NCBI GenBank assembly: GCA_964036195.1
Contig: OZ038460.1
Coordinates: forward strand, 18,541,504-18,605,503
DNA from: Sphaerolaimus hirsutus
Lineage: Eukaryota; Nematoda; Chromadorea; Monhysterida; Sphaerolaimidae
DNA: 64,000 bases
Direction: 5' to 3'
The position numbers were made by a program, and so were the translations under genes. A model generated the notes under the pieces. The model searched no databases and was not told the origin of the DNA. It worked only from the letters and a program-made list of their open reading frames with translations. This document shows positions 1 through 64,000 of the stretch, piece after piece. Each line of letters starts with the position of its first letter. Positions within the stretch are counted from its first letter, which is position 1.

Positions 1-200
1 AAATCGTGATTTCCGAGCCAAAATCGAAGCGATATACGTTATATTGCAATATCGGCGACCTTAAGGGATAGTTTCATGTATTTTACGAACCGCATTGCTC
101 TCGGTGGATGTGCGTCGATGCGGCTGAACTTTAAAAAATCTATCGGGCGTACGCCCTTCCCTACAAATCTGTAGGGAGTATTAAATCTGGCCCCAGGGCA
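1..200. repeat. End of a GGGGCCAG-type inverted-repeat element
   Basis: Reading inward on the minus strand from about 197 the sequence begins GGGGCCAGATTTAATA and then carries a short hairpin (CCCTACAAATCTGTAGGG, 157-174). This matches in layout the ends of the element at 22880-24225, which begin GGTGCCCGATTTAATTTG and carry a CCCGACAAGTTTGTCGGG hairpin. The rest of the element lies outside the window. The mirror position in the right palindrome arm (beyond about 21620) lacks it. Confidence 0.5.
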
Positions 201-317
201 CTTTGTATGTCACATGACGCTTTCCACGCCCGAAATTCACCTTCACGAAATTTTCACTTTTCAAATGGCCGAAATATCACATGACATTCTACAAGAAAAA
301 ACAACCCCCCCCCCAAG

Positions 318-2471
318 GTAATCGACGACACCTGGGTCGACCTACGCGAAAACGACGATTTCGCCTGCCTGCGGCACCCTATTAAGGCGCTCGACAGGCC
401 CCTTAAAATGCCCAATGGCGCCTTAGATGTCTACGTGGCGCTGTGGTACAAAAGGGGCCAGCCGGTCATGGGCAGGGTTTGGAAAGATGCCAGGGGCAAA
501 ATTGCAGCCAGTTTTGGGTGTGATGGGGTGGAACATTGCAGCGGAGTGGGCAGTTTGCAGGTGGGCAATTTTTGCTTGTTTTGGGATGCATTCCAAATTT
601 GAGTCATTTTGATTTTCTTGATTTTTGAGACAATTGAACCCACAATTTGCGTACAAGTCAACTACATTCTATTCAGTACATCGCGTACCGCGTTCAGTTA
701 TGCTACGATTACAGCTCGACGTAAAATTACAGTGAACAATTCCATCGCAAAATTGATTACATGAAAGTGTATGATGATACAGGTCTGCAATCTTTCATGG
801 AGAATATGTATATCAATACCTTCATTGTGTCCCAGAGTCATCGTCCACGGTCACCGCTATTTGATTGTGAAAATTCGAAAATTTCGATTTTACGTTAAAA
901 TTTTATGCCAGCTGAAGAAAAGTCAATTCTACGCCAGGTGATTGCATGCAATGACATAGCGTAGGATTGATTTTTCTTCAGCTGGCGTAAAATTTCAACG
1001 TAAAATCGAAATTTTTGAATTTTCAGAATCGAAAAGAAGTGACTGTGTACGATGACCCTTGGTCACAATGAAGGTATTGATTAACGTATTGTCCATGAAA
1101 AACTACAGACCTGTATCATCACCCACTTTCATGTAATCAATTTTGCGATGGAATTTTACGCTGGAAGTTTACGCCCAAGCTGTAATCGCTACATTACGTA
1201 CTAAAAAACTAAGATTCGGTGCTGGCGCCAAAGCAACAAGTGCCATGGCGCTCCTGGGGGCAGTCCCAAGCCCTGTAAAGTGTAAAATAAAGTGTCAAAT
1301 GTTAAGTCAAATGCAAAGTCAAATGTAAAGTGTCAAATGTAAAGTAGTGTCAATTGTGTATCCAAATCTTATTTTTCGACATAAGATTTGGATACAAAAA
1401 CATAAGATTTGGATACAAAAAAATAAGATTTGGATACACAATTGACAGTTTACTTCACATTTGACACTTTACTTTACATTGCATTTGACTTTACACTTGA
1501 CACCTTATCTTGACAATTTTTACTTTGACACTTTACAGGGCTTGGGATTGCCACATGGTGCGATTTTTCTGCGACACTGTTTTCTTTGGCGCTAGCACCA
1601 AATACTATTTTTTTTGTACGCAACCTGTCAACTAGTGTGTGTGGCGAGCTGACGATCCATTTTTCTATATTCTGGTGGGATATGGTAACTCTATTGTCAA
1701 CTGTATCTACAATCCATCAAACCAAGTCGACTAATCCTAAAAAACCCTCCCAGGTTCTCTACTACAACCCGGCGAGCGCCGGGTTCACAATGAAATGGCT
1801 GCCATACAGCCAGGCGGCGAAAAACGAGTGGAATAAGGCGGAGTTTCGCGCTGTGCACGTCAAGGGCTGCGCCCCCTGCATTGTTACAGATGGGGGGTTT
1901 GAGTGGCTGGGCAAAGTGAGTATGGGTGTTGGGTGCACCCCCCCCCAATCCAATGTGAAGGTGTGGAAGGATTTGATAAATTTGTCAAATGCCCTTGAAC
2001 GTAAAAGTTGTAAAGTGATAATGCGCTGGAAGTAAAGTGACAGGTAAATGCATTTGTCACTGAAAGCACTCCACTTTGAAGTTTGCTGAAGGTATAACTT
2101 ATCACCTATTCACACATCTTTATGTCACGCGTCTATTCGCGGAATTGGCCACTAGAGCAAGTCTCAGACCATGTCAAATTCCCTGTGACATGTCAGATGT
2201 CAGGCGGTATCAAAAGTCGTGTAAAATACCAAACGATCAGTTAGAAAAACATAAAATTTGACATTTTACACAACTTTTCACACTTTCTCTGATATTTTAC
2301 ATTTCACAGAGTCTGGGACTGGCACCAGAAAGGTCACTTTCCAAACCTTACAACCCCCCCCAGGTGCTGCTGCACGAAGAGCAGGCGAGCTACAGCGCCA
2401 ACGGCAAAGAGAAAGTCTTCACCGGGCCGGCGGTGGCCAATTTCCTCGTGCTCTGTCGCAAAGACAAGTAG
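318..2471 (+). CDS. VALWYK-module protein, 3' exons (left copy)
   Basis: Three exons are visible: 318-560, 1754-1915 and 2364-2471 (TAG at 2469). All junctions are phase 0 with AG acceptors (AAG, CAG, CAG) and donors GTGGGC and GTGAGT. They encode the C-terminal 170 residues of the protein encoded in full at 26138-20156 (minus): a second [16 protein letters not shown] module, then [20 protein letters not shown] and the C-terminus LVLCRKDK. The first exon differs from the mirror copy at two bases I could see (one silent GCC/GCA, one Arg/Ser). The 5' exons lie off the left edge. The first intron holds two insertions (697-1194, 1256-1551) that the mirror intron lacks, so it is 1193 nt against 404 nt. 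Function unknown; similar proteins of unknown role exist in nematodes (from memory). Confidence 0.8.
697..1194. mobile_element. Long inverted-repeat MITE (TACGATTACAGC ends)
   Basis: The two halves are reverse complements over more than 200 bp: TACGATTACAGCTCGACGTA near 703 pairs with the sequence ending near 1192. A second copy lies at 22948-23374 with ends GCGATAACAGCTCGACGTAA. There is no coding capacity. It is absent from the mirror intron in the right arm, so it inserted after the arms separated. Confidence 0.75.
1256..1551. mobile_element. H-family hairpin element
   Basis: Its ends are GGGGGCAGTCCCAAGCCCTG and the reverse complement of TACAGGGCTTGGGATTGCC. Between them are repeats of GTAAAGTGTCAAATG and an internal duplicated ATAAGATTTGGATACA motif (1355-1442). 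It belongs to the most abundant element family in the window, with at least 15 copies. It is absent from the mirror intron. Confidence 0.75.
2159..2325. mobile_element. H-family hairpin element
   Basis: The left half reads CTCAGACCATGTCAAATTCC and the right half ends TCTGGGACTGGCACC. The stem is made of GTCAAA/TTTGAC repeats. It is shared with the right arm (about 20298-20470), so it predates the duplication. It sits in the last intron of the VALWYK-module gene. Confidence 0.7.
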
Positions 2472-3217
2472 AATGTCATGTCAAGTGGGGTGATGCACTA
2501 CTGATTGGGGGCTGGATGTGTGTAGGGCGTGTGTGAAGGGCGGGGGTTCTGTGGGGGTAGGGATGGATTAGATTACACCACCATCTGATTGTTGACACCT
2601 TGCTTGCTTTGTTGACGCCTTCTTGTTTTGGAATTTTATTGGAAAATGCGGCTTTTCCGGATGTCAAGTCACGTTTACATTGAAATGACAGATATCTCAA
2701 TCACATTTTCGGATTTTGAAACCATCCATAATGCTAGGCAACCCCTTATATAAATAACATAACTTTCTGAATAATCGATCCCTCCAATCTGAAAGCCACA
2801 GCTGTCCGACCTATGCATGCACAGAAAAGTCCACACCCCGAACTCCACAAAACCCCTGGTGAAGTGTGAAGTGTGAAGTGGTGATCGAATGTGAATGTAA
2901 AATGATGAAGTTTGTTGTGGTTTGGTACCCAGTCAGCCCGCTCTTGTGAGAAAAAATGTAGAAATGATTTATTTATTTGGGTAATATTCGAATTTAAATT
3001 GCAATATTCTGGATTTTAGCGTAAAAATCTAGGTTCATTTGTAAATGTGTAAAGCAATCGAATTCACTCGTACTTTCTATCAGAAACTCGTAATTCGAAC
3101 GTCATAGGTGGAAAACCCAACTTGCGTAACCCGAAATGTGACTTTTCTAAATTGTCTCCACAGTCCAAATCTACATAAATTTCCCTACAATAAATACACA
3201 TCTAAATATCCAGACAC

Positions 3218-6200
3218 TCAGGCCTTCGCTTTTTGCAAACGTTTCGCCACATCGTTCCAATTGATAACGTTCCAAATGTGCTTAACGTAATCGGGCCGAA
3301 CGTTTTTGTATTGCAGATAGTAGGCGTGTTCCCAAACGTCGATGCCGAGCAGCGGCACCAGGCCTGGGCAATTAAAATTGGCAAGTATTTAAAGAAGCGA
3401 ACTAGTTGACTGCATTTTCAGTGTTAAGCGTGTCAAAATGTGAATTGTGTGTGAATGAAAATGTGAATGATTTGTCATTCACACGAATTGTCCTACGGAA
3501 ATATTTTCAATTATTGGGAGCTGATTTTGGCCCGTTGACAACGACAGGAAATGTCAACTGTTGCCAATCCCAGACCCTGTAAAATGTCAAATGTCACGCA
3601 AAGTGTCAAAAGTCATGTAAAATTCTCGGTAAAATGGCAAACGTAAGTATGCCATTCTCCGGGAATTTTACACGACTTTTGACACATTTTACAGGGTTTG
3701 GGACTGCCCCCAGGTTCCGATCCCAATTCAATGCTACGAGTAACACCGGTATTTACATCCACTATAGTAAAACGAGCACAGTACCCCCGGCTCCAAAATC
3801 CTGGACAATTAAGTCCCTAGTAGGAGCTTTCACACACTTCCAATAAAAAACCGACCAGTAGTCGGCTGCAGGGGGTCCTGGTTTTGGCACTGTGCCAGCC
3901 TCAAACGTCCAGCTTGGGGGTCAAAGCCGAGCCACCCCCAGCCGCTGCCCTGCACGCCGACGCACAGCGCAGAAAGTTTAGTTTTCATGTTGTCCACGGT
4001 GCCAAAATCGCGCTTGATCGCCGCTAGGAGGTCGCCTGTTTTTTTGAAGGGGTGATTTTTGGTGATGATCTAGGTGCCGGGAAATGGAGTGAGCTATAAA
4101 ATATATAAGGAAAAAAGCGTCATGGCACAGACATTAGTTTTCACCGTGACTTCTGTGAAAACTGCAATGGCGTCATGACGACATTCAGCCTACTCTTATT
4201 GTATGCTATAGGTGTTTTAGTTTTCAAATTTAAACTTTCATCAATTAAAATTTAGATTAAATGAAATCGTTCAACTCTGATGATTAATTTGCATTTGAAA
4301 AATGTCAGTTTTCACCGTAGTCACGGTGAAAACTAGTGTGTGTGGGCACATTCCATCCTGCAAGTGACAATTCAGCAGTGGTCAGTTGAGAAGGAAAGTG
4401 CTCAATGGCAAGTAGGAGCAATTCAGTGATCTATGCGTTTGCCAAATTTTTTGTTTATCGGCAGTGAACCGGAGTGTGCGAATTTGTATACTTACTCTAT
4501 CCTGGAAAACAGACGCTTGCAAGTGGCTTGGGTGACACTTTGCAGCTGTTGTAACAGACGCCATGCGAGCCTGCACATCATCACTGCGCCTGTGCGCTTT
4601 CATTACAAATAACTCAGTCCCCCAACATCTGCATTTACTTGAGTGCACATTTCCAATTTCGCGTGCGGCGCGGCCTTAGCGTTTTTCACGCACCTGTTTT
4701 CACAATCGCATACTTTTTTCGCAGTAAAATGTGTCAATTTGCGGTAAGAATTTTAATAGCACATAATCACACAACTTTTTTATTTATGGTCGGATTTTGT
4801 TCAAATCAATTTTATCTGAAAGCACTTTGTCTGCTGATTACAGCGCACATGTTGCTTTTTTGATAAAATGTTGTTTACTATGAATCGTAACAGTCAGTCA
4901 CAAGTCAAGAAGAAATGAAAAAGCACATTTTGAAAATTGTACACACATGAAAACTGGAAATGCGGCATGTGGTTCTAACAAACAAGATGGCATAACCACA
5001 GTAGGGCCTTTGATCTGCGCCGATCTGACCCCTCAAATACAAATGTAAAGACGAGGCAGCATAAACCATTCCAAGTGAACAGTAGTAAACCCATGTTCAC
5101 TTGGGTTGGGACACGTTTGAGTTTCCGATAAAGTTAAAATTTGTGCTCGATCGCGGGCATCCCGGGGAACTTGGCAGGCATCAAAAGATAGCCCCAACAT
5201 TTGTCTACAAGTTCCCTGGGACACCCCCCAGCTGAACCCCCTGTGGGCTGTGTAAATGGCCCACAGGGGGTTCAACCAGGGGGTGTCCCAGGGAACTTGT
5301 AGACAAATGTTGGGGCTATCTTTTGATGCCGGCCAAGTTCCCCAGGATGCCCGCGATTGAGCACAAATTTTAACTTTATCGGAAACTCAAACATGTCCCA
5401 ACCCAAGTGAACATGGGTTTAAATTACGGTGTAAAACAAACAAAAAAAGAGTTTCCCAAGCCACTGGCGGTAGGCGGAGTTTCCAGATATAGTAAGTAGC
5501 CACAACGGAGTGTGCAGCGCAATTGGATACAACCGTATTTTTCCGGTTAATGCCCGGCGCAAAAAGAGGATACAAAATTATTTCAAAATATTTACGTTAA
5601 AAAATTGACCTTAAACTTTTGTTGAAACCGAACCTTGAGGCTCGCCGCCCCCATCGGGTGAGAGGTTTTGCCAGAAAATCGTATGGTTGATGTGGCCGCC
5701 GCCGTTGAACTTCAGCGCGCCCTGCAGTGAAATCATCTTTTTCACGTCGCCTGCGTGTGTGATTTGAGGTTATTTTGGGTAATTATGGAGGAGAAATTCT
5801 AATAAAAAAAAGAAGCTTGTCAAGTGACAAATGTCAGGTGAAGTTACAAAAATGAACTGGAGTGTTACAAATTGACAACTTAAGCTGAAACGGCATACGA
5901 TACTCCAGGGCCGTATCCAGGGGGGGGGCGGGGGGGGGCTGCAGCCCCCCCCCTTCCCGGGCCGAGACCAGAAAGTGACCGGAAAATGTGACTTTTTCAA
6001 CGTCAGCATAAAACTTTTTGCGCGCGAGCGCGCATTCTTCACCAGACATAGGTATTATCATTAGATTTGCTCCATGTGGCCGTAATTCGTTATAAATACA
6101 CTCAATGTTGCGCTTTTTGCTGTTTTCGGATGTATATTTACATACATTTACAGCGTTCCATGGCGCTGGCGCCAACACCAATGGCGCCATGGCGTGGCGC

Positions 6201-6811
6201 CAACCAATGGCGCCAGCGCCATGGCGCGATTCCGCCACTATGTAGCTAAAATTTTAGGGGGGGGGGCTCAGCCCCCCCCCTCGCCGGCCTCCGTAAACAA
6301 GCAGCCCCCCCCGCTCAAAAATCCTGGATACGTCCCTGCGATACTCTCTGATATTTACCTTGCCAGAATTGGAAATTTTGCAATTACGACTGACATTGTT
6401 GATTGATTTTTTTTGCTTCAAAAAGTAACGATCAAATCAAATGTCAAAAAACGTAGAACAACGTCAATCTCGAAAGTCAATTAACAGGAATGCCCGGTGC
6501 ACTTTCGCTGCGCACTCATTCTTGTCACTCTAAACCACGTACCGAACCAACTTCCAGTAATCGATACGGTAGACAACCTATAACTATCCCACACCGGAAA
6601 AAACAGTCCACACCGACACCGTAACCCCCCACCTTTGTGCACAGCCTCCTTCATCTGTTCCTCGGCCACGTTCAAGTTGGCCACGTAGGTGGCGTGGTGC
6701 TTTGCGTGGTGCAGCTGCATGATCTCGGCCGAGATGGTGGGTTCGAGCGCGCCGTAGTCGTACGAGAGGTCGGGCAAAGTGTGCTTGTGCAGCGCGCTCG
6801 TCACGCATAGG
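3218..6811 (-). CDS. sod-2: Mitochondrial Mn superoxide dismutase (left copy)
   Basis: The enzyme converts superoxide to oxygen and hydrogen peroxide in the mitochondrial matrix. Exons on the minus strand are 6811-6633, 5750-5634, 4035-3856 and 3363-3218 (TGA), with the same lengths (179, 117, 180, 146) and phases as the copy at 16115-19398. The metal ligands are present: His in [11 protein letters not shown], His in [11 protein letters not shown], and Asp and His in [19 protein letters not shown] and NVRPDYV are also intact. The first listed exon starts after an AG acceptor (phase 2), so an upstream exon with the start codon and transit peptide must exist; I could not find it in 6812-9005. 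The second intron (4036-5633) contains a MULE-like insertion not present in the other copy. No disabling change was seen in the four exons. Confidence 0.9.
3567..3713. mobile_element. H-family hairpin inside an older TA-type element
   Basis: The halves AATCCCAGACCCTGTAAAAT and TTTTACAGGGTTTGGGACTG pair across a loop near 3640. The flanks (GTTGACAACGACAGGAAATG on the left, GGTTCCGATCCCAATTC on the right) look like a TA-inserting GTTGACA element split by it. The same arrangement is present at 18898-19043, so it predates the duplication. Confidence 0.75.
4124..4352. mobile_element. TAGTTTTCACCGTGAC inverted-repeat MITE
   Basis: The termini are TTAGTTTTCACCGTGAC and its complement GTCACGGTGAAAACTAG. 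The interior is AT-rich with GTATGCTATAGGTGTTTTAG. A mirror copy lies in the right arm (17515-18470, split by the element at 17652-18437) and another copy at 57862-58092. Confidence 0.75.
4480..5505. mobile_element. MULE-like non-autonomous element (left arm only)
   Basis: This 1026-bp insertion is flanked by a 10-bp direct repeat CGGAGTGTGC (4470-4479 and 5506-5515). The right arm has one uninterrupted CGGAGTGTGC at the mirror site (about 17385-17396). The ends form imperfect inverted repeats of about 50 bp: TACTTACTCTATCCTGGAAA...AGTGGCTTGGG against TACTTACTATATCTGGAAAC...AGTGGCTTGGG. A 9-11 bp duplication with long terminal repeats is the Mutator-like pattern. There is no transposase. A separate hairpin is nested at 5093-5405. 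Confidence 0.8.
5093..5405. repeat. Near-perfect ~155-bp-arm hairpin nested in the MULE-like element
   Basis: The left arm (TGTTCACTTGGGTTGGGACA...) mirrors the right arm ending TGTCCCAACCCAAGTGAACA, with only scattered mismatches. The centre is CCACAGGGGGTTCAACC. A weakly related sequence lies at 11410-11640 in the palindrome spacer. Confidence 0.8.
5906..6338 (+). mobile_element. hAT-type MITE, CAGGGCCGTATCC family (left arm)
   Basis: The termini are CAGGGCCGTATCCAGG and CCTGGATACGTCCCTG. The target-site duplication is CGATACTC (5898-5905 and 6339-6346), exactly 8 bp as for hAT transposons. The interior has poly-G/poly-C tracts, GCGCGCGAGCGCGC and GGCGCCATGG palindromes. Another copy lies in the right arm at 16569-16976, at a different target about 19 bp away. 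Confidence 0.9.
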
Positions 6812-9005
6812 CTGGGGGGGTTGGGTATACCATATTTTGGAGTGTTTTGGGTTTTTTTCGTTGTTTTTTAAAACCTGGGTCGTTGAAAAGGGTTTTTTTT
6901 TCATCGTAGTGTGGTGGAAATGTGCGGAGAGGGTGATAATTTTGTTGCAACTTAACTATGAATTGTTTTATAAAACTGCCATACCTGGCTTCATTTATGT
7001 CCGGTCCAGAAAAAATCCGTGTTAAAAAAGCATTCAAAAATAATTTTAAAATGCCGGTCATTCCAAGATATTTTGAAAAGTAAAATATTAGTTATGCGAA
7101 ATAGTGAGATATTACTTTTGCACTAGGTATTTTGGGCGCAAGCGTTCAATTTCACATCCACATTACCATAGGTGGTTGTTTAAATTGGTTTTGAAGCATT
7201 TTTAGCGCAAAAGCTTCTATTCGTGCATGCTCATTCATGTTCATTGTGCAACAATAACTATGGCCGTGTCTAGGGTTGGAAAAAAAACGTTTTTTTTTAA
7301 CTCGATGTTTTTTAAAAAAAAAAAACGTTTTTTTATAAAAAAAAACGTTTTTAAAAAAAAAAACGTTTTTTTTAAAAGCTCCCAGATATGACCTAGTGTC
7401 AACATATATCAGGTATATCAGACACTGGCAATACTCTGTGATGTTAAATATGACCATACAATGGCTGTGGAGCCATGGGATAGCATTATAAGTGGTGATT
7501 TGTGTCAAAAATATCCATTTTTCGTCGACATATCGTTCGTATATCGCCTTATAGTCAAATGTTTGTGACTTCAGGTAAAGTTTGGCACGGAATGGTGATC
7601 AAACAAGGTTATAAAAGGAGGTTGTTACTTTGGGAGTGAAGTTACACACTGTGGAGGTACATGGAAGCACATTACCTCAATATTATATATTACAGCAACA
7701 TATGTCGGCTTATACACCCATGGTAGCACATAGAAATGGATGTTTTGATACTAAAAATGCAACAAAACCAATGAAAACAACCACCAATGTCAATTTGTGT
7801 GTGAAATTGCGCGCTTGCGCGCAAAAATTTTGCAAAATACCTAGTGCTTAGTACTAAAAATTTCGGCCGATGTTTTTTTTAAAAAAAAACGTTTTTTTTT
7901 TAAAAAAAACGTTTAAAAAAAAACATCGGCCAACCCTAGCCGTGTCACCCAAATTCGACAAAATAAAATCAGTAAAATACCGTGCCGGCGGCATCGCGAC
8001 TTTTATCCGAGCAAGACACAGCGACATTATACGCGGTGTTTCAGGAAAACGACCAACGGAACAAAGAAATACTTCGTGATTTCGTAAACAGGAGGCGGAG
8101 TTTTCTTTTTATGAAAATAGGTTACGGTAGTGTTTAGTTAATAGTAAATCGTCATTTTTCTTACGTGTTGAATGCGCCCAGTAAAGTGCGTAAATTGAAC
8201 GAAAAGTTTCGCTAATGACAACAAAATGAATTTTTGTCAGCTTTACATTCTGAGTTGAATTTTCGATTTTGAAATATAAACTTTGGATGTTTCATTACGA
8301 ATTTCCTTACTCTTATGTTCTTTATAATGTTTTCATTTGGATATTATTTTGTTTTAGCCAAAAATTTGATTTGCAAAATATGCCCGTTTTTTTAGGATTA
8401 AAGCTTTCATGTGTTTGTGATGTCTAAATCGAAGTCATTGTGTCGCCGTTTCTGAAAATGCATTTGCATTTTTTATTTAAAAAACCGAATCCAACAGTTT
8501 TTGTATCCAAAATATTTTCAGCGGATACAAGTGCACCTTCTGTGCTATCCAAATCGTACACTATGAAAGTTACTCCGATGTTTATGTCCCAAAACATCCA
8601 AAGTCGTAACTTCACTTCTCTTAAGTTTCGTATTTGTTTTATCAGTAGCAACATAAGCTATTCAATCGCAATTTTCTGTCATGAAGTGAGCCAAAAATTT
8701 AGCACAGATTCACAATTTCTTCGCTTTATCAACTTTGGCAAATTGCCAAAAAGAGACATAACATCAGTTCAAACTCAATTCATTTTTTGGCACATTGCCG
8801 AAAATTCCAGTTTTTCGTGACACGATTTCGAAAAGACCTTGCCCCCCTTTCATTATTCAGTCGCACTCCACTGTTTTGCTCGTTGAAAGTTTGAAACAAA
8901 GTAACTTGAAAAGAACTCGCATTTAAATCGACCGCGGTCGCCGGAAGATCGAAAATTGGATTAAAAAAACAAGACAATTAAAATTTAGAACTCGACAAGA
9001 TCGCA
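6812..9005. promoter_or_regulatory. Divergent SOD2 / LSM14 intergenic region (left)
   Basis: SOD2 runs leftward from 6811 and LSM14 rightward from 9006, so both promoters and the missing SOD2 leader exon should lie here. Outside the hAT at 7271-7938 the sequence is shared with 13810-16114. A GGCGGAGTTTT motif at 8093 is conserved in the mirror at about 15495. I could not identify a TATA box or the leader exon with confidence. Confidence 0.4.
7271..7938 (+). mobile_element. hAT-type MITE, TAGGGTTGG / AACGTTTTTTT family
   Basis: The termini are TAGGGTTGG and CCAACCCTA. The 8-bp duplication is GCCGTGTC (7263-7270 and 7939-7946). The right arm has the empty site (GGGTGACACGGCCATAG, about 15652-15668). 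Subterminal tracts of AACG and poly-T/poly-A form long stems. Further copies are at 29734-30355 and 32765-33425. Confidence 0.92.
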
Positions 9006-9768
9006 ATGGCATCGCCGAAAGCGCCGCAAACGCCCTATTTGGGGTCGAGAATAAGTTTGATTTCCAAGGCTGAAATTCGATACGAGGGCATCCTGTACAC
9101 TGTGGACACTACGGAACAGACTATCGCTTTGGCTAAAGGTAGGTTTATTGAGCTAATTTTTCAATTCTGGGAAAACTGGGTTGCGTTAGGTACGTGTGTA
9201 TTGTTACGAGAAGTGCCGGTCGCGGAAAATTTACGTTGCAACTTTTCATTTGTAAAGTTGCGGAGCTGGCCACTGAGTTTTCCATGTTTTTTTTTATGAT
9301 GGCATCTGTCGAAGATCTCGAAAATGGGTTCGACATGTCGGGGATATCGGAGTTGGGTGCGATATGTAATATCGGTGACTTCAAACTTTTGACGTTTAAT
9401 TTGTGACCAGTGAAAGTTTCTTACATTCAGGGGTTGGGTTGTTCAAATTATAGGGTTGTTTTTCAAAGATTTTTCTTTATGGTCGTTGAAAACCACCCAT
9501 AAATAACCACCCATTTGTCCACCCATAAATAGCAACCTACCAAACTCCGCCTTTCCCCTAATTCCCCAACCCCCCGCCCCCAGTGAAATCCTACGGGACG
9601 GAGGATCGCCCCACAGACAACCCAGTGCCGGCCAGGGACGAGGTGTTCGAGTACATCATATTCAAGGCGACCGATATCAAGGACCTCATCGTCAGGGAGA
9701 CGCCCAAGCCCGTGCCCACGTTGGCGGGCGGGTTGCCCTACGATCCGGCTATTGTTTCTGTGAGCCAG
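9006..9768 (+). CDS. car-1: LSM14/RAP55/CAR-1 N-terminal exons (left copy, 3' end missing)
   Basis: LSM14 proteins are translational repressors of P-bodies and germ granules that bind RNA and decapping factors. Exon 1 is 9006-9138 (ATG at 9006; [20 protein letters not shown], then [10 protein letters not shown]) with donor GTAGGT. Exon 2 is 9584-9768 (acceptor CCCCAG, donor GTGGGT), ending in [14 protein letters not shown]. Together they make the whole LSm domain plus the linker, including [20 protein letters not shown] and ATDIKDLIV, which closely match nematode CAR-1. The FDF and TFG boxes and RGG region expected downstream are not seen before the gap at 10454 or in the palindrome spacer, so this copy is truncated or continues elsewhere. 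SOD2 is head-to-head upstream. Confidence 0.9.
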
Positions 9769-9822
9769 GTGGGTAGGGGGAGGGTTGATTGTGGGTCTGT
9801 GGCTTGTGATTGTGGTTGGTTT

Positions 9823-10028
9823 GGGGGTCCGGACGATATGACTTTTCGATATCGATATTCGATATTTTTTCTGAAACTCTATTCGATATCGATACTATAT
9901 GTAACCTCGATATCGATATACGACAATGGTCGATATTCAGTTATGCTGATGATTTCAAAATTTTCGATATTGATATTCGATATGAAAAAAACTGTCGATA
10001 TTCGATACGATATATCGTCTGAACCCTA
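9823..10028. mobile_element. hAT-type MITE rich in TATCGATA (LSM14 intron 2)
   Basis: The left end is GGGGGTCCGGACGATATG and the right end ATATCGTCTGAACCCTA. The flanking duplication is GTTGGTTT (9815-9822 and 10029-10036). The interior is almost entirely TCGATAT/GATATTCGA runs. The same insertion is present at the mirror position (12257-12996), so it predates the duplication. Relatives lie at 11820-11938, 31245-32018 and about 34923-34992. Confidence 0.8.
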
Positions 10029-10453
10029 GTTGGTTTGGGGGTTATTTGGCGTATTCGCGTGTTTTTGGGGCGATGTATCATTCACAGCTTTCATTATATC
10101 TACAACGGAAATGTTGACGGTGGTGACGTAAATGTTTAGACCCCACCCAAAAATTTTTTTTTTAGCTAGCTATATCTCCGGAGGAGCGATTTACTATCTA
10201 TATAAACCCCCGCAGGGGTCCAAATCTACAAAACCCCTGCCCTCACGGGTAGGGAAGTGTTAAATGTCATTCAAAATGTGAAAAATGTCAAATTCCCAGT
10301 ATAATATAACAACATTTTACACCACTTACCACACTTCAAATGAAATTTCATATAGCCAGAGTGGGGTCTGGAATACATGGCCGCAGTAGAGTATGGGGTG
10401 AACTAACCCTCAACCCCCTACAAGACCCCTGCCCCCTCACCCCAAATACCCCC

Positions 10454-10653
10454 NNNNNNNNNNNNNNNNNNNNNNNNNNNNNNNNNNNNNNNNNNNNNNN
10501 NNNNNNNNNNNNNNNNNNNNNNNNNNNNNNNNNNNNNNNNNNNNNNNNNNNNNNNNNNNNNNNNNNNNNNNNNNNNNNNNNNNNNNNNNNNNNNNNNNNN
10601 NNNNNNNNNNNNNNNNNNNNNNNNNNNNNNNNNNNNNNNNNNNNNNNNNNNNN
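10454..10653. other. Assembly gap (200 N)
   Basis: The run is exactly 200 N, the same length as the gap at 50654-50853, so the size is probably a placeholder. It lies about 0.7 kb from the palindrome centre. Confidence 0.98.
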
Positions 10654-10655
10654 CC

Positions 10656-11281
10656 CCGTGGCTGCGCGATCTCGACGACGACATCAACTTTGAGCAGCGC
10701 TTGAGGCAACCTGTGAGTTTAAACAGCATTTTTTAAGTTTTATGGTAACGTTTTACCGTACGGTACAGTGTGGTAAGAATACAAAGTGCATTATCCATCA
10801 TTTTCAGTTCCGTCTCTACATGGATAATGCCAAAGTGCACCGGACCAAAGCTGTAAAAAAGGTGCTGCACAAGAACCGGGCACTTTTCCGGGCGCTAAAA
10901 ACGCCGGCCTGCAGTCCGGACTGCAATCCGGTGGCGCTCCCAAACCCTGTAAAATGCTCTGCAAATGTCAAATGTCATGAAAAGTGTCAAAAGCCATGTA
11001 AAATGCTGGGTAAAATGGTGTAACGTCATTTTACCCAGCATTTTACATGACTTTTGACACTTTTCACAACATTTGACGCTTACAGGGCATTTTACAGGGT
11101 CTGAAACTGCCCCCTGATTGAAAACATCTGGAGTTCGATCGACCGGCGTGTCTCCCGCGACAATTGCACCAACGTGCACATGCTGATCGATCGCGTTAGG
11201 GAGGGCTGGTCGACGCTGACAGTCGACGAGTGCAAACGGCAGATTAAAAAAATGCCCGACCACCTCAAAGAGGTCAGCTGA
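10656..11281 (+). pseudogene. Tc1/mariner transposase fragment, DD37E spacing
   Basis: The reading frame 10808-10933 gives YMDNAKVHRTKAVKKV and TPACSPDCNPV. It resumes at 11117 with IENIWSSIDRRVSRDN and ends at a TGA (11279-11281) after KKMPDHLKEVS. These are the second catalytic Asp (MDNAKVH) and the NPxIENxW motif with the catalytic Glu. Counting across the insertion, 37 residues separate Asp and Glu (DD37E, a pattern described for some mosquito ITm elements). An H-family hairpin (10934-11114, flanked by TG) splits NPV from IEN. An upstream frame, 10656-10712 (PWLRDLDDDINFEQRLRQP), is followed by GTGAGT and may be an earlier exon. The N-terminus is lost in the gap. Confidence 0.8.
10934..11114. 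mobile_element. H-family hairpin inserted in the transposase
   Basis: The halves are GCGCTCCCAAACCCTGTAAA and TTTTACAGGGTCTGAAACTG, with TG on both flanks (10932-10933 and 11115-11116). Removing the insert and one TG restores the NPV-IEN reading frame, which fixes its borders. Confidence 0.85.
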
Positions 11282-12256
11282 AGCGCGGATTTCACACTAA
11301 ATACTAGTGTGATGTTTTGTTTGGGTTTTAGTGATTTTGTTTGTGATATTTTGTGAATTTTTCTTGCTTTTTTTGCACGTCCGGGCGGTCCCCGGGCGTT
11401 TTTTTAAAACCGTCTCCGTGTCCGAACCCAAGTGAGCCATGAAATTTTGTATAAAAAAAAGTGTGGGCCGCTTGCGCGGCCCACATGGCGTTATACTGGG
11501 GGGTGTTGCATGGCGTTTTTAGAGAAATGTTAGGGCTTTATTTTGATACCGGCCAAAATTTTCTGAGGTATATAGTTTCGGCGTAATAAAGTTTTTTCTA
11601 AAAATTTGCGAAGTGTCCGAAGCCAAGGAAACACGGGTGTATATAAGATTTGTGCATTTATACAAGATTTGATGCTGCCGCAAGTGCTGAAACAACAATA
11701 CCTGTCATCTGAGAACAAAGTGCGCACTTGCGCGCAAAAATTGGTAAAATTGCTTATGAAATCGCCTTCTAAAAGTGCCATTCCTGGCCTATTTGAAGTC
11801 AGGCCCAGTGAGGATAGAATATCGAAAATATCGAAAAAATGGTCGATATTCGATATTTTTCAAAATTTTCGATATCGATATTCGATATGAAAAAATAGTC
11901 GATATCCGATATTCGATACGATATATCGTCCCAACCCTAGAAGTGTGGTAAGCTGTGTGAAATGTTGTTCTATTATTCCGGAATTTGACATTTTTCACAT
12001 TTTGAATGACATTTAACACTTCCCTACCCGTGAGGGCAGGGGTTTTGTAGATTTGAACCCCTGCGGGGGTTCATATAGATAGTAAATCGCTCCTCCGGAG
12101 GGATAGATACCTAGCTAATAAAAAAAATATTTTTTTCGGTGGGGTCTTAACATTTATGTCACCAGCGTCAACATTTCCGTTGTATTTAGATATGAAAGCT
12201 GTGAATGATACATCGCCCCAAAACACGCGAATACGCCACATAACCCCCAAACCAAC

Positions 12257-12996
12257 TAGTGTTCAGACGATATCAGGGGTCTCGAATGGGGGGGGGGGGT
12301 TGGGGGGGGGTTACCCCTCCCCAAACCGCCCAGCTATCTATCTATCCCGGAGGCCGCTCAGCTATCTATCTATCCCGGAGGCAAAATTTTGGGCTACTAC
12401 CCCCTAAACCCCCCCCCCCCCAATCGCCCAGCTATCTACCTATCTGGAGCAATTTTTCAGAAACTATACCCCAATTTTCGCTCAAAATCGCTATTTTTCA
12501 TACCTATATATAGATTTTCACCTCCAAAATCACTAGTTCATGCATCTAACTGCCTATTTTCAGCTATTTTAAGTACTATATGCTCTTGTATACCCATTTT
12601 GAGCTATTTTACACCTACTTTTAGCGATTTTTCTCCCTTTTCTTCCTTCTATGCCCCGAAAAAAGCCTATATATCAAACCACCACAACCCCCCCCCCCCC
12701 AAACCCCCCCCCAGAAAATTTTTCAGCTATCTATCCCTCCGGAGGAGCGATTTGCTATCTATCCAACCACTCGGAGGGTCAAAATTCAAGATACCCCTGG
12801 ACGATATATCGTATAGAACATCGACTGTTTCTTTCATATCGAATATCAATATCGAAAATTTTGAAATCATCATCATCATTGAATATCGATCATTTTCGAA
12901 TATCGATATCGAGGTTACATATCGTATCGATATCGAATAGAGTTCCAGAAAAAATATCGAATATCGATATCGAAAAGTCATATCGTCCGGACCCCC
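12257..12996. mobile_element. TATCGATA-rich hAT MITE, split by another hAT
   Basis: The termini are TAGTGTTCAGACGATAT and ATATCGTCCGGACCCCC, flanked by AAACCAAC (12249-12256 and 12997-13004). It is the orthologue of 9823-10028. A CAGGGGTCTC-family hAT (12274-12799) lies inside it. Confidence 0.8.
12274..12799 (+). mobile_element. hAT-type element, CAGGGGTCTC family
   Basis: The ends are CAGGGGTCTC and the complement of GATACCCCTG. The 8-bp duplication is GACGATAT (12266-12273 and 12800-12807). The interior carries CAGCTATCTATCTATCCCGG repeats and long C/G tracts. It is absent from the left arm. Other copies are at 35198-35693, 40713-41979 and 43431-43941. Fragments of the same interior (CGGAGGAGCGATTTACTATC) lie at about 10180-10250 and 12020-12110 in both arms. 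Confidence 0.9.
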
Positions 12997-13052
12997 AAAC
13001 CAACCCCAGAATCACAAGCCACAACCCCACAATCAACCCTCCCCCTACCCAC

Positions 13053-13809
13053 CTGGCTCACAGAAACAATAGCCGGGTCGTAGGGCAACCCGCCGCCAAG
13101 GTGGGCACGGGCTTGGGCGTCTCCCTGACGATCAGATCCTTGATATCGGTCGCCTTGAATATGATGTACTCGAACACCTCGTCCCTGGCCGGCACTGGGT
13201 TGCTCCGTGGGGCGATCCTCCGTCCCGTAGAATTTTACTGGGGGGTTGGGGGGTTAGGGGTAAGGCGGAGTTTGGTATTCATGGAAAAGCGTGTTTTTCC
13301 AACGACCTTTAAGAACGATCTTAAAAATCGCTGAAAAACAACCCTACAATTTACCGCTTAATAAAGAAACTTTCAGTTTCACTTATCACAAATTAAAAGT
13401 TAAACGTGGAAACGTTTTAAGTTATCGATATTACACATCGCCCCCAATTTCGATAACCCCGACATATCGACCACATTTTCGATATCCTCATCATTAAAAA
13501 AAAACGAAAAACTCAAGCAGTGGCCAGCTCCGCAACTTTACAAATGAAAAAAGTTGCAAATCAAGTGTTAAGTGCCACGTAAAATTTTCCGCCACAGGTA
13601 CTTCTCGTAACAATACACACGCACCTAACGCAACCCAGTTTTCCCAGAATTGAAAAATTAGCTCAATAAACCTCACCTTTAGCCAAGGCAATAGTCTGTT
13701 CCGTAGTGTCCACAGTGTACAGTATGCCCTCGTATCGAATTTCAGCCTTGGAAATCAAACTTATTCTCGACCCCAAATAGGGCGTTTGCGGCGCTTTCGG
13801 CGATGCCAT
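13053..13809 (-). CDS. car-1: LSM14/CAR-1 N-terminal exons (right copy, with paired frameshifts)
   Basis: Exon 1 is 13809-13677 (ATG at 13809) and exon 2 is 13237-13053, mirror images of 9006-9138 and 9584-9768. Exon 1 is intact. In exon 2 the sequence after GATCGCCCCAC reads GGAGC where the left copy reads AGAC (+1, near 13207), and GGCGGCGGG replaces GGCGGGCGGG (-1, near 13095). The two shifts cancel and no stop arises between them, so about 37 codons of the LSm-domain end ([19 protein letters not shown] in the left copy) are replaced by an unrelated Arg/Gly/Gln-rich stretch. Either this copy is decaying or the bases are assembly errors. As in the left copy, the 3' exons are not seen. Confidence 0.8.
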
Positions 13810-16114
13810 TGCGATCTTCCGAGGTTCTAAATTTTAATTGTTTTTGTTTTTTAAATCCAATTTTCGATCTTCCGGCGACCGCGGTCGATTTAAATGCGAG
13901 TTCTTTTCAAGTTACTTCGTTTCAACCTTTCAACGAGCAAAACAGTGGAGTGCGACTGAATAATGAAAGGGGGGCAAGGTCTTTTCGAAATCGTGTCACG
14001 AAAAACTGGAATTTTCGGCAATGTGCCAAAAAATGAATTGAGTTTGAACAGAAGTTATGTCTCTTTTTGGCAACTTGCCAAAGTTGATAAAGCGAAGAAA
14101 TTGTGAATCTGTGCTAAATTTTTGGCTGACTTTATGACAGAAAATTGCGATTGAATAGCTAATGTTGCTACTGATAAAACGAATACGAAACCTAAGAGAA
14201 GTGAAGTTACGACTTTGGATGTTTTCGGACATAAACATCGGAGTAACTTTCATGGTGTACGATTTGGATAGCACAGAAGGTGCACTTGGGGACTTCCGTT
14301 CCAAAAGTTCACAAGCGCCAAATCCAGAAAAATCGAGTTAGCTGTGGATTCGACATCCACGTATAATTCTGCCCATTTTGGTAAAAAAATCAGTGTTATA
14401 GTCCATTTCGTTCCCGAGATACAGTGGTACCGTTTTTCAGAAAAATCACAATTTTCATATCAAAAGTGCACATATCCATCTCAGATCCCCTATGAAAAAC
14501 AGGACTTTCATTTCGTAAGTGCACATATCCATGTCAGACCACCGGAGTTTCATTTCATAAGTGCACATATCCAAAAAATAGTTTCATTTCCAAAAGTGCA
14601 CCGTGCTTCGGATCGCTCGCGAAGAGCCGGCCGGATTTCCCATACAAAATAAAGTTTCATTTCCAAATGTGCATACATGAATTTCCAAATTTATTTTGCT
14701 CTATAAATCGAGTACAGGTATAAATATAGATCTGAAAATTTAGGTTTGTGTACTTCTCGAAAGGGCTTCTCAGTGGTGTAATTGGTTTTGCCCTGCGATG
14801 CACCGTTAGGAAGTTATTTACATTTCAAGTTCAGATTTTCAAATTTACTCATTTTGGGTGGTTTACAAAATATGACATAACTCCCAAAATATTTACCAGC
14901 CAACAAAATTTAGGGACACAAAAATTGTAGACAAATGTCCAAGATATCTGAAAAGTGCAGGGCAAGCTTTGTTGCCCAAACATGGCGCTGCCGGGCCAGC
15001 GCCAAACTTTAAAATGCAATTTTGAAAATTCAAAAAATCTGGATATGTTTACTTTTGGAATGAAAGTCCCCACTTGTATACGCTGAAAATATTTTGGATA
15101 CAAAAACTGTTGGATTCGATTTTTTTAAAAAGAAATGAAAATGCATTTTCAGAAACGGCGACACAATGACTTCGATTCAGTCATCACAAACACATGAAAG
15201 CTTTAATCCTAAAAAACGGGCATCTTTTGCAAATTAAATTTTTGGCTAAAACAGATTAATATCCAAATGAAAACAATATAAAGAACATAAGAGTAAGGAA
15301 ATTCGTAATGAAACATCCAAAGTTTATACTTCAGAATCGGAAATTCAACTCAGAAGTAAAGCTGGAAAAAATTCATTTTGTTGTCACTAGCGAAACTTTT
15401 CGTTCCATTTACGCACGTTACTGGGCGCATTCAACACGTAAGAAAAATGACGATTTACTATTAACTAAACACTACCGTAACCTGTTTTCATAAAAAGAAA
15501 ACTCCGCCTCCTGTTTACGAAATCACGAAGTATTTCTTTCTTCCGTTGGTCGTTTTCCTGAAACACCGCGTAAAATGTCGCTGTGTCTTGCTCGGATGAA
15601 AGTCGCGATGCCGCCGGCACGGTATTTTACTGATTTTATTTTGTCGAATTTGGGTGACACGGCCATAGTTATTGTTGCACAATGAACATGAATGGGCATG
15701 CACAAATAGAAGCTTTTGCGCTAAAAATGCTTCAAAACCAATTAAAACAACCACCAATGGTAATGTGCATGTGAAATTGAACGCTTGCGCCCAAAATACC
15801 TAGTGCAAAAGTAATATCTCACTATTTCGCATAACTAATATTTTACTTTTCAAAATATCTTGGAATGATCGGCATTTTAAAATTATTTTTGAATGCTTTT
15901 TTTAACACGGATTTTTTCCGGACCGGACATAAATGAAGCCAGGTATGGTAGTTTTATATAACAATTTATACTTAAGTTGCAACAAAATTATCACCCTCTC
16001 CGCACATTTCCACCACACTACGATGGAAAACACTACCTTTTTCAACAACCCAGGTTTTAAAAAAACAACGAAAAAACCCAAAACACTCCAAAATATGGTA
16101 TACCCCCCCCCCAG
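13810..16114. promoter_or_regulatory. Divergent LSM14 / SOD2 intergenic region (right)
   Basis: This is the mirror of 6812-9005, with the transposon at 14288-15071 added and the hAT of the left arm absent. It contains the conserved AAAACTCCGCC motif at about 15493-15503. The SOD2 leader exon is expected here; it was not identified. Confidence 0.4.
14288..15071. mobile_element. GGGGACTT inverted-repeat element, 4-bp duplication (copy 1)
   Basis: The termini are GGGGACTTCCGTTCCAAAAG and the complement of TTTTGGAATGAAAGTCCCC. The target duplication is ACTT (14284-14287 and 15072-15075). The left arm has the empty site GTGCACTTGTAT in reverse complement, near 8528-8540. The interior carries repeats of AAGTGCACATATCCA and TTTCATTTC. 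It has no ORF. I cannot assign a superfamily. Confidence 0.85.
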
Positions 16115-19100
16115 CCTATGCGTGACGAGCGCGCTGCACAAGCACACTTTGCCGGACCTGTCGTACGACTACGGCGCGCTCGAACCCACCATTTCTGCCG
16201 AGATCATGCAGCTGCACCACGCAAAGCACCACGCCACCTACGTGGCCAACTTGAACGTGGCCGAGGAACAGATGAAGGAGGCTGTGCACAAAGGTGGGGG
16301 GTTACGGTGTCGGTGTGGACTGTTTTTCCGGTGTGGGATGTTTGTTGGTTGTCTACCGTATCGATTACTGGAAGTTTGTACGGTACGTGGTTTAGAGTGA
16401 CAAGAATGAGTGCGCAGAGAAAGTGCACCGGGCATTCCTGTTAATTGACTTTCGAGATTGACGTTGTTCTACGTTTTTTTGACATTTGGATTGATCGTTA
16501 CTTTTTGAAGCCAAAAAATCAATCAACAATGTCAGTCGTAATTGCAAAATTTCCAATTTCTGGCAAGGCAGGGACGTATCCAGGATTTTTGAGCGGGGGG
16601 GGGGGGGCTGCTTGTTTACGGAGGCCGGCGAGGGGGGGGGGCCCCTAAAATTTTAGCTACATAGTGGCGGAATGGGGCCATGGCGCTGGCGCCATTAGTA
16701 GGCGCCACGCCATGGCGCCATTGGCGTTGGCGTCAGCGCCATGGAACGCTGTATTTGAATGTAAATTTACATACAAAACAGCAAAAAGCACAACAACAAA
16801 GAGCCACATGGAGCAAATCTGATGATAGTACCTTATGTCTGGTGAAGAATGCGCGCTTGCGCGCAAAAATTTTTACGCTGGCGTTGAAAAAGTCCCATTT
16901 TCCGGCCATTTTCTGGTCTCGCCCCGGGAGGGGGGGGGCTGCAGCCCCCCCCGCCCCCCCCCTGGATACGGCCCTGTGGCAAGGTAAATATCACAGTATC
17001 GTATGCCGTTTCAGCTTAAGTTGTCAATTTGTAACACTCCAGTTCATATTTGTAACTTCACTTGACAATTGTCACTTGACAAGCTTCTCTTTTTTATTAG
17101 AATTTCTCCTCCAAAATTACCCAAAAAACCTAAGATCACATACGCAGGCGACGTGAAAAAGATGATTTCACTGCAGGGCGCGCTGAAGTTCAACGGCGGC
17201 GGCCACATCAACCATACGATTTTCTGGCAAAACCTCTCACCCGATGGGGGCGGCGAGCCTCAAGGTTCGGTTTCAACAAGAATTTAATGTCAATTTTTCA
17301 ACGTAAATATTTTGAAATAATTTTGCATCCTCTTTTTGCGCCGGGCATTAACCGGAAAAATACGGCTGTATCCAATTGCGCTGCACACTCCGGTTCACTG
17401 CCGATAAACTAAAAATTTGGCAAACGTATAAATCACTGAATTGCTCCTACTTGCCATTGAGCACTTTCCTTCTCAACTGGCCACTGCTGAATTGTCACTT
17501 GCAGGATGGAATGTGCCTACACACTAGTTTTCACCGTGACTTCGGTGAAAACTGACATTTTTTCAAATGCAAATTAATCATCACAGTGGAACGATTTCAT
17601 TTAATCTAAATTTTAATTAATGAAAGTTTAAATTTGAAAACTAAAACACATGGGGACACCATTCCAAAAGTTAACATATCCAGATTTTTCGATTTTTCAA
17701 AATCGCATTTTAAAGTTTGGCGCTGGCCCGGCAGCGCCATGTTTGGGCGACAAAGCTTGCCCTGCACTTTTCAGATATCTCGGACATTTGTCTACAATTT
17801 TTGTGTCCCTAAATTTTGTCGGCTGGTAGATATTTTGGGAGTTATGTCATATTTTGTAAACCACCCAAAATAAGGAGTAAATTTGAAAATTTGAACTTGA
17901 AATGTAAATAACTTCCTAACGGTGCATCGCAGGGCAAACCAATTACACCACTGAGAAGCCATTTTCGAGAAGTACACAAACCTGAATTTTCAGATCTATA
18001 TTTTTACCCGTACTCGATTTATAGAGCAAAATAAATTTGGAAATTCACGTATGCACATTTGGAAATGAAACTTTATTTTGTATGGGAAATCCGGCCGGCT
18101 CTTTCGCGAGCGATCCGGAGCACGCGTGCACTTTTGGAAATGAAACTATTTTTTGGATATGTGCACTTATGAAATGAAACTCCGGTGGTCCGACATGGAT
18201 ATGTGCACTTTCGATATGAAAGTTCTGTTTTTCATAGGGGATCTGAGATGGACGTGCACTTTCGATATGAAAATTGTGATTTTTCTGAAAAACGGTACCA
18301 CTGTATCTCGGGAACGAAATGGACTATAACACTGATTTTTTTACCAAAATGGGCAGAATTATACGTGGATGTCGAATCCACAGCTAACTCGATTTTTCTG
18401 GATTTGGCGCTTGTGAACTTTTGGAACGGAAGTCCCCACATATAGCATACAATAAGAGTAGGCTGAATTTTTTCTTTTTTTGCGAACTTTTTTCCTTATA
18501 TATTTCATAGCTCCCGCCATTTCCCGGCACCTAGATCATCACCAAAAATCATCCCTCCAAAAAAAAACAGGCGACCTCCTAGCGGCGATCAAGCGCGACT
18601 TCGGCACCGTGGACAACATGAAAACCAAACTTTCTGCGCTGTGCGTCGGCGTGCAGGGCAGCGGGTGGGGGTGGCTCGGCTTTGACCCCCAAGCTGGACG
18701 TTTGAGGCTGGCACAGTGCCAGAACCAGGACCCCCTACAGCCGACTACTGGTCAGTTTTTTTATTGGAAGTGTGTGAAAGCCCCTACTAGGGACTTAATT
18801 GTTCATGATTTTGGAGCCGGGGGTACTGTGCTCGTTTTACTATAGTGGATGTAAATACTGGTGTTACTCGTAGCGTTGAATTGGGATCGGAACCTGGGGG
18901 CAGTCCCAAACCCTGTAAAATGTGTCAAAAGTCGTGTAAAATTCCTGGAGAATGGCAAACTTACGTTTGCCATTTTACCGAGAATTTTACATGACTTTTG
19001 ACACTTTGCGTGACATTTGACATTTTACAGGGTCTGGTATTGGCAACAGTTGACATTTCCTGTCGTTGTCAACAGGCCAAAATCACCTCCCAATAATTGA

Positions 19101-19398
19101 AAATATTTCCGTAGGACAATTTGTGTGAATGACAAATCATTCACATGTTCATTCACACACAATTCACATTTGACACGCTTAACACTGAAAATGCAGTTGA
19201 CATCCGTCAACTAGTTCGCTTCTTTAAATACTTGCCAATTTCAATTGCCCAGGCCTGGTGCCGCTGCTCGGCATCGACGTTTGGGAACACGCCTACTATC
19301 TGCAATACAAAAACGTTCGGCCCGATTACGTTAAGCACATTTGGAACGTTATCAATTGGAACGATGTGGCGAAACGTTTGCAAAAAGCGAAGGCCTGA
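16115..19398 (+). CDS. sod-2: Mitochondrial Mn superoxide dismutase (right copy)
   Basis: Exons are 16115-16293, 17148-17264, 18571-18750 and 19253-19398 (TGA at 19396). Donors are GTGGGG, GTTCGG and GTCAGT; acceptors are CCAG, GCAG, ACAG and CCAG; phases agree throughout. The product from exon 1 is about 206 residues, close to a mature Mn-SOD. Conserved blocks in order are [61 protein letters not shown], and [20 protein letters not shown] with all four metal ligands. The C-terminus is [10 protein letters not shown]. The start codon and transit peptide exon are upstream and unidentified. Intron 1 holds a hAT (16569-16976) and intron 2 the element at 17652-18437. LSM14 is divergent upstream. 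Confidence 0.93.
16569..16976 (-). mobile_element. hAT-type MITE, CAGGGCCGTATCC family (right arm)
   Basis: The termini are CAGGGACGTATCCAGG and CCTGGATACGGCCCTG. The 8-bp duplication is TGGCAAGG (16561-16568 and 16977-16984). It has the same family and same orientation relative to SOD2 as 5906-6338, but a different target site in the otherwise matching intron. Confidence 0.9.
17652..18437. mobile_element. GGGGACTT inverted-repeat element, 4-bp duplication (copy 2)
   Basis: It is in inverted orientation relative to copy 1. The ends are GGGGACACCATTCCAAAAG and CTTTTGGAACGGAAGTCCCC, and the duplication is ACAT (17648-17651 and 18438-18441). It splits an older TAGTTTTCACCGTGAC MITE whose left-arm orthologue (4124-4352) is intact, so it inserted after the arms separated. 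Confidence 0.85.
18898..19043. mobile_element. H-family hairpin (mirror of 3567-3713)
   Basis: The ends are GGGCAGTCCCAAACCCTG and TTTTACAGGGTCTGGTATTG. It lies in SOD2 intron 3. Confidence 0.75.
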
Positions 19399-20155
19399 GT
19401 GTCTGGATATTTAGATGTGCATTTATTGTAGGGAAATTTATGTAGATTTGGATTGTGGAGATGATTTAGAAAAATCGCATTTCGGGTTACGCAAGTTGGG
19501 TTTTTCACCTATGACGTTCGCAATTACGAGTTTCTGATAGAAAGTACGAGTGAATTCGACTGCTTTACACATTTACAAATGAACCTAGATTTTTACGCCA
19601 AAATCCACAATATTGCAATTTAATTCGAATATTACCTAGATAAATCAATCATTTCTACATTTATTTTTCTCACAAGAGCGGGCTGACTGGGTACCAAACC
19701 ACAACAAACTTCATCATTTTACATTCACATTCGATCACCACTTCACGTATCACACATCACACTTCACCAGGGGTTTTGTGGGGTTTGGGGTGTGGACTTT
19801 TCTGTGCATAGGTCGGATAGCTGTGGCTTTCGGATTATTCAGAAAGTTATGTTATTGATTTGTGGTATACGAGGGGTTGACTGACATTATGGATGGTTTC
19901 AAAATCCGAAAATGTGATTGAGATATCTGTCATTTCAATGTAAACGTGACTTGACATCCGGAAGTCTCATTTTCCGATAAAATTCGAAAGCAAGAAATCA
20001 ACAATCAGATGGTGGTGTAATGATCAAAAATTTTTTTGACACCCTGGTGTAATCAAATCCATCCCTACCACACAGAACCCCCGCCCTTCACACACGCCCT
20101 ACACACATCCGCCAGCCCCCAATCAGTAGTGCATCACCCCACTTGACATGACATT

Positions 20156-23100
20156 CTACTTGTCTTTGCGACAGAGCACGAGGAAATTGGCCACCGCCGG
20201 CCCGGTGAAGACTTTCTCTTTGCCGTTGGCGCTGTAGCTCGCCTGCTCTTCGTGCAGCAGCACCTGGGGGGGGGTTGATAAGGTTTGGAAAGTGACTGGT
20301 GTGGTGCCAGTCCTAGACCATGTGAAATGTAAAATGTCAGGGAAAGTGTGAAAAGTTGTGTAAAATGTCAAATTTTACTTTCTTACTGGTCGTTTGGCTT
20401 TTTACACGACTTTTGACGCTGCATGACATTTGACATGTTACAAGGAATTTGACATGGTTTGTAGCTGGCCCTTGGGGCCGGTACACGTGACCGGAAAGAT
20501 TTAAATGAGTGGAAAGTTATGTCACCAGCAAGTGAAGTGCTTTCGGTGACGAATGTGTTATTTACCTGTCACTTAACTTGCCGCGAATTATCACAAGTAG
20601 CATTTGACAACCTTAATCACATGCTTCTACACCTTCACATTGAACAGGTGGGGGGTGCACCCATCACCCATACTCACTTTGCCCAGCCACTCGAAACCCC
20701 CATCTGTAACTATGCAGGGGGCGCACCCCTTGACGTGCACAGCGCGAAACTCCGCCTTATTCCACTCGTTTTTCGCCGCCTGGCTGTAGGGCAGCCATTT
20801 CATTGTGAACCCGGCGCTAGCCGGGTTGTAGTACAGAACCTGGGATGGGAGGGGGTTCTTTGGGGGGGGGGGGGTTGTTGAATTGGTTTGATGGATTGAC
20901 AACGGAGTTACCGTATGCCATCGGGATAAAAACTTTCATTTTTCGGTCATCGGCTGCCCGCACACTGGTCGACAAGTTGCGTGACAAGTTTTTACAACAG
21001 ATGTTACCGTATTTTGATGAATAAAGTCGCATAAAAATTTGCGTAAAATTCTGACAGGTAAATATCTAGTGAGGGCGATGCTTATGCAATGTGATGAGAA
21101 AATTTTTTGTTCTTTTAGTAAATGTAATGTAGTGGACTTGTACGCAAATTGTAGGCTCACTCAGCTAACTCAAATCAATTTGACTCAAATCTGGAACCTC
21201 CCTCAAAAGGCGCGATTCCTCAAAACAAGCAAAAATTGCCCACCTGCAAACTGCCCACTCCGCTGCAATGTTCCACCCCATCACACCCAAAACTGGCTGC
21301 AATTTTGCCGCTGGCATCTTTCCAAACCCTGCCCATGACCGGCTGGCCCCTTTTGTACCACAGCGCCACGTAGACATCTAAGGCGCCATTGGGCATTTTA
21401 AGGGGCCTGTCGAGCGCCTTAATAGGGTGCCGCAGGCATGCGAAATCGTCGTTTTCGCGTAGGTCGACCCAGGTGTCGTCGATTACCTTGGGGGGGGGGA
21501 GATGTTTTTTCTTGTAGAATGTCATGTGATATTTCGGCCATTTGAAAAGTGAAAATTTCGTGAAGGTGATTTTCTGGCGTGGAAAGTGTCATGTGACATA
21601 CAAAGTGCCCGGAGGTATTTACCTACCTTTTCATTTCAGTTTTACATTTGAGACGTCATACCCAGGAGCTCTGGGACGGTGGTGGAATGGCGCCACCGAC
21701 AATGATTGACACCTATTTTCATAGCATCATTTCAATGGCGCCATTTTATTCAGAAAAATGGCGCTAATTTCATTTCTGGCACTTTCCATTACGTATGTGG
21801 AACTAGCCCCAGTGCCACTCTCAGACCCAGGAAATGTCAAATGTCGTATAAAATGCCAAATTGTTTATTATTTTTCTTACCGGTCGTTTGACCTTTTTCA
21901 TGACGTTTTAAATATTATATGACTTTGACAAGTTGCATGACATTTGACATTTCCAGGCCGGGAGTGGCCTCTTGGGCGCACAGCGTTTCCCAATCCCACA
22001 CGGTATTTCCCAACATACCGTATTACCTCGAAATACCCCCAGGTTGATTTATTATTTCGCCAGCAATGTTTGAGGGGGAATAATTCGAGGGGGATGATAC
22101 AGATCACAAACTGCGGAATTTGTGATGTAACATATCGACCTATGTTCACTTCACATTCAATTTTGGTGGGGGTAATTCGAGAGGGGGTGTTATTATTTCT
22201 GCAGCCAATATTGGGGGGTTTCGAGGGGGGGTTAATTAGAGGTAATACGGTATATTTTATCCCAACCCACCGGCGGTTCTGGCACGCTGCCAGGATCGCT
22301 GAAATCGCGCACGATGGTGTAGAATTCCTGGGTTTGCGCCTTGTCGGTGATCGTGTAGCCCTTGCCGCCGTAGGCGAACGCCGCCGCTTCTGTTTCCAGA
22401 TCGATGTTGCCCATGTAGCTGGGTGATTTTTTGGGAAATGGTATTTACTACCGTATTTACTTGAATCACCCCCCCCCCCCTCAAATAATTCTCTCCTGTT
22501 AGACAAATGAGGAAAATATACTCCCCCTCGAATAATTCCCCCTTAAGGCATATGGCCAAGTTGTTTTGTTCATTTTGATAGGAAAATTCTTGAAAAATTT
22601 GAAAGAAAGTTTAACCCGATTCAAAAAAACTTCGCGTCAAAATTTCACTTCGCTTTTCATGTCTCATTTCACTTCGCTTTTCACTTCTCATTACACTACT
22701 TCCCATTTCACTTTTCACTTCCCATTTCACTTCTCCACTGCGGAACTGGCACCAGAACTGCAATTTTACCAAAAAACAGCGCTGCTCACAGGTTTCCGTC
22801 CGGGGCGGGCACCTGTATGGGACAGGCGTTGCCGCAGCGCACGATGGCTAGGTGCGACTGCTTGCGTTCCTTCCTGCGGCCGGGTTGAATTTGCCCGACA
22901 AGTTTGTCGGGCAGCCCGATACTATTTTTTGGGATTATAGTGTCATTTATGCTGCGATAACAGCTCGACGTAAAATTCGACTCAGCGTAAAATTGATTTT
23001 TGAGCGTAAAATTAATTACAGGTGAATGGATAAAGATACGATCTTGTAATTTCAGTCAAAGAGAGTGCATTTATGCAGATGTTTCTTGTGTCGAAAGCTC

Positions 23101-26100
23101 ATCAGTTTATTTTAATTGTACCAGAAGTTATGAATTTTGGCACAATTTTTTTTGTATTTTGCGCCTCAAGTAGCGTAAAATTACAGCGTGAAATAAAAAA
23201 AATTTGTGCCAAAATTCCTAACGTCTGGTACAATTGAAATAAATGCATATGCGCTCTCTTTGACTGAAATTACAACGTTGTATCTTTATCCATTCACCTG
23301 TAATTAATTTTATGCCCAAAAATCAATTTTACGCTGGGTCGAATTTTACGTCGAGCTGTAATCGCAGTGTTATGGCAGTTTCCGTTTTCTAGTTCAACTT
23401 TATTTTAGTTTCAGCCTACTGGTAAACCTAAATGCAGTTATGCCATATTTTCTGTTTCTAGCAAACGTACTGCCGATGTTTTCTGTTCCCGGAACAAGTT
23501 GCATATTTTACATTCCGTTTTCCGACATGAAGTGCCCAAAATTCAGTTTCTGGTTCACAGCATGTGCAAAAAATTTTTTGCACCCTCGTCAGCACTCAAT
23601 TTCACTCGAATAAATACAGGGGTGGGCATCTTCAGTTACCGCTGGAAAAACGCGATAGCTTGAGCTACAGTTGAGCTATCACAATGAAATTTTAACACAA
23701 TAGAGTAGACTCCATAGGACACCTATGCTGAAGTTTGCAACCCAAACGGCCACAGTTTGGAGGAGTTGTGGAACACACAGTTTTTAGTGTAATTTTGTGA
23801 CTTCACCCCCCTTATCTCGGGACTGGGGGACTATTCGAGTAAAAAAAGAATTTGGTAGTAGGCGCGACCACAACATACTCAAAGGGCATCAAAATCAGCC
23901 GATGTACGACAGAATGGGACGACACCAACGACCGATGACCCCCCCCCTCAAATGCCACCCTCGATTTATCCTATGGGTGACGCCAAGTCACAAAATTACA
24001 CTAAAAACCGTGTGTTCCACAACTCACCCAAAATGTGGCCGTTTGGGTTGCAAACTTCAGAATAGGTGTCCTATGGAGTCTACTCCATTGTGTTAAAATT
24101 TCATTCTGATAGCTCAACCGTAGCTCAATCTATCGCATTTTCCCAGCGGTAACTGAAGATGCCCACCCCTGTACAATAAGCATGCGGCTGCCCGAAAAAC
24201 TTGTCGGGCAAATTAAATCGGGCACCAGGGCACCCAGCGGTACACGTAGCCCCAGTCCCTCCACACAAGGGGCTCTTCCCGGTGGTTGTCGTAGGCAAGA
24301 ATTTGAATTTGGCCCCCGAGATCACGTTTGCCTGTCAGCTCTACCTGCAAAACACATGCTTTGCATAGTTGTTATACTCAGCGGACTTAGTATGGAAACC
24401 TACCTGGAATACCCATCTGAATAATGAACCAATAATCTACAATGTTTTTCAGCATAATATTTCGTGTTTACTAAAAACCGTATTTCCTCGAAATACCCCC
24501 CCTCAAAATAGCAACTATGAAATAATTACCCACCCCCTCGAAATACCCCCCCCCCAAATTGAGTGTAAAGGGGAGGTAAACGACAAATGCTACTGTATGT
24601 GATTTGGGCAATGCAAACCAGACGTTTAAAACAATGATTGTGCTATTTTAGAACCTGTTTTATACCATCTACATACTTATATAACGCTTTAGACTCTTAT
24701 ACATGGTCCTTATTGTTGAATTTTTTGACGTCTGTATACGTTACAAGCAACTAATTGGTACTGGGAGTTCAAAAAATCATCTTTGAAATAATAAGCCCCC
24801 TCTCGAAATACCCCCTCCCTCGTTTAACCCCCCCCCCCCTCAAAATTCTCACTCTGAAACAATCAAACCATGGGGGGGTCTTTCGAGGAAATACGGTATT
24901 TACCTAATTGCGGAAATTTATCAAATTTATTCATCCAATTATGGTAGGATTCTGCACATACTTTGCGGTCCGACGAGTATAAGTATTAAAAAGATATTCA
25001 CGTTCACTCGAAAAATGTCAAATGTCATGCACAGTGTAAATGCCATTAAAATGACGAAAGTCCTGTAAACTTTCGTTTGCCATTTTCCAGGACATTTTAC
25101 ATCAATTACCATTTTACAAAGTGTGCGACTGTCCCCAGGGCCGCTCCCAGACCCTGTAAAAAGCCCTGAAAAACATCAAATATCATGCAAAGTGTCAAAA
25201 GTCACGTAAAATTCCCTGCAAAGTGGCAACTCGGTTCCGGTGGCCATTTCGCAGGGCATTTTCCATGACCTTTTACACAGTGTCATGGAATTAGTGGCAC
25301 TTTACACAGTGCGGGACTGTCCCCAGTCGGGTAGGGGGGGGTCGACCTTGTTGTAGGGGAACGAGCACTGGACCACGCCGCCGTCGTTCCAGGCGCGGCC
25401 GCACACGGGCTTGCCGTGCTTGTACCACAACGCCACGTACTCGTTGTTCGCACCGCGCGCTGGGTGTTGGGTAGTTTTTAAAGTAGATTGTGGATTTTGC
25501 GGTTTGAAAGCCCTTTTTTGGATCATTGGCGATTGTGATTTTTCTATGGGGAATTTGATTTCGTGAGAGGGATTTGCGGGTATTCAAAATATTGGCAAGT
25601 ACACGCAGTCACATTGTATTCTTCAAAAGCACCTATAGCGGAGCGTACTAGTATAGGGGTGGGAAGAGGCATGTTAAATAACTTTGATTTCTAAAAATGT
25701 GCATTCTAAATAAAATTCAACAATTTTCTAAAAAACATTCAACCCCCACTGCGTATATATCTTGACAGTAGTTTAAAAAAAATCTATTTACGAATACAGT
25801 GTCTTTATTTGATGGGAGCGTTATTCAAAAGCTCTACCAATTTGCACATGCGATGTGAACGCGACATGATGCCCTAGTGCCAGACCTCGTAAAATGCCCG
25901 GTAAAGTGTCAAAAGTCATTCAAAGTGTCAAAAGTCATGGAAAATGCCCTGCCCCAACCGAGTTGCCATTTTGCAGGACATTTTCCATGACTTTTGACAC
26001 TTTGAATGATATTTGACACTTTACAGGGCCTGGGAATGCGCCCTAATCACCTTTAACAGGGCCATCGGGGAAGGGCACCCCGATCTCCACCCAGGACCAA

Positions 26101-26138
26101 GTGTCCTCCTTCTGCGTGTTGGACACGCGGCGGGCCAT
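20156..26138 (-). CDS. VALWYK-module protein, complete gene (8 exons)
   Basis: Minus-strand exons are 26138-26051 (ATG), 25459-25347, 24344-24226, 22873-22790, 22418-22271, 21486-21244, 20839-20678 and 20263-20156 (TAG). Lengths 88, 113, 119, 84, 148, 243, 162 and 108 give 1065 nt (354 residues), and every junction is in phase with a GT donor and AG acceptor. The N-terminus reads [16 protein letters not shown], then [14 protein letters not shown]. Module 1 (about residues 37-182) has [64 protein letters not shown] and [11 protein letters not shown]. Module 2 (about 185-354) has [26 protein letters not shown], AHKCxx-free [12 protein letters not shown] and LVLCRKDK. No signal peptide or membrane segment is seen, so it is probably cytosolic. 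It resembles nematode proteins of unknown function from memory; a distant likeness to DM9-type repeats is possible. The gene straddles the outer end of the right palindrome arm. Confidence 0.85.
20298..20470. mobile_element. H-family hairpin (mirror of 2159-2325)
   Basis: The left half is GTGCCAGTCCTAGACC and the right half ends ACATGGTTTGTAGCTGGCCC. The stem is made of GTAAAATGTCA/TGACATTTTAC motifs. It lies in the last intron of the VALWYK gene. Confidence 0.7.
21817..21973. mobile_element. H-family hairpin
   Basis: The ends are AGTGCCACTCTCAGACCCAG and TTTCCAGGCCGGGAGTGGCC, around a GTCAAATGTC stem. It lies in intron 5 of the VALWYK gene. Confidence 0.65.
22016..22252. mobile_element. TACCGTATT-ended MITE (TCGAAATACCCCC family)
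   Basis: It starts TACCGTATTACCTCGAAATA and ends in the complement GAGGTAATACGGTA. The interior has GGGGGGTATTTCGAG-like G-tracts. A partial relative lies at about 22450-22545. Confidence 0.75.
22618..22760. repeat. Tandem CACTTCGCTTTTCACTTC minisatellite ending in GGTGCCAGTTCCGCAGTG
   Basis: Repeats of CATTTCACTT(C/T)(G/C) run into TGCGGAACTGGCACC, the terminus shared with the elements at 41205-41977 and 48695-49248. It lies in intron 4 of the VALWYK gene. Confidence 0.65.
22880..24225 (-). mobile_element. Inverted-repeat element filling intron 3 of the VALWYK gene
   Basis: The terminal repeats are about 40 bp: GGTGCCCGATTTAATTTGCC plus a CCCGACAAGTTTTTCGGG hairpin at the 24225 end, and the matching TTGAATTTGCCCGACAAG plus TTTGTCGGGCAGCC at the 22880 end. 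The intron is 22874-24225, so the element runs from the donor to 6 nt before the acceptor. Two further elements are nested inside: 22948-23374 (copy of 697-1194) and 23627-24171. Confidence 0.8.
23627..24171. mobile_element. CAGGGGTGGGCATC inverted-repeat element
   Basis: The ends are CAGGGGTGGGCATCTTCAGT and its complement ACTGAAGATGCCCACCCCTG. The arms continue for about 170 bp (GATAGCTTGAGCTAC, GAGTAGACTCCATAGGACAC) around a centre at about 23900. The CAGGGG start suggests hAT, but I see no convincing 8-bp duplication. Confidence 0.7.
24372..24980. mobile_element. TATACTCGGCGGAC element with a nested TACCGTATT MITE
   Basis: The outer ends are TTATACTCAGCGGACTTAGT and GCGGTCCGACGAGTATAA. 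Inside, 24477-24898 is a MITE with ends ACCGTATTTCCTCGAAATAC and GTATTTC-type complement. Other outer-family copies lie at 47772-47976 and 48455-48662, and partial ones at about 26545-26620 and 61905-61960. Confidence 0.7.
25017..25325. mobile_element. Two adjacent H-family hairpins
   Basis: The hairpin 25017-25140 is followed by 25141-25325 (CTCCCAGACCCTGTAAAAAG to TTTACACAGTGCGGGACTG). The second ends 21 nt inside intron 2 of the VALWYK gene, counted from the donor at 25346. Confidence 0.75.
25876..26043. mobile_element. H-family hairpin beside a splice donor
   Basis: The ends are AGTGCCAGACCTCGTAAAAT and TTACAGGGCCTGGGAATGCG. It begins 7 nt after the donor of the first VALWYK-gene exon (intron starts GTGATTA at 26050). 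Confidence 0.75.
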
Positions 26139-27390
26139 TGTCCTTGTCCTTGTCCCTGACCGGTGTTTCAGCTGTGCTCGTGGACTAGGTGGACCTAATT
26201 TGAGCGTAAGGCACCAGACAACCTGCACGAGTAGGCGCGGGAAATTGTCCACGGACGTGCACAATTTCAGCGCCTTACACGCGTGCGGGGCGCCCTACGT
26301 GCCCTACGCTCCACCTTGTTGAATTGGTCCCTGGCTCCGTGGTGTGGCTGTCTCGGTGTTTGAGCTGTGGTTTTGGTTGTTTTGTCGACTGAATTTGGAT
26401 GCGGTTCCGATGGAAGGTTGCGTCCGTTTTTAGTTTGTATTTGGTGAAGCGTTTTTCAAACAAATGTTAGCTTCGATACAGACTATCACACCTGATTTTT
26501 TACTCAAGAAAATGCGTCTGATATGGTTGCAGCTTTTTTGTTATGGGTAAGTATACTTGACAGACACCATACTTAGCATGGAAACCTACCATAAGCCATG
26601 TGAATAATGAACCAATAATTTTCAATAGATAAAAATAATAAATTTCATTTTATTTCGTTTTTACCATGGGATAACTACTGTATTTACTCGAATACAGGGT
26701 TCCCCCCCCCGAGGATTTATTTTTTCAGAGTGAGAATTTTGAGGGGGTTAAAATTGTAATATCAGTCTCGTTTGAACCCTAGAGCAGTGGTTTGGGAAAA
26801 AAATTAAGCTGCCCGAAACAATGTGTCGGTCTAATCAAAACACTGTATGTCATATTGTGGTCACCGTGTGTCATATTTGTAATGTGCATACCGTATTTCC
26901 TCGAAATACCCCCGGGGGGTTTATTTTTTCAGTGAGAATTTTGAAGGGGGTTAAACGAGGGGGGGGGGTATTTCGAGGGGGGTTTATGAGTTCATAGTGT
27001 CCATTTTGAGGGGGGGTATTTCGAGGGGGGGTATTTCGAGGAAATACGGTATGTATTTATTTACTTCAATATATCAACTGCAATGTTAAATTGATGGTAG
27101 GGTTGGGAATTTCAAAATTTTCGGGATCGGGGTCGATAGCAGAGTCGGGTTAGGGTATCGGGTCTTGGTTTCATGTGCGGGTATCGGGTTCCGGTCAGCT
27201 ACGGTCGGTTTCCCAACACTAATCGATATGACTGAAAAGTCGTCCATGGAACAAACTAAAATTGATAAAACTATCGAAAGTTTACGAAACAACCATTTAG
27301 AATATCACTGTATAGTGTATACCAATAAGAATCTTAATTGTATGTATTACAGTAAAAAGGAATGCTGGAATAAACCACAAATCGAGTGCA
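26139..27390. other. Intergenic: no gene recognised
   Basis: The 5' flank of the VALWYK gene is at 26139-26460. A TACCGTATTTCC MITE lies at 26889-27051, with partial relatives at 26545-26760. A small TAGGGTTGGGAA-ended GATCGGG repeat lies at about 27100-27220. I see no conserved coding exon. Confidence 0.5.
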
Positions 27391-29027
27391 ATCCCAGATC
27401 CTGTAAAATGTCAAAAATCATGTAAAATGTCCTGCAAATTGGCCAATTATGTTTGCCTTTTTCCAGGACATTTTACACGACTTTTGATATTTTACAGGGT
27501 CCGGGACCGCCCCCGGGCGCCAAACAATTTCAATTTCGACATTTTCTCGATAAAACAACAATCACAAAAATAGCGCATCTGTGCAAAGTGAAACCCAAAA
27601 TATGACGAAATTTCTAGCGTTAAACAGCAGGCAGACAGTTCACGACAATAGACCGCGTTCACACGGATTTTCTGTGGTAGATCGGACTCCTTAACAGGGC
27701 TCCTTAACTCGGTTGCCATTTTCCTGGGCATTTTCCATGACTTTTGACACTTTGCACGACATTAGACACTTTACGGGACACTTTAGGGTCTGAGACCAGT
27801 AATACGATTTCAACAAAAAAGACGACAAAAAAATGTGTCATCACAAAAAAACTACGTGAACGCGGTGTTATATACAAATTCGAAAATAATGATTACCTAC
27901 CTGAATAAATATTTATGTATATGGAAATACTTAGAAGCACCATAAACCATAGCATGTGATTACAGTATTCTTACTAGTGATGTAAAAGCGCTATGGCGCT
28001 GGCGCCAAAGCAAAAAGCGCCATGGCACTTGTGCTATCTTGCTGTGGCGCCAAGACATGAAAAGCGTCATGGCGCTTTTAGCGCTAGGCGTTATTTTTGC
28101 CCGGCGCCAAGAACGAAGTGCCTGCCGTTGGCGCTTGGCGCTGGTGGTCGGAAAAGCGCCATGGCGCTTGGCGCCAATGTCTTCGCGCTTTTCACATCAC
28201 TAGTTCTTGCCATTTGTGTATACAAGCTGGGAAAAATGCTGTTTAAGTTGTTTTTATCTACACGGTTTTTAAAAGCAAACTACTTTTTTTAAACATAGGT
28301 ACATTTCTTAGTGCATCAATTGGTTACAGGGAACAATTGCCCACGTAATACATATACCAACATATTTATAACAAGTAGTGATTCCTATTTATTGACAGAA
28401 AGGCAAAAAATAGCACAAAAAATCGGCATCATTAAATACAAGCAAAGCACAACAAAACACAATTTTCCATTCAAAAGTGAACAATATAACTAACACAGCT
28501 AACAAAGGTCGATAATGAGGGCACTTAGACGTGAATGTGTACTTTTTTATTTAACTGGAATGGTGCCAATTCAATCGACAAGTGGCAAAAAAGCGGTAGG
28601 GAAGTTATTTGTGAATGAAAATACTTATAACTTGACTTTTCAAAATTTTGTTACCACTTGTTTCCTCTTTCGGAATTCGCACCTGTATAGAAAAATTTAA
28701 CACAGCATGAATTAAATACCATTTTATACAGATAAACACCCCCAAATATAACGAAATGTTCAACATCAGCTAAACCAGTAAAGCATCCCGGGAGAAATTT
28801 AAAGTGACGTACCAGATTGAAAAATTTATTAAAAAGAAACAGAAATGGAATCTTTTGCACATGGTACCACTCCTAGACCTAAAATGTAAACTGTCATGCA
28901 AAGTGTCAAAAGTCATGTGAAATGCCCTGCAAAATGGCAACTCGGTTGCCATTTTGCAGGGCATTTCTCATTACTTTTGACACTTTGCATGACATTTTAC
29001 ATTTTACAGGGTCTGGGACTGGCACCT
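27391..29027. mobile_element. Cluster of H hairpins and a GGCGCCATGGCGC hAT
   Basis: H hairpins lie at 27391-27519, about 27690-27800 and 28866-29027 (the last flanked by TG). A hAT-type MITE lies at 27975-28202, with ends TAGTGATGTAAAAGCGC and its complement. Its flanks ATTCTTAC and GTTCTTGC match at 6 of 8 bases. The interior is built from GGCGCCA/TGGCGC palindromes. Nothing coding was recognised between them (28210-28860 is AT-rich unique sequence). Confidence 0.7.
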
Positions 29028-29733
29028 GGTCATATCTGGACATGAGAAAGTGTGGTCTACGTAATGTGAAGGGATCTACGGAAATGTAAATCCCAAAAAC
29101 CATTTAAGACCGAGTGGTCCCAGCTTTACTTACGAGATGGCTTCGGAAAGTCTCAGGAAAAAATTGATTCTATATCAGACCAAGTAAATACTATTGAAAT
29201 ATCACACAAAAAAACAACCCTAACGACACAATAGAAACCAGGTTTCAGACACGCTTTTTTGACTTTAAAATCTCGGGGTATTTTATAGCAATTAGTCGAT
29301 CGAGTGCATGGTATATAGCTATCGACATAATCGTCGATATTCAAAATATTTATATGAAACGTTCTCGATCAATATTTGGTACAATACATAATCTGAAATC
29401 TAGTTTAAGTGTTATAGAGACCAAAATTTCGCACGTAAACCACAAAAAAGCACCTGAATATTTCGCACTCACAAAATACACAAAATTTGGCAAATGGCCA
29501 CAACAAAAGGCACCTCAAACATATGCGTCATCTGAAATTATCTTATTTTCTCCAAAAAACGAAACATACTCAATTGTCGACATTTTTGGAACTCATCCAA
29601 ATCCAACATTTGGATCACAGCCTCAGCTGTTACGGCTTATCGTTCGGTGTGCACCTGCAAGTTTTTTGTTGTTCACTTCAAATAAACGTAAATAAATAAA
29701 TAAAACTTTAAATACGTAAACTGCTGTGGCATA

Positions 29734-30355
29734 TAGGGTTGGCCGATGTTTTTTTTTAAACGTTTTTTTTTTTAAAAAAACATGACGTCCGAAATGTTTT
29801 TTTTTTTTTAAAACATCGGCCGAAATTTCTAGTACTAAGCACTAGGTATTTTGCAAAATTTTTGCGCGCAAGCGCGCAATTTCACACACAAATTGACATT
29901 GGTGGTTGTTTTCATTGGTTTTGTTGCATTTTTAGTATCAAAACATCCATTTCTATGTGCTACCATGGGTGAATAAGCCGACATATGTTGCTGTAATATA
30001 TAATATTGAGGTAATGTGCATCCATGTACCTCCACAGTGTGTAACTTCACTCCCAAAGTAACAACCTCCTTTTATAACCTTGTTTGATCACCATTCCGTG
30101 CCAAACTTTACCTGAAGTCACGAACATTCGACTATAAGGCGATATACGAACGATATGTCGACGAAAAATGGATATTTTTGACACAAATCACCACTTATAA
30201 TGCTATCCCATGGCTCCACAGCCATTATATGGTCATATTTAACATCACAGAGTATTGCCAGTGTCTGATATACCTATATATGTTGACACTAGGTCACATC
30301 TGGGAGCTTTTAAAAAAAACATCGAGTTAAAAAAAACGTTTTTTTTCCAACCCTA
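29734..30355 (-). mobile_element. hAT-type MITE, TAGGGTTGG / AACGTTTTTTT family
   Basis: The termini are TAGGGTTGG and CCAACCCTA with the 8-bp duplication GTGGCATA (29726-29733 and 30356-30363). It is inverted relative to 7271-7938. Confidence 0.92.
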
Positions 30356-30548
30356 GTGGCATATCAAGCGTATCAAGTGTACTTGTAACTTAACAAGTAA
30401 ATTTCTACATAAAAATACCCCTCATTTGATAAGATAATTATCACTTTACAGTTCACTTATGACATTTGCAAAGTGTGCCATTTTACATTGCTTTTGACAT
30501 TTGCATGACATTTGACATTTTACATGACTTGACACCCTGCATAACATT

Positions 30549-33500
30549 TTACAAGGTCCCCAAGTGACGCACTTGAACAGTACATACATCATGAACTCCA
30601 TGGTGCGCCTTCCGCAGATGCCCCAACAGCTGCCGCTTATCAACGAAAGCTGTGCCGCACAGGTCGCACGGAAAAGGCTGGCTCCTTTCCATGTTAGAGT
30701 CGATTTTGGCAGCGTGCCAAGGGGATTCGTGGCCGGACTGAAAGCTGGTGCCGCTGGTGCGCAGTTGGTCGCCGGCGGGTGGTGATACGGCGGAAAAAGT
30801 GTCGTTTTGGTGGATACCTTCGATGGGGAAGTTGAGGGGTGAGATGAAACTGGCGTCGGATTCAAGTAGGAAGTATTTGAGGCGCCCCGACATAGGGCCC
30901 TCACACGCTAGTTGACATCGACACTAGGGTTCAAACGGGACCGCGGTCCCGGTACATGGTTCGGCCAAAAAGTCGGGACTGGGGACGTCCCGGTCCCGAC
31001 TAGTGATGGAAAAGCGCCATGACGCTGGCGCCAAAGCAAAATTTTTTGGCGCTTGACGCTAAAACGCTCTGGCGCCATTGGCGCTTGGCGCCGGGATCTG
31101 AGAAAGCGCCATGGCGCTTTTGGCGCTTGGCGCCATTTTCTGGTGGCGCTATTGGCGCCTGGCGCCGGCATTTAAAATAGCGCCAAAAAAGCGCCAACCA
31201 TGATTATAAAACTCTTATGATTCAATGAAAATAGACAAGCCAGTTAGGGTTGGGACGATATATCGTATCGAATATCGAATATCGGATATCGACTATTTTT
31301 TCATATCGAATATCGATATCGAAAATTTTGAAAAAATATCGAATATCGATATCGAATATCGACCATTTTTTCGATATTTTCGATATTCTATACTCCCTGA
31401 GCCTGACTTCATATAAGCCAGGAATGGCACTATTAGAAGGAGATTTCAATAGCAATATTAACAAATTTTGCGCGCAAGCGCACACTTTGTTCTCACATGA
31501 CAGGTATTTTTGTTTCAGCACTTGCGGCAGCATCAAATCTTGTGCAAATGCTCTCTCAAATGTCCACATAAGAGTATATGCATGTTTAATAGCTACTTAC
31601 ACCATGGAAACATCAATGGCACCACGGTATGGCACCTATAAATGGGGCTGGCACCTATAAATGGGGCTGGCACCTTTTCCTTACCACATCTGTCACATTT
31701 TTATATCATTTTCTCATTTTGATCATTGTGTGCCATTTAAATTTGTATCATCTACTTTTCAGTAGAGATGATCAGTTGGGTTTGTGATCAAATGGAAATG
31801 CAATCTGCCAAATGAGATATGCCCTGCTATACCAAAAGCAAAATATCGAAATATCGAAAATATCGAAATATCGATATCGAATATCGAGCATTTTTTAATA
31901 TCGAATATCGAATATCGATATCGAGGGTCCATATCGTATTGATATCGAATATCGAGTTTCAGAAAAAAATATCGAATATTGAATATCGATATCGAAAAGT
32001 CATATGGTCCCAACCCTAAAGCCAGTTGATAAATTTTGATAATGACTGAATAAATATTGATAGATATAAGGGTATAATGGGAACATTTATATTAATAAAA
32101 TATTAATTAGGTAATATTTTGGGCAAGTGTATATATACCATATTTCCTCGAAATACCCTCAAGGGGTTTATTTTTTCAGAGTGCAAATTTTGTGGGGGTG
32201 TTTCGAGAGAGGGGTTTATTATTTCGCCAGGAGTATTTCGCCAGAAGAATATTTATTTACATACCCATAACTGATAATAAACATGACTAAATGGGATATA
32301 ATATTTAGGACCTATCAATGTACGGCTGTTTGGCTTAAAAATAGGTGTATGAAACATTGCAGTGGTTGATTGAACTTTAATGGCAATAGTTAAATCGACT
32401 ACTGCGACATCAGCGGCATGTCACAGCTACGAATTGATTATTCTACAAACGAATTGCTGAAAAAAAGTTTTGGCGCTGGCGCTATTGGTGCTTGGCGCCA
32501 TTACCCTCTGGCGCCATTGGCGCTGAGGTTCAGAAAAGCGCCATGGCGCTTGGCGCTATTTTGCTCTGGCGCTTGGCGCTATTTTGCTCTGGCGCTTGGC
32601 GCTGAGGGTCAGAAAAGCGCCATGGCGCTTTTGGCGCTTGGCGCCAAAAGTCTGGCGCTTTTTCCATCACTAGTCCCGACACTCCAGCCCCGGTCCCGGA
32701 ATTTCTCAGTGGTATACTGACAAGACATGAAAACATCATAAAAAGCTAATACGTGTGTTCCACATAGGGTTGGAAAAAAACAACGTTTTTTTTAACTCGA
32801 TGTTTTTTTTTAAAAAAACAACGTTTTTTTTAATAAAAAACGTTTTTTTTTTAAAAGCTCCCAGATATGACCTTGTGTCAACATATATAGGTATATCAGA
32901 CAGTGGCAATACTCTGTGATGTTATATATGACCATATAATGGCTGTGGAGCCATGGGATAGCATTATAAGTGGTGATTTGTGTCAAAAATATCCATTTTT
33001 CATCGACATATCGTTCGTATATCACCTTATAGTCGAATGTTTGTGACTTCAGGTAAAGTTTGGCACGGAATAGTGATCAAACAAGGTTATAAAAGGAGGT
33101 TGTTACTTTAGGAGTGAAGTTACACACTGTGGAGGTACATGGAAGCACATTACCTCAATATTATATACTACAGCAACATATGACGGCTTATTAACCCATG
33201 GTAGCACATAGAAATGGATACTTTGATACTAAAAATGCCACAAAACCAATGAAAACAACCACCAATGTCAATTTGTGTGTGAAATTGCGCGCTTGCGCGC
33301 AAAAATTTTGCAAAATACCTAGTGCTTAGTACAAAAAATTTCGGGCGATGTTTTAAAAAAAAAAAACATTTCGGACGTCATGTTTAAAAAAAAAAAACGT
33401 TTAAAAAAAACATCGGCCAACCCTAGTTCCACACGGTGGAAATAAATACTACGTGGAAACACAATGGCTGGATATTATATACCACACTAACATATCACAG

Positions 33501-36500
33501 CTGGTTTTTACATGGTCCTCGTACATAGTTCGGCTGATTTCCGGGACTGATATGGTCCCGGTCCCGACAATTGAAAGGCTAGCTCCGGTCCCGACACCCC
33601 AGTCCCGGTCCAGACATTAGAAAATTTCTGGTTCCGGTCCCGGTACGAAAAACTGGTCCCGTTTGAACCCTAATCGACACCAAATGTCAACTGGTGCCGA
33701 TCCCGATTCAAAGGTTGCTGCCGAGCCGACGATCGACGCTTCAACGCAACCTTTGAATTGGGAACGGAATCAGTTGACATTTGTTGTCGATGTCAACAAG
33801 TGTGTGTGGGCCCTAGAAAATACCCAACATTGTAATTTCATTTACCGTATTTCATCGAAATACCCCCCGGGGGGTGATTGTTTCAGAGTGAGAATTTTGA
33901 GAGAAAACGTGAAAAATGCAACAATAACCACCATTTATAAGTTTTTACAGCCTTATATAAGGATGTAGATGGTATAAACGATGTTCTAACGTAACGCAGT
34001 AAGTGTTTTAAACATCTGTTATGCATTTCTCGGACCACAAATTCATAGTGCCGATTTTGACTGGGGTATTTCGAGGGGGGGGGGGGGTATTTCGAGGAAA
34101 TACGGTAGATAATGTCGTCGCATTGCAACCCGATTCCGAGGCCTTAATCCCGAAACAAAATCCTAAATGTAAAATGAAAAAGTTAACAAATGACTTGTGC
34201 GTGCTGCGAAATGTTAATGGAAATCACTTCTCTGACATCCAAGTGCTTTTTGTGAAACGTTGAGAGAAACCCCAAATCCCAAACTTTTTTTGGCCAAGAT
34301 ATCAGTCCCGATCCCGAAAAGTCAGCCAATCCCGTTTGCATCATGGTGTAAATGGGGTTCAAACGGGATTGACTTTTCAGGATCGGGATTCACTTTTTGA
34401 GATTTCGGGATCGGGATTGGCCGGGATTGGGGTCACGGGATCGTGATTTTTCCGGGATCGGGATTGGGTTCTAGGGATAGGATTTTGGCCATATTTCTGG
34501 CATTCACATTTGTTCATAAAGGTCTCAAAACACTGTTGGATCCCAGAAAAGTTGCATAAAATTGACACTAGGGGTTTGCATCCACTTTTTTGCATGCAAA
34601 AACGTCATTATTTCACTTTTTATAATTTCCACAAATTTTTCCACGGATCGGGATCCCGGACTTGGAGTTTATCGGGATCGGGATTTGAAAATTCTCGGGA
34701 TCGGGATTGGTATTTTTGAATTTCGGGATCGGGATGGTGGTTTCGGGATCGGGACTGGTACATCCCGGAATTTCACTGGATCCGGGATAGGGATCCCGTT
34801 TGAACCCTAGGTGTAAACCCACTATAAACTTACTAGATGACGCATCGTCTAACAACTGGACGCTGCCGCCGCTTTCGTACCCATCAGATTTACCTTTCGC
34901 ATCAAAATCTGAGAATCGAAAATAAGGGTCAGACGATATATTGTATCGAATATCGGATATAGATATCGAAAAGTCATATCGTCCAAACCCTATCGAAAAT
35001 TTAACATCAAGAAATGTTGAAAACGAATAAATCGGGACAAAATTGAAAAACAATGGCTCTATACAGACGACTTGACAAGGACACCAAATGTCAACTGGTT
35101 CCAATCCAATTTCAAAGTTTTCTGACAAGTAACACTACGCATTATTCAGTATAGACATATACTTCATGCATGCCTCGTGCATTGCATATACCGCAATCAG
35201 GGGTCTCCTAGGGGGGGGGCTGGGGGGGGGCTGCCCCCCCCCAAATCGGCCAGCTATCTATCTATCCCGGAGGCCGCTCAGCTATCTATCTATCCCGAGG
35301 CAAAATTTTTGGCTACTACCCCCAAAGACCCCCCCCCCAAATCGCTCAGCTATCTATCTATCTGGAGTGGTTTTTGAGAAATTTTGCCCCAATTTTTGCT
35401 CAAAATCACCAATTTTCGCACCTTTTTATAGTTTTTCACCTTCAAAATCATGCTTTCCGGCTATATACAGGGTTATATACCTATTTTTAGCCATTTTATA
35501 CCTACTTTTGGCCACTTTTAACTGATTCTTAGCGATTTTTCCCCCTTTCTGCCTTCTTAACCTTGAAAAAGCCTATATATTGTGCCCCCGCCAGCCCCCC
35601 CCCCCAGAAAATTTTTTCAGCTATCTATCCCTCCGGAGGAGCGATTTGCTATCTATCCAGCCCCCGCGAGGGCCAAAATCCTGGAGACCCCTGACCGCAA
35701 TATTTTTTTCAACTTTTTCATATTAGCTTCTTTTGCCACGCGATGTAACATTTTGTCGTTCGCAGGCTCGTCAAATTGGGATCGGCACCAGTTGACAGTT
35801 GGTGTCCTTGTCAACTAGTGTTTGGGGTCAATTTACCTGATGTCAGCTTATCATTCTCCTCAAGAAATTGCAAGTCCGACTCATCAAAATTCAACGGTGA
35901 CAAACTTCTATTGGCGCGCAATGAAAATTGCGCTGAAGTTTCGCTGGGAATGATCAGCGGCTGGACGAATACTTGCGTAGGTGCGCCAGAAGTCTCGGAA
36001 ATCTCATCTGAATGTTTGGTTTGAAGAAAAAAGAAAAAAGAAATTTCATGTTGGTGCTGCGCAGGCAGGTTGAAAAAACAAAGAGCCAATTTAGCAACTT
36101 GTCGTAACCCCCCCCCCCCCCCGAATATAGTATTTCAGTCCACAATTACCAGTAATTTACCGCCAGTAAATTACACATTTACCGATAATGACCCATTAAT
36201 TTTCCCATACACATTGCGTCTACAGAATGCTCAACCACAAAAAATTCCTCGACGAAAAAAATATTCTCAGACGTAGGTTATTTTTAAGTTTTTCGATCAT
36301 GATAATCGTGAATCCCCAAGCATTATAACCACTATATTTACATTGTAATTTAGAAAAATTCCAAAAAGTCTCAAAAAAACATCTCCCAACAAATCAAACT
36401 TACCATCCATCTCACAACTCCTCATCTTGATATGATGATTGTAACTATTCCTATACTTGAAGCTCATACCGCACAAGTCGCACTGGGACAATTCATCAAG

Positions 36501-38498
36501 TGGACAAGTGACGAGACAAGTGGTAAGTGACAAGTGAACTGATTAATGATAATAAAGTCAAGTGACAAATTTACTTGTAAGTTACAAGTTAATCGGTAAA
36601 TGAAAATTGACTTGTCACTACCTTGTAGGGTTCAAACAGGCTCGACTTTTTTGGATCGGGACCGGGATTAAGGGTCTCGGAGTCGGGATTGGCATTTGTA
36701 ATTTAAGGGAGCGAAATGTCGCAAAGCAAAACCTCAGGATTTGGGTTTCACAAAATGGTCTAACAACACTGTTGGATGCCAGAGAAGTGGCATAAAATGC
36801 ACACTGCAGGTTCGATTTCTCAGTCATTTTTCATCTTTCGCTTTTGAATCTGACAAAATTTTTTTCGAAATCGGGATCGAGGCATTTTTTGGAATGGAGA
36901 TTATTCAAATCGGCTCGGGATTGGGCCATCGGAATCGCCCAATCCCGCAAGTCACCCAGATCCCACTTACCCAACCACCTTACCACTTACCACTTAGTCA
37001 CTTAAAGCCTCCACTTAACGAATGGCCACCAGATAAGGCCGTTCGCCCGTGTGCACGCGCATGTGCGTGGTCAACGCTCCACGCTGCGTGAAGCGCTTGT
37101 CGCACTCGCGGCACGCGAATGGTCGCTCGCCAGTGTGCCGCCGCCGGTGCGTTTCTAGGGCGATTTTGGTCTTGAAGGTGTCCCCGCATAAGGAGCATCT
37201 GGGGGGGGGGGTTGGGGGGTAACTTGGGTGAAAAAGCTGAAATTGGCCACAGGAGAAAGATATTAGAATTAGATACCAAAGAATTAGGTATTTTGAAGGT
37301 TAAAATGGGCAAAAAGATACAAGATAAGTGGCTGGACAACCATGAAATGTAGAAATTTATCACGATAGGTAACTGGACTTAGCAAACCAGTGGCACTAAG
37401 TAGGCCATGTGGCAGTCCCGCGCGCAGTAAAGTGTCATATCGATTTTGTCAAATGTGATGCAGTGTCAACAAAACTGAGATTTTATTGCCGAAATTTTGA
37501 CTATACATCACAAACCGGCATGACACGTGACACCTGACTCTACACTCTACAGGGTGCGACATGCTTCCCTCACAACCCACCTATACTTCCTATCCCCCGG
37601 GCGCATGAGACACTTGTGCGCCGCCAGCGCACTTTCCGCCTCAAAGGTACCCCCGCAATGTGCACATGCATACGGCTGCGGCATGTTCTGCATGAGCGCC
37701 GAGTGCTTGCGCATGTGCATGCCCAGGTACTGCGGCTTGTCGAAGGTGCGCGCGCAGATGTTGCACGTGTATTTCTTGTGGCTGTTGGGGGTCTGCGGGT
37801 AAATAGAATTTGGGGTGTATTGATAGGGGGAAACGAGGTCGTACACAGAGGGGGGCGCCCCCCCCCCCCTCCCAGGGCCAAACATAACGATGCCAGGGAT
37901 GGCACTGTAAGCACTTCCAAAAACTCCCGCACAACACATCTTACTCGCACTAAACTAGCATTCTCCGCGAAATAAGTTATTACTGTATAATTTACTGGAA
38001 CACTGTCAAATAAAGCGAACGGACCCATTAAACAGGCGAATTAAATGCGAAGTTGGCACCTATCCAAAAAACATAACTTGGTTTATTTCACTACGTCAAG
38101 ATCGAAATGAATAAACTATAAAATGAATGGTCTTTGCATTTTAGACCATAATTAATGGTGCCCAACTGGCCCGAAATTGGATAGCAATAAGTCACTCGAG
38201 TTTACAATATTTAGAAGTAAAGTCATATAAATACTGCACAAAACTCACCCACGGGAGAGGTGATGCAATCTGTAAACAAAAAATTTCCTTCTCAACTCAC
38301 CCGTTTCAGTTTTCGTTTAGCAAAACCGAATTTCGAAACAAAAAAAAACTACAGAAAAAATCCGTGTTTCACTTTCCCAATCCACTTATAACCAACTTCA
38401 TCAGAAAAATCCATTCCAGTAGAAACTCGCGCCGATGGCAATGAATTGTGTTTCATATTTCTCACAGCTGGGACAGATTTGCGGCGACGCGAAGCCAT
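30549..38498 (-). CDS. C2H2 zinc-finger protein, seven exons
   Basis: Minus-strand exons are 38498-38373 ([23 protein letters not shown]), 37792-37581, 37198-37030, 36482-36404, 36007-35837, 34908-34834 and about 30907-30549 (TAA). Phases agree at every junction (about 396 residues). Fingers in order: [15 protein letters not shown], a partial [28 protein letters not shown] with a TGERP linker, [15 protein letters not shown] with [22 protein letters not shown] (C2HC-like), and after an acidic/Ser-rich linker [16 protein letters not shown]. It is probably a nuclear DNA-binding regulator; its target is unknown. The first exon is inferred from phase. The last exon's acceptor lies in a transposon end, and its 3' end could instead be spliced at GTGCGT (30572). 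The intron between exons 6 and 7 is about 3.9 kb and packed with transposons. Confidence 0.8.
31001..32672. mobile_element. hAT-type element, TAGTGATGGAAAAGCGCC family
   Basis: The ends are TAGTGATGGAAAAGCGCC and GGCGCTTTTTCCATCACTA. The 8-bp duplication is GTCCCGAC (30993-31000 and 32673-32680). Both ends carry GGCGCCA palindrome arrays. It contains the hAT at 31245-32018. Short relatives are at 27975-28202 and 47278-47448. Confidence 0.93.
31245..32018. mobile_element. hAT-type element, TATCGATA-rich family (long form)
   Basis: The ends are TAGGGTTGGGACGATATAT and ATATGGTCCCAACCCTA. The 8-bp duplication is AAGCCAGT (31237-31244 and 32019-32026). Both subterminal regions are TCGAATATCGATATCGA arrays. 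The middle has GCGCGCAAGCGC and resembles 11600-11820. Confidence 0.93.
32765..33425 (+). mobile_element. hAT-type MITE, TAGGGTTGG / AACGTTTTTTT family
   Basis: The 8-bp duplication is GTTCCACA (32757-32764 and 33426-33433). The interior is nearly identical to 7271-7938 and 29734-30355, including GCGCGCTTGCGCGC. Confidence 0.93.
33843..34107. mobile_element. TACCGTATT-ended MITE
   Basis: The ends are TACCGTATTTCATCGAAATA and TTTCGAGGAAATACGGTA. It lies in the long intron of the zinc-finger gene. Confidence 0.75.
34353..34809. mobile_element. hAT-type MITE with GATCGGGAT repeats
   Basis: The ends are TGGGGTTCAAACGGGATTG and ATCCCGTTTGAACCCTA. The 8-bp duplication is GGTGTAAA (34345-34352 and 34810-34817). 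It ends 25 nt before the zinc-finger exon 34834-34908. A decayed relative lies at about 36625-36950. A short TATCGATA-rich relative lies at about 34924-34992. Confidence 0.88.
35060..35822. mobile_element. GTTGACAAGGACACC inverted-repeat element containing a CAGGGGTCTC hAT
   Basis: The outer arms are CTTGACAAGGACACCAAATG and TTGGTGTCCTTGTCAACTAG. Inside, 35198-35693 is a CAGGGGTCTC hAT with duplication ACCGCAAT (35190-35197 and 35694-35701). The outer element begins about 14 nt after the donor of zinc-finger exon 36007-35837. Confidence 0.85.
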
Positions 38499-40704
38499 TC
38501 CGCAGGAACCAAAGTTGAAAATTCAGCGACACAAAAATGGTTTATTTATTTTTATTTTTCACATAGCGCGGCACTTTGGGCCAGAATGCATAAAAATTTA
38601 TATTGGGGTTGTATCAGACTTTATATCTGGTAACCAGATATCCGCACCCGATTCAAATGTGGATTTCGTGGCTCACTGAACTCCAAATCCATGTGAAACT
38701 GCATACGCTGGAGTCACACCAAGCTATGCAAAGTACGGATAACTCTATGCAAATTGCACAGTGTTTGTGCAAAGTGCACATTGTACATCCAGATAAAACA
38801 AACAAAGGGGTTGTGAATACAGATACAAAAACATGGCCCACGCTGCCAAAATGTACTACTAAACGCGTGTATAGATATTGCCACTATTGACAAAGGTAGC
38901 AAGAAGTAAATATGAAACAGATGAATTGCCACTAGGCATGTGCACAGGTATATATTACAAAAGTGGCACTACATCAGTGTTGTATTTTTCTTCACTTCCC
39001 ATTCCAGATTATATTTAATTGTATTTATTTTCTCAAAATCACACCGCAGGGCAGCCAAAATTTCAAGCGCTAATAGCACCACAGCAGGACAGCGCCAAGA
39101 ACCAGAGTTGTTAAAATACCAGTATTTTTGGAAAGCAAAAGCGTAAGCATAAATACACTTTCCAAATTTTGAGTATGGATACTGAAAGCATAAGGTATTT
39201 TTAAAATACCTGGGAAAGCGTAAAAAAAGCATAAGCGTAATTTTAAAAAAGAGTGATCTTGCTGTTGAGAATAGGACAACACCATTGCTTTCACTTTTGA
39301 ATCAATTTCAGTTCATTTTTCGGACGGCCACTTGAAAGTGCTCTTGGAAGTTGATGATATTTCACCTCTGATGATAGCCTGTGATTGAAAGCCATTGCAC
39401 ACTTATGCTTTGTGTGGTAATGTAAGTACTGTATAGTTTGAGAATAGCTTGAAAGTCAATTATTTTGAGTAATAAATTTGTAATATTCGCTGTGGGAATC
39501 ACCTTTCATAGACCACTTGCAATTTTGTTTGTAATCGCAGCAATTGCTTTATTTATAAGGTGTTCTCAGCAAGAACACCTTATAAATTGTCTGTAAGTGG
39601 ACATGGGTAAAAATCGGACCAGGGGTAGCGATTTTAAAAAATTGGATTAAAAAGAAAATTGGTTAAAAAATTTGCTTGCCAATGCTAAGTGGTGTCCAAG
39701 TTGTGCACAAGTATGCACAAGTATGCTCTCGTAAACTGCCGCTGTCCGGTGCGCAAGCACAAGCACTATACTTGTGCACTGGGTAGACTTGGGCACAGGG
39801 TATTAAAAATTGTGCTCCAGGTATTAAAAATTGTGCACCGGGTAGACTTGTGCACCCGGTTACTTGTGCACAGACACCCTCATATTTATGGTACGCATTC
39901 TATCAAATACGAGCCCTAAAGATAATGATAGAAGACCCCCAGAAATGATTTTTTGAGAGTTTTTTCTCTAAAATAACTTTTCATTCCTAATTGTCTCCAA
40001 AATATTTGTAAAATTTTTCAATTTTTGTTAAATATTGTTACCTAAAGAGCTTGCTGGTGCCATGCTGAGCCATCCAGGCACTCAGAGGAGGGAAACCTGC
40101 TTAACACTCATCAGCCTTGGAAACAAAGCAAACATAATGCATAAAACACATTTATCATGGTGATATTAGTGCTGCAACCAAGGCACTTTACAATATCTAT
40201 TAAATATCTTAAATACTTTAAGAAAACAAAATGGAAAGAAAATGAACAAAATATTGAACATGGCATACTCTCAGTGCAAGTTAACTCCCAGTGCATGTTT
40301 GAACAGGGCAAACCCCAGTGCATGTTAACTCTGTGCATGTAAACTATCAGTGCATATGGATTGAGTAGTCAAATTTAAAGGAGGTGCCGCTGCGTGCGCA
40401 TACCCACACTTATTGGCCTTACCATTGGATTTATTTGTTATTGAGTTGATTTTTACAAATGATTTAGAATGTCAGTGCTGTCAATGTTCTTTTGATATTC
40501 AAAATAACATAATTCAACATTGTCATCATTAAAAAATACAATATCAAAAAATGCAACATATTTAATTGTTATTTTTACCTGATTCAGATGCCTCAACCCA
40601 TCCAAAGAATCAAATTTTATGCAAACAGTTTAAATAAAAAAGCCACATGTGGGGTGCATAGATGCACATGCACTGAGAGTTTACATGCACTGGGATGTCT
40701 ATTA
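38499..40704. other. Intergenic: no gene recognised
   Basis: A CAGAGTTGTTAAAATACC element fragment lies at 39103-39244 (full copy at 58109-58646). A perfect short hairpin AAGGTGTTCT/AGAACACCTT lies at about 39558-39587. Scattered GTGCAC/CAGTGCATGT repeats lie at 39690-39860 and 40270-40340. No conserved exon was seen. Confidence 0.5.
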
Positions 40705-40712
40705 GTCTATTT

Positions 40713-41979
40713 CAGGGGTCTCCTAGGGGGGGGGGCTGGGGGGGGGGCTGCCCCCCCCAAATCGGCCAGCTATCTATCTATCCCGGAGGCCGCTCAGCAA
40801 TCTATCTATCCCGAGGCAAAATTTTTGGCTACTACCCCCAAAGACCCCCCCCAAATCGCTCAGCTATCTATCTATCTGGAGTGGTTTTTGAGAAATTTTG
40901 CCCCAATTTTTGCTCAAAATCACCAATTTTCGCACCTATTTATAGTTTTTCACCTTCAAAATCGTGCCTTTTGGCTAGATACATGGTTATATACCTATTT
41001 TTAGCCATTTTATACCTACTTTTGGCTACTTTTAACTGATTCTTAGCGATATTTTCCTCTTTCTGCCTTCTTAACCTTGAAAAAGCCTATATATTGTGCC
41101 CCCGCCAGCCCCCCCCCAGAAAATTTTTCAGCTATCTATCCCTCCGGAGGAGCGATTTGCTATCCATCCAGCCCCCGCGAGGGCCAAAATCCTGGAGACC
41201 CCTGGGGCCAGTTCTGCAAGTGGACAAGTTAAGAGTAAAAGTTAAGAGTTGAGTAAAATGACAAATGGCAAGTTAAGAGTAAAGTTAAAGTTTGAGAAAG
41301 TTTAAGTTTAAGAGAAAAGTTAAAATTTAAGAGTTGAGTTAAAAGTTGAGTTAAATGTTAAGAGTTGAGTTAAAGGTTGAGTTAAATGTTAAGAGTTGAG
41401 TTAAAGGTTAAAAGTTGAGTTAAGAGTTGAGTTAAGAGTTGAGTTAAAGGTTAAAAGGTGAGTTAAAAGTTGATTTAAAAGACAAATGGGGGAAAAATGT
41501 AAAAAAAAATTATAAAAAATTAAAAAATGAATTTGGATCTTGAGAGCGTTATATTTGAAACAACGTTCCGCGATTTTTTCTTTTTTTAGCGATAATTTTT
41601 TGGATACATTATTTTCAAATGAAGTGCATACAACATTGGCACCATGCCAGCGAACAGCCGTATCGATACCAATTTCAAATTTTTATTTTTTATATTTTTT
41701 ACCATCATTTTCCACTTGTCTCTTAACTCTCAACTCTTAACTCAACTCTAAACCCAACTATTAACTCAACTCTTAACTCAACTCTTAACCTTTAACTCAA
41801 CTCTTAACATCTTACTCAACCTTTAACTCAACTCTTAACATTTAACTCAACTCTTAAATTTTAACTTTTCTCTTAAACTTTAACTTTTCTCTTAAACTTT
41901 AACTTTACTCTTAACTCGCCATTTGTCATTTTACTCAACTCTTAACTTTTAACTTGTCCACTTGCGGAACCGGCACCTG
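40713..41979. mobile_element. CAGGGGTCTC hAT with a GGGGCCAGTT element nested in its end
   Basis: The hAT duplication GTCTATTT is found at 40705-40712 and only again at 41980-41987, beyond the nested element 41205-41977. That nested element has ends GGGCCAGTTCTGCAAGTGG and CCACTTGCGGAACCGGCACC, is flanked by TG on both sides (41203-41204 and 41978-41979), and has long complementary arms of AAGAGTTGAGTTAAA and TTTAACTCAACTCTTAA repeats around an AT-rich core. Confidence 0.88.
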
Positions 41980-43239
41980 GTCTATTTACATGTCTATTAC
42001 AGGTACACTCCCTAGAAATACACCAATTAATTCATCAAACATCACGGATAATAGATAATAATTCATCAAATGTCACAGATAATAGATAATATACAAGTTA
42101 GTCTCAACATTTTGATCACTAACACATGTGAGAACCAGGGACAGTTGTTGTAGTACAGCCAAGACACGGTGCTGGAACCCACCGCTGGCACAGTGCCAAG
42201 AAGCAGCACTCAGATCCATCGCTGGCACAGTGCCAATACATGACACTGCAACCCATCTTCACCCATGAGCTGCAAAGCATTTAAGCATCAATGGAATCAT
42301 TTTAAAAGCACCATCATCAAAATCAACTTCTCAATTTTCAATTTTCTCAAGGTGTAGGAAGGAAGGTAGGTGATAACATCTGCAGCCCCCCCCCCCCGAA
42401 AAAAACACACAAAATAATGAAACCAACCAAAGTGAATGAAGGCAGCCAGCAGTAGCCACAAGCAAGACAGCACTTGGCACAGTGCCAACACACGGCACTG
42501 GACACCAGTCCCAGCACACCAGCTGCGGGTTGAAGTACTTTAAGAAAAAAATAGGAATTAAGGAAGACCTCAGTTCTCTGCACACTGCACAATGGTAAAT
42601 ACTACATCTCACTTAAATAAACTGAATTTTATCTGATCACACCGTGCCACTAGGATCGGCGTAAAAACGCACCTTTGTGAACCGGAGCACAGCGTCAGTT
42701 CGGAAGGTAAACCAGTCAATTTGAATACACACTGCCGACACCTGGACAAAAGAAGTCACAATGAATACAAAATAAAATGTCTCAGTAAACACCTAAACAT
42801 CGGCACACTGTTTCATTATAGTCCAAACAGTCGGCCCAAGTAGCTAAATACGCTCGCACCGCAAACAATCGCCAGAAACACACCAAAAGTGGATGAAGGC
42901 AGCCCAGCAATCAAACACGGCAACAGCTACAAGCAACACAGCACTTGGCACAGCGCCAACACACGACGCTGGACGCCCGTCCCTGCTGCGGTCGAATTGA
43001 GGCGATTACTTGACACAAAATTCGTGTGAGAAGAACGAGCAATAAATGCGTGACTGCAAAAATAAATTTTCACAGAAGTATCGAAAAAGTGTCATTTTTC
43101 CAGCTTCAGGAGTAGGTAGCCGGGGCCACCAGGATTTTGACCCTTTTGGGATTATAGATAGCAAATCGCTCCTCAAAAGTCAAAAGATCAGTCCTTAACT
43201 ATGATTTTGCCGCTCCACACAGCGATTTTAAAAATAAGT

Positions 43240-43410
43240 TCTAACGTTCTTTGGCAAAGTATGAATACCGTATCTCTTCTAATAGAAGAGCGCCGTACTA
43301 TTTTTTCGTCAACCTCCAATAGAACGGCAGGTAAACAAGTTGATGAAAAAATAGAACGGCGCTCTTCTATTAGAACAAATACGGTATTCATACTTTGCCA
43401 AAAGACGTTC
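43240..43410. mobile_element. TACCGTATCTCTTCTAATAG palindromic MITE
   Basis: CTTTGGCAAAGTATGAATAC on the left pairs with GTATTCATACTTTGCCAAA on the right. The interior has TAGAAGAGCGCCG and CGGCGCTCTTCTA. A related longer element lies at 49979-50408. Confidence 0.75.
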
Positions 43411-43430
43411 AAACTTATTCCAGGGGTCTC

Positions 43431-43941
43431 CTAGGGGGGGGGGGGCTGGGGGGGCTGCCCCCCCCCCCAAATCGGCCAGCTATCTATCTATCCCGGAGGC
43501 CGCTCAGCTATCTATCTATCCCGAGGCAAAATTTTTGGCTACTACCCCCAAAGACCCCCCCCCCAAATCGCTCAGCTATCTATCTATCTGGAGTGGTTTT
43601 TGAGAAATTTTGCCCCAATTTTCGCTCAAAATCACCAATTTTCGCACCTTTTTTAGTTTTTCACCTTCAAAATCATGCTTTCGGCTATATACATGGTTAT
43701 ATACTATTTTTAGCCATTTTATACCTACTTTTGGCTACTTTTAACTGATTCTTAGCGATTTTTTCCCCTTTCTGCCTGCTTAACCTTGAAAAATCCTATA
43801 TATTGTGCCCCCGCCAGCCCCCCCCCCAAGCCCCCCCCCCCCCAGCCCCCCCCAGAAAATTTTTTCAGCTATCTATCCCTCCGGAGGAGCGATTTGCTAT
43901 CTATCCAGCCCCCGCGAGGGCCAAAATCCTGGAGACCCCTG
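43431..43941 (+). mobile_element. hAT-type element, CAGGGGTCTC family
   Basis: The 8-bp duplication is ACTTATTC (43423-43430 and 43942-43949). The ends CAGGGGTCTCC and GGAGACCCCTG are perfect complements. Confidence 0.93.
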
Positions 43942-44399
43942 ACTTATTCTCAAAATCGCTGTGTGGAGTGCCAATAATCGTCATGCTGAAATATAAATAT
44001 ATTTACTACCACAATTTTCTATCGTCTGTTTCTTTCACTGCGTTAATTATTTTTTTATTTTGGACGTATTTATGATTATGTTTATTGTGATAAAAAGGAC
44101 TCCTTGCGCGAATAGCTACCGGTATGGAAAATCACTGGAAATTCATTAAACGGTGCTATGAAGCCAGCCGATATGATAATCAAGAACTTATTACATGGAA
44201 ATCTGCTTAGGTCAAAACAGTAGACACATAGCACTTTATTATCTGACATTTGGCAAACTGCCAATTCAACAGAAACGATCGAAAATCTAAAAAAAATGAA
44301 ACGGACCCGCTGACATTTGGCAAACTGCCAATTCAACAGAAACGATCGAAAAAAAATAAAATAAAACGGACCAAAGGGTGAAGAGTTAAGCCGCTTAAA

Positions 44400-45849
44400 T
44401 TCCAAACAGCATGACCAATTAGCAATTTAAAGAGCTAATGGTGCGATGTAAATTGCACTCCGAATCTCATTATGTTTACACCAGCGACATTCAACAGAAA
44501 GCGTCTGGACTGGATGGGCTCATGCAAAAGATAGCACAGTCAAGATTTTCCATTTTTTATGCGGCATAAAGTTCAGATAAGTGGGACGATATAATTACGT
44601 TGAACCCACCCTAAACGTTTCATATTGATTGATTTCTTCAGGTGAATGTGGAGAGAGTCGATAAAGGCGGAGTTTGCAAACGATCCGTTTCGGCAAAAAC
44701 GCAACCGGTTTTTATTTCACGCTCAATGAATTTACCTTTAAGAAAAAGAAAAAAATCACCCAATATAATACATTCAGCATATTTTCACCGTTGAAAATTG
44801 AAAAAATGTATACACGCTACATGAAACAATGTAATCATGTTTATTCTCACCGGAGTTCTAACCAGTGTATTTACTTTTAATCAATGTAGCTACTTACCTA
44901 TTTATACATTTTTTTAGTCTGCTGTCTTGAACACTCACTTAGCAAACGAATTTATTTTGTATTTTTGGATTAACATTCAGACGGTCTATTTGAAACAGAC
45001 TGTCCCAAGGGTCAAGACATCACTCTCTCTCTAGTGGATAATTTAGTGTGGAATTTATCAAGGGACTTCATTAGACTGCAAAAAGTAATTATGCTATCTA
45101 TTCACAGTAAATACTGAACGTATTTGCCATTACATTGTATTTGGCGCTACATTTTTCTGCCTCATTTTCCATTTTTTTGGCTCAACTTTCTGTTTTCTGT
45201 TTCAGGCACACTGATAAACCTGCATGCAATCATGTGATTTATTCGTTTTCTAGCAAAATTTCTGCACATTTTTTCAATTTTAGATAACTTTTTGCAACTT
45301 TTTCTCTTTCTCGCAAAATTTTTGCAATTTTTGCTGTTAGCATCAAATTTTCATTTTCCATTTCCGTTTTCTGGCAAGTGCAATTTTTCCTATAAACCTG
45401 CATGCAGGTGTTTCAATCATGTGATTTTTTTTCTAGCAACGTTTCTGCACATTTTTTCAATTTTAGAAAACGTTGCAACTTTTCCTCTTTCTGGCAAATT
45501 TTTGCTGTTAGCATGCACATTTTCATTTTCCATTTCCGTTTTCTGGCAAGTGCAATTTTTTCCGATTTCTGTCAAATATTTTTTTTGATAAAGGTATCAG
45601 AGAACTTCAGGTGTCAGAACAAATTAGTGTAAAAATGATAATAATCCCCATGTAAAAGTTTAAATACCTCTCCCATTAACAAAAATAAAAAATCATTTTT
45701 TTGAACAATGTTTCAGGTATCTTTTTTAAATACCTAAATACATTATGTTATTAGGTATATATGATGTGTATACATACATGCTTGATTTTATAAAGTAAGT
45801 TCCAGTCAAGTGAAAATGTAGATTTAGTGGAATTGGAGAAAAATACATA
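44400..45849. other. Intergenic: no gene recognised
   Basis: AT-rich. A short T-rich repeat with TCTGGCAA and AGCAAAATTT(C/T)TGCA motifs recurs at 45240-45590 (two or three diverged copies; similar words occur near 23400-23560). No exon is supported. Confidence 0.45.
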
Positions 45850-46411
45850 CAGGGTGTGGCAATTTAGACGTACGCTCTAGATCTCGAAAAACTTGGGTCA
45901 CTGGGTGGTCAGATTAACGTCAAATTTTAGGTTAACATTAACAACTAAATAGGAAAGGATCCCTGAAAATATGGCTACGATAGCTCCACTAGTCCACAAG
46001 TTATTCACGCAAACGCGTAATTGTCACTTTACAACCACCTCGTAATAGGATTCAAATTGAATTGACTTTTCGGGACCGGAATTGGGATCGGAATTGTTTT
46101 TTGTTTTTGCTGTTGTTTTTTCGCAGCGGCGTGCCTCAAGCCCTCAATGCGTGCAGGCCCGCCACCAATTTGCTATGCCCATAAGGAAATCGGCGGGCAC
46201 TTGCGTAATTGGTCGTAAAGCTAGGTGGCGGAAAAGTGACAATTACGCATTTGCGTGAATAACTTGTGAATGAGTGGAGCTATAGCAGCCATATTGTCAG
46301 GGATTCTTTCCTATTTAGTTGTTAATGTTGACCTAAAATTTGACGTTAATCCGACCACCCAGTGACAAGTTATTCGAAATCTAGTGCGTACGTCTAAATT
46401 GCCGCACCCTG
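45850..46411. mobile_element. Mariner-like MITE, CAGGGTGTGGCAATTTAGAC ends
   Basis: The inverted arms are about 180 bp (CAGGGTGTGGCAATTTAGAC; CTAAATTGCCGCACCCTG), flanked by TA (45848-45849 and 46412-46413). A central unpaired part holds a GGGACCGGAATTGGG fragment (about 46070-46100). There is no transposase. Confidence 0.88.
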
Positions 46412-46917
46412 TATTATTTATATCAATTACCAGGTGTCAATGTCAGCTGGAGAAGCTATCTAATAGTTCAATATCTAAATTTATATCAACCCCCGCAGAT
46501 GTCCAAATCTGCAAGGGCCCTGTATTTGCATCAGAATTGTCAAATGCAGCTACCTATGCTTAAATTCAATGCATGAAAAGTGTTATATAGACAAGATTGC
46601 TACCAATTCACCACAAAAATTATGATATACAGCATCAATATTGTGAAAAACAACTGCAAAATGCATCAAAATGTTTAGAAAAGTCCTTTACACTCCTTCC
46701 CATACTCTACTTGTTCATGTAAAGCATATTGTCTTGTCGGGAAAGTTTTTGCTGTTTCGGGATCCTCTCTCATTGAATCGTCCTGGATTGTGAGGTTTCA
46801 GAAAGCTGGAATTACCATATTTCTCCGTTTAAACCGTCACCCGTGCACAACACCCGGGGCGTTACACAGCTTTATAGCACCCCGGGGTTGGTTGGTTTGG
46901 TTTCAAAAACCTTAGCG

Positions 46918-48662
46918 ACATGACCTTTGACACTTTACTTTACGCTTTACAGGGTTTGGGACTGCCCCCAGCTTATTGTGGTCTACAAATGCAGTTCAAT
47001 TTTTTGTTCAGATCATCTTTTCAGTGTCATTACTCACTATCTCCAAGCCATTCAATATTCATAACGAAAAAGAATGTGCTCATCCAGAATAGAAATACAT
47101 ATTGAGTATGATCTAAATTGAGTACCATATTTACTTAAAATACCCCCAGCTTCAGGGGCCAGTGTCGAACCCTGTAAATTGTCAGGCAAGTGTCAAAAGT
47201 CATGTAAAATGTTGTATTTTCTTGGTTTTCATACTGGTCAATCGACAAGTTTCATGGCATTTTACATGACTTTTGACTAGTGATGTAAAAAGCGCCAGGA
47301 CTTGGGCGCCAAGCGCTTTTCTAACTCCAGCGCCAAGCGCCAATGGCGTCAGACCAAGCGCCAAAAGCGCTTTTTATGGGCATGGCGCCAAGCGCCAATG
47401 GCGCCACAGGAAGATAGCGTCAAGCGCCATGGCGCTTTTACATCACTACTTTCGACACTTTGAGCATGAAATTAAGCATTTTACAGGGCTTATGGGTGGT
47501 ATTTTACCAGTGGGTTTATTTTCCCTGGCTTACTAGACCTGACAGTATTTCGAGGCTTAGGTATTTAGGTTAATTTGGGGGTGGGGAAATTCGAAATGGG
47601 AAATATGTGCTTTTCTTGTCCTCATGCATTTTAAATATGGTTGGACTGAGTAGCCCATTGATGTTAAATCTACCATACCCCGTGTGAATAAAGAACCAAC
47701 AATAACTTTATTTTTTCATCACACTGCTTACATAAAAAACTTATTTACTCGCCTTTCACCATTTGTGAATTTGGTATACTCGGCGGACATCACACTTAGT
47801 ATGGAAACTTACAATAACCCATCTGAATAATGAACCAAAACTTATACAGTTCATACTTATTACCAATCATCATAGTTTTCAGTATGGAATAATTATTTCT
47901 GAAATTTATCACAAGATTTTATTCATTAAATTATGGTAGGATTCTCCGCATACTTTGCGGTCCGCCGGGTACCTATTTATATATTTGAATGCATTTGTTT
48001 TTTTTACTGTGTCAAATGCCCTGTAACATGTCAAATTTCACGTAAAACGACAGGAAAATCGTCAAATACCTAACCGGTTTTTAAAAAGAGCAATAAAAAT
48101 GACATTTTAGAGGACATTTTACATTACTTTCGACACTGTGTGACGTTTTACAAGACATTTTACGGCTTTACTTATCACTTACCACTTTATTTCACTTGTC
48201 CACTTGCAAAATTAGTTGCAGTACCAGCTATTTGAACTACGTATATCTCTATCATAGAAACATGACTTCCAAAGCCACAGCGCTCATCAGATGCTCTGTA
48301 ATCAGACATTGCATTCACTTTCAATTCGTGGCGGAATTCCTTTTTTGTATTCTTGTCTTTCCGCTTTCATGAATGAAGCTCAAATGGGATGGTGGGTCTG
48401 GTGAATTCGAAATGTCGGAGAAATTGCGACGCGTCCTAATTTTTCCGCTGAAAATTCTGTACGTATACCGAGTGGAGCGCATAGTTTGCCCAGAATCCTA
48501 CCATTATTTAATGAATAAAGTCTTGTGATAAATTTCGTAATTTATTATTCCATAGTAAATAAAAACAAATATTCTAATGAAAAACGGTATAATTTTTGGT
48601 TCATTATTCAGATGGGTTATTTTGGGTTTCCATACTAAGTGTGATGTCCGCCGAGTATACAG
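46918..48662. mobile_element. H hairpins, a nested GGCGCC hAT and two TATACTCGGCGGAC elements
   Basis: A half H hairpin lies at 46918-46970. A full one at 47157-47495 is interrupted by a hAT (47278-47448; ends TAGTGATGTAAAAAGCGCC and complement; flanks CTTTTGAC and CTTTCGAC, 7 of 8 matching). An H hairpin lies at 48007-48165. Elements with TATACTCGGCGGACATC ends lie at 47772-47976 and, inverted, at 48455-48662. No gene was seen. Confidence 0.7.
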
Positions 48663-48694
48663 AAATATATACTGATCGTATTTATGATTGTTCA

Positions 48695-49248
48695 GGTGCC
48701 AGTTCCGCAAATTGAGAAGTAAAATGGCAAATGCGAAGTGAATTGAGAAGAAAATTGGCCAAAGCTGAGTGAAATGGCAAGTACCGTATTACCTCCAATA
48801 TAAGGCATCCCTCTAATATAAGGTACCCTCTAATATAAGGTATAACTTTTGGCTCTAAAAATCTGACGAAAACAATATAAGGTATACCTTATATTAGAGG
48901 TAATACAGTAAATTGGCAAAATCAAAGCAAAAAAAAAGAAAGTGATTTCCCTTCGCTTTTGCCAATTTCCTTCTAAATTCACTTCGCATTTGCCAATTTC
49001 CTTCTCAATTCACTTCGCATTGGCCAATTTCCTTCTCAATTCACTTCGCATTTGCCAATTTCCTTCTCAATTCATAACGCATTTGCCAATTTCCTTCTCA
49101 ATTCACTTCGCATTTGCCAATTTCCTTCTCAATTCATAACGCATTTGCCAATATCCTTCTCAATTCACTTCGCATTTGCCAATTTCCTTCTCAATTCACT
49201 TCGCATTTGCCATTTTCTTCTCACTTCTCAATTTGCGGAACTGCCTCC
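48695..49248. mobile_element. GGTGCCAGTTCCGCA element with an internal 31-bp minisatellite
   Basis: The ends are GGTGCCAGTTCCGCAAATTG and CAATTTGCGGAACTGCCTCC. The right half (about 48957-49215) is about nine copies of a 31-bp unit with the words TTGCCAATTTCC and TTCTCAATTCACTTCGCA. The left half has the complementary words GGCAAATGCGAAGTG and is split by a TACCGTATT MITE at 48782-48910. Confidence 0.85.
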
Positions 49249-49978
49249 TGATAGAATGCTACCATATTTTGATTGGTAAATACTACAAATTACACGATTT
49301 TGCCCCAAATACAACGACATTGAAAGATGTAAAATCATGAGAAAATAAAAAAATGTTGGATATTCATATTCATGTTACGGTAGATTTTCGTGTAGAGCGC
49401 GTTTAATAAACTAAATATAGCACAAACCTATTTTTCCAGTGCGTATTTTTAAGGCTGATTTTTGTCTTATCAACTTAGTAGTTAAAACTTTTTGTCGAAA
49501 ACCTGATGTTTTTCAAAGGGGAAATAAAACTTACCGGATGAACAAATTTCAATTTTTCTTCCGGGCTCACTTTCAGTCATTTTACATTTCAGCGAGAGAT
49601 AATTTCTGGATTGATAAGTACTGTATTACAAATTTGAGGTATCTGTATAAAATAATTTCAAATAAATATTACTAAAACAGCACATTTCTGGTGATGCAAA
49701 CCACAGTTGTTAAAAGTACTGAACTTTTTCGAAAGTAAACGTAAACGTATAGTATTTATTTTTTACTCACAGGTGAGTACAGAAAACGCAAAGTATTTAT
49801 CATTTTACTTTTACTCATGAGTAAACGAGAGTAAATTACTTTTGTCCCGGAAAACGTAAAAGTGGATATTTTTGAGAAATTTTGCCACAACTTTCGTTTA
49901 AAATCACAAATTTTCAATTTTTTTTCACCATCAAATTCAATTCACAAGTTAATGTGTCTTGCCTACCTATTTTTATCA

Positions 49979-50408
49979 TACCGTATTTCTTCTAATAGAA
50001 CGGCGCCGTTCTATTTTTTTCGTCGAACTTTTTCATACGATTTTCATTTGAACATAGTATTTTTACTGAGAGATGAGCGACATTTTGATATCAGAATATC
50101 AATCTAAACAAAACCAAATGTGAAAACAACACCTTAATCATAGTTCTGAACACCCTGGATGTTCTCCCCATCAATTTTTCTAAATATATTTGTCTTTTGG
50201 GGCTCTTACAACGTAGTTTCTACGTGCCGTTCTATAGGAGGTGCCGTTCTATTAGAGGCTGCCGTTATATTAGAGGCTGCCGTTATATTCTTTTCGTGGG
50301 TGTAAAAAATTGGCAAAACATGCCGTTCTATTGGGGGTACCGTTCTATTGGAGGTGCCGTTCTATTGGAGGTATGCCGTTCTATTAGAAGAAGAAGAAAT
50401 ACTGTATT
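49979..50408. mobile_element. TACCGTATTTCTTCTAATAG element with CCGTTCTATT repeats
   Basis: The left end is TACCGTATTTCTTCTAATAG. The right end has repeated GCCGTTCTATTAGAGG and GCCGTTCTATTGGAGG words ending in GAAGAAGAAATACTGTA. Confidence 0.7.
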
Positions 50409-50653
50409 TATACTCGGCGAACATGATACTCTGCCATCGCACTGATTTATGTCTCATGTTGGAAGCACGCCAATAATTATAAAATCATGCGCTTTCCGTA
50501 AAAATGTGAAAAAATTCATCGATGTGAATATGTTAATGAATAACATTATAACACGAACAATTTTGTCACCTTTTTGATGAAACTCGCACGCGTTAACCAT
50601 CGTTGGCACACTTCCAGTGGGAACCACGCGTGCAAGGTGTAAAGTAACCGGAG

Positions 50654-50853
50654 NNNNNNNNNNNNNNNNNNNNNNNNNNNNNNNNNNNNNNNNNNNNNNN
50701 NNNNNNNNNNNNNNNNNNNNNNNNNNNNNNNNNNNNNNNNNNNNNNNNNNNNNNNNNNNNNNNNNNNNNNNNNNNNNNNNNNNNNNNNNNNNNNNNNNNN
50801 NNNNNNNNNNNNNNNNNNNNNNNNNNNNNNNNNNNNNNNNNNNNNNNNNNNNN
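50654..50853. other. Assembly gap (200 N) at the satellite edge
   Basis: The run is 200 N and the satellite begins directly after it, so the true array is probably longer. Confidence 0.98.
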
Positions 50854-53800
50854 TCTCCTTACTTCCGCCTCACATGTGATACGATCGACCCTGGATTTCT
50901 GCAAACCGCATGTTTGAAATCTTAGGTATAAAAATCCTAACGCGAGCCCTCTGGGGAGGCTGTGGATTCTGAAAGAGGATGTTCTCAGCTTCGCAACGGT
51001 ATCAAATATAGCCGTTACGTCTTCTTAGTTCCGGCCTCAAATGCGATACGATCAACCTGGATTTCTGCAAACCGCATGTTTTGAAATTCTTAGGTATAAA
51101 ATTCGTGACGGTGAACCTTCTGGAGAGTGGTACTATCTGAAAGAGAATTATCTCAGCTTTCCAATGGTATGAATCACAGCATTTAGTTTTTCCTGGTTCC
51201 AGCCTCACATGCAATACAATCAACCCTTGATTGGGGCGCATTCCACGTTTTCAAATCTTATGTATAAAATCGTGATGGTGAACCTTCTGGAGAGTAGTAG
51301 ATTCTGAAAGAGAATTTTCTAAGCTTTCCAATGGTATAGACCACAGCATTTAGTTTTTCCTGGTTCCGGCCCACATGCGATACAATCAAACCTAGATTAG
51401 GGCGCACAGAATGTTTTGAAATCTTAGGTATAAAAATCCTAACGCGAGCTCTGGGGAGGCTGTGAATTCTGAAAGAGATGTTCTCAGCTTCGCAACGGTA
51501 TCAAATATAGCCGTTACGTCTCCTTAGTTCCGGCCTCACATGCGATACGATTGACCCTGATTTCTGCACAAAGCATGTTTTGAAATCTTAGGTATAAAAT
51601 CGTGACGGTGAACCTTCTGGAGAGTGGCAGTTTCTGAAAGAGAATTTTCTAAGCTTTCCAATGGTATAGACCACAGCATTTATTTTTTCCTGGTTCCGGC
51701 CCACATGCAATACAATCAACCCTAGATTAGGGCGCACATCACATTTTGAAATCTTAGATATAAAAATGCTAACGCGAGCCTCTGAGGAGGCTGTGGATTC
51801 TGAAAGAGGAGGTTCTCAGCTTCACAACGGTATCAAATATAGTCGTTACGTCTCCTTAGTTCCGGCCTCACATGCGATACGATCGACCCTGGATTTCTGC
51901 AAACCGCATGTTTTGAAATCTTAGGTATAAAATCGTGACAGTGAACCTTCTGGAAAGTGGTACTATCTGAAAGAGAATTATCTCAGCTTTCCAATGGTAT
52001 GAATCACAGCATTTAGTTTTTCCTGGTTCCGGCCTCACATGCAATACAATCAACCCTTTATTGGGGCGCATTCCACGTTTTCAAATCTTATGTATAAAAT
52101 CGTGACGGTGAACCTTCTGGAGAGTGGCAGTTTCTGAAAGAGAATTGTCTAAGCTTTCCAATGGTATAGACCACAGCATTTAGTTTTTCCTGGTTCCGGC
52201 CCCACATGCAATACAATCAAACCTAGATTAGTGTGCACATCACGTTTTGAAATCTTAGGTATAAAAATCCTAACGCGAGCCTCTGGGGAGGCTGTGAATT
52301 CTGAAAGAGGATGTTCTCAGCTTCGCAACGGTATCAAATAACGCCGTTACGTCTCCTTAGTTCCGGCCTCACATGCGATACAATTGACCCTGGATTTCTG
52401 CACAAAGCATGTTTTGAAATCTTAGGTATAAAATCGTGACGGTGAACCTTCTGGAGAGTGGTACTATCTGAAAGAGAATTATCTCAGCTTTCCAATGGTA
52501 TGAATCACAGCATTTAGTTTTTCCTGGTTCCGGCCTCACATGCAATACAATCAACCCTTTATTGGGGCGCATTCCACGTTTTCAAATCTTATGTATAAAA
52601 TCGTGACGGTGAACCTTCTGGAGAGTGGCAGTTTCTGAAAGAGAATTGTCTAAGCTTTCCAATGGTATAGACCACAGCATTTAGTTTTTCCTGGTTCCGG
52701 CCCCACATGCAATACAATCAACCCTAGATTAGGGCGCACATCACATTTTGAAATCTTAGATATAAAAATGCTAACGCGAGCCTCTGAGGAGGCTGTGGAT
52801 TCTGAAAGAGGAGGTTCTCAGCTTCACAACGGTATCAAATATAGTCGTTACGTCTCCTTAGTTCCGGCCTCACATGCGATACGATCGACCCTGGATTTCT
52901 GCAAACCGCATGTTTTGAAATCTTAGGTATAAAATCGTGACAGTGAACCTTCTGGAGAGTGGTACTATCTGAAAGAGAATTATCTCAGCTTTCCAATGGT
53001 ATGAATCACAGCATTTAGTTTTTCCTGGTTCCGGCCTCACATGCAATACAATCAACCCTTGATTGGGGCGCATTCCACGTTTTCAAATCTTATGTATAAA
53101 ATCGTGACGGTGAACCTTCTGGAGAGTGGCAGTTTCTGAAAGAGAATTTTCTAAGCTTTCCAATGGTATAGACCACAGCATTTAGTTTTTCCTGGTTCCG
53201 GCCCCACATGCAATACAATCAACCCTAGATTAGGGCGCACATCACATTTTGAAATCTTAGATATAAAAATGCTAACGCGAGCCTCTGAGGAGGCTGTGGA
53301 TTCTGAAAGAGGAGGTTCTCAGCTTCACAACGGTATCAAATATAGTCGTTACGTCTCCTTAGTTCCGGCCTCACATGCGATACGATTGACCCTGGATTTC
53401 TGCAAACCGCATGTTTTGAAATCTTAGGTATAAAATCGTGACAGTGAACCTTCTGGAGAGTGGTACTATCTGAAAGAGAATTATCTCAGCTTTCCAATGG
53501 TATGAATCACAGCATTTAGTTTTTCCTGGTTCCGGCCTCACATGCAATACAATCAACCCTTTATTGGGGCGCATTCCACGTTTTCAAATCTTATGTATAA
53601 AATCGTGACGGTGAACCTTCTGGAGAGTGGCAGTTTCTGAAAGAGAATTGTCTAAGCTTTCCAATGGTATAGACCACAGCATTTAGTTTTTCCTGGTTCC
53701 GGCCCCACATGCGATACAATCAACCCTAGATTAGTGTGCACATCACGTTTTGAAATCTTAGGTATAAAAATGCTAATGCGAGCCTCTGGGGAGGCTGTGG

Positions 53801-54560
53801 ATTCTGATAGAGGATGTTCTCAGCTTCGCAACGGTATCAAATATAGCCGTTACGTCTCCTTAGTTCCAGCCTCACATGCGATGCGATCACCCAAGAGTAG
53901 TGTGCGCAGCACGTTTTGAAATCTTAGGTATAAAAAAAGCTAACGCGAGCCTCTGAGGAGGCTGTGGATTCTGAAAGAGGAGGTTCTCAGCTTCACAACG
54001 GTATCAAATATAGCCGTTACGTCTCCTTAGTTCCGGCCTCACATGCGATGCGATCACCCAAGAGTAGTGTGCGCAGCACGTTTTGAAATCTTAGGGATAA
54101 AAAAGCTAACGCGAGCCTCTGGGGAGGCTGTGGATTCTGAAAGAGGAGGTTCTCAGCTTCGCAACGGTATCAAATATAGCCGTTACGTCTCCTTAGTTCC
54201 GGCCTCACATGCGATGCGATCACCCAAGAGTAGTGTGCGCAGCACGTTTTGAAATCTTAGGTATAAAAAAGCTAACGCGAGCCTCTGAGGAGGCTGTGGA
54301 TTCTGAAAGAGGAGGTTCTCAGCTTCGCAATGGTATCAAATATAGCCATTACGTCTCCTTAGTTCCGGCCTCACATGCGATGCAATCACCCAAGAGTAGT
54401 GTGCGCAGCACGTTTTGAAATCTTAGGTATAAAAATGCTAACGCGAGCCTCTGGGGAGGCTGTGGATTCTGAAAGAGGAGGTTCTCAGCTTCGCAACGGT
54501 ATAAAATATAGCCGTTACGTCTCCTTAGTTTTGGCCTCACATGCGATTTGATTGACCCAG
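50854..54560. repeat. Satellite with 501-bp trimeric higher-order repeat
   Basis: Monomers of about 166-168 bp share the words GGCCTCACATGC and CTGAAAGAG. Three types can be told apart after CTGAAAGAG: A (GATGTTCTCAGCTTCGCAAC), B (AATTATCTCAGCTTTCCAAT) and C (AATTTTCTAAGCTTTCCAAT). The order is ABC A-C ABC ABC ABC ABC, then a run of A monomers from about 53735. The ABC unit is 501 bp: identical minus-strand frames recur at 51868, 52369, 52870 and 53371. A decayed terminal monomer runs to about 54710. A-monomers contain an AGCCTC..GAGGCT mini-palindrome. Confidence 0.95.
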
Positions 54561-54719
54561 ATTAGTTCATGCAGTACATTTTGAAACCTTATGTATAAAC
54601 TTTTGACATTGAACCTACTGGTCAGCAGTGGATAATGAAAGTTCACAATTTCAGCTTTCCAATGGTATAAAATATAGCTATTATGTATTGATAGTTGGGC
54701 ACCAAATAGCAAATTATGT

Positions 54720-56336
54720 CAGAAATGCCCAATTTTGGAAATATTCACTTTCAAGTATATGCGATATCTACGAATGAAAATTTTACATGTATTGCATAAC
54801 TTACTGGACCCATTGGAGTACCTTAGGACCATTTTCACAATTTTCATTTTTTTTTCGGTGTCCAGCTTTTGTTCCTGGAGTGGCTATTGACTCGTAGACT
54901 GACTCATATAAATACAGGTATATCATACAAGTAGCAGTACTTGTGATGATATATGGCCATAGAATGGCTGTGGAGCCATGGGATAGCACTATAAGTGGGG
55001 TTATATGCCAAAAAATCCACTTTTTATGTTGACTCGTTATGTACATGGTCGGGCTGAAAAGTCCCCGGGCAGTGCTCGCCATGTACGCTAGGGGTAAGCT
55101 ACGGTTATAAAAATTTTACACGTTAATATATCAGGTGTTTTGAGTTTTCACCCAAAATTTCACCCCTCTAGCTCCACCCACTGCGGAACTGTGGGGGTTA
55201 CAATTTCGGTCATTTTGTACTGATGTACAAATGGTGCTCTAGCTCAATGCTCCTTTGAATTGTGATCATGAAATTTTGGCTAGTGTAAGCCACCAGTGTT
55301 GGCAATGTGCTGATAGTATTCAACACTTTCATCAACGTCATTGCTATTAAGGTTAAACTAATATGCAGATCAGGGTGATGTGCAAGAAACGTGGGAACTG
55401 TGATGGATGTTTTTGGTGATCATCTGAGATCGTGTTGTATTGCAGTGATTTTAATGTTGTTTTGAAATGTGCAGTAAATTATTATGTCAATTAAATTTCA
55501 TTTGTGTTTCATTACTAATCTGTAGTGGACACATTACCTGTGTTCAACAGCAGTGTGCATGAAAAACGCCTCCTGTCTTAACCTGTATTGACCAACCGTA
55601 GAGGCAGAATGATGAATTTGGTAGTGAGAGTAGTGACAGTAATGGCAATATGAACTAGGCTTATGATATCATAGCTAATTTTGGTTAGTGCTGGCACATT
55701 GACAACACTGGTGGCTTACACTAGCCAAAGTTTCATGATCACAACTTAAAGCAGCGTTGCGCTAGAGCACCATTTGTACATCAGTACAAAATGACCGAAA
55801 TTGTAACCCACACAGTTCCGCAGTGGGTGAAGCTAGAGGGGCGAAATTTTGGGTGAAAACTCAAAACACCTGATATATTAACGTGTTAAAATTTTATAAC
55901 CGTAGCTTACCCCTAGCGCGAATGGCGAGCACTGCCCGGGGACTTTTCAGCCCGACCATGTAAATTGCTTTTTGTCAAATGGTTGTGAGTTCAACTGCAA
56001 TTAGGCATGAAATAGTGCTTTAATAAGGTTATAAAAGAAGGCTAATACATCGAGACTGATGTTTCCGACTGTAGAAGTATGTGGAAGAACATTGGCTGGA
56101 TATTATATACTACACTAACATATCACGGCTTATTATTATATGATAGCATGCAGGAACAACCACCAGTGGTAATCTGCATGTGATCTTGCGCGGTTGCGCG
56201 CAAAAAAATTACAAAATACCTAGTGCATATGTACAAAAAAAATTGCCTTTGCACCGCTGGGACCATTGCGCTTTTTTTAAAGCAGCGTTTTTTTAATAAA
56301 AAAAGCGCTTGAAAAAAAGCGCTGGCCATCCCTGTT
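54720..56336. mobile_element. Degraded hAT (AACG family relative) split by a mariner-like element
   Basis: Sequence at about 54900-55040 and 55975-56230 (GGCTGTGGAGCCATGGGATA; GGTTATAAAAGAAGGC; GCGCGGTTGCGCGC) is a diverged form of the interior of 7271-7938. It ends GCGCTGGCCATCCCTG at about 56336. The left terminus was not found. Confidence 0.65.
55044..55970. mobile_element. Mariner-like element, CATGGTCGGGCTGAAAAGTC ends, no transposase
   Basis: The inverted arms are about 290 bp, with ends CATGGTCGGGCTGAAAAGTC and GACTTTTCAGCCCGACCATG, flanked by TA (55042-55043 and 55971-55972). GGCTGAAAAGTCCCCGG resembles mariner termini. The central 300 bp has no coding capacity. Confidence 0.88.
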
Positions 56337-56786
56337 TGTACCTTCACTTTTGCAGTGGCTGTCAGAGAAATATTGGGGCCATCTGGTGTGTCCCTTCAGA
56401 CCAGATTTGTATGATCTACTGTATGCCACGATATTGCCTTCCACTGGCAATTGCTGGACCTGCCTTAGAAAGGTGCAATTTTCACTTGACTTGACTGCAG
56501 ATATTATCAAGTAAAGTGAATTGAACACTTTGAAGACTGATCTGTCAAATTCAGCTGCTGGTGTGACTTATGCATACTACTACAACAGCACTGACAAGCT
56601 AATCGACTTGGATATTTCATGGTCCTTTTTTGTGTGGTCAGTTAAATCAGGCATCACTTTTGACCTGGTGGTTGATATAGATTTGTTTGATATGCTAAAA
56701 TACCTGACAAATCTGCCAGCCAAGGGTTAACGATGGCAAACCTTAGTGTTTTTCTAAAATGACTTTTTGAATTTTGAATTTCTTTA

Positions 56787-57182
56787 GGCAGTGTTTACAG
56801 TACATTGAGTGACGACGCGACCTTCAAGTGTCATCTCTCAATGAAAAAGTTTCGTATTTTCGTGAAAAGGCAGTAAACTATAGATACTGTAGGAATATAC
56901 ATGCATGCAAAGTTTCAGGTGATTTCTTCTTGTCGTTCGTAAGTTATAGGCTTTAACAAAAAATTTGTCGTCGCAAACCGCGACAAATTTGCGACGACGA
57001 ATTTTTTTTAAAGCCTATAACTTACGAACGACAAGAAAAAATCACCTGAAACTTTGCATGCGGGTATATTCCTACAGTATCTATAGTTCACTGCCTTTTC
57101 ACGAAAATACGGAACTTTTCCATTGAGAGATGACGCTTGAAAAAATGATCGCGTCGTCACTAAATGTACTGTAAACACCGCC
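56787..57182. mobile_element. Harbinger-like MITE with ~190-bp arms
   Basis: The ends are GGCAGTGTTTACAGTACATT and AATGTACTGTAAACACCGCC. The 3-bp duplication is TTA (56784-56786 and 57183-57185). The arms are almost fully complementary and the centre is GTCGCAAACCGCGAC. The TTA target and GGC start fit PIF/Harbinger. Confidence 0.85.
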
Positions 57183-57861
57183 TTACATTTTTTTTTAATT
57201 TTTGATTATTTTTATAAGTGGAGCCCATAAGTACATTTTCCATAAGTGGGGCGATTTTTAAAGATGGATCTTTTCGAGCAAATATAAGAGCAAAGCGTCA
57301 GATAATTTATCTTTAAAATGTGTTCCACAACTGTTAAAACATTTACAGGTATGCTGGATATGGCCAAATTGCAAACTACCCGTTAACAGTCATAAGTACG
57401 TTGTGCACGTAGTTCAGTCATAGTTATTTCTACAGTGAACGCACAAATTCCTTTGCGCAGTGGCATCGGCGCATGTGCGACTGTGACTCCGCCAACTCGC
57501 GCCCGCCTAAAGATTTCTAAACCGCACGCGAAATTTCTCGCTCGCGCGCCCCTCTATTAATGATGTTTTTCCCATACAAATTACAAACTTGTGATTGTCT
57601 AAAAACAAAAATAAGCATGTGTCAAGCCGGAATTTGTGCGAGTGTGTCTTAAATCTGGCAAAAAGGGCTCAAAAATATGTGCGTTCCCAATAGACAGCAA
57701 CTTTTTTTCCCAATTGAACTCTCATCGTCATCATTGAGCCCACACACAAAACAACGCGTGCCTGACGGAATACGCGTGATTTTCGGGGGACGTCCCGCGC
57801 GGCCGTTAACACAAAAGTGGGCGGAGTCTACGCAGAGTGGCGATGCGCGTCGAAATGGCCC

Positions 57862-58092
57862 TACACACACTAGTTTTCACCGTGACTCGTGTGAAAACTG
57901 AAATGGCGACATGGCGACATTCAGCCTACTCTTATTGTACGCTATATGTGTTTTAGTTGTAAAATTTTCAAATTTTTACTTTCATTAATTTGAAATTCAA
58001 TGAAATCATTCAACCGTGCTCATTAATTTGCATTTGAAAAAATTTCAGTTTTCACACGAAGTCACGGTGAAAACTAGTGTGTGTGGGCACAA
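57862..58092. mobile_element. TAGTTTTCACCGTGAC inverted-repeat MITE
   Basis: The arms are ACACACACTAGTTTTCACCG and CGGTGAAAACTAGTGTGTGT. It is a copy of 4124-4352. The GC-richer stretch before it (57460-57560, GCGCGCGCCC and CGCACGCG words; GGCGGAGT motifs) may be a promoter region, but no gene start was identified. Confidence 0.75.
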
Positions 58093-58108
58093 TATGTGCG
58101 CGCACTGT

Positions 58109-58646
58109 CAGAGTTGTTAAAATACCGGTATTTTTGGAAAGCGTAAGCGTAAGCGTAAATACACTTTCCAAATTTTGAGTATGGATACTCAAAGCGTAAG
58201 GTATTTTTAAAATACCTGGGAAAGCGTAAAAAAAGCGTAAGCGTAAAATTTTCTTAACAGAGTCTTTGTTCAGAGGATTCTTACAAAATCAAGCTCCCAG
58301 CGAAATTTTTTTGACGCCCATTTGGTAGTCTGCCCTTAGATTCATTCAATTCATTGGCAATTCATCGGCAGAAACACTTAGTCATTGCCGCAGGCAGAGT
58401 TCACTAAGGCAGAGTCATTTCCGGATTTTCCAGTGCATTATTGCACACACGCAGTCACTTTTTTGGTACGCAGTATTTTTGGTACTGTGTGAAAAGCTTT
58501 TTTACGCTTTTAGTACTCGGGTAATTCGGCTGGGAAAGCGTAATAAAGCGTACGGGTATTTTATGAAAGCGTAAGCGTAAGCGTAAGTATAAATACCCAT
58601 TTACCCGGGTATTTCGGGTAAGCGTAAATACGCTTTTGCAACTCTG
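58109..58646. mobile_element. hAT-type element, CAGAGTTG family with AAGCGTAAGCGTAA repeats
   Basis: The ends are CAGAGTTGTTAAAATACC and TACGCTTTTGCAACTCTG. The 8-bp duplication is CGCACTGT (58101-58108 and 58647-58654). Fragments lie at 39103-39244, about 49715-49870 and 63885-63955. It is followed by a GTTCCGTAAAGTG to GCGGAATTGGCTCC element at about 58665-58960. Confidence 0.92.
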
Positions 58647-59258
58647 CGCACTGTATGAACCGTTCCGTAAAGTGTAGTAAAAAGTGTAGGAGAAATGTAA
58701 GTGAAAAGCGACGTGAAAAGTGAAGAAGCATAAATGAGAAGCACAAAAACAATAAAAATGCAAAGGATGCATTCTGACTTTAAAAGCATTGTTTCTGATG
58801 ACGCTTATAATTGTTTAGTGGGAAATTTACCGATTTTTCACTTCGTGAGAGCTTTGGAATTGAAAAAATTACCCTATTCAAAAAACTTCACTTCAAAATT
58901 TCACTTCGCTTTTCACTTCACTTTTCACTTCGCTTTTTGCGGAATTGGCTCCAAATCAAGCTTTGCCCGAGTAAATATGTACATCGTTCCTGTTGAAAAT
59001 GCAGGGCCAGCCACTGGTAACATGAATGATTATCTGACATCGATTCCCATGAATCATGCCATTTGCGAATATCGCAAACGGAAGCAATATGGCTAGTCTT
59101 ATTTATAATTGATGTCAATACTCAGTTAACATTGAAAATTTTAATGCGAATAATTTTCAGATCCAATGATTTTTGCAACAACCAGAAGTTTCAGGCAAGC
59201 GTGGTGGCATAAAACTATAAATGAAATTGCATGTAAACAACTAGCATGTAAATCATCA

Positions 59259-59345
59259 TACCGTATTACCTCGGATTAACACCCCCCCCTGAAAATTTGC
59301 TGGCGAAATCATAAACCCCTGGGGGTATGTCGCGGTAATACGGTA
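59259..59345. mobile_element. Short TACCGTATT MITE
   Basis: The ends are TACCGTATTACCTCGGATTA and GCGGTAATACGGTA. The total is 87 bp. Confidence 0.75.
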
Positions 59346-59616
59346 CTTACTTAGCTAGTAAAGTAGCACAAAACACTTAAGCTTGGCTTGAAAAGTTGCT
59401 TACTCACAGCAAGTAAAGTGACATAGTTTGGAGGAAAAGTGGCACACTACAGCAGCAGTAAAGTGTCACACTTAGCTAGTAAAGTGGCAGAGCTCAGGTT
59501 GAAAACCGTGAGCATGTAAACCGTAAGGGATGAAAAGTGGAAATCGCTCATTGAAAGCACTTTCACAAAAATAAATTTTCAAACAAGAAAAAGGCGGAGT
59601 CGCGTACAAGCGATAA

Positions 59617-61005
59617 GTGTTTTCTATGAAGCGTTTTTGTTTTCTTTTTTGGAACAATTTTGATTTTATTAACGATAACGTTATGATTGAGTGCTTCCGG
59701 TTCGGTGTTAACTTTCTGGCTCAGACGGATAAAAGTGGGTTATCGGACAAATGCAACACTCACTATATCGACAAGCAGCGAGCCCAGCACAATGGAATGT
59801 GTCAGGTAAAAGCTTGAAATATTGTTTTCACTGAAATATTGGAAAAAAATAGGTCAACAGTGTTTTGTGCGCAACCATTGCATACCATGTGATAACTGCT
59901 ACAAATTTTGAACCGTTCTATGCAGGGGTTTTCCGTAAAGAGTAGTCTAAATTTTCTCTCATTTTTAAATATAGAAAGTGTGAATTTTTTTCCTGGTTAT
60001 TCTGAAGTTATTCTAATAAATTGATAATTTTCATGTTCCGACAGCCAGTCAAAAATGCACGAAAGTTTTGTAGCGACTGCCATGCTCACCACCAGGGTTG
60101 GCAAAATCTCAGAAAAAAATAAAAATAGAATGGAAAATCTAAGAATAACATAAAATGGAAAATTTCAAAATAAAAATTCTACAAAAATCGGAACTTTTGT
60201 AAATTTTTTTGTAAAATTGTATAAAAATTCATATTTTTGAAAAACTGTATAAAAATTCATATTTTTTGTAAATTTTTTTATCTTTGCTTGAGTTTCTACC
60301 TGTTGAACCAGCCCTAAGCTTTGAAAAGTGTCAAATGTCATGTAAAATGTCATGCAAGGTCTTAACTCTCATGACAAATGTGAAGTGTCAGTTGTCATGA
60401 CAAAGATAAATTAGTGTCAATTGTCAAGCAAAACATATCAAAATCGTATTTTTTGTATCCAAATAGTACGTGCCGTATCAAAATCTTGTTGTTTTTTAAT
60501 CCTAATCTTATTTTTTTGTATCCAAATTTTCACACCAGCTTTAAATACAAAAACATAAGATTTAAATACACAATCTACACTTCACATGACATTGTCATGG
60601 CAATTGCCAGTTTGCTTGACATATGACATGACACTTCACATTTTGCAGGACAAATTGACACTACGTTACATGTGATGACTATTGACTCTTTGCATGACAT
60701 TTTACAAATGCACCTAGCACTCCAGTAGCCCTTCTAAAATAAAATACAATTTTTATACAATTTGTATACAAATAATTTTTATAAAACCAACCCTGCTAAC
60801 CACCATGTCCCATACATCACTACTTTCCTCACAACACCGGCCCACATGCAGGAAGTGCCGCTGGGAGCCGTTCTGCCACTGCGTCAGCTACAGCCCCGGC
60901 ACGCAGCTGTGCATCATGGCAGCTGTGCACTGCTCCTCCCCGAATGTCATAGTCCCCGATACTGCAGATGCAACTAATATGATCTTTGAGGAGTTTGCAC
61001 TATGA
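59617..61005 (+). CDS. Possible small Cys-rich (PAN/apple-like) gene
   Basis: Exon candidate 1 is 59617-59808, with possible starts at 59617 or 59626 (MFSMKRFCFLFWNN). It contains MIECFRFGVNFLAQ and LSDKCNTHYIDKQRAQHNGM and ends CAG before GTAAAA. Exon candidate 2 begins after an AG near 60850-60855. It reads CRWEPFCHCVSYSPGTQLCI, then ATNMIFEEFAL, and stops at TGA 61003-61005. CxxxPFCxCxSYxPxxxxC recalls the core of PAN/apple domains. The junction is in phase only if the AG after GAAG at about 60854 is used, not the stronger ATGCAG. A GGCGGAGTC motif lies 25 nt upstream of the first exon. The intron contains an H-type repeat (about 60310-60740). The domain and the gene model are both tentative. 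Confidence 0.4.
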
Positions 61006-61009
61006 TAAG

Positions 61010-62810
61010 GGTGGAGTATTGGCGGCGAACACACTGGATTCGGTCAACTGGTTCGGTATCTGTCAACTCGATTTGTGTTCAAATTAGGTCGCAGGACGAT
61101 TTTCAAATGCACGTGCGGCGAAGTCGAACCGGAACTTATATTGCCATGTGCATTTTGAACATGGTTTCGCAGCCCATAATTTAAACATTTATGAAAAACT
61201 GTCAGACCAGTTGACACCCGATGTCAACTGGGCCGAAGGTTTTTCATAATTTTTTTGTTTATGGGTTGCGAAACAGTGTTCAAATGCACATGGCAACATA
61301 AATTCCTGTTCAACTTTGCCGCACGTGCATTGAAAATTGTCCTGCGACCTAAATTGAACTAAAATCGAGTTGACACTGAAACAGTTGACATCCAGTGTGT
61401 GTGGCACCATCGAATGGGCTGGAACTGACTAGGGTTTTAAAATTTATCAAACTGACCGTTATACAAGGGACCACTGGTGACCATAAAAATTTGCCTTTTT
61501 TAAAGATCAATGTTAATGCAACAGACACGCAGCGACACAACAGAAATTAAATTAATGAACTTGCATCGTCATGGTTGAAACTTCCTGAAAACTAAAAATA
61601 ATAATGTACTAAATTTTCTGTATTGTAGTTTTTTCTTTTACATTTTCTTGGTTAGGTCACCAAAATCTAAAATTTCTCGCTGTTTATTGCACTTCCCAAA
61701 GTCATCAAAATGGCCACAAATTCTACAATACATATGGCACTATACTGAGATTAAACTAGATATTTATGTAGACAACATTTGGAAGCAAACGAAGTTACCA
61801 ACCGTTAAACACAGAATATATTTATGTGTACGTAGTCTCCTGACTGCTCACTTGACACGGAACTCTACCATAACCCATCCGAATAAAATGCCAAAATACA
61901 TATTAAAATACATCATGGAATTATGGTAGATTACCATGTAAAGTGTGTAGTCGGCATAAAAAGCACCAGTCTTCTAAGTTATCACCGTTAAAAATCTAAA
62001 TATCTCAACTTCTTGTGACTAGGATTCAACACTTGATTCAAAACTATGCAACACTAAGTAGGGTTAGTCAAAGATCGATTTTTTTCAAGCTTCCAGACTT
62101 AAAAGAAAAATTGATTTTTCAAAAATTGAACCTATCTTCTTTCAAAATGCACCTATTTTTCTCCGAAATTATCTCCAAAGTGTCAAGATGAAACTAGAAC
62201 CTATATCAAATGATGTGCAAATATCAAACATTTGTTAGCGATTTTTGCGATCGGATTCGATGATGCGCGTTAAAAAATAAAATCGCTGGAACAAATCGCT
62301 CGCCAAACCATAATCTTGACTAAAGTTTGGGTAAATAGAAAAATGCCCTAAAATAAATATATCTATGCATAGCCAAAAAGACAATGTCACACGATGGCAG
62401 CAATAAAATCGGATCAAATGTTTCGAGTGAATAAAGCAGGGCATTGATACCCTGACCGAGTAAACATAAATATTTAGCAAAAAATCTGACTATAAATATA
62501 GGCAGTATGTGCACTTAATAATTATTGAGGCTCATATTTATCAAAGTCTATTTAAATGATATTTATATTCTCGGCACAGTGTTCTTGTATAAAATGCACA
62601 TGCCGCCATGTTTAAGGTAAGGGTAAAATCAGTAACCGCAAGATTCAATTCCATAAGCCCGCCACCATCGATAAAGCCAAGCGTAACTTCCGGCCAATTC
62701 ACTTTCACACAATATTATGTTTATACCACAAGTTTTTCCGCCATATTTCCAACAAAAAAAAACGTAAGTAAAAATCTTATATGTGAACTGGCGGGCAGCC
62801 CAGCACGATG
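61010..62810. other. Intergenic: no gene recognised
   Basis: A GTTGACA-type inverted pair lies at about 61060-61400 (GCAGGACGATTTTCAAATGC and GCATTGAAAATTGTCCTGC), a probable TA-inserting element. A fragment of the TATACTCGGCGGAC family lies at about 61860-61960. The rest is AT-rich without supported exons. Confidence 0.45.
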
Positions 62811-62936
62811 TAAAGTGTTATGTAAGATGTCAGTAAAAATAAAAAGGAAAGATTTTTTCACTCAACTTTTTTGACACTTTACTGATTGACACTTTACTTT
62901 ACACTTCACACTTCACACGGTGCGAGACTGCCACCA
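62811..62936. mobile_element. H-family hairpin
   Basis: GATGTAAAGTGTTATGTAAG pairs with the TTTACTTTACACTT side, ending GGTGCGAGACTGCCACC. It is 135 nt downstream of the AGL stop codon. Confidence 0.6.
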
Positions 62937-63069
62937 GGCCAACGTTTTCAAATCGTTCATCCCACACCTTTTCTACATCCAACTGAGAACATTCCACAAG
63001 TGAAAAAAGGTGTTTTTTCAAGGAAATACGGTAGCCTAAAGATAACCAAAGTGACCACCAGCGCAAAGA

Positions 63070-63779
63070 TCAGTGGCCATCAGTGTCGGCGCTTTTCATG
63101 TCGTAGAGCACCTCGAGTATGCAGCCGACGGACCAGGCCTGGGCCTCGCACGAGCCAGCGCACGCGGCGCCGTTCTGCGTGGAAGTGTGCGTGTTGAACG
63201 GGATCGGGGGTTTAAGTAGGTATTCATATTTAGAACATATTTAGAGCTAAAAATGCGACTAGAGTTCCAATAATTTGTGGTTTTCATAAAATACCCAAAA
63301 ATTGGTGTTTTTCATAAAATATAAATGATAAAACAGTCTCAAAAAATCCCTCAAAAATATAAATAAATAAAATTTCTGTGGAAAAACAGTATAAATCAAT
63401 AAGTAATAATAATACAAATATTTTATTTTATTTTTTTCTCAAAAAATATAAAAACACCCCACAACTTGGAGGCAATATTAATGAAAAACGAAATTTTATA
63501 TAGGTAGGTATTTTCTTATACTTTCAAAAATAAAAATGACCCGAGATTTTTGGAACACTGATTGGGAGGTGACGTGAGTGGTGCCCCCCCCCAAAAAAAA
63601 CCCACCTCATTAGTAAGTTCGGGCAAGCTGCGCCAGGGCGAGTGCACCAGATGCACCCGGTGCCTGGCCATGACTCGCTTCACGTCCCGCACGGTGCGCT
63701 CCATCAGCTCTTGGTCCCGCAGACGGCTGGCCACCGCGAGACGGGCCCGCAGAAGGTAGCCGCACACCCACACCCACTC
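63070..63779 (-). CDS. agl: Glycogen debranching enzyme, last two exons
   Basis: AGL is the bifunctional 4-alpha-glucanotransferase and amylo-1,6-glucosidase that completes cytosolic glycogen breakdown. The penultimate exon is 63779-63606: after a GCGCAG acceptor it reads EWVWVCGYLLRARL, continues to HRVHLVHSPWRSLPELTNE and has donor GTGGGT. The last exon is 63174-63070: after TTCCACGCAG it reads NGAACAGSCEAQAWSVGCIL and EVLYDM, and ends at TGA (63070-63072). Both junctions are phase 0. The human protein, as I recall it, ends with the same LPELTNE, CETQAWS and ETLYDL blocks; here an extra tail KSADTDGH follows. These 92 residues are the end of the glucosidase domain. The remaining exons lie beyond the right edge. 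Confidence 0.92.
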
Positions 63780-64000
63780 CTGCGCGGGACCCATTGCGTT
63801 CGGGAGGGGAAGTGGATGTGCGGGACTTGCAATGTGAATTTCAGGATAACGGGTAGTTGTGGCAGGAAAAGAGTAACAAAACATAATGGTATTTTTGGAA
63901 GTATCAATACCCGAATACCCGGGTATCTCGGTTAAACGTAAATACGTTTATGCAACACTGGTGCAATGCCATCCACCACGTGACACTGGTACAATGTCAT

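Follow-up and report, generated by a model that had tools for sequence, protein, structure and literature searches.

Does the genome of the nematode Sphaerolaimus hirsutus carry a large palindrome with two facing SOD2 genes, or has the assembly placed two versions of a single locus on the same scaffold? The question is raised by a stretch of 64,000 nucleotides (C16:18541504-18605503, hereafter the window), for which the original prediction described a 22-kb palindrome at 190..21620, either a real inverted duplication with two functional SOD2 copies or two haplotypes joined head-to-head. In our analysis the window was compared together with 140 kb of upstream and 60 kb of downstream DNA (264 kb altogether), and searches were extended to the whole 348-Mb assembly of 762 contigs. 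Positions are those of the window, negative numbers lying upstream of its left edge.

Self-comparison of the window revealed inverted homology between 196-10337 and 11940-21610. The predicted mirror symmetry is present in the sequence, while its true span amounts to about 40 kb per arm, as the homology passes the left edge of the window to -30096 and reaches 50410 on the other side. The right-hand copy lies on one assembly piece, denoted here as B (10654..50653, minus strand), which is inverted and collinear with the left-hand DNA in 36 blocks (11940-50410 against 10337 to -30096), with 25,381 identities and 1,144 mismatches, giving 95.7% identity outside gaps. The alignment covers 27,093 of the 40,000 bases of B; insertions and unmatched ends make up the rest, with unaligned stretches of over 50 bases numbering 21 in B and 22 in the left copy. 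In 11 control comparisons (five other 40-kb stretches of the region on both strands, and this stretch on its wrong strand) the best chain held 890-2,816 identical bases as against 25,381 for the collinear inverted one, and therefore the inverted homology is far beyond chance. We also noticed a 0.6-kb repeat in three copies of about 94% identity (7338-7938, 29734-30346 and 32814-33425), each present in one haplotype and missing from the other at the matching place. Inverted chimeric reads formed when the DNA of a tiny animal is amplified, reported in a part of PMC13265396, might produce a palindrome as well; arms of such origin are expected to be nearly identical, and with 4.3% mismatches and many insertions between them this explanation was rejected as vanishingly improbable.

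All nine mirrored exon pairs that had been predicted were recovered: each left-arm exon interval was found again in the right-hand piece by local alignment with trimmed ends; the 1,548 aligned bases contained 35 mismatches, and two of the nine alignments had gaps. The three predicted genes are likewise present in both arms, and the one known only as the VALWYK-gene was identified as MFP2 (Pfam MFP2b, E 3e-20), a nematode sperm protein. Its exon stretches lie at 333..2471 on the plus strand of the left arm (the first two by match to MFP2b, and by alignment) and at 20156..21489 on the minus strand of B (by alignment). SOD2 exons occupy 3218..6790 on the minus strand of the left arm (Sod_Fe_N at 5659-5757 and 6631-6786, and Sod_Fe_C) and 16136..19398 on the plus strand of B (Sod_Fe_N and alignment). 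Pfam matches were obtained for six of seven stretches (MFP2b, Sod_Fe_N, Sod_Fe_C and the Scd6-like Sm domain); the seventh had been entered in a frame other than that of SOD2 exon 3218-3388, which we take to belong to SOD2 by its motif.

If some 40 kb were truly duplicated in inverted orientation, each chromosome would have two diverging SOD2 genes and two MFP2 genes, and part of the evidence agrees with this. The SOD2 N-terminal domain gave four matches in the genome, all of them in the two arms and none elsewhere, and 23 of the 24 exon mismatches counted fall at third codon positions; this count covers seven of the nine exons, the other two being MFP2 exon C, whose 4 mismatches lie at the edge, and LSM14 exon 2, which has 7. 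Such a pattern fits selection on both copies, and the constraint suits paralogs as well as alleles, which makes it not decisive.

The structure of the assembly speaks against real duplication. The 264-kb region contains four N gaps, each of 200 bases, and the three complete pieces between them measure 117,433, 24,521 and, in the case of B, exactly 40,000 bases. The 24,521-base piece (A, -14067..10453, first haplotype) carries in its right-hand part, 1..10453, MFP2 (+), SOD2 (-) and the 5' exons of LSM14 (+). One gap (10454..10653) separates the two copies on a single scaffold, leaving the arms without contiguous joining sequence in the assembly, and the second (50654..50853) follows B, so that real duplication would have N gaps at both junctions and a duplicate coextensive with one assembly piece. 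Beyond it begins piece C, on the plus strand, which fills 50854..64000 of the window and continues gapless to at least 124,000, the end of the DNA examined. Piece C opens, right beside the gap, within a tandem array (50863-54599) of about 22 copies of a 167-base unit, which may be the reason for the contig ending there. B also runs through a further 200-N gap, located at -14267..-14068 in the left copy, and because its segment 37381-37527 spans -14865..-14068 of the first haplotype, the second haplotype could guide closing of that gap. At the central end of B (10654-11939), the search of 264 kb yielded repeat matches only, and for this reason the falsity of the inner junction of B is not directly shown. 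Reading frames at 10690-11300 resemble, as judged by eye, a broken DDE transposase.

The gene in which B lies is equally informative. LSM14 exons 1 and 2 were found in both arms, at 9007..9765 on the plus strand of A (Pfam Scd6-like Sm domain, tblastn probe) and at 13056..13808 on the minus strand of B (domain match, alignment to A); a fifth, weaker match of the domain is located at C16:8264770. As no match to the FDF domain family was obtained in the S. hirsutus genome or in 14 control genomes, the later exons were sought by means of a tblastn probe and protein search. Both genome-wide protein-search matches, 87,292-87,357 and 88,364-88,489, are located on the plus strand of piece C, in the same orientation as exons 1 and 2 of A. 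With the first two exons in both arms and the later ones once, on C in the orientation of A, B interrupts one LSM14 gene, a split that counts against real duplication, and most likely A and C belong together, with B set between them. If A is joined to C, LSM14 exon 2, at 9583-9765 in A, is separated from the next exon detected by about 37 kb and the gap, a long distance, and further assembly errors within this interval are conceivable. In B, exon 2 (13056-13238) shows two one-base length differences from A, which shift some 35 codons relative to the reading frame of A and may reflect a defective allele or an error in the consensus. The DNA search around the later exons was dominated by a 1.7-kb repeat (best 40 of 5,661 candidates) and was uninformative on copy number; the repeat itself, at about 91618-93314, has copies 96-99% identical on many scaffolds among the matches listed and was probably active recently.

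The origin of B is best seen at its outer end. For the 7.9 kb adjoining the matched DNA on its upstream side, a second copy was found among the best 40 of 18,371 candidates scored, on two unplaced contigs, C545 (blocks between 11615 and 22067) and C290 (block 11243-11993), with 82-97% identity in the main blocks; further copies may exist beyond those scored. C290 is exactly 12,000 bases long, and the left haplotype is matched by C290 up to -30095 and by B from -30096, that is, at adjacent bases. The homology of B to the left-hand DNA ends 243 bases short of its outer end, and these bases (50411..50653) consist of repeat sequence not found in the first haplotype, with the remaining first bases of the repeat located at the end of C290. 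When the last 400 bases of C290 were linked in silico with the 700 bases that open the reverse complement of B, a repeat of about 250 bp spanned the join at positions 396-645, only its first 5 bases lying on C290 and the remainder on B. This join-spanning repeat has continuous matches of 87-91% at four other sites within the 264 kb, and a fifth, weaker match (73%) begins at join position 400; in the control join of C290 to the other end of B no such continuous repeat match was seen. Instead of a real junction with single-copy DNA, the outer boundary of B was found inside a repeat begun on C290, with the flank matching A at the next base. The end of B looks as if it had been cut in silico, 5 bases inside one repeat, and in our reading C290 and B are parts of a single second-haplotype contig that was severed at a round coordinate, within a repeat insertion missing from the first haplotype.

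The haplotype of the duplicate, itself a single assembly piece, extends onto C290 and C545. For a true 40-kb duplication this means that the second copy runs on past its supposed boundary, and the two contigs would have to represent either alleles of the flanking DNA or additional copies of it; taken with the gaps at both junctions and the split LSM14, real duplication with two functional SOD2 genes, as the original prediction had allowed, becomes very improbable. The inverted position of B relative to A might also suggest a heterozygous inversion, in which the second haplotype truly carries the 40 kb reversed and two real arrangements were wrongly merged. C290, however, adjoins reverse-complemented B in the orientation of A at the upstream end, and C545 is in the orientation of A too, which leaves this end without an inversion breakpoint and makes such an inversion a good deal less probable than even true duplication.

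Almost certainly, the palindrome is an assembly artefact, a false heterotype duplication in which a retained haplotig was placed backwards. The sequenced material would contain two divergent haplotypes at this locus, differing by about 4.3% mismatches and by insertions, both of them retained as separate contigs. The contig of the second haplotype would then have been cut, 12,000 bases being left unplaced as C290 and 40,000 becoming B, which would have been placed in reverse where a gap separates A from C, inside LSM14. The true order most likely leads from A to C through one LSM14, one SOD2 and one MFP2 locus, and SOD2 is likely to be a single locus with two alleles rather than two genes. We infer that real DNA joining A to B does not exist and that the cut originated from software or a curator. 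A program such as YaHS breaks contigs and assumes single-haplotype input (PMC9848053), and 200-N gaps presumably point to this program (cf. PMC12134992). The alternative of joined haplotypes is thus backed by the collinear inverted copy, the 40,000-base piece, the meeting point of C290 with B and the later LSM14 exons found once on C, with the correction that a second-haplotype piece appears to be inserted backwards inside LSM14 instead of two haplotypes being simply joined head-to-head. As it stands, the assembly leads to a count of two genes each for SOD2 and MFP2, and to an LSM14 that looks broken. The locus also gives a measure of haplotype divergence, and it illustrates that a misplaced haplotig is recognisable from sequence alone by round piece lengths, an insert-split gene and a repeat cut by the break.

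In real large chromosomal palindromes the same genes face each other from large inverted arms, and in this respect the S. hirsutus locus resembles them; it differs from them in the N gaps at both junctions, in the 4.3% mismatches and insertions between the arms and in the second copy continuing on unplaced contigs. False heterotype duplications, in the part of PMC9516828 that describes them, have among their hallmarks an assembly gap between the copies and haploid read depth on each of them; heterozygous k-mers at single-copy level are expected as well. The locus presented here shares with them both alleles of a divergent region on one scaffold of a haploid assembly, separated by a gap and with doubled genes, whereas its duplicate, known from the assembly letters only, has been trimmed to a round length and lies inverted within a gene.
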